From: an uncultured Clostridia bacterium
GTDB lineage: Bacteria; Bacillota; Clostridia; Oscillospirales; Ruminococcaceae
Direction of reading: 5' to 3'
NCBI GenBank assembly: GCA_947625335.1
Contig: CANQNY010000012.1
Coordinates: forward strand, 1-33,982
Length of the DNA stretch: 33,982 nucleotides
The position numbers and the translations under genes are program-made. Shown piece after piece: positions 1-33,982 of this stretch (its first letter is position 1; the number at the start of each line of letters is the position of its first letter). The notes under the pieces were generated by a model. It saw nothing but the letters and a program-made list of their open reading frames with translations, was not told the origin of the DNA and did not search any database.

Positions 1-209
1 CCTCGCGGGGGTATGACTTGAAACGCTTTTGCCCGAAACGCTCTCTGTACCCGTGTGGATACCCCCCTCGCGGGGGTATGACTTGAAACTTCAAAATTTT
101 GAACACCGAAAGATTTCATTATGATACCCCCTCGCGGGGGTATGACTTGAAACAACAACCGCGTTGTAGTCTATGACATCAAGGACCCCCTCGTGGGCTG
201 ACTTGAAAA
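1..209 (+). CRISPR. 3' (trailer-side) end of a CRISPR array; three good repeats plus one degenerate terminal repeat
   Basis: ATACCCCC-TCGC-GGGGGTATGACTTGAAAC: partial copy 1-24, copies ending at 89 and 153, degenerate copy ~183-209 (gaccccctcgtgggctgacttgaaaa); unrelated ~31-35 nt spacers between; repeat is palindromic and ends GAAAC as in type I-C-like repeats. Confidence 0.95.
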
Positions 210-220
210 AGGAGGATTTT

Positions 221-877
221 ATGGATGATAATATAACAATTCCTTTGTCGTATATTTCGCAATATAATTATTGCAAAAGGCGAGCTGCTCTTTTAATGAT
301 TGAGCAGTTATGGAACGAAAATTCGTATACGGCTATGGGCAGAGGTGAACACGAGCGTGTACATACCCCTGCCGCTGATCACAAATCGAACTGCATTGTC
401 GTAACAGATATGCCCGTTTATTCCGAAAAAATGCTTTTGTTCGGCAAATGCGACGCTGTTGAAATGAACGAGGATATAAACGGCTGCGTTATCCCGTTTT
501 TGGACAACAAAAAATATATTCCGTATCCGATTGAATATAAACACGGCGTTTTGCGTGATGAAACGGAATATGAACTTCAGCTATGCGCGCAGGCAATGTG
601 TATTGAAGAAATGTTCACATGTCACATAGACAAAGGCGCAGTTTTTTATATCACATCTCACAGACGGCACGAAGTGTTTTTTGACGAAGTAAAGAGAAAA
701 GCAGTTATTGAAACGTCGGCACAGCTTTTGAAATTATCAAATTCGCAAACCGTTCCACAGGCTGAATTTTCTCCAAAATGCAAAAAATGCTCTCTTAATA
801 ATTTATGCATGCCAAACGCGGAAAAATCGGCGGAAAAATATATTAAGATGATACACGGCTCGTTTAAGGAGGAATAA
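221..877 (+). CDS. cas4: CRISPR-associated exonuclease Cas4
   Basis: ggaggatttt RBS then ATG at 221 (ORF-track start at 173 lies in the array); C-terminal CxxC-type cysteines (KCKKCSLNNLCMP), PIEYKHG motif; directly upstream of cas1. Confidence 0.92.
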   Translation: MDDNITIPLSYISQYNYCKRRAALLMIEQLWNENSYTAMGRGEHERVHTPAADHKSNCIVVTDMPVYSEKMLLFGKCDAVEMNEDINGCVIPFLDNKKYIPYPIEYKHGVLRDETEYELQLCAQAMCIEEMFTCHIDKGAVFYITSHRRHEVFFDEVKRKAVIETSAQLLKLSNSQTVPQAEFSPKCKKCSLNNLCMPNAEKSAEKYIKMIHGSFKEE

Positions 878-878
878 T

Positions 879-1901
879 ATGAAAAAACTCGGAAATGTGC
901 TTTATATACTTTCGGAGGACAGTTATGTCTATTGCAAAAATGAAAATATTTCCGTAAAAATAAACGGCGAAGACAAGGCTCATATTCCCGCCCACACCAT
1001 TGAATCAATAGTCTTCTTAAAAAATACGACAGTAACAACGCCGCTTATAGGTTTTTGCGGGGAAAGAGGAATTTCTATATCATTTCATTCCGACAGCGGA
1101 AAATTTTACGGTCGGTTTTATGGAGCGGTAAGCGGAAATGTGCTGCTTAGGAAAAAACAGTATGATATTATAAACTCCGAGCAGTCAGTTGAAATCGTCC
1201 GCAATATCCTAAGCGGTAAGTTTGCCAACAGCCGATTTGTCCTGCTTAAAAGCGCAAGGGACAGTTCCCACGATAAAGCCGAAAAATTAAAACGCTCGGC
1301 GGAAATATTAGCGGAATATCACGAAAAACTCCTTAAAGCCGATAATATCGACGGTATGCGCGGAATTGAGGGCTTAGCGGCAAATTGTTATTTCAGCACG
1401 TTTGACGATATGCTGAAAAACAACGACCCCGAAATGCGGTTTGAAAAAAGGAGCCGCCGTCCTCCCGAAAATAAAATAAACGCGCTTTTGTCGTTCGTGT
1501 ATATGCTGATGAAAAATGACACACAGTCGGCTTTGGAATCAGTCGGTCTTGACCCCGCGGTGGGGTATTTGCACACACTTCGTCCCGGAAGACCTTCTCT
1601 GGCTTTGGATATTATGGAGGAATTTAGGGCGCCGCTTTGCGACAGATTTGTAATTTCACTTGTAAACTTAAAACAGATCGGCTCTGATGATTTTAGCGTT
1701 AAAAACGGAGAAATAAAGCTTACCGACAAAGCCTACAGAACCGTTATCGACAGTTGGCAAACAAGAAAAAAAGAAGAAATAACCCACCCGTTTTTGAAAG
1801 AAAAAGTCCCCATAGGCTTGATTCCGTATTGCCAGGCAATGCTTTTGGCACGGCATTTGCGCGGCGATATAGATGTTTATCCGCCGTTTTTCCGGAGGTG
1901 A
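879..1901 (+). CDS. cas1: CRISPR-associated endonuclease Cas1 (I-C-like)
   Basis: MKKLGNVLYILSEDSYVYCKNENISVKI..., IESIVFLKN, LDIMEEFRAPLCDRFV motifs; overlaps the cas4/cas2 operon. Confidence 0.96.
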   Translation: MKKLGNVLYILSEDSYVYCKNENISVKINGEDKAHIPAHTIESIVFLKNTTVTTPLIGFCGERGISISFHSDSGKFYGRFYGAVSGNVLLRKKQYDIINSEQSVEIVRNILSGKFANSRFVLLKSARDSSHDKAEKLKRSAEILAEYHEKLLKADNIDGMRGIEGLAANCYFSTFDDMLKNNDPEMRFEKRSRRPPENKINALLSFVYMLMKNDTQSALESVGLDPAVGYLHTLRPGRPSLALDIMEEFRAPLCDRFVISLVNLKQIGSDDFSVKNGEIKLTDKAYRTVIDSWQTRKKEEITHPFLKEKVPIGLIPYCQAMLLARHLRGDIDVYPPFFRR

Positions 1902-1905
1902 TATT

Positions 1906-2196
1906 ATGATGATGTTGGTGACGTACGACGTTGATTTTTCCGATGAAAAAGGCTCGAAACGTTTGCGTAAAGTTGCGGGAATATGTGAAAAATTCGGGGT
2001 GAGAGTACAAAACTCGGTATTTGAAATGCTGATCGACCCCGCGCAATTAGCGGAAGTAAAGAGCAGAATTTCAAAGGTAATCGATACGAAAGCCGATTCG
2101 GTGAGGTTTTATAATCTCGGCAAAAATTGGGAACACCGCGTTGAAATACTCGGAACAGACAAGGGTTTTGACCAAGAGGGAACGATTATTTTGTAA
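1906..2196 (+). CDS. cas2: CRISPR-associated endoribonuclease Cas2
   Basis: MMMLVTYDVDFSDEKGSKRLRKVAGICEKFGVRVQNSVFE; RBS ggaggtg; start corrected to 1906. Confidence 0.95.
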   Translation: MMMLVTYDVDFSDEKGSKRLRKVAGICEKFGVRVQNSVFEMLIDPAQLAEVKSRISKVIDTKADSVRFYNLGKNWEHRVEILGTDKGFDQEGTIIL

Positions 2197-2445
2197 CTCG
2201 GAATAAGTTCATAGCATACAAAAAATATGTATAGAGAGCGGCTGAACAAAAGCCCGCATAATTTTTTGCGGGGTGGTATAATCAAAGAAACGATAAACCG
2301 ACAACAGGGAGTAAAAATCAATGAAAAACAAGGCAATTTGCAACAGACGTTAATAGTTATATAAAATTTGAAAATGAAGATACATTTAAAAATACTTAGA
2401 CGAGGATGTTGAGCGCATTATCTGACGATAACGCTCATTATCCGC

Positions 2446-3354
2446 CTACTGTTCGCCGTACATTTTTAGCTGCAAATTGATTTCCTCTGCCGTTGCAAGC
2501 CCGTCCGAAAACGCCGTCGCGCCGCCCGCGGCAGTTCCGAGTTTCAGCGCGTATTCATAGTCGCCGCCCTGCGCTCCCGCGATAAATCCCGCGACCATGG
2601 AATCTCCCGCGCCGACAGAATTGCGGACCTGTCCTCGGCACGCCGCGGCAGTATGCAGCTTGCCGTTTTCGTCGAGCAGCATCGCGCCGTCTCCCGCTAA
2701 TGACACCAACACGTTTTGCGCGCCCATTTCCCGCAGTTTTTCCGCGCGGGCAGCTATTTCTTCGCGGTTGCCGAGTTTCGCGTCAAAAATCTCCTCCAGC
2801 TCGCGCAGGTTCGGTTTTATCAAAAACGGCTTGTATTTCAGCGTGTTCAGCAGCAGGTCTTTTTGCGCGTCAACAACAAATTTTATATTCCGCCCCGAAA
2901 GCCGTCCGAGAATTTTCTCGTAAATGTCCGCAGGCAGACTTTTCGGAACGCTCCCCGCGAGTACCAGCATATCGCCGTCCGACAGCCGGGAAAGCTTTTG
3001 GAAAAGCTCGGAAATATCCTCTTCGCCGATAACGGGACCGTTTCCGTTAAGCTCGGTTTCCACGGAGGATTTTATTTTAACGTTTATCCTTGAAAATCCG
3101 CTTTTCAGATGAACAAAATCAGTCAAAACGCCCGCTCCCGCAACGCCGTTTTCGATAGCCTGCCCCGTAAAACCCGCGACAAATCCGAGCGCGGTTGACT
3201 TTATCCCAAGCTCGTTCAGAACCAGAGAAACGTTTATTCCCTTGCCGCCGAAGGAGATTTTCTCGTTTTCGGCGCGGTTGACCTCGCCCGCCTGCACATT
3301 ATCGCAAAAAACCGCATAATCGACGGCGGGGTTGAAAGTTACGGTATAAATCAT
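2446..3354 (-). CDS. PfkB-family carbohydrate kinase (1-phosphofructokinase/tagatose-6-phosphate kinase type)
   Basis: MIYTVTFNPAVDYAV, FGGKGINVSLVL, NSVGAGDSMVAGFIAG motifs. Confidence 0.92.
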   Translation of the reverse strand: MIYTVTFNPAVDYAVFCDNVQAGEVNRAENEKISFGGKGINVSLVLNELGIKSTALGFVAGFTGQAIENGVAGAGVLTDFVHLKSGFSRINVKIKSSVETELNGNGPVIGEEDISELFQKLSRLSDGDMLVLAGSVPKSLPADIYEKILGRLSGRNIKFVVDAQKDLLLNTLKYKPFLIKPNLRELEEIFDAKLGNREEIAARAEKLREMGAQNVLVSLAGDGAMLLDENGKLHTAAACRGQVRNSVGAGDSMVAGFIAGAQGGDYEYALKLGTAAGGATAFSDGLATAEEINLQLKMYGEQ

Positions 3355-3509
3355 TGCAAAACCTCCGAAATTACATCTGTTTATATTATAGCGCGAATTT
3401 TTCCGAATTGCAACATTATTGCAACATTTTTCGGAAACCTGCCGAGAATTTTAAATACGAATTCCGCCCGTAACGCCTATTTCGGGCGTTTTTGCTTTGC
3501 AGCGCAGAC

Positions 3510-3538
3510 TTGACATGAATTGCCGTAAGTGGTATAAT
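3510..3538 (+). promoter_or_regulatory. sigma70-type promoter of the 76-aa ORF
   Basis: TTGACA (3510) 17 nt TATAAT (3533). Confidence 0.75.
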
Positions 3539-3590
3539 AAAGTGTAACAGGCTGTTTAAAAAGGCTTATTTGACGGAAAGAGGATAAATT

Positions 3591-3821
3591 ATGGACGCAC
3601 AGGAAGTTATTCAACCGCAGGCAGGTTTTGACGCGCAGAAAGTTGCAGAAATGATAACCGTGACAAATGCAATGTTAGAAAAGGTTCCTGTTGTTGTAAA
3701 TTCGCTGAATTATATGGTAAAAAACGGAAAAACGGGCGTGGGCGATGTTGCGAAAAGCGTTTGGGACAGCATTGCCCAAAACAGCGAAAACATCGCCTCT
3801 TTGAAAGACATCGGAATATAA
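3591..3821 (+). CDS. small hypothetical protein (76 aa)
   Basis: strong upstream promoter, RBS agagga, ATG start. Confidence 0.65.
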   Translation: MDAQEVIQPQAGFDAQKVAEMITVTNAMLEKVPVVVNSLNYMVKNGKTGVGDVAKSVWDSIAQNSENIASLKDIGI

Positions 3822-3877
3822 AAAACGGCATAAAAATAGGCTTTGAGCGGTTCTTTGCCGTCGATGAAAGATTTCTA

Positions 3878-3906
3878 TTGACAAACGGCTTTAAATATGG
3901 TAGAAT
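3878..3906 (+). promoter_or_regulatory. promoter of the binding-protein gene
   Basis: TTGACA 17 nt TAGAAT. Confidence 0.6.
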
Positions 3907-3945
3907 ATATATAGTTATATGTGCAAACAAAGGAGAGGTTTTTAA

Positions 3946-5718
3946 ATGAAATACATAAAGCGTGTTTTGTGTGTAATTTTGTGCGCCGTGCTGCTTTGCG
4001 GGTGCAATTCGGGTTCGGGGGCGAACTCTAAGGGCAAACACGAGCCGATAACTATTCTCTACTCGTCGGATATTGATTTGCTTAAAGAGCTGGTTGCCGA
4101 GAAATATCCCGAAATACAGCTTGAACTTATTCCGTATAACGGGAAAAACTGGTCGCGGTTTACCTGCGATCAGATGATTACGGGGGATATGCCGGATATT
4201 TACAACACGTCGCTTGCGTGGCTTAATTACCCCGAGGAAATGAAAGCTAATCTTTTGGAGCTGTCAAGTTACGCTTTCACCGACAACTACGACCCCACGC
4301 TTTTGTCCCAGCAGGAGCTTGACGGTGGGATATATCTTCTGCCGTCGAAGTATTCCGTGTATTCCTGCGCGTACAACAAGACGTTGTTTGAAAAGCACGG
4401 CTGGAAAGTCCCCGAAAGCTTTGAGGAGCTGAAAGCTCTCGCTCCCGAAATCGAAAAAGCGGGCGTTCGGCTTTCCGTTACCAATTCCTTTAACACGGGG
4501 CAAGGCTTTCAGTATGTTTGCAATCTTGCCGACACAATTGATTTGACGTCGATAAAGGGCGTTCAATGGCAGAAGGATTTCTTAAGCGGCAAAGCCGACG
4601 CGCAAAAGGGTTTCGGCGAGGCAATGGACTACTTGCAGGAATGGGTGGATTTAGGGTTCTTGCAGGGCAGCAATACCCTTGACGGCAAGACCTCGTTCGA
4701 GGTGTTCAGCGAGGGCAATACCGCGTTTGCCGTGGGCGGAGTTGACCACTGGACGCAAAACGAGGACGGTTCGGGCGACGTTTACGCGCCCATGCCGTAT
4801 CTTTCCCGCGACGGCTCTAAGAATATGTACATTACCATGCAGTCGAAGAATTTCGGCATAAACAAAAAGCTTTCCGAAAAAGGAAACGAGCAGAAATTGG
4901 AGGACGCTTTGCACGTTTTGGAACTGCTATCAACCATAGACGGGCAGAATTCGTTTTACAATTCCAACACTACGTATATTTCCTCCCTGCGCGAGTGGGA
5001 AATAGACCCCAAAAGCCCCTATGCGGACTGTATTGACGACATGCGAAACGGTCACACCGCGCCGCTGCTCTACACGGGCTGGGAGCCGATTTTGCCGAGA
5101 ATAGGCGAGGATATTCTCGACTATTTAAACGGGGAATTTACAAAAGAACAGGTTATCGAAAATATGGATACTCTCCGAAACGACTGGCTTTCGCAGGGAG
5201 AAGTCGTTTATTCAGAGGTTGACAGAAAATACGATCAAAAAGAGACCGCGCAGCTTGTCGGGAAAATTTTCGGAGAGGCTGTAAACGCGGACTGCGCTTT
5301 AGTGTCTCTTAATGTCGCGGTGGATAACTGCGCTATTCAAAACGGCGACGGCATAAACGGGTATATTATGCCCCTGCCGCTGACCGACGAGAGAATTGTG
5401 TCCATAATTCCCACGGGTTGGAACGGCAACATTAAAACCGTAACGCTTAACGGGCAGCAAATTAAAGAATTCGCCGAAAAGGGCTATACAATCGAGAAAA
5501 ACGGCAAGTCCGCAACATTCCCTTACGAACTTTTTGTAAAGGGCGGGAAAGAATTGTCCGATGACGAAAAATACACCGTTATGGTTTGCGGCGCGGACGA
5601 GGAACTTTGTACCGCGGGGAATATTCAGGACAGCGGAATACAAGGTCTCGGCGCGTTCAAGGATTTCTTTAAAAATAATGGAAATCCGCCTTTGTCGGAA
5701 GAATTGCTGAACTGGTAA
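3946..5718 (+). CDS. lipoprotein: family-1 extracellular solute-binding domain fused to a 5'-nucleotidase C-terminal-like domain
   Basis: lipobox LLCGC; SBP motifs (GDMPDIYNTSLAWL, YSVYSCAYNKTLFEKHGWKVPESFEEL); C-terminal ~150 aa ADCALVSLNVAVDN...GINGYIMPLPLTDERIVSIIPTGWNGNIKTVTLNGQQIKEFAEKG resembles 5_nucleotid_C. Confidence 0.82.
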   Translation: MKYIKRVLCVILCAVLLCGCNSGSGANSKGKHEPITILYSSDIDLLKELVAEKYPEIQLELIPYNGKNWSRFTCDQMITGDMPDIYNTSLAWLNYPEEMKANLLELSSYAFTDNYDPTLLSQQELDGGIYLLPSKYSVYSCAYNKTLFEKHGWKVPESFEELKALAPEIEKAGVRLSVTNSFNTGQGFQYVCNLADTIDLTSIKGVQWQKDFLSGKADAQKGFGEAMDYLQEWVDLGFLQGSNTLDGKTSFEVFSEGNTAFAVGGVDHWTQNEDGSGDVYAPMPYLSRDGSKNMYITMQSKNFGINKKLSEKGNEQKLEDALHVLELLSTIDGQNSFYNSNTTYISSLREWEIDPKSPYADCIDDMRNGHTAPLLYTGWEPILPRIGEDILDYLNGEFTKEQVIENMDTLRNDWLSQGEVVYSEVDRKYDQKETAQLVGKIFGEAVNADCALVSLNVAVDNCAIQNGDGINGYIMPLPLTDERIVSIIPTGWNGNIKTVTLNGQQIKEFAEKGYTIEKNGKSATFPYELFVKGGKELSDDEKYTVMVCGADEELCTAGNIQDSGIQGLGAFKDFFKNNGNPPLSEELLNW

Positions 5719-5725
5719 CAAGCGA

Positions 5726-8374
5726 GTGAAAAACATGAAGAAAACTATCCATATAGATCAAAAATATCGCAAAATATTTATAATTGCCGCTGCCGCCGCT
5801 GTGGCTGCGGCGATTTGCGGCTTTTTTATTATAAGTCAGCTGCATACATATCTCAACAACACGGTGTATACCGAGCGGATAAATCAGCTTTCGGAGATAA
5901 CCGCGCAGGTTTTCGACAGCACGGAACGGACGATTTCGCAGTACTGGAACGAGGCTTTGGCGGTAAAAAAACGGTCAGCCGCAAATAACCCGAAAACGTC
6001 CTCGGAGATTTTGGCGTTTTTGAAAAATGAATACAACGTCGGGCATTACCCGGAGGACGAGAGCATACCCGTACTGTTCGACGAGGACGGAAGGTTGTTT
6101 ACGCCCGACGGCGATATGGGCGTTATAAGCGATATTGACCCTCTGGCGAATTGTGAGGATAGGGTTAGTTTTATCAAATACAACACCATGAACGTCGAAA
6201 ACGACATTATCTTCGCGTACAAGCTCGATAGTCCGATAACAATTTCCGACACGGGGAAAACTATGCGTTTCGCGGGGATAAGCGTCGGATTGGAAACTAT
6301 CGGCGCAATTTTCCGCAGCCCCACCTACAACGGCAACAACAGCACATATATTTTAAGCAGCGACGGCTCTAAACTCTATGTTGACGAAACAAAATACAAA
6401 AATCTCGTGCCGGGGTATAATGTTTTCAATGTTATGCAAAAGGCGGGAGAGAAGGAAAATATCGATTTCGCAGAGCAGCTTGATAAGCTCGAAACCGAGG
6501 GGCAGGTTCTTTCCCATATCAAAATAGAGGGAACTGAATGTTTCTATGCTATGCGAAAAATGCAGGAAAACGACTGGATAGTTATGTATGTCTATCCCGC
6601 GCAGGAAGTGGCTCAAGGGACGGTGTCCGTCGTAAATTCCGCGCTCAGGACTGCGGTCGTGACGGCGGTGTTTTTCCTCGTCGCTATTATAATCATTATG
6701 CTGTGTATGACAAAGGCTTTGCATACAAGGAGCTTACTTCAGGCGGAGCATATCGCGGGAAAAAAGCTGCAGGAGCTTAACAAACAGCTTGAACAGGCAA
6801 AGCACGAGGCGGAGGAGGCGTATCTTGTCTCTCAGCGCGCAAACCACGCCAAAACCGCGTTTTTAAACAATATGTCGCACGATATCCGCACGCCCATGAA
6901 CGCCATTATAGGCTTTACGTCCCTTGCCGCGACGCATATTGACGACAAGGACTCCGTCAAGAATTATCTCTCGAAAATTATGGTGTCAAGCGAGCATTTG
7001 CTTTCGCTTATCAACGACGTTCTCGATATGAGCCGAATTGAAAGCGGGAAAGTAAAGATTGAAGAAAAAGAATGTTCTCTGCCGACAATTCTGCACGATT
7101 TGCGGAATATCCTACAGTCCGATATTAAGGCGAAAAGGCTTAATTTTTATATAGATACGGTCGACGTCGAACACGAGGATATTGTCTGCGACAAGCTGCG
7201 CTTAAACCAAATCCTGATAAATATTATGTCCAACGCCGTGAAATTCACGCGTCCGGGAGGCACGGTTGCACTTCGCGTGGTTGAAAAGCCGAACGCTCCG
7301 GAGGGGTATGCCGATTATCAGTTTATTGTCCGCGATACGGGTATAGGCATGAGCGAGGATTTCGTCGGGAAAATTTTCGAGCCGTTTACGCGCGAGGAAA
7401 ATTCGACCGTCAGCGGTATTCAGGGCACGGGGCTTGGAATGGCGATAACGAAAAATATCGTCGATATGATGAACGGCACGATCTCCGTTCAAAGCAAGCT
7501 TGGCGAGGGCACGGAATTTACCGTATCGGTGCGTTTCGCGGTAAGCGGGAAAGAGCAAAAAGTCACCGTTATTAAAAACCTTGAGGGTTTCCGCGCGCTT
7601 ATTGCCGACGACAGCATGGACAGCTGTACAAACGTTGAAAAAATGCTCCGCGTAATCGGCTTGCGGGCGGAGTGGACGACTTCGGGAAAAGAGGCTGTCT
7701 ACCGTGCAAAATACGCTGCGGAGCAAAACGACCCGTTCAGGGTTTACATAATCGACTGGTTAATGCCCGATATGAACGGCGTTGAAGTCGTTCGGAGAAT
7801 TCGTAAAGAAGTCGGCGAGACCGCGACTATCATAATCCTCACCGCCTATGACTGGACGGATATTGAATCCGAGGCAAGAGAGGCGGGGGTTACGGCGTTC
7901 TGCGCGAAACCACTGTTTATGTCCGAGTTGTACAACGTTTTGCAAAACGCTGACAACAGCAATTCCGAGCAAGACAAGGACATTGTTCCCGAACAATTCG
8001 CAGGCAAAAAGGTGCTGCTTGTCGACGACGTGGAGCTGAACCGCGAAATAGCAGTCGCTATCCTCGAAGAGGCGGGGATTAACGTTCAAACGGCGGTAAA
8101 CGGGCAGGAGGCGGTTGACGTCGTGAAAAACAGCAGCGGCGATATAGATCTTGTGCTGATGGACATTATGATGCCGATTATGGACGGCTATCAGGCTACC
8201 CGCGAAATCCGCAAATTAGACGACCCTGTTCTGGCTAATATTCCGATAGTAGCAATGACCGCAAACGCGTTTGAGGAGGACAAAATAGCGGCTCTTGACG
8301 CGGGCATGAACGACCACCTCGCAAAGCCGTTCCAGATTGAAAAGCTGTATCAGGTGATGAAACAATTTCTCTGA
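5726..8374 (+). CDS. hybrid sensor histidine kinase with two receiver domains
   Basis: N- and mid-TM segments flanking an extracytoplasmic sensor, HisKA NNMSHDIRTPMNAIIGF, HATPase DTGIGM/GTGLGMAI, REC1 IIDWLMPDMNG, REC2 DLVLMDIMMPIMDG; start GTG 5726 or ATG 5735. Confidence 0.95.
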   Translation: MKNMKKTIHIDQKYRKIFIIAAAAAVAAAICGFFIISQLHTYLNNTVYTERINQLSEITAQVFDSTERTISQYWNEALAVKKRSAANNPKTSSEILAFLKNEYNVGHYPEDESIPVLFDEDGRLFTPDGDMGVISDIDPLANCEDRVSFIKYNTMNVENDIIFAYKLDSPITISDTGKTMRFAGISVGLETIGAIFRSPTYNGNNSTYILSSDGSKLYVDETKYKNLVPGYNVFNVMQKAGEKENIDFAEQLDKLETEGQVLSHIKIEGTECFYAMRKMQENDWIVMYVYPAQEVAQGTVSVVNSALRTAVVTAVFFLVAIIIIMLCMTKALHTRSLLQAEHIAGKKLQELNKQLEQAKHEAEEAYLVSQRANHAKTAFLNNMSHDIRTPMNAIIGFTSLAATHIDDKDSVKNYLSKIMVSSEHLLSLINDVLDMSRIESGKVKIEEKECSLPTILHDLRNILQSDIKAKRLNFYIDTVDVEHEDIVCDKLRLNQILINIMSNAVKFTRPGGTVALRVVEKPNAPEGYADYQFIVRDTGIGMSEDFVGKIFEPFTREENSTVSGIQGTGLGMAITKNIVDMMNGTISVQSKLGEGTEFTVSVRFAVSGKEQKVTVIKNLEGFRALIADDSMDSCTNVEKMLRVIGLRAEWTTSGKEAVYRAKYAAEQNDPFRVYIIDWLMPDMNGVEVVRRIRKEVGETATIIILTAYDWTDIESEAREAGVTAFCAKPLFMSELYNVLQNADNSNSEQDKDIVPEQFAGKKVLLVDDVELNREIAVAILEEAGINVQTAVNGQEAVDVVKNSSGDIDLVLMDIMMPIMDGYQATREIRKLDDPVLANIPIVAMTANAFEEDKIAALDAGMNDHLAKPFQIEKLYQVMKQFL

Positions 8375-8386
8375 AAGGAGTAAACA

Positions 8387-8572
8387 ATGCACAAAAGTTG
8401 GCAGGGATTTATAATCACGCTTTTTGCGGTTGGGGTAACCTGTCTCGGTTTTGGGATATTTATGGCGTTTTATATGGGCATTTTAAAGGTCATAGTGCTG
8501 CTTATTATAGGCATTGCGTTTGTAATAGGCGGAGCGTGTGTGCTGCGGTGGTATATTTTGAGGAAGGGCTGA
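8387..8572 (+). CDS. small membrane protein, 61 aa
   Basis: RBS aaaggag, two hydrophobic segments. Confidence 0.6.
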   Translation: MHKSWQGFIITLFAVGVTCLGFGIFMAFYMGILKVIVLLIIGIAFVIGGACVLRWYILRKG

Positions 8573-8582
8573 CAACCCTTCC

Positions 8583-8638
8583 TTTTTGTTACAATCTAAA
8601 TAATCCGCGCAGCGGATTACTACTACTGTTTACTGATT
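8583..8638 (+). repeat. dispersed intergenic repeat, copy A
   Basis: tttgttacaatctaaataatccgcgcagcggattactactactgtttactg; reverse complement recurs at 15449-15502; contains ATCCGC-N3-GCGGAT hairpin. Confidence 0.85.
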
Positions 8639-9702
8639 ACTTTTTCCAACAGCACATACCCGTACTCAAAATCTTTAAGCTGCCCCATATAACCCTTGCT
8701 GCAGTTTCCCTCGCGGATAAGCGCGCCCACGGACGGCACGCGCTGTTTTTTAAGCTCCCGACGGACAACCTCGCAAAGCGCGCGCCCTAAGCCCTTGTGC
8801 TTTGGGTCTACGCCCATATAAAGCATTACATACGAGCGCGGCTTTCGCTTTTCCAAAAGAATACGAAGTTTTTTAAACGTGTGCAGTTTCCCGTAAACGC
8901 TGTTTTTGAAATTCGGTACGGACACGAAAAATCCCACGGGTTTTCCCTTAAAAAACGCCATTTTCACCATGCTGTAATTCAGAATATGCCGCAAATATTC
9001 GCAAATCGAGCAGAATTCCTCCTCGGTTATGCGCTTGTACACGGGAAAACGGCTGTACAGCTCTATCATCAGAGAATACACCTCGCGCAGGGTCTTGTCA
9101 AATTCGCTCTCGTCGGGGGATTTTATCGTGTAGCCCTCGCCGAGCTTTTCTTCAAGCCGCGCGGCGTATTTTTCGCAGCCTTTGTCGCTCTCCACTATCT
9201 TGTAGTGATTTGAGCTGTAACGCTTTATCACCTCAAATCCGCTTTGATACCACAAATTCGGGTAATAATCCTTGTTGTACGGCTCGCCCGTATACGGCGA
9301 ACCGAAACGGTCGGTTTTAAGCCTGTATTTTATCCAGAAAGAGCAGTCGACGGGTCCCGTCAGTTTTTCGCGCCCGTTTTTCGCGGCAATTTCCTCCGCC
9401 GTTTTAAACAGCAAAGCCGCGGCGTCGCTGTCGTTTTCGCTCTCGAAAAAGCCGATATACGCCGCGCTGTCGTTCGGGTAGAGCGTAACCACGGCGCGGC
9501 TTACGGCGCGGTTTTCGCGGTAAATAAGTATGGGAATAACGGTGAAATATCGGCTTAAAACATGCGTGCCGTTTAAGAGCGCAAGTTCCTCTTCGGGGCT
9601 TTGCATAAGCTCCTTTGCCGAATAAATTCTCTTTGGCAGCGCGAGAAAATCGCGCGTTCTTTTTTTGTCGCCGCTGTCAAAAACGACCGCCCTCAAATTC
9701 AT
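8623..9702 (-). CDS. GNAT-like N-acetyltransferase protein
   Basis: C-terminal GNAT core YVMLYMGVDPKHKGLGRALCEVV; start taken at MNLRAVVF, 1 nt downstream of the previous gene. Confidence 0.75.
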   Translation of the reverse strand: MNLRAVVFDSGDKKRTRDFLALPKRIYSAKELMQSPEEELALLNGTHVLSRYFTVIPILIYRENRAVSRAVVTLYPNDSAAYIGFFESENDSDAAALLFKTAEEIAAKNGREKLTGPVDCSFWIKYRLKTDRFGSPYTGEPYNKDYYPNLWYQSGFEVIKRYSSNHYKIVESDKGCEKYAARLEEKLGEGYTIKSPDESEFDKTLREVYSLMIELYSRFPVYKRITEEEFCSICEYLRHILNYSMVKMAFFKGKPVGFFVSVPNFKNSVYGKLHTFKKLRILLEKRKPRSYVMLYMGVDPKHKGLGRALCEVVRRELKKQRVPSVGALIREGNCSKGYMGQLKDFEYGYVLLEKVISKQ

Positions 9703-9703
9703 T

Positions 9704-12052
9704 TCAAACGACCTCCGCCGTGTTCCTTTTGATAACCGAAATCCGTCCCGTTGCTCCGTCGACCTCGACAATATCTCCGTTTTTGAGGATACTTGCCGCG
9801 AATTCGACGCCCACGACAGCGGGTTTTTTCAGTTCCCGCGAAATTATCGCCGTGTGTGACAAAAGCGAGCCTTTTTCCGCGATAATTCCTGCCGCCCCGA
9901 CAATGAGAAATACCCAGCCCGGATCGGTCATTTTGGCGACGATTATTTTTCCCGTTGTGTCGGGACAAGCTGTCGGGTCGGTGACAACGAGAACCTCGCC
10001 GCGCGCTTTTCCCGCCGAACACGGCGTGCCTTCAAGCGCGTCTGCAAAGCTGTTTGTTTCCGTCCTGCCGACAGATTTCGGAGCTCGGTCAAAGACCTTT
10101 TCGGCGAAGACAAGGCGCGTATACGCGGGCAGTTCCTCAAAGCGGCGATACATTTCGCGCCGCTGTTCGACAATGCTTTTCATATCCTTTTTGCATTTTA
10201 CAGCCGTTTCGATTTCGGAATATTCGAGATAAAAAATATCCCTCGGCGCGGAGATAACGCCCGCCCCGCAAAGCTCCCCGCCCACTTTAAGCATCATCGA
10301 GCGCATCATGCCGTAAAGCCTCGAACGATTAAGACGGGACTTTTCGCGGTTTTTGATACCGACAGCCGCCCGTTTCGCGAATATTCTGCACAATCCCCGC
10401 GGCACGTCTTTTTGCTCGGAAACGCTCGGAGCAGCCGCATTCGTTTTCGCATATTGAACGATTTTCGCGGCGAGAAGTTCGGGATTTGTCCGAAACGTCA
10501 GGCTTTCAAGCTTAAGCTCCTCGGCGTTGCGGTCGCCGTACAGCTTGATGTATTCCGAAAGTCTGTCCGACAGCTTGCCGTTTTTCATATACTCGCGAAA
10601 ATCCGCCGTGCTTTGAATTTTCTCCAGCCGCGAAAGCTCGCCGCTTTCCTTTGCAATTTGCGACAGTTTTATAAGTTCCGTCACGGGTTTCATGCTCTCT
10701 ATGCCGTTTAGCCCCGAAATAAGGCTGTTCGCTCTCGCGGGGTCGGACTTCAGGCGCGATTTTAAAAGTCCCGTGTAAATAAACGTGTACATATCGTTTA
10801 CCAAGGTCAGATCCCATTTTTCGGTGACCTTGTCAAGAACGTTCTGATAATGCGAAAGAATTTCCTCGGCACTCGCCAAATTCAAATCCACCGACTCGAA
10901 AAACCGTATCATTTCCCTAAATTCGCCGTCAAGTTTTTCCATAAGCCTCGGACATGCGCTCATTAAATAAATAAACGACAGCGTGACCTTAAAATGCGTT
11001 ACAAAGCCGATTTTTCGGGAAAGCTGCGATGTGACAGCCTTGTTTTTCACGCCCAGCATTTCCTGCCACACGGGAATTATTTTCCTGCTGAACGGCAAAA
11101 ACAAAATTACATCATACCAATTGCTTATGCGGTAGTAAATTCGCCCGCTTGACGCGTCCACCATATTTCTGAGAATTTCGTCCGCCATAGCGACGGTTTC
11201 AGGCTCGCGCGTCAGCCGCAGCAAAACCGAGCGGAAAACGCGGTAATACGCCGTTCTGATAAAGCTTTGCGTAAGCGGCAGCGTTATTCCGGGGTAACTT
11301 TCGACAATATTGCTGTTATCGAGAACAATGGGAAAATCACATTTCAGAGAGGTTATCGGGCGCGCCTGCAAAATAAATATTTCGCCGTTTTTAATTGCAA
11401 ATTCAACGTCGCATTCATGCCCGAAAAGATTTTTTATCCGTTTTGAAAGTTCAATAAGCTCTAAAAGCACGCCTTCGGATATTTTCGGGGAATTCTCCGT
11501 CTGCTCGCAGAAATAAAGCCCGTCGGTGGTGTTGTAGTAATAAGCGGAGGTGGGAGCTTTGTCCTCGACGACATTGTCGCCCGTCCCAAAGCCTATTACC
11601 ACCACCGTCTCGTTTAGTATACCCTGCGGATTTGCCGTGAAAATAACGCCCGACAGCTCGGCGTTTATCATCTCCTGAACGACCGCGCAGACGGTGATTT
11701 TTTCGGGCGAAATCCCGTTCTTTTTGCAGTATTCGCAAAATCCCGCGCTTTTCGGAACGGCGCGAACGCGTTTTACCGCGTCGTTTATCCCGCTTAAAGA
11801 AAGTCCCAGCTCGGTGTGAAATTGTCCCGCAAACGACGCTTCTGCGCCGTCCTCCGCGCTTGCCGACGAGCGCACCGAAACCGTTTTATTGTCGCCGAAA
11901 AATTTCACCGCATAGCTTGCAACATCGCAGTTATCTTCCCCGAAAACGCAGAAAAACGGCGGGATATTAAAGCCGTTTTCCGACATTTTAAAGAGATTTC
12001 CCGCCTTTGCGCCGACGGGTTGTCCGTTGTAATTATCCGCACCGATTATCAT
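9704..12052 (-). CDS. phosphoenolpyruvate synthase/pyruvate-phosphate-dikinase-like protein
   Basis: SVRSSASAEDGAEASFAGQFHTELG (ATP-grasp PPDK N-domain) and GIIAEKGSLLSHTAIISRELKKPAVVGVE (swivelling His domain). Confidence 0.9.
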   Translation of the reverse strand: MIIGADNYNGQPVGAKAGNLFKMSENGFNIPPFFCVFGEDNCDVASYAVKFFGDNKTVSVRSSASAEDGAEASFAGQFHTELGLSLSGINDAVKRVRAVPKSAGFCEYCKKNGISPEKITVCAVVQEMINAELSGVIFTANPQGILNETVVVIGFGTGDNVVEDKAPTSAYYYNTTDGLYFCEQTENSPKISEGVLLELIELSKRIKNLFGHECDVEFAIKNGEIFILQARPITSLKCDFPIVLDNSNIVESYPGITLPLTQSFIRTAYYRVFRSVLLRLTREPETVAMADEILRNMVDASSGRIYYRISNWYDVILFLPFSRKIIPVWQEMLGVKNKAVTSQLSRKIGFVTHFKVTLSFIYLMSACPRLMEKLDGEFREMIRFFESVDLNLASAEEILSHYQNVLDKVTEKWDLTLVNDMYTFIYTGLLKSRLKSDPARANSLISGLNGIESMKPVTELIKLSQIAKESGELSRLEKIQSTADFREYMKNGKLSDRLSEYIKLYGDRNAEELKLESLTFRTNPELLAAKIVQYAKTNAAAPSVSEQKDVPRGLCRIFAKRAAVGIKNREKSRLNRSRLYGMMRSMMLKVGGELCGAGVISAPRDIFYLEYSEIETAVKCKKDMKSIVEQRREMYRRFEELPAYTRLVFAEKVFDRAPKSVGRTETNSFADALEGTPCSAGKARGEVLVVTDPTACPDTTGKIIVAKMTDPGWVFLIVGAAGIIAEKGSLLSHTAIISRELKKPAVVGVEFAASILKNGDIVEVDGATGRISVIKRNTAEVV

Positions 12053-12054
12053 AC

Positions 12055-12954
12055 TTAAACCTTCCCGAAAATCAAAAACGCCGCGACAGTAAGGAGCATC
12101 ATCGTTTCTTGAATGTAGGTGTACCGCTCCACCTTATCAACGATTTTAAAGCGGGTCGGGTCTTTCATAAACTGCGCGAATTTCAGCGTCATCCAGCCCG
12201 TGTTGAGCAGAAGAGCGCAAACGGAGATCTTGTTTAAATTCCACACGAGAAGAACATTTGTGAGAATATCCACCCAAGTCAGCACCAGCACGAACACCGT
12301 CGACTTTTTATAGCCGAACAGTTTGGAATATGTAACATACTCCGTCTCGTCTTTCGGAGCGCGGATTTTCCGCGAGACCTCCCAGATAAGCGCGGGGAAG
12401 TAGAGCGTCATCATCGCAAGAAAATTGGTAAGCGTAAGCGCGGGAAGTCCGTATTTTATGCAGGTAAACGAGATGATGTATACGTTCAAAATCATCTGCA
12501 CGGGGTTGTGCGTAACGAGGGCTAAAGGCAGGCTTTTCTGTATTTTTTTCTTGCTGAAAAACCACAGCGACATAAGCGTCCCGTAAACATACAAAAACAG
12601 GAAAAAGAGGAAGTTGTTCATAAAAACGGCGTTGAGGGCGACTGTCACCGCAATGAGAATTCCCACGAATATTGCAAGGTCCTTTTTCTTAACGCGCCCC
12701 GACGGCAGAGGTCTTGTCGGGAACAGGCGGCAGTCAAGCTCGTAATCCTTGAAGTCGTCGGCAATCCGCAGCCAGAGCAGAAAGCTGAACACCGTAAACC
12801 CGCCGATAAACTCCTGATAATTTATCTTGAAATCCGACACGCCGTTGTTAAGCAGAACGATAAAATAAATCTCGCCGAACACGATAATTCCGAGCAAAAG
12901 CCGAGGGATTATCGGATACATTTCCTTGAAATAGATGTGAAGTCGTTTCAGCAT
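12055..12954 (-). CDS. UbiA-family prenyltransferase-like membrane protein
   Basis: multiple TMs; RIADDFKDYELDCRLFPTRPLPSG aspartate-rich motif; second motif SRKIRAPKDETEYVTYSKLFG. Confidence 0.85.
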   Translation of the reverse strand: MLKRLHIYFKEMYPIIPRLLLGIIVFGEIYFIVLLNNGVSDFKINYQEFIGGFTVFSFLLWLRIADDFKDYELDCRLFPTRPLPSGRVKKKDLAIFVGILIAVTVALNAVFMNNFLFFLFLYVYGTLMSLWFFSKKKIQKSLPLALVTHNPVQMILNVYIISFTCIKYGLPALTLTNFLAMMTLYFPALIWEVSRKIRAPKDETEYVTYSKLFGYKKSTVFVLVLTWVDILTNVLLVWNLNKISVCALLLNTGWMTLKFAQFMKDPTRFKIVDKVERYTYIQETMMLLTVAAFLIFGKV

Positions 12955-13802
12955 TTTGTCCTCCCAATTTTTTCGCCCGTTTTAACAAGCGTTTCTATGC
13001 CGTTTTCGGAATTTTTCAGAATATCCCCGCAAACCTCTATAACACCGCGTTTGAACAGCTGAATTATTGTCGAACCGCCAAACGAAAAATAGCCCTTTTC
13101 GTCCATTCTCGAAAAATCGCCGACGTCGTGATTTGTGATTTTTCCGACCTGCAGCGCCCCGACTTCGATTTGAATTATCTCCCCGAAATGCCGAGTTAAA
13201 AGCCTTGAGCAAACGCGGTGGTTGCGCGAAAAAACGCGGTATTTTTCCGAAATCGGGCGCACCGTGTGCAGTTCTCCGGGAATTTCCTCCGTCTGCAAAA
13301 TTTTTCCGTCATCGCAAAATACATACCTATGGCAGTCCTCGACCGCCAGCCTGTAAACAAGGCAAATTCCCCCCGCAAACCCAGAAACATCAAGCTTTCC
13401 CGCAAGCTCCGACAGCGTGTATACGCTGCGCTTTATCCGAAGTTCAAGCTCGTCCGTTATCGGGTAAACCGAAAGCCTTCCGCAGCACGGCGCGATAAGC
13501 TCGTCCGCTTTGCAGTCGGTCGTAAAGCGGCATTTCCGCGTGAAAAATTCGTCAAAGCTGTGAAATTCGGCGGTGTCGCAGGCTGACAAGTCGATGTTAT
13601 ATTTTTCAACAAACGGGCGAATTTTCCCCGTCGAAAATCTGCTTTTCATAAACGCGCCGTAAATTTTTGAATAAATTCCGCGGCAGAAAAACGCCTTAAG
13701 AAGAATTCTCCCTGCCGCCGTGTTGTAGAGAAAATCAAGACCCTTTGCACCATATTCAATTTCCTCAAAAAACGCACCTGCGGCTCTGTCGTAAATCGTC
13801 AT
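12948..13802 (-). CDS. psd: phosphatidylserine decarboxylase
   Basis: SFDEFFTRKCR, HYRxxCDG-like VEDCHRYVFCDDG, autocatalytic GGST (YFSFGGSTIIQLF); start at MTIYDRAAG. Confidence 0.9.
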   Translation of the reverse strand: MTIYDRAAGAFFEEIEYGAKGLDFLYNTAAGRILLKAFFCRGIYSKIYGAFMKSRFSTGKIRPFVEKYNIDLSACDTAEFHSFDEFFTRKCRFTTDCKADELIAPCCGRLSVYPITDELELRIKRSVYTLSELAGKLDVSGFAGGICLVYRLAVEDCHRYVFCDDGKILQTEEIPGELHTVRPISEKYRVFSRNHRVCSRLLTRHFGEIIQIEVGALQVGKITNHDVGDFSRMDEKGYFSFGGSTIIQLFKRGVIEVCGDILKNSENGIETLVKTGEKIGRTKC

Positions 13803-14416
13803 AAAATAATATCTCTCACCAGAATAAGCGCGATTATCCCGACTGCAAGCGCGCCGAAAATAACATACCACACGCCGCGCGGCTTTGCGATTTTCACGTT
13901 AAGGATAAACAACACCGCCATTACCGCGAATTCCGCCGCCCAGACTACAACGGCGTTAAATTCGGGAAAAAATCCCAAAGCCGCGTAGGTCACGGGAATA
14001 ATTAGCGCGGCATAAGTTACGGGAAGTCCGTCGTAATGCGTGCGGACGCCCTCCGCCGCAGCCGAGGTGTTGAACCATGCAAGCCGAATTATCCCGCACA
14101 AAATATAGCCTAAAAGAAACGGATATTTTGCAAATCCTATGCCCTCTAAAAGCCTTATACCCAGCACCGCGGGCAGAGCCAGAAAATCCACAACGTCCGC
14201 GAGACTGTCTATCTGCACGCCGAATTCCTGCTCGGCGCGGTCGCGTTTGCACCGCCGCGCGATTACCCCGTCAAAAAGATCGCATATCCCCGCGCAAACC
14301 AGCGCTATCATAGCGGCGGCATTCATATTTTCAACGGCGAAAGCTATCCCCGCCGTTGCCGCCGCAACGCCGACGTATGTTAAAATAACTGATTTGTTGT
14401 ATTTACCGATAAACAT
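13799..14416 (-). CDS. pssA: CDP-alcohol phosphatidyltransferase, probably phosphatidylserine synthase
   Basis: CDP-OH motif CDLFDGVIARRCKRDRAEQEFGVQIDSLADVVDF; adjacent to psd. Confidence 0.9.
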   Translation of the reverse strand: MFIGKYNKSVILTYVGVAAATAGIAFAVENMNAAAMIALVCAGICDLFDGVIARRCKRDRAEQEFGVQIDSLADVVDFLALPAVLGIRLLEGIGFAKYPFLLGYILCGIIRLAWFNTSAAAEGVRTHYDGLPVTYAALIIPVTYAALGFFPEFNAVVVWAAEFAVMAVLFILNVKIAKPRGVWYVIFGALAVGIIALILVRDIIL

Positions 14417-14423
14417 TTTTTCC

Positions 14424-15008
14424 TCACAAGTTTTTGCGAATTCGTGCTGCGTATAATATTGAACTTACGGCAAGATGCGTTACCGCGCCGAGGAGAATAT
14501 ACGAAAAATATTCTGCGACCGTCATCGGGAACAACGCCGCGTACACTAAAGTCACTCCGAAAAGCGAATCTATCTGGTCAACGACAAAAAACACCGCGCC
14601 CTTTATCCCACGCTCGGTTTTCCCGCACGGAATATCAAGACGCCGCTTTACAAAGCTGTTTGGCAGCTCAAAAAGAACGTACGCAAAACCCATTGCCGCT
14701 CCCGCTGCGAGATTAAACAGGGGAGTGTTCTCAAACCGCGCATAGATAAGGCAACGTTCGGGAAATTTTGTACACACAGCACCCCAAAGCACCTGCGCTG
14801 CCGCCGCGAAAACAGTCATTCCGAAAAATCCCGCCCAGGTCTTGTTGTCCCCGAAAACGCGTTTTCCGTCGGAAAGCGTTTTCCCGCCGTCGATCGGGCG
14901 GTTTATCCGCTTATAAAGCGGCGTTTTCACGAACAGCATATTAAGTATTCCCGCGATGATGACGGGCGTTATGGTTATGTACATTTTCAAGATTGTCATA
15001 AATATCAT
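14424..15008 (-). CDS. CDP-archaeol-synthase (CarS)-like CDP-lipid synthase
   Basis: INRPIDGGKTLSDGKRVFGDNKTWAGFFGM and CGKTERGIKGAVFFVVDQIDSLFG motifs, hydrophobic. Confidence 0.82.
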   Translation of the reverse strand: MIFMTILKMYITITPVIIAGILNMLFVKTPLYKRINRPIDGGKTLSDGKRVFGDNKTWAGFFGMTVFAAAAQVLWGAVCTKFPERCLIYARFENTPLFNLAAGAAMGFAYVLFELPNSFVKRRLDIPCGKTERGIKGAVFFVVDQIDSLFGVTLVYAALFPMTVAEYFSYILLGAVTHLAVSSILYAARIRKNL

Positions 15009-15358
15009 AGCAAATTTGAGATCAAAATAGCTCCCTCAGCCCCGAAGAAAGCCACTCCCGACACGCAGACAGCCGCCGCGGCAACGTCCTTTATAAATTT
15101 CACATTTTTGTCAATCTCAGAACAAAAGCTGTCGCACAAACGTTCTATGGCGGTGTTTATGTACTCCGCGGAGAATGCCGCACAGGTAAGCGCGAGCAGA
15201 ATTATGTAATCGTAAAAGCCCGAAGATGTGAGGATATTCAGCGCAAGAAAAACAAGCGCGATGCCCGAATAGATCTTAAGGTTGCGCTCCGCGAGAAACC
15301 CGCTTGCCACGCCCCTCAGCGCGCATTTTACGCTTTCCAGAAAGTTTTTGTTTTTCAT
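15005..15358 (-). CDS. dgkA: diacylglycerol kinase/undecaprenol kinase family
   Basis: ERNLKIY, EYINTAIERLCD...DKNVKFIKDVAAAAV motifs; start moved to M at 15358 because a -35/-10 pair overlaps the longer ORF. Confidence 0.9.
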   Translation of the reverse strand: MKNKNFLESVKCALRGVASGFLAERNLKIYSGIALVFLALNILTSSGFYDYIILLALTCAAFSAEYINTAIERLCDSFCSEIDKNVKFIKDVAAAAVCVSGVAFFGAEGAILISNLL

Positions 15359-15386
15359 ATCCCGAGCCTCCACTATATTCCTTTCC

Positions 15387-15415
15387 ATTATAACACAATT
15401 CGACAGATTTGTCAA
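15387..15415 (-). promoter_or_regulatory. promoter of the dgkA-GNAT operon
   Basis: on minus strand TTGACA (15415-15410) 17 nt TATAAT (15392-15387). Confidence 0.8.
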
Positions 15416-15448
15416 GAGGGAGGGTTTACAGTTGGCAGTTTACAGGGT

Positions 15449-15502
15449 ATAGTGAACAGTAATAGGTATCCGCTCCGCGGATAATTTAGATTGTTACAAA
15501 GA
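15449..15502 (-). repeat. dispersed intergenic repeat, copy B (inverted relative to copy A)
   Basis: reverse complement ctttgtaacaatctaaattatccgcggagcggatacctattactgttcac. Confidence 0.85.
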
Positions 15503-17060
15503 GGAAATGTTGACGAGTTTTCGCCCACACTTCCGCCGTACAGAAAACAACAAACCCAGCAGAGCGACCTCTGCTGGGAAATGGTGCAGGACATTGTCCT
15601 GCTGGCTCCCCCAAACCCCTTAAATCCGAAACGTAAGTACTTAATTTGAGAGGAATCGTCTCAGATTCCTCTCTGCAATTAAAATTTATTACAGCCTTAT
15701 CATCATACACATAAATCGAATTCACGAATGTATCTATAATCCGCTGCTTGTTATCTTGACTTGCAAGGTTAAGGTCAATCATCTTGGACAGCCAAAACTT
15801 GACCTGTTCCCGCGTCAAAATCTGCGTTTGAATTTCCTCGCGGGCGATCTTAACTTCAAGGTCTGTCTTCTGCGCAGTCAACTCGTCCATACGCCTTTTG
15901 GTAGTCGGATTTATAATGCCTTGCTCTATCGCGCGAGCCATATTCTCCAAACTTTTTTCCACTTCCTCCAACTCCCGATGCAGCAAAGGGACAGCCGTGT
16001 TTTCTTTAGCCTGCCACATCATCAAATGCTCCACCAAACTATCCATAGCATTACACTCAAAAACGCTCTGAACGGTCTTCCGCATAACTAATTCTTCAAT
16101 GGCGTCTTTCCGCACCGCTTTTCTATGACATCCACGCTTTTTCTTAGCGGTAACACATTTATAATAGTGGTAAACTTTGCCCGATTGACTTGTCCCGCCC
16201 TCGCCAACCATTAGCGCACCACAATCGCCGCACATTAACTTTGACGTAAGCAGATACCTCTCATCAGCTTTATAGCTTGACGGCGCATACTTGTTTTTCT
16301 CAAGCCTGTCCATGGCAAGCGCAAACAATTCCTTTGAAATGATTGACGGCACACCGTTCGGCACTACCACATCACGATAACTATACTCGCCTATATATTT
16401 CCTATTCTGCAAAAGTGCCGTAACCGTAGTCTTACCTATTGGCTTACCTTGTGAAGAGCGCACTCCGTTATCATTAAGATATGTCACAATATCTTTGACT
16501 TGTCTGCCGTTGACATACATCAGAAAAGCCTCTTTAATAAACGGTGCGGTCAGCTCGTCAATCTGATAGTGCTTGCTCTCGTCAATCTTGTAACCAACAG
16601 GAACAAACCCTCCGTTGTATTGGCACTTCAAAGCGTTCTCGGGCATACCCCTTATGACTTTTTCCGAAAGCTCCGCCGAATAATATTCCGCATACCCCTC
16701 AAGCACTGACTCCAGAATAATTCCCTCCGCGCCATCAGATATAGCTTCCGTTGCCGAAATGACCTTCACGCCGTTCTTGCGCAGCACCGCCTTATAGTGC
16801 GCGCTGTCATAACGGTTGCGCGCGAACCTGTCCAGCTTCCAGACTATAACCATATCGTAAAGTCCTCCGGAACTCTCCTTAACCATTCGCTGAAATTCGG
16901 GACGATTGTCCGTTTTCGCCGACACCGCCCTGTCAATGTACGAGCCAACAAGCGTGTAGCCTTTTCGCATAGCGAACTCGCGGCACTCGCGCAACTGCCC
17001 CTCTATGCTCTCCTCGCGCTGATTATCGCAGGAATACCGCGCGTAAATTACTGCTCTCAT
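15486..17060 (-). CDS. large serine site-specific recombinase (resolvase, Recombinase and zinc-ribbon domains)
   Basis: MRAVIYARYSCDNQREESIEGQLRECREFA, WKLDRFARNRYDSAHYK, YLLTSKLMCGDCGALM; the C-terminal ~30 aa may be read-through. Confidence 0.95.
   Translation of the reverse strand: MRAVIYARYSCDNQREESIEGQLRECREFAMRKGYTLVGSYIDRAVSAKTDNRPEFQRMVKESSGGLYDMVIVWKLDRFARNRYDSAHYKAVLRKNGVKVISATEAISDGAEGIILESVLEGYAEYYSAELSEKVIRGMPENALKCQYNGGFVPVGYKIDESKHYQIDELTAPFIKEAFLMYVNGRQVKDIVTYLNDNGVRSSQGKPIGKTTVTALLQNRKYIGEYSYRDVVVPNGVPSIISKELFALAMDRLEKNKYAPSSYKADERYLLTSKLMCGDCGALMVGEGGTSQSGKVYHYYKCVTAKKKRGCHRKAVRKDAIEELVMRKTVQSVFECNAMDSLVEHLMMWQAKENTAVPLLHRELEEVEKSLENMARAIEQGIINPTTKRRMDELTAQKTDLEVKIAREEIQTQILTREQVKFWLSKMIDLNLASQDNKQRIIDTFVNSIYVYDDKAVINFNCREESETIPLKLSTYVSDLRGLGEPAGQCPAPFPSRGRSAGFVVFCTAEVWAKTRQHFLFVTI
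15555..15578 (-). terminator. Rho-independent terminator-like hairpin, minus strand
   Basis: CCCAGCAGAG-gtcg-CTCTGCTGGG followed by TTTGTTGTTTT on the minus strand. Confidence 0.65.
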
Positions 17061-17167
17061 GTTAACGACCTCCTTTTTATAATATGATTATACCATACCC
17101 AAAAGCGTTTGTCAATGCTTTAAAGCGATAAATCACAGATTTTTTTTTACTTTCGGGAACGATACCT

Positions 17168-17329
17168 TTAAGCTGCACTATCAGTACCCTGTTCGACTTC
17201 TCGAAGATGTTCCTCCCAGATTGCCTTACCACTATCCGAAGAAAAGAATTCTTGCATAGCCGGCAACAAACTTTGCGCCAGCGCGTCAAGCTGCTCCTCG
17301 AAAAGAACGTGCTTCTTCTGATTTTCCAT
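17168..17329 (-). CDS. small mobile-element-associated protein (53 aa)
   Basis: MENQKKHVLFEEQLDALAQSLLPAMQEFFSSDSGKAIWEEHLREVEQG; RBS gggggagac. Confidence 0.6.
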   Translation of the reverse strand: MENQKKHVLFEEQLDALAQSLLPAMQEFFSSDSGKAIWEEHLREVEQGTDSAA

Positions 17330-17358
17330 TTTGTCTCCCCCTTGAAAATTTTTGCCCT

Positions 17359-17731
17359 TCACTTATAGGAAAATTTTCGGCGATTTATTAGGGGGTAAGA
17401 ACAAAATTTTTTCTATTCTACTTTTTGTACAAAATGTTCACTGCCAATATGTGCATTGCAACAAACTTAAAATAAATTTTTCATCTCCCCCTAATTTTCC
17501 CACTGATTTTTTTCCTATAAGTGAGGGGGGTAACACAATCTGCGGTTTGCCGACGCAGAAAATTTTTGAGGGGGTTTGCAGGAGCAGACCAAAAACGCCA
17601 AAACGAGGAATACGTATTCTTTCGATTTTTGTATGCATAGCAAGCCATAGAAAATCCCGTATACTTTGGGATTTTCTTACATTTTGAGTGCAGACCCCCT
17701 CAAAATATTTCTTAGGGAACCCAACCCTAAG
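17359..17731. other. candidate oriT/relaxosome region with nested inverted repeats
   Basis: TCACTTATAGGAAAA (17359) / TTTTCCTATAAGTGA (17510); TTTTTGAGGGGGTTTGCA (17563) / TGCAGACCCCCTCAAAA (17689); hairpins TCTGCG/CGCAGA, AAAATCCC/GGGATTTT, CTTAGGG/CCCTAAG; directly upstream of mobC. Confidence 0.6.
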
Positions 17732-17797
17732 AGTAATACCCCCTAAATTGATAGGCTTTGTCTATCACCATTTCAATTAACAGGAGGTAGAAAAATT

Positions 17798-18050
17798 ATG
17801 AGAAAGTATAAGCAAGTAAAACGCAAGGAGGTCATATTCTCGACAGATGAATGGAAGTTGATTGAGGAACGGGCTGCTTCGGTTCTGATGAAAACGGGAA
17901 CATTCATAAAACGTATGTCCCTCGACGGGCATATAACCTATTTTAATATGTCCGAGGTAGGCGAAGTGATGAAAGCCTTGCGTATCATTGTGCGAACATT
18001 AACCAGATTGCGAAAACAGCGAACGAGATTAACAGCATTTATACCGAGGA
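17798..18050 (+). pseudogene. MobC-type relaxosome protein, frameshifted and 3'-truncated
   Basis: MRKYKQVKRKEVIFSTDEWKLIEERAASVLMKTGTFIKRMSLDG...EVMKALRII then, in another frame, CANINQIAKTANEINSIYTE. Confidence 0.8.
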
Positions 18051-18350
18051 GCGCTCCACGTCCGAACGCGTTGTTACGGAGTAAATTCTTTCCTCGTCGG
18101 TGTCGAGTTCAATGTCCGAGAGCAGCGTGTTGTAATAATCATCGTCCCGACCGAAAAGCTCGCACATATGATTTCCATAAACGCCGTCAATCCTGCGGCG
18201 TAGGAGCATGCGTCCTCGACCGTGAACGCATAGTCCATTTCGTTGGCGCTGTCGGTGAGTATCAGCTTGTCGCCTTTTTTCAGTCCGTACTTTTCGGCAG
18301 TCGCTTTTTCGAGGACAAGGCTAATTTTTCCGCCGTGAAGTGTCTGAACA
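18050..18350 (-). pseudogene. internal fragment of an FtsX/MacB-like ABC transporter permease
   Basis: SVQTLHGGKISLVLEKATAEKYGLKKGDKLILTDSANEMDYAFTVEDACSYAAGLTAFM then, frameshifted, MCELFGRDDDYYNTLLSDIELDTDEERIYSVTTRSDVERSS. Confidence 0.7.
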
Positions 18351-18551
18351 GAAGCTTTTAAATTCCTCAAAGGGTTGTTCAACGATCGCCGCGAACAAGT
18401 CCTCCTTATCCTTAAAAAAGAAGTACAATGCGCCGATAGTCACTTCTGCGTCGGCGCATATCTTCCTCAGGGAAGCTTTCGTGCAGACCTTTTCAGAGAA
18501 TTCCGCGCGGGCACTTTCGATAAGCCTTTCCTTAGTTTCTTTAATATCCAA
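18350..18551 (-). pseudogene. N-terminal fragment of a TetR-family regulator
   Basis: MDIKETKERLIESARAEFSEKVCTKASLRKICADAEVTIGALYFFFKDKEDLFAAIVEQPFEEFKSF, then sequence turns into the permease fragment. Confidence 0.8.
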
Positions 18552-18660
18552 ATTTTAACTCCTTGACATAACGTTGTTATGCTATAATTATAACTTTATC
18601 ATATTTTTTCTCTAAATGTCAAGAAGTTTTTAAAATTTTTAGAAAATTTAAAAAAAAGTA

Positions 18661-18690
18661 TTGACAACTGCCGTTTTGATATGCTATAAT
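18661..18690 (+). promoter_or_regulatory. promoter of the DUF3793-flavodoxin operon
   Basis: TTGACA 18 nt TATAAT. Confidence 0.8.
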
Positions 18691-18698
18691 ATATTCAA

Positions 18699-18714
18699 GT
18701 TAGTTTACGCTAAC
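18699..18714. promoter_or_regulatory. operator site 1 GTTAG-N6-CTAAC
   Basis: GTTAGTTTACGCTAAC. Confidence 0.8.
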
Positions 18715-18763
18715 TCGCGGAATTGCCGGCATATTATGTCCCGGTATTTATTTTTGGAATTGA

Positions 18764-18779
18764 GTTAGCAGAAACTAAC
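18764..18779. promoter_or_regulatory. operator site 2 GTTAG-N6-CTAAC
   Basis: GTTAGCAGAAACTAAC. Confidence 0.8.
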
Positions 18780-18809
18780 CAAATTCCGCTTATATATGGA
18801 GGAACGCAG

Positions 18810-19376
18810 ATGAATTTATTCGAAAGCATTGAAAAAGGTCTGATTCGGCACTGCTCGCCAACGCTTGCCTCTTTAAAAACAGCCAGCTTGTTTACGCTTG
18901 AATTTACCTGTCACAAAGAGTTGAACAGGGTTCTTCGCAAGTGGAATAAGAACTTATCCGATAAAGGCGTTGCTATGATTGCGCTGCGGGAAACAGATAA
19001 CCGCGCTTTGATCTATGTGTTCAGAAAAAACAAGCTGCGCGAGGCGTTATGCTGCCCGAAAATCGAGCGTTTTCTTCGGGGCAGCGGATACTGCGGTACA
19101 AATATTGGCGCGGCGCTTTCCACATTAAGAGCACATTTGACCGAGTTTGGAGAATTTCCACATGAGATCGGGGTTTTTCTCGGATACCCTCTTGACGATG
19201 TGATAGGGTTCATCAAAAACAAAGGGCAAAACTGCAAATGTACAGGCTGTTGGAAAGTATATTGCAACGAATGCGAGGCGGTAAAAACGTTTGCGCGTTA
19301 TAAGAAGTGTGAAACGATTTATATGCGTCTTTGGGAGCAGGGAAAGAGTGTTCGGCAGCTTACCGTGGCTGCTTGA
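18810..19376 (+). CDS. DUF3793 family protein
   Basis: FPHEIGVFLGYPLDDVIGFI and CTGCWKVYCNECEA; RBS ggagga; start corrected to 18810. Confidence 0.85.
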   Translation: MNLFESIEKGLIRHCSPTLASLKTASLFTLEFTCHKELNRVLRKWNKNLSDKGVAMIALRETDNRALIYVFRKNKLREALCCPKIERFLRGSGYCGTNIGAALSTLRAHLTEFGEFPHEIGVFLGYPLDDVIGFIKNKGQNCKCTGCWKVYCNECEAVKTFARYKKCETIYMRLWEQGKSVRQLTVAA

Positions 19377-19432
19377 CATATATCAGGGGCGGCGCAAAAT
19401 GCTTCCCCAAATAATGAAAGGAGTTTTACATA

Positions 19433-19855
19433 ATGAGTAAAATAGCGGTGGTTTATTGGAGCGGTACCGGCAATACGGAATCTATGGCAGTAAAAGTTGC
19501 CGAGGGCGCAAGAACCGAAGGTGCGGAAGTGATATGCTGCACGGCGGCAGAATTCAGCGCAGATATGATGGACAACTTTGACGCGATAGCGTTCGGATGC
19601 CCGTCTATGGGTTCGGAACAGCTTGAGGAAAGTGAATTTGAGCCGATGTTTTCAAGTTGTGAACCAAAACTCACCGGCAAGAAAATTGCCTTGTTCGGTT
19701 CATACGGTTGGGGAGACGGCGAGTGGATGCGTAATTGGGAAGAATCTTGTATAGCGAACGGAGCTGTTCTTGCGTGTGATAGTGTTATCTGTAATGATGC
19801 GCCCGACACGGACGCAGAAGCAGCGTGCGTAAATCTCGGTAAAGCTTTGGTTTGA
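19433..19855 (+). CDS. flavodoxin
   Basis: MSKIAVVYWSGTGNTESMA FMN-binding loop, GSYGWGDGEWM. Confidence 0.95.
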   Translation: MSKIAVVYWSGTGNTESMAVKVAEGARTEGAEVICCTAAEFSADMMDNFDAIAFGCPSMGSEQLEESEFEPMFSSCEPKLTGKKIALFGSYGWGDGEWMRNWEESCIANGAVLACDSVICNDAPDTDAEAACVNLGKALV

Positions 19856-19881
19856 TTACAACTATCCCCTAAATTTACAAA

Positions 19882-19925
19882 AACAAACACGGTCGAGAGA
19901 TTGTACTTCGATCGTGTTTGTTGTT
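19882..19925. terminator. bidirectional terminator between convergent operons
   Basis: caaacacggtcga...tcgatcgtgtttgttgtttt. Confidence 0.7.
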
Positions 19926-20417
19926 TTATCGCTTTTTCATTCTTAAAATCAAAAGTTGCGCACATATTCCCGTAAATAGTCCGGCAATACAGCCGGTTAC
20001 TATTAAGAAGGGCAAGTACCCGATAACCGCAAAGGTCTGCATTACCGCACAAGCAACAGCGATCTGTCCTATATTATGGAAAACCGCGCCGAAAATGCTT
20101 AACAGCCACAAGTATTTATCGGTGACTGCTCTTTTGAGCAGCGACATTCCGAGTATACAAAGCAGACTTCCTCCAAAGCCAAAAAGCATTGCCATTAAAT
20201 TCCCCGAAAATAGCGAACCAAGAAATATCCGTACCACGCAGATCATAGCGGTATCGCGAACGCCGTAATTATATAGAGCATAAACCGTTACTATATTTGC
20301 AAGCCCCAATTTAACGCCCGGGATCGGTACGATATTGGGAAGGCGCAGTTCAATTACAAAAATAACAAGCGCGATCGAAGTCAGCAGGCTTAATTTCGTC
20401 AGTTTTCTTACATCCAT
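19926..20417 (-). CDS. Gx transporter family/heptaprenyl-diphosphate-synthase component I-like membrane protein
   Basis: VIELRLPNIVPIPGVKLGLANIVTVYALYNYG; start at MDVRKLTKL after RBS. Confidence 0.8.
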   Translation of the reverse strand: MDVRKLTKLSLLTSIALVIFVIELRLPNIVPIPGVKLGLANIVTVYALYNYGVRDTAMICVVRIFLGSLFSGNLMAMLFGFGGSLLCILGMSLLKRAVTDKYLWLLSIFGAVFHNIGQIAVACAVMQTFAVIGYLPFLIVTGCIAGLFTGICAQLLILRMKKR

Positions 20418-20421
20418 CTTT

Positions 20422-20784
20422 CTACCTTGCGGCTGCATCCGCATCGTTGTTTTCATATTCGATTATCAGCTTATTCGGTAAGCATATTATGGGAATTGCC
20501 GTTGAGTCCAGCCAACCCGCGTTTACACAGACCTTGTCCGGACAATCGGCTTCCAATACGCGTATTTTATGATCCTTAATTTCAAGCGTGTTCTTTTTTC
20601 CGTTATATTCAACAACAATGGTTTTGTTCGGGGATTTGGAAAGATCTATAGTATACAAAAGCTCTCCGTCGCTTTTTATTTTTACAATATCACCCGAAGG
20701 TGCGTTCAGCATAACAACAGATATTACTGCCGAGGCAAGAAAAACTACAGCGCAGGCAGTGATCAAAAAAACGGTTTTTTTCAT
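20422..20784 (-). CDS. NusG domain II-containing membrane-anchored protein
   Basis: N-terminal TM, NTLEIKDHKIRVLEADCPDKVCVNAGWLDSTAIPIICLPNKLIIE. Confidence 0.85.
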   Translation of the reverse strand: MKKTVFLITACAVVFLASAVISVVMLNAPSGDIVKIKSDGELLYTIDLSKSPNKTIVVEYNGKKNTLEIKDHKIRVLEADCPDKVCVNAGWLDSTAIPIICLPNKLIIEYENNDADAAAR

Positions 20785-21842
20785 CTGTATATCACCTCAA
20801 GCTTGTTTTGCTCATATGGTCTTGAAAGGGAAAAATTACTTTGTATTCCCTCTGTAACGGTAATTTCTCCGGCATCCGTAATGATTATCATTTCAAAGTC
20901 GCAGTATTTGCGCCAATGTTCAACAGCGGCTTCTTTACCCATAACGAAAAGCGCTGTTGAAAGCGCATCGCAGAGTACCCCGCTGTCGCCGATCACTGTG
21001 ACCGACGCTATCCCGTTATTGACGGGATAACCGTCAAACGGACTGATTATATGACAATACCGCGTTCCATCATCTCCGGTGAAATATCTCTCATAGCTTC
21101 CCGAGGTTATAACCGCTTTATCGACAATTTCAAGATTTCCGATATAGGTCTGCGGTAAATTCGGATCGGTCAGCGCGATCTTCCATGCGCTTCCGTCGGG
21201 CTTGCTTCCGAGCGCGTGGACGTTTCCGCCCAAAGAAATTATTGCAGAGGTAATTCCGTTTTCCTTAAACAATGAAATAATTTTGTCGCTTGTATAACCT
21301 TTGGCAACCGCGCCAAGATCGATCATATAACCCGAGGGCAATTGAATGCTGTTCTCCGCTGCCCAAACAGCTGAATAATTTACATTTGTAAGCAGTGAAC
21401 GGATATTCTCGGGAGTCGGAATTTTGTAATCTCCGGTAGTAAATCCCCACTCCCGCAATATCGGATAGATCGTTATATCCAATGCGCCGTTTGTTCTTTC
21501 GCACAAGTCAAGCGCGTTTTTTATAAGCTCCACACAATCGCAATTTAACTCGATCTTTTCGCCTTGTGCGTTGTTCAATCGGGAAATATCGCTGTCCGGT
21601 AATGTGACCGAAAGCTCCTTCTCCAGCATTTCAATAATTGCTTGTGCGGAGTTCAGCGGCTTATCATCGGCACAATACGCTTTAAGTGCCATATAGGTGT
21701 CCATTGCAAACAATTCCGCAGTATGCAGCGATACATTATCACTTTGCGCTGCTGAAATATCCGATGCCGATTCGTGAGCGGAATCCGCGCAGCCGCAAAA
21801 AAATAATATACAGCATACGAAAATAACAACAAATTTCCTCAT
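20781..21842 (-). CDS. apbE: FAD:protein FMN transferase lipoprotein
   Basis: lipobox FFCGC; DTYMALKAY, VDLGAVAKGYTSD-like IDLGAVAKGYTSD, SLGGNVHALG, YCHIISPFDGYPVN. Confidence 0.95.
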   Translation of the reverse strand: MRKFVVIFVCCILFFCGCADSAHESASDISAAQSDNVSLHTAELFAMDTYMALKAYCADDKPLNSAQAIIEMLEKELSVTLPDSDISRLNNAQGEKIELNCDCVELIKNALDLCERTNGALDITIYPILREWGFTTGDYKIPTPENIRSLLTNVNYSAVWAAENSIQLPSGYMIDLGAVAKGYTSDKIISLFKENGITSAIISLGGNVHALGSKPDGSAWKIALTDPNLPQTYIGNLEIVDKAVITSGSYERYFTGDDGTRYCHIISPFDGYPVNNGIASVTVIGDSGVLCDALSTALFVMGKEAAVEHWRKYCDFEMIIITDAGEITVTEGIQSNFSLSRPYEQNKLEVIYR

Positions 21843-21845
21843 AAC

Positions 21846-23186
21846 TTACTTCCTTTTTGCGGAAGCTAGTGCGTCAGCAACAGCCGACATAATACCCCTT
21901 GAACTGAACGTAGCTCCGGAAACCGCGTCTACCTCGGTATTCTGCGCCGATATTATCCGCGAGATCACCACGTCGGCAGCACTGTCGAAATACCACAGGT
22001 CGCTTTCTTCGCTGTCTGCCGTTATGCTGATGATCTTGTCGTTCTCTATGGTTACGCTTACGATAATATCCCCGTCATAACCAAAAGCGGAGGCGGTGTA
22101 AACTCCGTTGTTGTAAATATATTCAGGTTCGGGGAGCAGATCAGGAACTTTTGATGAACTGATCTGCGATGAAACTGATGAACTTTCAATTTGCGGTTTG
22201 GATTGCGCAGACTCAGCGGTCGGCAAAGACTCGGCAACACTTTCCGAACCAACGCTCTGCAAAGAGCTTTCAACAAGTGAAGGGGCAGAACTTACACTGC
22301 TTGAACTGTTCGTTTGCGAAGCCGAACCGCTTGTTTGCATGGTTGAACCACTTGCCGGATTATGCAGCGTTTCAACGGAACTGCTCTCCGTGCTTGTCGA
22401 AATACTATTTGGTTTCGCCGAGCTTGTTTTCGGAACAGCTACCGTTACGAGCACCGCGCATATCACCACTGAAGCCGCCGCAGAACAGAAATTCAGCACC
22501 GTTTTGTTTTGCGGCTTATTCTTTAGAATGATCTGCTTGCGTATACGGCAAGCCGCATAGCCGATAAATACAACAGAGTAAACCGCGACATTAAGCAGAT
22601 ATCCGCGTCTTCCGACAATAGCAAACGGAACGTTCAATATCATAACGTGAATATAGATCAACGCGTAAAAGGCATAAGCCGAGCGCTGAATGTTTTTCCA
22701 TGTTTTTGGCTTGAACTTTTTGCGTATCTTCGGGAATGACATCACAGTAAGCGGAAGCATTATCATAAGCATAATTAACGAGATAATTCCAGCCGCAAGC
22801 TGCTGAGAACTCATTGAATCGGACGCGGTAAACATACGCACAAAATATATTTTTCCAAATCCGATATTGTGTCCAAGCGTCAGCAGTGCCGCAAAGATCG
22901 ACAGCTCGCCGCGAATAGGCATAAGAACTTTCATCGGCTTAGAGCCGTTTGGAAGTGCGCCTGTCCACATCACCACCGCCCACAAGCCTGTTGCCAGAGT
23001 ACCACGGCTGAATAACGCGATTATATAATCATTTACGAAATTCGGGGCACTGCTAAAGTCAGCAATTGATACTGCTGCGGATATTATGACTGCCGTCAGA
23101 TAAAATGCAAGCGGACATTTTTTCAGCGGAACTCTTAAAAATATTGCAATACAAACTGCAAGAATTACGGAAATTAAAAACAGCAT
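21846..23186 (-). CDS. ferric-reductase-like transmembrane protein with Ser-rich linker and FMN-binding domain
   Basis: multi-TM N-terminal half with conserved histidines, Ser-rich linker, C-terminal DAVSGATFSSRG flavinylation motif. Confidence 0.85.
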   Translation of the reverse strand: MLFLISVILAVCIAIFLRVPLKKCPLAFYLTAVIISAAVSIADFSSAPNFVNDYIIALFSRGTLATGLWAVVMWTGALPNGSKPMKVLMPIRGELSIFAALLTLGHNIGFGKIYFVRMFTASDSMSSQQLAAGIISLIMLMIMLPLTVMSFPKIRKKFKPKTWKNIQRSAYAFYALIYIHVMILNVPFAIVGRRGYLLNVAVYSVVFIGYAACRIRKQIILKNKPQNKTVLNFCSAAASVVICAVLVTVAVPKTSSAKPNSISTSTESSSVETLHNPASGSTMQTSGSASQTNSSSSVSSAPSLVESSLQSVGSESVAESLPTAESAQSKPQIESSSVSSQISSSKVPDLLPEPEYIYNNGVYTASAFGYDGDIIVSVTIENDKIISITADSEESDLWYFDSAADVVISRIISAQNTEVDAVSGATFSSRGIMSAVADALASAKRK

Positions 23187-23268
23187 ACCTACCTCACAAA
23201 TGAATGCCGCCCGGTTTTCCGCCGAGCGGCAACACGATATCGCCGCAACTGCGGCAGAATGTACAAAA

Positions 23269-24669
23269 TTATTTTCTCTTTTTAGCGATCAGCACTGCAA
23301 GTGCCGAGATCAAAGCCGCACTTGAAACAGCAACATCTGAAACGCCCGTGTTCGGATTATCCGAATGTGCGGCGTCAGGGGACTGACTTGAGGTGAAAGA
23401 AAGCGTTTTGTTATATCCTGCAGATGTTACGGTAAATGTGTATTCACCGCCGTTAAATATTGGAGTTTGTTCTCCTCTGCCGCCTGTTTTGACTGTGTAG
23501 TCGATAGTTCCGTCCACCCCGATGATCGCGACCGAACCTCTGCCGGAAGCAGCGTAGTCCTTGCCGTTTATATTAACGGAGGAAATATTTTTCATGAAGT
23601 TCTCAAAATCCTCATCGGAAGCGCCGTCGGCTTTAACAAGCTTTTCTCCGTCAAACGCTGCGGGCATTTCATCGGTGGATAAAGTGAAAGTGGTATTCAA
23701 TCCGGCGTAAACGCCCTTGCTGTCGCTTACCGATAATGTATATTGACCAGGCAGAGCGTTCTTGTAATTTATCAAATCATCTGAAATTTCCGCATCAAGT
23801 CCATTAATCGAGTATGTTTTTGCGTAATCGGCAGAGAATCCCTCGGTTGTGATCTTTGTTGAACCGTCACCGCAAGCGCTGTTCGCCGCCGTTATCGAAC
23901 CGTTAAATTTCACGGGAACATACAGCGAAGCCGCAAGGCTGTGATAACCGCTGTCGGTTATGTAACGAATTTCGGTGATCGTCTTACCCATAAGGCTGAC
24001 ATAATCCGCGTAATCAAGTGTATTCCCGTGCGGTTCAGAGGTTTTGAAGCCGGACGACCACGCTATTTCATCACGCCAGAGATTTTGGAGATGACGCATT
24101 GCGTAGCCCTCCCCGTCCTGTGTGAACAGAACAACTCCGTAGATTGTGCCGATGTCCGAGGTACCGTTGGCGTTATTGATTGAGGTCACGTCGATAACGT
24201 AATCTCCCCACGGCGAATCGGTTGTGATCGAAGTTTCTACCCCGCTAACAGCTGCGGTATCTCCCGAAACTTTGGAAAATTCCGCATTTCCGGAATTGAC
24301 CGTAACAGTTTTGTAAGCAGCGGGCGCGGCTGACAGCTCCGTAAAATTAAAATTATTGTCGCCAAGTGCGGTAAGATCGTCGCGGGATATTGCTACGGGA
24401 TATGTGACGCCAAGTATAACGCCCGTTCCATCCTCGTTTGTGGAGCCATATGTTCCTGCAGTCAGATTCTTGTTGTTCCATTTGCTTGTTGTAGCGGAGG
24501 TCACCGCATCGACCTCGCTGCCGACTCCCTCTGCCGCGTAGAACTTGTCGTAAGGAATGTTCATCGTTCCATACACAACGTCCTCCGCCGCAAACGATGT
24601 CAGCTTAAACGCGCTTGAAGCTATCGCAGCACACAAAGCAACACCAACAATGCCTTTTAAGTTTTTCAT
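23269..24669 (-). CDS. secreted, cell-wall-anchored protein with Tp47-like domains
   Basis: signal peptide; VVYGTMNIPYDKFYAAEG...VDAVTSATTSKW, DSGYHSLAASLYVPVKF; C-terminal NPNTG + TM + KKRK anchor. Confidence 0.75.
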   Translation of the reverse strand: MKNLKGIVGVALCAAIASSAFKLTSFAAEDVVYGTMNIPYDKFYAAEGVGSEVDAVTSATTSKWNNKNLTAGTYGSTNEDGTGVILGVTYPVAISRDDLTALGDNNFNFTELSAAPAAYKTVTVNSGNAEFSKVSGDTAAVSGVETSITTDSPWGDYVIDVTSINNANGTSDIGTIYGVVLFTQDGEGYAMRHLQNLWRDEIAWSSGFKTSEPHGNTLDYADYVSLMGKTITEIRYITDSGYHSLAASLYVPVKFNGSITAANSACGDGSTKITTEGFSADYAKTYSINGLDAEISDDLINYKNALPGQYTLSVSDSKGVYAGLNTTFTLSTDEMPAAFDGEKLVKADGASDEDFENFMKNISSVNINGKDYAASGRGSVAIIGVDGTIDYTVKTGGRGEQTPIFNGGEYTFTVTSAGYNKTLSFTSSQSPDAAHSDNPNTGVSDVAVSSAALISALAVLIAKKRK

Positions 24670-24697
24670 AGAGTAGATATCTCCTTTCTTAATTAAA

Positions 24698-24713
24698 GTT
24701 AGCTCAGGCTAAC
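24698..24713. promoter_or_regulatory. operator site 3 GTTAG-N6-CTAAC
   Basis: GTTAGCTCAGGCTAAC. Confidence 0.8.
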
Positions 24714-24765
24714 ACAGCAAGCTTAAAAAATTGCCGATATACGGCGCATATTTCCGAGCTTATTA

Positions 24766-24781
24766 GTTAGCAGCGACTAAC
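24766..24781. promoter_or_regulatory. operator site 4 GTTAG-N6-CTAAC
   Basis: GTTAGCAGCGACTAAC. Confidence 0.8.
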
Positions 24782-24791
24782 TCTTGAATAT

Positions 24792-24820
24792 ATTATAGCA
24801 TACAGGTTAGCATTTGTCAA
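24792..24820 (-). promoter_or_regulatory. promoter of the electron-transfer-like operon
   Basis: minus strand TTGACA 17 nt TATAAT then atattcaagaGTTAG. Confidence 0.85.
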
Positions 24821-24944
24821 GAGGTTTTTTGAAAAAATCCGACGGCATTTGCGTAAACACCTTTGCCTTACAATTATAGCTTTTGCAAATATCCTTGTAC
24901 TTTGTTGTAATACAGTTGTTTCCGACTATAACCACCACGCTCAT
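24807..24944 (-). pseudogene. N-terminal remnant of a DUF2325-like protein
   Basis: RBS ggaggg, MSVVVIVGNNCITTKYKDICKSYNCKAKVFTQMPSDFFKKPLDKC* (46 aa); stops inside the Tp47-like gene promoter. Confidence 0.6.
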
Positions 24945-25016
24945 ATTATTCCCTCCATATGTTAGGTCGGGGTTTTTGCTCCAGCCTTTATTTGTTTAAC
25001 CGATCTGCTTGATCAG

Positions 25017-25165
25017 TTACGATAAACCATTGTATATTGGACTTTTTTCGCCTCCCATTATTACAATTACCGCTTTGCCGTTACTCTTTTCGGGTTCTGC
25101 GAGATGTCCGACAAAGCCGTCTCTTTTAAAATTAAAATCCGCATATTCAAGCCTTTCACCTCAAT
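25017..25165 (-). pseudogene. N-terminal remnant of an acyl-CoA thioesterase/BAAT-like alpha/beta hydrolase
   Basis: minus-strand RLEYADFNFKRDGFVGHLAEPEKSNGKAVIVIMGGEKSPIYNGLS*. Confidence 0.5.
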
Positions 25166-25221
25166 TCTTTCAGAGCATGATCTCAAGTTTTGCAAGTCCT
25201 GCCGCCACGGGAATATACACC

Positions 25222-25330
25222 GTTCTTTCGGATAAAAGAAAATCCCTCGCACAGGGTCGTTTAAGACCAACAGCTTTATGGACGCTGTGAAAAATATCAA
25301 ATAGATCAGAATTTGAAAAGCAAAGAGCAT
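25222..25330 (-). pseudogene. N-terminal remnant of a membrane protein
   Basis: MLFAFQILIYLIFFTASIKLLVLNDPVRGIFFYP then loss of coding character. Confidence 0.4.
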
Positions 25331-25369
25331 GGTTCATTCCTTTCCGCGTGCGCCGCGGGCTCACCTCAT

Positions 25370-26032
25370 TTATTTTGAACCTTTATCATTCAGCGCCTCG
25401 GGAGACTTATCCCCCACATACCAATATTCGCATTTTCCGTCGCCGTCGGACAGTGTACTGTGGCGTATCAAATGCGCGTGAAATTTCTTTGCGACGATCT
25501 GATCCGACGCGCACATAATCGGAAGCAAGTCCATATATCCGTGCTTTTGCGCAAACTCGTAAAGCGGACAGGTATCAAAAACCAAAGAGAAACCCGTTTC
25601 GTGTTTGGCGGGATTTAACCTGATCTTCCATGTGTTGCCCCACTTTCCGCCGCGATATTTATCCGCTTTCTTTTTGTAGCCGTTCACAAAACGATACAAT
25701 AAATTCATAAGCCGATTTTTCTTGTAATATTTATTCATATCGATCTTGTCCAGCATAGCGAACTGCTTTGCCATTACTTCATTGAAAAGAACGTTGAAGT
25801 CCTCAAAGTTAAAATTGCGGTCTACCGCCTCATAGAATGCGCACATCGCATAGCAGAGCATTAGATTTGATGACATCATATTCGCGCTGCCGCCAAGATC
25901 GCCCTCCTCACGAAGCCATTTGTTATACAGCCTTTCGACCTTGAGCCAGCGTTTGCGGGTTTCGCTTTCGCTATAGCGTGAACGCAAGAAATTCAGCGCT
26001 GCGGGCTTTAATTTTTTTAGGTTTTTATCCAT
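25370..26032 (-). CDS. L-2-amino-thiazoline-4-carboxylic acid hydrolase family protein
   Basis: internal pattern FDTCPLYEFAQKHGYMDLLPIMCASDQIVAKKFHAHLIRHSTLSDGDGKCEYWYV. Confidence 0.75.
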   Translation of the reverse strand: MDKNLKKLKPAALNFLRSRYSESETRKRWLKVERLYNKWLREEGDLGGSANMMSSNLMLCYAMCAFYEAVDRNFNFEDFNVLFNEVMAKQFAMLDKIDMNKYYKKNRLMNLLYRFVNGYKKKADKYRGGKWGNTWKIRLNPAKHETGFSLVFDTCPLYEFAQKHGYMDLLPIMCASDQIVAKKFHAHLIRHSTLSDGDGKCEYWYVGDKSPEALNDKGSK

Positions 26033-26084
26033 TGAAATCCCCCCTTTCCGCTGCGGTTCGCCAAAAGATGAGCAAACAGCACGA

Positions 26085-26612
26085 TCATACGATCTTATCT
26101 TTTTTTGAAAACCACGGAATACAGCGGTTTACTCCTTTGCAGTAATTCGCGTATTCGATACCGTACAATTCAAGCAGCCATTTTTCCTCGGTATTTTTCA
26201 TAAGCACGGTCATAAATATCCAATAAAAAAAGAACAGCGGCAAAAAGAAAACATTTCCCGAAATAAAAAGCGCGCCCGTACAGAAAAACATAAACGCCGT
26301 ATAGATCGGATTTCTGCACATTGCATAAACACCGCTTGTAACAAGCCGATTTTCCGTAATACCGCTGTCAATCTTTGAGAGAAAGATCGCGCCGAGCCAA
26401 AGAACGATCCCCAAAGCAATGATCAATATTCCCACAACCGCAAAAGGAATTTTCAGTGTATTTATAACTCCGGCTTCAAACAAATCGCAATGTCCCGCAA
26501 TCACCGCGGCAACGGTCACAGCGATAATTACTCCTACATAGATCGGACCCACTCCGTACATAGGAAGGTGCTTTTTATTGTTCACGTTATCTTCTCCTTT
26601 TTGATCGTCCAT
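26085..26612 (-). CDS. isoprenylcysteine carboxylmethyltransferase-like membrane protein
   Basis: LVTSGVYAMCRNPIYTAFMFFCTGALF, EEKWLLELYGIEYANYCKGVNRCIPW. Confidence 0.85.
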   Translation of the reverse strand: MDDQKGEDNVNNKKHLPMYGVGPIYVGVIIAVTVAAVIAGHCDLFEAGVINTLKIPFAVVGILIIALGIVLWLGAIFLSKIDSGITENRLVTSGVYAMCRNPIYTAFMFFCTGALFISGNVFFLPLFFFYWIFMTVLMKNTEEKWLLELYGIEYANYCKGVNRCIPWFSKKDKIV

Positions 26613-26619
26613 ACAGACC

Positions 26620-27120
26620 TTATCCGATAATCGTAAAAATCCCTGCCAACGCCGAGCAACAAATCGGTATGGCTATACATTGTTTCAGCTGCTCCTTACG
26701 GTTAAATCCGAAATTCTTCCAGCCGGCACAGCCATCCGTCTCGGGGAAATAATGCTGAAAGAACCGAGTTCTTGTCAGCAGGAAATAATCCAGAACGATA
26801 ATATCAAAAGCTTTCACTCCCGCGAATATGATCAAAAAACAAGCCAGAAAATTTCCGAAATTATAATCGTGCCGCATTCCGTCAATGCCGCCCCATACTA
26901 CAAGTCCGAGCATCGCCGCGACAAGTAAAATCAGTACCGCGACGCCGAAAATTCGTTTTCCGCTCATCGGCAGATTATCCAATCTCGGTGAGAGCTTCTC
27001 CTGCACGTCCTTCGGAAAGCTCTTGATCAGCGCTTTAAAAGGCAGCGTGAGGGTTGCCGACCATATCGCAAGAAACAGCAGCGCCATAATTCCAAATGAC
27101 AGAAAAATCGTAAGTATCAT
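26620..27120 (-). CDS. hypothetical membrane protein
   Basis: 166 aa, several TM segments, co-directional with the operon. Confidence 0.7.
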   Translation of the reverse strand: MILTIFLSFGIMALLFLAIWSATLTLPFKALIKSFPKDVQEKLSPRLDNLPMSGKRIFGVAVLILLVAAMLGLVVWGGIDGMRHDYNFGNFLACFLIIFAGVKAFDIIVLDYFLLTRTRFFQHYFPETDGCAGWKNFGFNRKEQLKQCIAIPICCSALAGIFTIIG

Positions 27121-27143
27121 TGATTTTCCTCCTGCAGAGCGAT

Positions 27144-28018
27144 TTATATCAAATTAACCCTTTCCTTAATATAGTCCGACACCGTATCCGCGTATTTGTC
27201 GAGCTTTACCAGCAGCGCGAGATGTCCGCCTGTAATATTAGTCACAACGATCGGATTTGTCATAACCGAGATCAGCGCGTCCTTGCACGCTTGATTAAAG
27301 GTATTGTCGTCCTCTGATAAGATCAGCAGAGCTCTGTCGTCAAACTTTACAAAATCTTCGGAAGTCATTCCGAAATGATTTTCCGCATCAACAAGAAAAT
27401 CCATCATGTGATATTCGTATTCTTTGGTGAGCAGTTTCAACGCCGCATCACAAAGGTTTTCCATAAGCGGCTTTTCTTTTTCCGTGAATCCCGCTGTAAT
27501 CTTTTTCATTACCGCCTGTTTTATAAGCTTTTTGTACAATGAAAACGGAACAAAGCGCAGAATTTTTTTGCTTTTTTCTGGCTCTCGATCATTTTTTTGA
27601 GATGATCGTATGCCTCGGCGCTCATATTTTTCGATAATGAGCATGTGTTTGAAAGAACCATTCCTTCAATGATCTCGGGATAATTTTTCGCAATTATTTG
27701 AGCCACGATCCCGCCCAGCGACTGCCCGACAAGCCAGACCTTTTCGTCAAGCTTTTTCAGAAGCTCCGCGACTGCCGCGGCAAACTCCGCGTTATTCTCA
27801 AACCGGATCTGATAATCAAATGTTATCACGGAAAAATCCCTCGCAAATCTTTCAAAATGCAGATAAAGCAGATCGGACAGACCTATCCCGCCCGTAAGTA
27901 AGACGATTGTCGCTTTTCCGTTCGGATTTTTATAATATCGGTAAGCAAAGGATTTGCCGCCGCTTAACGTCATTTTTTGGATCGGATATTTTTCATAAAA
28001 TTCTTCTAAACCGTTCAT
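27144..28018 (-). CDS. alpha/beta hydrolase split into two frames by a -1 shift at an A7 run (pseudogene, sequencing error, or frameshift site)
   Basis: frame 1 MNGLEEFYEKYP...VWLVGQSLGGIVAQIIAKNYPEIIEGMVLSNTCS...SQKKAKK; frame 2 ILRFVPFSLYKKLIKQ...DDRALLILSEDDNTFNQACKDAL...TGGHLALLVKLDKYAD. Confidence 0.75.
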
Positions 28019-28145
28019 TGTTTTCCCCCATAAATATAAAATTTTTTTCTGAATATATAATCGCACATCTTGCCGCCTGTACCCGGCTGTTCTGTGTACA
28101 CAAAGGCTGCGCCCGACAGAAGCATGATAACGGGCTTTTCATGAT

Positions 28146-28400
28146 TTAACCTTTCTTGCCGAAAAGCCCTTTCTTTTCATAAGGCTCGCTGTTTACGGAA
28201 ACGACCTCGTATCCGGTATTCGCGATCACTTTTTTCAGTTCCTGCTCCGAAATATCGTTCTCGGTAATTATTATCGTCTGCTTTTTTGTGTGAGAACTCG
28301 TCACCCTTTTTACGGAAAAATTCTGCCGCACAGCGTCATTGATATGCGCCTCGCACATTCCGCAAGCCATTCCCTCAATACCTATCGTAATTTTTATCAT
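28146..28400 (-). CDS. heavy-metal-associated (HMA) domain protein
   Basis: MIKITIGIEGMACGMCEAHINDAVRQNF (MxCxxC), RBS ggaaggag. Confidence 0.9.
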   Translation of the reverse strand: MIKITIGIEGMACGMCEAHINDAVRQNFSVKRVTSSHTKKQTIIITENDISEQELKKVIANTGYEVVSVNSEPYEKKGLFGKKG

Positions 28401-28425
28401 GGAAAAATCTCCTTCCATCAATGAA

Positions 28426-28441
28426 GTTAGTGCACACTAAC
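28426..28441. promoter_or_regulatory. operator site 5 GTTAG-N6-CTAAC
   Basis: GTTAGTGCACACTAAC. Confidence 0.8.
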
Positions 28442-28448
28442 CAATATG

Positions 28449-28477
28449 ATTATAACATAAGTTTTTCGGTTTGTCAA
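28449..28477 (-). promoter_or_regulatory. promoter of the HMA operon
   Basis: minus strand TTGACA 17 nt TATAAT, operator just downstream. Confidence 0.8.
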
Positions 28478-28633
28478 TCCGGAAGTAATGCTTTTATAGC
28501 GTTATTTATGCAAAAATCACAATAATCATCGATAAATAACAGATATTTTTGTAATAAACACCAAAAATGCAAGAAATAGTATTTTCCTCTAAGAAAATCC
28601 TATTGACAAATCACTCGAATTGGGTTTATAATA

Positions 28634-28660
28634 TAACAGTGATATATAACACCGTTATAG
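28634..28660. promoter_or_regulatory. candidate TetR autoregulatory operator
   Basis: ATAACaGTG-N8-CACcGTTAT inverted repeat just downstream of TTGACA/TATAAT and upstream of the TetR start. Confidence 0.6.
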
Positions 28661-28670
28661 AGGTGATAAA

Positions 28671-29288
28671 GTGAGCGAGTTTGAACAAACAACACTTGAA
28701 AAAATCCACGCGGCGGCAAAAGCGGAATTTCTCGAAAAGGGATTTTTGTCTGCGTCATTGCGGAATATTGTCAAGACTGCCGGCGTGACAACAGGAGCTT
28801 TTTACGGATACTTTTCAAGCAAGGAAGCGCTGTTCGCTTCTATTGTAGAACCCCACGCTGCTGCGGTTATGGGAAAATTCATGACAACACAAACGGACTT
28901 TGCCGAGCTGCCGAAGGAAGAGCAGCCCGATCACATGGGCAAGGAATCGGCGGATTGCATAAATTGGATGATTGACTATATGTACGATAATTACGAGGAT
29001 TTCAAAATTCTGATCTGCTGCGGCGACGGAACTCCATACGAGCATTTCATCGACTCAATGGTAGATATTGAGGTTGAATATACATTTAAGTATATTGAGG
29101 TTCTGAAAAGTCTTGGCAAAGATGTTCCCGAACTTGACAGAGAGCTTTGCCACATGATCGCAAGCGGTATGTTCGAGGGCGTTTTTGAAGCGATCCGCCA
29201 CGATATGCCAAAAGATCGTGCTAAGGTTTTTATAAAACAGCTTCGTGAGTTTTACACTGCGGGTTGGATGAAAATTATGGGGCAGTAA
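28671..29288 (+). CDS. TetR/AcrR family regulator
   Basis: GTG start; AAKAEFLEKGFLSASLRNIVKTAGVTTGAFYGYFSSKEALF. Confidence 0.93.
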   Translation: MSEFEQTTLEKIHAAAKAEFLEKGFLSASLRNIVKTAGVTTGAFYGYFSSKEALFASIVEPHAAAVMGKFMTTQTDFAELPKEEQPDHMGKESADCINWMIDYMYDNYEDFKILICCGDGTPYEHFIDSMVDIEVEYTFKYIEVLKSLGKDVPELDRELCHMIASGMFEGVFEAIRHDMPKDRAKVFIKQLREFYTAGWMKIMGQ

Positions 29289-29311
29289 TGTCCTTTAATT
29301 TTTGAAAATAG

Positions 29312-29327
29312 GTTAGTTTTAACTAAC
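29312..29327. promoter_or_regulatory. operator site 6 GTTAG-N6-CTAAC
   Basis: GTTAGTTTTAACTAAC, with TATAAT at 29329. Confidence 0.8.
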
Positions 29328-29399
29328 TTATAATTGGATACTTGAAGCCGACTGCAGCGGCTTCCGTATCATATAAACTTACTTTAAGGAGGAACGGAT

Positions 29400-31172
29400 G
29401 TGAAGAACAAAAATCTTTCTGAGCTTATGAGCTATGCGGGCAAGCATAGATATCTAACCTATTTATCGCTCGTATTATCGGTAATAAGCGCAGTTTTAAC
29501 GCTTTTGCCGTTTGTATTTATCTTCTTTATTATCAAGGAGGTCATAGAGGTAGCTCCAAACTTTTCGGAGGCTGTCAATGTTGCCTACAACGGTTGGATG
29601 GCGGTGATTTTTGCGCTGATCTCGATCATCATTTACATAGGCGCGCTTATGTGTTCTCATTTATCGGCGTTCAAGATCGCAGGAAATATGCGGAAAACAA
29701 TGATGTCGCATATCGCAAAGCTGCCGCTTGGATTTATCGGAGAAATGGGCAGCGGAAAAATACGCCGTATTGTCAACGAAAGCAGTGCGGCAACAGAAAC
29801 TTATCTTGCTCACCAATTACCTGATATGGCGGGAGCAGTCACAACCCCTCTCGGCATGATAGTTATGCTGTTTTTGTTTGATTGGCGGTTCGGGCTGATC
29901 TGTCTTGTTCCGGTCGTTCTCGGATTTGCGTCAATGTTCAAGATGGCGGGACCGCAAATGGCGGAGGATATGAAAAATTATCAGAATGCACTTGAAGATA
30001 TGAATAACCAAGCCGTTGAATATGTTCGCGGAATTCCCGTAGTAAAAACCTTCGGGCAGACCGTGCATACTTTTACACGCTTTAAGGGATCAATAGACAG
30101 CTATTATAAATTCTGCATTGCTTATTGTAAACAATGCCGTATGCCTATGCTGATGTATACCGTTTTCGTCAACAGCGCTTTTGCGTTTCTTATCACGCTC
30201 GCGCTGATCTTGACGGGCGGTGAAGCCGTGGCACAATCAGTGCTGCTCAGTCTTATTTTCTATGTGATATTTACCCCCGCCATCGCCACCTCTATGACGA
30301 AGGTCATGTATATTAGTGAAAACGGAATGATCGTCAACGACGCGCTCACCCGCGTCCACTCAATACTTGATATGAAGCCCTTGCCCGATACGCCAAAACC
30401 CGAGTCGCCGAAAGATAACTCAGTAGAATTCAAAAATGTTTCTTTCCGTTATAATGGAGCGGAAATGAACGCGCTTGAAGATGTTTCGTTTATGGTACAG
30501 CCGGGCGAAACCATTGCGCTGGTTGGTCCGTCGGGCGGAGGAAAAACCACCGCCGCGGGTTTGATCGCACGATTTTGGGACGTGTCCGACGGCGAGATTA
30601 AGGTTGGCGGCGTTAATGTTAAGAATATAAAAAAATCCGAGCTGACGGAAACCGTATCGTATGTTTTTCAGGACAGCAGACTTCTCAAAACCTCGATTCT
30701 CGAAAATGTAAGGCTCTCGAAGCCGAACGCTTCACGAAACGAAGTGGAAAATGCTCTGCATAAGGCGCAATGCGACGATATTATCGCAAAGCTTCCGAAC
30801 GGGATCGATACCGTTATCGGAACAAAGGGCGTATATCTGTCAGGTGGCGAACAACAGCGAATTGCCATTGCACGCGTTATGCTGAAAAATTCTCCCATTA
30901 TTATTTTAGACGAGGCAACTGCTTTTGCAGATCCGGAAAACGAAGCGCTTGTACAACGCGCTTTTGAGGAACTGTCAAAGGACAAAACGGTAATTATGAT
31001 TGCCCACCGTTTGACTACGGTCAGAAACGCGGACAGAATTTTCGTATTAAAGGATGGAAAAATTCAAGAAAGAGGCACACACGATAAACTTGCGGGAGCC
31101 GACGGACTGTACGCGAAAATGTGGCAGGATTATCAGACCTCGGTCAATTGGAAGGTTGGAGGTGCAATATGA
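29400..31172 (+). CDS. ABC exporter (fused permease-ATPase), first half of a pair
   Basis: GTG start after aaggagg; Walker A GPSGGGKTTA, YLSGGEQQRIAIARVML, IIILDEATAFAD. Confidence 0.95.
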   Translation: MKNKNLSELMSYAGKHRYLTYLSLVLSVISAVLTLLPFVFIFFIIKEVIEVAPNFSEAVNVAYNGWMAVIFALISIIIYIGALMCSHLSAFKIAGNMRKTMMSHIAKLPLGFIGEMGSGKIRRIVNESSAATETYLAHQLPDMAGAVTTPLGMIVMLFLFDWRFGLICLVPVVLGFASMFKMAGPQMAEDMKNYQNALEDMNNQAVEYVRGIPVVKTFGQTVHTFTRFKGSIDSYYKFCIAYCKQCRMPMLMYTVFVNSAFAFLITLALILTGGEAVAQSVLLSLIFYVIFTPAIATSMTKVMYISENGMIVNDALTRVHSILDMKPLPDTPKPESPKDNSVEFKNVSFRYNGAEMNALEDVSFMVQPGETIALVGPSGGGKTTAAGLIARFWDVSDGEIKVGGVNVKNIKKSELTETVSYVFQDSRLLKTSILENVRLSKPNASRNEVENALHKAQCDDIIAKLPNGIDTVIGTKGVYLSGGEQQRIAIARVMLKNSPIIILDEATAFADPENEALVQRAFEELSKDKTVIMIAHRLTTVRNADRIFVLKDGKIQERGTHDKLAGADGLYAKMWQDYQTSVNWKVGGAI

Positions 31173-32902
31173 TAAGCAGAATTATGAAACGTTTCGCGCT
31201 TTCACAAGAAGGTGCAAAGGGACTTGTGCGAGCTATTGCGGCGTGTACCGTTGCTGACATTGTGCTGATGTTCCCGGTGGGACTTCTGTACTTCCTTGTA
31301 AGCGACTTTATGAATGGTGCAGTACCGAAAAGCCACTATGTGTTATATGGCATTGGAATTGTCGGCGCTCTTCTTTTGATTTTCCTTTCGGAATTTTGGA
31401 AATATAACGCCACCTACTTCTCTACATACAGAGAATCGGGGGCGTGCAGAATTCGCCTTGCGGAAAAGCTGCGCCGTCTGCCACTTTCTTTCTTCGGGAA
31501 AAAAGACCTCGCCGATTTGACAAATACTATGCTTGGTGACGTAGCGACAACCGAGCATATGCTTTCCCACTATGTACCGCAATTTTATGGTTCTATTATT
31601 TCCACTTGTGTGATTGCCGTTAGTTTGCTATTTTATGATTGGCGGCTCGCCCTTGCTGCCTTGTGGGTTCTGCCTGTCGCGCTTTTAATAGTCGGGCTAT
31701 CAAAAAACGCACAAAACTATTTCAGCCGCAAGCAGAATATGGCACAGATCGCAGTGCAGGACGGAGTGCAGGAGTGTCTTGAAACCGTGCGTGATCTGAA
31801 AAGCAATAACGCTGAAAAGGAATATCTTGACGGGTTGTTTGAAAAAATCGACAATTTGGAAAGCCGGCATATGAAAAGCGAGCTTGGAATCGCGATGTTT
31901 GTTGTACCGGCTCAGATGATTCTGAAGCTTGGTATAGCAACAGTCGCACTTGTAGGCAGTACGCTGCTTATAAACGGCACGCTCTCTTTGATTACATTCT
32001 TTATGTTCCTGCTGGTCGTTTCGAGAATATATGAACCTATGTCATTCTCGTTGCAGAATTTAGCTGCCATGAATTCACTGAAAATAAATATCAATCGCAT
32101 GAACGAAATAGAGAACTTCAAAGAACAAGACGGAAAAAAGGATTTCAAACCTAAAGGTTACGAAATTACCTTTGAAAATGTGGGCTTCGCTTATAACAGC
32201 GATGAAACGGTACTCAAAAATGTATCGTTCACAGCAAGACAGGGCGAGGTGACGGCGCTTATCGGTTCGTCGGGCGGCGGCAAATCCACAGCGGCTAAGC
32301 TGGCGGCAAGATTTTGGGACGCTGATATCGGTACAATTACGATTGGCGGCGTTGATGTAAGATCCGTTGATCCGGAACAGCTTCTGACGGCGTTCTCCAT
32401 TGTTTTTCAGGACGTTACACTCTTTAACAATAACGTTATGGAGAACATTCGTATCGGCAGAAAGAACGCGACCGATGAGGAGGTCATGGAAGCAGCAAGG
32501 CTTGCAAACTGTGAAGAATTTGTGGAAAAGCTGCCCGAAAAGTGGAACAGCAATATTGGAGAAAACGGCAGCTCACTTTCCGGCGGTGAACGGCAGCGAA
32601 TTTCTATTGCCCGTGCGTTTTTAAAGGACGCTCCCATCATTTTGCTTGATGAGGCGACCGCCTCTCTTGATGTGGAAAACGAGACTGCAATACAATCGGC
32701 TCTTTCTCGGCTGATCAAGGATAAGACTGTGCTTTTGATCGCACACAGAATGCGTACCGTTTCCGGCGCGGATAAGGTCGTTGTACTATCGGACGGTACG
32801 GTTGCGGAACAAGGTCAGCCAAGCAATCTGCTTGAACAAAACGGTATTTATTCCAAAATGGTCAAGTTACAAACCGAGAGTCAAAGTTGGACAATCGGTT
32901 AA
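31169..32902 (+). CDS. ABC exporter (fused permease-ATPase), second half of a pair
   Basis: start MISRIMKRF overlaps previous stop (ATGA); GSSGGGKSTA, SLSGGERQRISIARAFL, IILLDEATASLD. Confidence 0.95.
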   Translation: MISRIMKRFALSQEGAKGLVRAIAACTVADIVLMFPVGLLYFLVSDFMNGAVPKSHYVLYGIGIVGALLLIFLSEFWKYNATYFSTYRESGACRIRLAEKLRRLPLSFFGKKDLADLTNTMLGDVATTEHMLSHYVPQFYGSIISTCVIAVSLLFYDWRLALAALWVLPVALLIVGLSKNAQNYFSRKQNMAQIAVQDGVQECLETVRDLKSNNAEKEYLDGLFEKIDNLESRHMKSELGIAMFVVPAQMILKLGIATVALVGSTLLINGTLSLITFFMFLLVVSRIYEPMSFSLQNLAAMNSLKININRMNEIENFKEQDGKKDFKPKGYEITFENVGFAYNSDETVLKNVSFTARQGEVTALIGSSGGGKSTAAKLAARFWDADIGTITIGGVDVRSVDPEQLLTAFSIVFQDVTLFNNNVMENIRIGRKNATDEEVMEAARLANCEEFVEKLPEKWNSNIGENGSSLSGGERQRISIARAFLKDAPIILLDEATASLDVENETAIQSALSRLIKDKTVLLIAHRMRTVSGADKVVVLSDGTVAEQGQPSNLLEQNGIYSKMVKLQTESQSWTIG

Positions 32903-32976
32903 AAAAATATATACAAGTTTAAAGTACAAATACAGCGGCAGTTTGTTTACTCAAACCGCCGCTATTATATCTATAG

Positions 32977-33598
32977 CTAAATCTTTTTTGTTCTTGGCGA
33001 ATGTTTCCTTTCAGAAATCTCAACTGCATGACCCTCTGAATCACCATAGAACTCAATCGACACACATTTCGGCGCGTATACCTTAGCAATCTCTTTTTCA
33101 ACTTCTCGGCTGTCTGCATACTGCACCTTGCGCTCGGATTTTTCCTCAATTGAGTATGCGTCCTCAAACTGTATCCCCCACTTGAAGAACAACTTGAGCC
33201 GAGTTTTCATAGGATAACCGCATTATCCGCTGCGCGGAAAACGCTCCCGTTTTCATAACAATGAAATTACCTTTCGGCATGGATTTCAACTCGTCCACGG
33301 TCATCAGTGGGCGCTCTATCACTTGAAGTTGGCGTGATCCGCCTGTTGTTCTCGATTGTCGGGTAACTGAACCACTGAGAACGGTCTGCTTGTCGAGGTA
33401 GTTCAGCGCGTCAATGCTCACCTCGCTGTCAACGAGCATTGAAAGTTCCGCAGGCTCGATTTCAAGCACCGTTGCCATAGGCGAAAGATGCTCCTTATCC
33501 ATACCGAGTTCGCCGAGCTTGTCGGAAAGTTCCGTTTCCGAACAGGGGAAACATATTTCCGTGCAGTATGGAGAATTCTGAATTGTTGCTTTTATCAT
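32977..33598 (-). pseudogene. conjugative-element remnant: N-terminus of one element ORF fused to a TraG/VirD4-like C-terminus, interrupted by a short insertion
   Basis: MIKATIQNSPYCTEICFPCSETELSDKLGELGM... joined to ERPLMTVDELKSMPKGNFIVMKTG | ~35 nt | MKTRLKLFFKWGIQFEDAYSIEEKSERKVQYAD. Confidence 0.6.
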
Positions 33599-33674
33599 TG
33601 TATACCTCCGAATTATATATTCAAGCTCCGAAGAGCCTGTTATAACGGGTTCTGCTGAATTATGCAGAAAGCAA

Positions 33675-33726
33675 AAAACGCCTGTAAATCACCTCACATA
33701 ATTAAGAGATAATTTACAGGCGTTTT
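33675..33726. terminator. bidirectional terminator
   Basis: AAAACGCCTGTAAAT (33675) / ATTTACAGGCGTTTT (33712). Confidence 0.8.
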
Positions 33727-33860
33727 GCCTAAATTTAAACGTAAGATTTTTGTTGTCGAGGGTTCAAGTCCCGTCAAAATCTTTTTTGTGAAGTTTTAAA
33801 GAAAAAATACCTACCCAATATAGCCTGCTGAAATTATACCACCGTCCGAAAAGATTAACT

Positions 33861-33905
33861 AAAAAAATCCGCCCACAGCTTTCGAGCTACGGGCGGAATT
33901 TTTTA
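33861..33905 (+). terminator. Rho-independent terminator
   Basis: TCCGCCC...GGGCGGA followed by ATTTTTTAT. Confidence 0.75.
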
Positions 33906-33982
33906 TAGGTAAACCACTAATCCGAACACAGGTCTACCGGGATAAAATACGAACAAATCGGTATCCCCGTGTTTGTTCGTAT

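Follow-up and report, generated by a model that had tools for sequence, protein, structure and literature searches.

Why should a compact run of phospholipid head-group genes also hold a UbiA-type prenyltransferase, a dikinase and an acyltransferase, and what would such an operon make? The question is raised by seven genes in the window, by which we mean the whole analysed stretch of 33,982 nucleotides from an uncultured Clostridia bacterium of the Ruminococcaceae. An earlier note on this DNA had read a full head-group route (kinase, CDP activation, serine transfer and decarboxylation) with an archaeal-type CarS-like synthase, a UbiA prenyltransferase, a PEP-synthase-like enzyme and a GNAT, and had taken the combination to suggest a modified lipid or a prenyl-derived aminolipid. 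Knowledge of the lipids made by Lachnospiraceae and Ruminococcus in gut and rumen is sparse, and gut-bacterial lipids can act on host immunity. In the open-access literature we found no paper describing the gene set. The answer we favour, with functions assigned from homology, is that the operon would encode a pathway devoted to a membrane lipid, in which the head-group part can be exchanged, a reading to which we give a little under an even chance.

Layout and surroundings of the operon

The seven genes are all intact and run contiguously on the minus strand from 15358 to 8623, where the earlier note had placed a compact operon; neighbours either overlap or are separated by no more than 7 nt, the intergenic gaps being -4, +7, -4, -7, +2 and +1 nt in the order from DgkA to GNAT. 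The features, in positions of the window, are:

15387..15415, minus: likely operon promoter with extended -10, ahead of DgkA (TTGACA-17-TATAAT; called by sigma-70-like consensus match only, 12/12)
15005..15358, minus: DgkA-like lipid kinase (DAGK_prokar), a paralogue (PF01219, 71.5 bits)
14424..15008, minus: CarS-like CDP-lipid synthase (PF01864, 53 bits)
13799..14416, minus: PssA, CDP-lipid:serine phosphatidyltransferase (PF01066, 45.8 bits)
12948..13802, minus: Psd, phosphatidylserine decarboxylase (PF02666, 118.4 bits; NF001941, 223 bits)
12055..12954, minus: UbiA-superfamily membrane prenyltransferase, PRK13592 family (NF010118, 457 bits)
9704..12052, minus: dikinase of rifampin-phosphotransferase architecture (PF01326 and PF00391, no PEP-binding barrel)
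8623..9702, minus: tandem-GNAT acyltransferase of the YghO/bacterial-ceramide-synthase kind (AF2 model and Foldseek; relatives beside serine palmitoyltransferase-type genes)

The operon lies on contig C12 of a 2.24 Mb genome (178 contigs, 93 % complete). The entire operon is flanked by a 62-nt inverted repeat (8573-8634 and 15451-15512, arms 84 % complementary), the core of which is a palindrome that recurs at scattered sites, 16 copies being present in the genome when up to three mismatches are allowed; none was found in the nearest related loci searched. The inverted repeat may be a repeat element, or it may record how the operon came to be inserted. Directly upstream, a recombinase/mobilisation region (15486-18361) contains a CcrB-like large serine recombinase, whose 134 bits fall far short of the cut-off, and then a NikA-like mobilisation protein (17798-18361); the two read as the remains of an integrated mobile element adjoining the patchily distributed operon. 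Elsewhere in the window Cas4 and Cas1 genes are found at the contig edge (173-1901), and an ApbE flavin transferase adjoins an FMN-binding domain protein (20781-23186), a pair that suggests an extracellular flavoprotein system.

The head-group genes

The complete set of predicted activities for the proposed head-group route is present. DgkA has a second copy in the genome, on contig C1 (99.7 bits). The CarS-like protein clears the Pfam cut-off of 22 bits and its profile matches the CDP-archaeol synthase structure 5guf (E 4e-11), but it reaches only 70.9 bits of the 148 required by the NCBIfam CDP-archaeol synthase equivalog. Its gene is single copy and within the operon, and a separate normal CdsA is encoded on contig C164. 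In PssA the motif DGxxAR..G..D..D is intact (DGVIARRCKRDRAEQEFGVQIDSLAD) and its positions are invariant; the best NCBIfam model for this protein is archaetidylserine synthase, at 76 bits against a cut-off of 240. The GST autocleavage motif of Psd is likewise intact (FGGSTI). Since the sole Psd hit and the sole strong PssA hit in the genome are both the operon copies, the same two enzymes may also make ordinary PE.

UbiA, dikinase and acyltransferase

The UbiA assignment was borne out by a score above the family cut-off (457 against 443 bits for NF010118), by the kept donor motif 1 (DDxxDxxxD..RPLPSGR type, here ADDFKDYELD..RPLPSGR) and by the predicted membrane fold. The AF2 model (pLDDT 87) has the UbiA fold and finds the archaeal DGGGP synthase 6m31 as its best Foldseek match (TM 0.68), with 7bpu also matched; the sequence scores 19.6 bits against the DGGGP synthase family model, with a cut-off of 296, and the sequence profile had no match among PDB sequences. 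The second Asp-rich motif is altered and reads E-x2-RK..E instead, so that a prenyl diphosphate donor is not certain. No other protein of the set comes near UbiA in conservation (median distance 0.30 for UbiA and 0.52-0.61 for the others), which suggests a strict substrate.

The dikinase (782 aa) carries a PPDK_N domain at 52-174 and a mobile His domain at 700-769 that ends the protein. The order is thus ATP domain, central acceptor domain and C-terminal swivelling His domain, which is the architecture of the rifampin phosphotransferase (RPH) type. There is no C-terminal PEP/pyruvate-binding barrel, which rules out a PEP synthase or PPDK function, and the PEP-synthase likeness claimed earlier is limited to the ATP and His domains; RPH-type enzymes are often misannotated as PEP synthases (PMC4844700). 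The cut-offs of all named families were missed, including those of NF004882 (791 bits, cut-off 850) and of the NCBIfam rifampin phosphotransferase equivalog (195 bits, cut-off 999), and in the profile comparison RPH structures rank first, namely 5fbs (277 bits) and 5hv1. RPH-Lm has His825 on the swivelling domain, with Arg666, Glu667 and Lys670 (PMC4844700), and the operon dikinase has His, Arg, Glu and Arg at the corresponding positions; its SHTAIISREL and NREKSR stretches align with THGAVIARE and YREYPK of RPH, and the aligned residues, among them His733, Arg569 and Glu570, are invariant in 23 sequences. From the architecture and the aligned catalytic residues, the dikinase is expected to transfer the beta-phosphate of ATP to a hydroxyl group on its acceptor.

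No Pfam or NCBIfam match was obtained for the operon GNAT itself, nor a credible match of its profile among PDB sequences. Its orthologues match PF00583 and its AF2 model (pLDDT 94) shows the tandem-GNAT fold, with 2wpw, itself a tandem GNAT, as Foldseek match (E 1e-14), so the GNAT of the earlier reading stands. A tblastn search against plasmids gave a relative in Rubrobacter radiotolerans (28 % identity, E 3e-15) that sits between a serine palmitoyltransferase gene, whose product scores 444 bits with NF047600 (below the cut-off of 640, yet the best model), and an NAD-dependent reductase; in Pseudomonas veronii a relative whose gene is named yghO lies near an 8-amino-7-oxononanoate-synthase-type gene. 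In Caulobacter an N-acyltransferase and an acyl-ACP synthetase belong to the ceramide gene set (PMC11324152), and an acyl-AMP ligase is present in the cluster at 27 clostridial loci. By analogy with these ceramide-type relatives and the Caulobacter set, and given the acyl-AMP ligase, amine acylation would be the likeliest role of the GNAT. No serine palmitoyltransferase or ceramide reductase was recognised among the genes that recur inside the cluster at 83 loci, where outer neighbours were clustered unnamed.

Conservation of the gene set across genomes

A UbiA profile scan of 84,980 species genomes gave 180 hits, from which 80 loci were kept, mostly in Lachnospiraceae, Ruminococcus, Oribacterium, Lachnoanaerobaculum and Pseudobacteroides. 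Counting was confined to the 56 loci with sufficient flanking DNA. At these UbiA-retrieved loci the dikinase was found 56 times, GNAT 54, CarS 45, DgkA 40, Psd 26, PssA 25 and the acyl-AMP ligase 18 times, and 30 loci had no linked Psd. Three architectures can be told apart: CarS with Psd (26 loci), CarS without linked Psd (19) and the core of UbiA, dikinase and GNAT only (11). The earlier note had proposed co-occurrence with the PE genes as the check on its reading, to be refuted if the three genes were not co-conserved with them; with the core at 54-56 of 56 loci, CarS at 45 and Psd at 26, this refutation largely failed.

The gene order is permuted among loci (e.g. L059, L065, L069 and L082) and the surroundings differ. 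The order in L059 and L065 is CarS-dikinase2-UbiA-dikinase-GNAT-ligase-PssA-Psd, and in Lachnoanaerobaculum dikinase-GNAT-DgkA-CarS-PssA-Psd-UbiA. This argues that selection keeps the set together, rather than recent common descent of one region. Distances between the genes correlate (dikinase against GNAT r 0.88, against DgkA 0.90 and against Psd 0.90), to which the kinship of the compared genomes contributes.

To counter the bias of retrieval through UbiA, 398 genomes of the family of the window were searched with CarS instead. Thirteen strong matches were obtained, four already known and nine new. Among the nine, UbiA is in the cluster at six, and three are on short contigs that end beside the dikinase or PssA gene, so that all 13 matches lie in a cluster of the UbiA/dikinase/GNAT type wherever the contig is long enough to judge. 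CarS was absent from all six other genomes of the genus of the window and UbiA was present in 4 of 149 family genomes, from which we conclude that the module is patchy and probably moving horizontally. Sampling of 399 genomes across the phylum gave no further member of this UbiA, only weak generic UbiA matches.

Dikinase genes vary in their own right. A distinct dikinase paralogue (~835 aa, without the SNIVESYPG signature) follows CarS in L007, L008, L059, L065, L068, L071, L076, L077 and L089, and the loci with this second paralogue have no DgkA in the cluster. In L009 (contig C197 of genome G021) a core dikinase without ATP-binding domain (5759-7333) is accompanied in the same operon by a second, complete dikinase (2989-5247). 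The pair recalls two-component dikinases, of which phenylphosphate synthase, itself a dikinase with a C-terminal His domain, is an example. In L081 (Roseburia inulinivorans) three fragments (9908-12026) stand for the dikinase gene, so that either the draft sequence is in error or the gene is broken.

Linkage of the core to the PE genes

DgkA and CarS stay beside the core when PssA and Psd are elsewhere, CarS being kept at the 19 loci mentioned above that have no linked Psd; this links CDP activation to the core and not to PE. Genomes with CarS and no linked Psd have Psd elsewhere in 18 of 20 cases and PssA in 4 of 4 tested. The 13 core genomes without linked CarS lack CarS genome-wide, and in 7 of these 13 neither PssA nor Psd was found, three of the seven being in records not labelled MAGs; as many of the genomes are metagenome assemblies, such absences are approximate. 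From this linkage and the seven genomes it appears that DgkA and CarS follow the core and that PssA and Psd are useful, not obligatory; the seven genomes further indicate that the core product is independent of this head-group route.

Relatives outside the Clostridia

A plasmid of the alphaproteobacterium Roseinatronobacter carries a row of genes for UbiA, dikinase, a DUF3419 protein, an uncharacterised membrane protein, GNAT and an acyl-AMP ligase. Its UbiA (26 % identity, E 2e-6) has NF010118 as best NCBIfam match, its dikinase carries the same DNSNIVESYPG signature, and the DUF3419 protein is found in place of PssA/Psd. DUF3419 is the family of BtaA, which makes homoserine-headed betaine-lipid precursors; on this basis the DUF3419 protein is predicted to be another head-group enzyme on the same core. 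For the membrane protein (P0003) a phytol/dolichol-kinase-like identity, considered from an RKxxH motif, was set aside, as Pfam gave no support.

In Streptomyces clavuligerus a UbiA-dikinase pair lies beside an AfsA hotdog protein, an ICMT-type membrane methyltransferase and an oxidoreductase, a context which looks more like a small-molecule cluster. Dikinase matches in Peptoclostridium, Rubrobacter tropicus and haloarchaea had no UbiA annotated adjacent to them. The Roseinatronobacter and Streptomyces pairs point to an old partnership of UbiA and dikinase with varying companions.

A possible pathway and its alternatives

That dozens of gut bacteria carry UbiA, dikinase and GNAT as a set, and that parts of the set recur in two other phyla, suggests that they probably make an undescribed membrane lipid. 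In the pathway that we have in mind the RPH-type dikinase would phosphorylate an alcohol or enol (ATP to AMP and Pi via a phospho-His), UbiA would attach an isoprenoid, or another chain activated as its diphosphate, to an acceptor, and GNAT, supplied by the acyl-AMP ligase where present, would N- or O-acylate the same backbone, a step parallel to that of ceramide synthase acting on a long-chain base. DgkA would then phosphorylate the lipid alcohol, CarS make the CDP form, PssA add serine and Psd decarboxylate it to ethanolamine, and the end product would be a phosphoethanolamine-capped non-standard lipid. We infer the step order of dikinase, UbiA and GNAT as well as the identity of donor and acceptor. 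The aminolipid suggested by the earlier note is plausible in this light: the kinship of GNAT to ceramide-synthase-like N-acyltransferases strengthens "aminolipid", while the second motif of UbiA leaves the prenyl donor uncertain. The more specific proposal, that the core, UbiA-dikinase-GNAT(-acyl-AMP ligase), builds an undescribed lipid class common in gut and rumen bacteria, is tentative and we regard it as doubtful. It envisages an isoprenoid- or ether-bearing N-acyl backbone, ceramide-like, that in Clostridia would receive a phosphate, CDP activation and an ethanolamine cap, and in alphaproteobacteria a cap from a BtaA-like enzyme.

Alternatively, one promoter could serve two products, an ordinary PE operon and an independent prenylated, acylated small molecule made by UbiA, dikinase and GNAT, with the linkage due to co-regulation or joint transfer. 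The core-only loci without PE genes, the separability of the core in the three architectures and the company of the Streptomyces pair would all fit with this, but DgkA and CarS are tied to the core even with PssA and Psd elsewhere, and clusters that have re-formed in new orders still hold PssA-Psd inside (L059 and L065), so that we consider two products possible but doubtful. It is also conceivable, if unlikely, that the head group of ordinary PS/PE made from diacylglycerol is decorated, GNAT and the acyl-AMP ligase N-acylating the PE/PS amine (N-acyl-PE type), with UbiA and the dikinase serving to prepare or modify the group that is transferred. GNAT is indeed related to amine N-acyltransferases, and the clostridial and alphaproteobacterial companions would both give an amine-bearing head group (serine/ethanolamine, and homoserine if DUF3419 is BtaA); the absence of both PssA and Psd from 7 of 13 core-only genomes and the fact that DgkA-CarS follow the core, not PssA-Psd, speak against it.

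An archaeal-type ether phospholipid, with UbiA as DGGGP synthase, CarS as CDP-archaeol synthase and PssA/Psd as archaetidylserine synthase/decarboxylase, is very improbable. The Foldseek matches of UbiA to 6m31 and 7bpu, the match of CarS to 5guf and the best-scoring model of PssA all point that way, but the archaeal family cut-offs were missed by all three proteins, no GGGP synthase (PcrB) was found in the genome or in three same-family genomes tested, and that route has no place for dikinase, GNAT or DgkA. Of the "archaeal-type CarS-like synthase" the CarS-like domain therefore remains, and the archaeal ether-lipid role falls. An ordinary PE operon with chance neighbours, for which the complete route and the single copies of PssA and Psd could be quoted, is ruled out as an explanation for the entire operon by the three core genes together at 54 of 56 loci, by the 30 of 56 without linked Psd and by the same clusters being retrieved with CarS independently of UbiA, and it has next to no chance of being correct.

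The dedicated lipid pathway, with a core making the lipid and exchangeable capping enzymes, is the simplest account of all contexts seen. The module is a defined gene set that occurs in cultured species (Roseburia inulinivorans) and predicts a new lipid, and the UbiA-dikinase partnership spans three phyla. The database names PEP synthase and CDP-archaeol synthase are here corrected; uncorrected, they would mislead metabolic models.

Comparison with known systems

The operon shares with the PE pathway (CdsA-PssA-Psd) the complete set of activities with motifs intact, but has a CarS-like enzyme replacing CdsA, though CdsA is encoded elsewhere in the genome. With the archaeal CDP-archaeol/archaetidylserine route it has in common the CarS fold family and the PssA subgroup, and it differs in the lack of a GGGP synthase and in missing all family cut-offs. 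UbiA is by score a full member of the NF010118/PRK13592 "prenyltransferase" family of the UbiA superfamily, which carries no assigned substrate. The dikinase has the domain order and the catalytic His, Arg and Glu of rifampin phosphotransferase and of PigC/RedH, but its acceptor domain has diverged and has a conserved signature of its own, LDNSNIVESYPG. Finally, GNAT is a homologous tandem GNAT of bacterial ceramide synthase and YghO, although only 21-28 % identical to that group, and the acyl-AMP ligase that accompanies it at the 27 loci may be compared with the sets of ceramide genes in Caulobacter and Rubrobacter.
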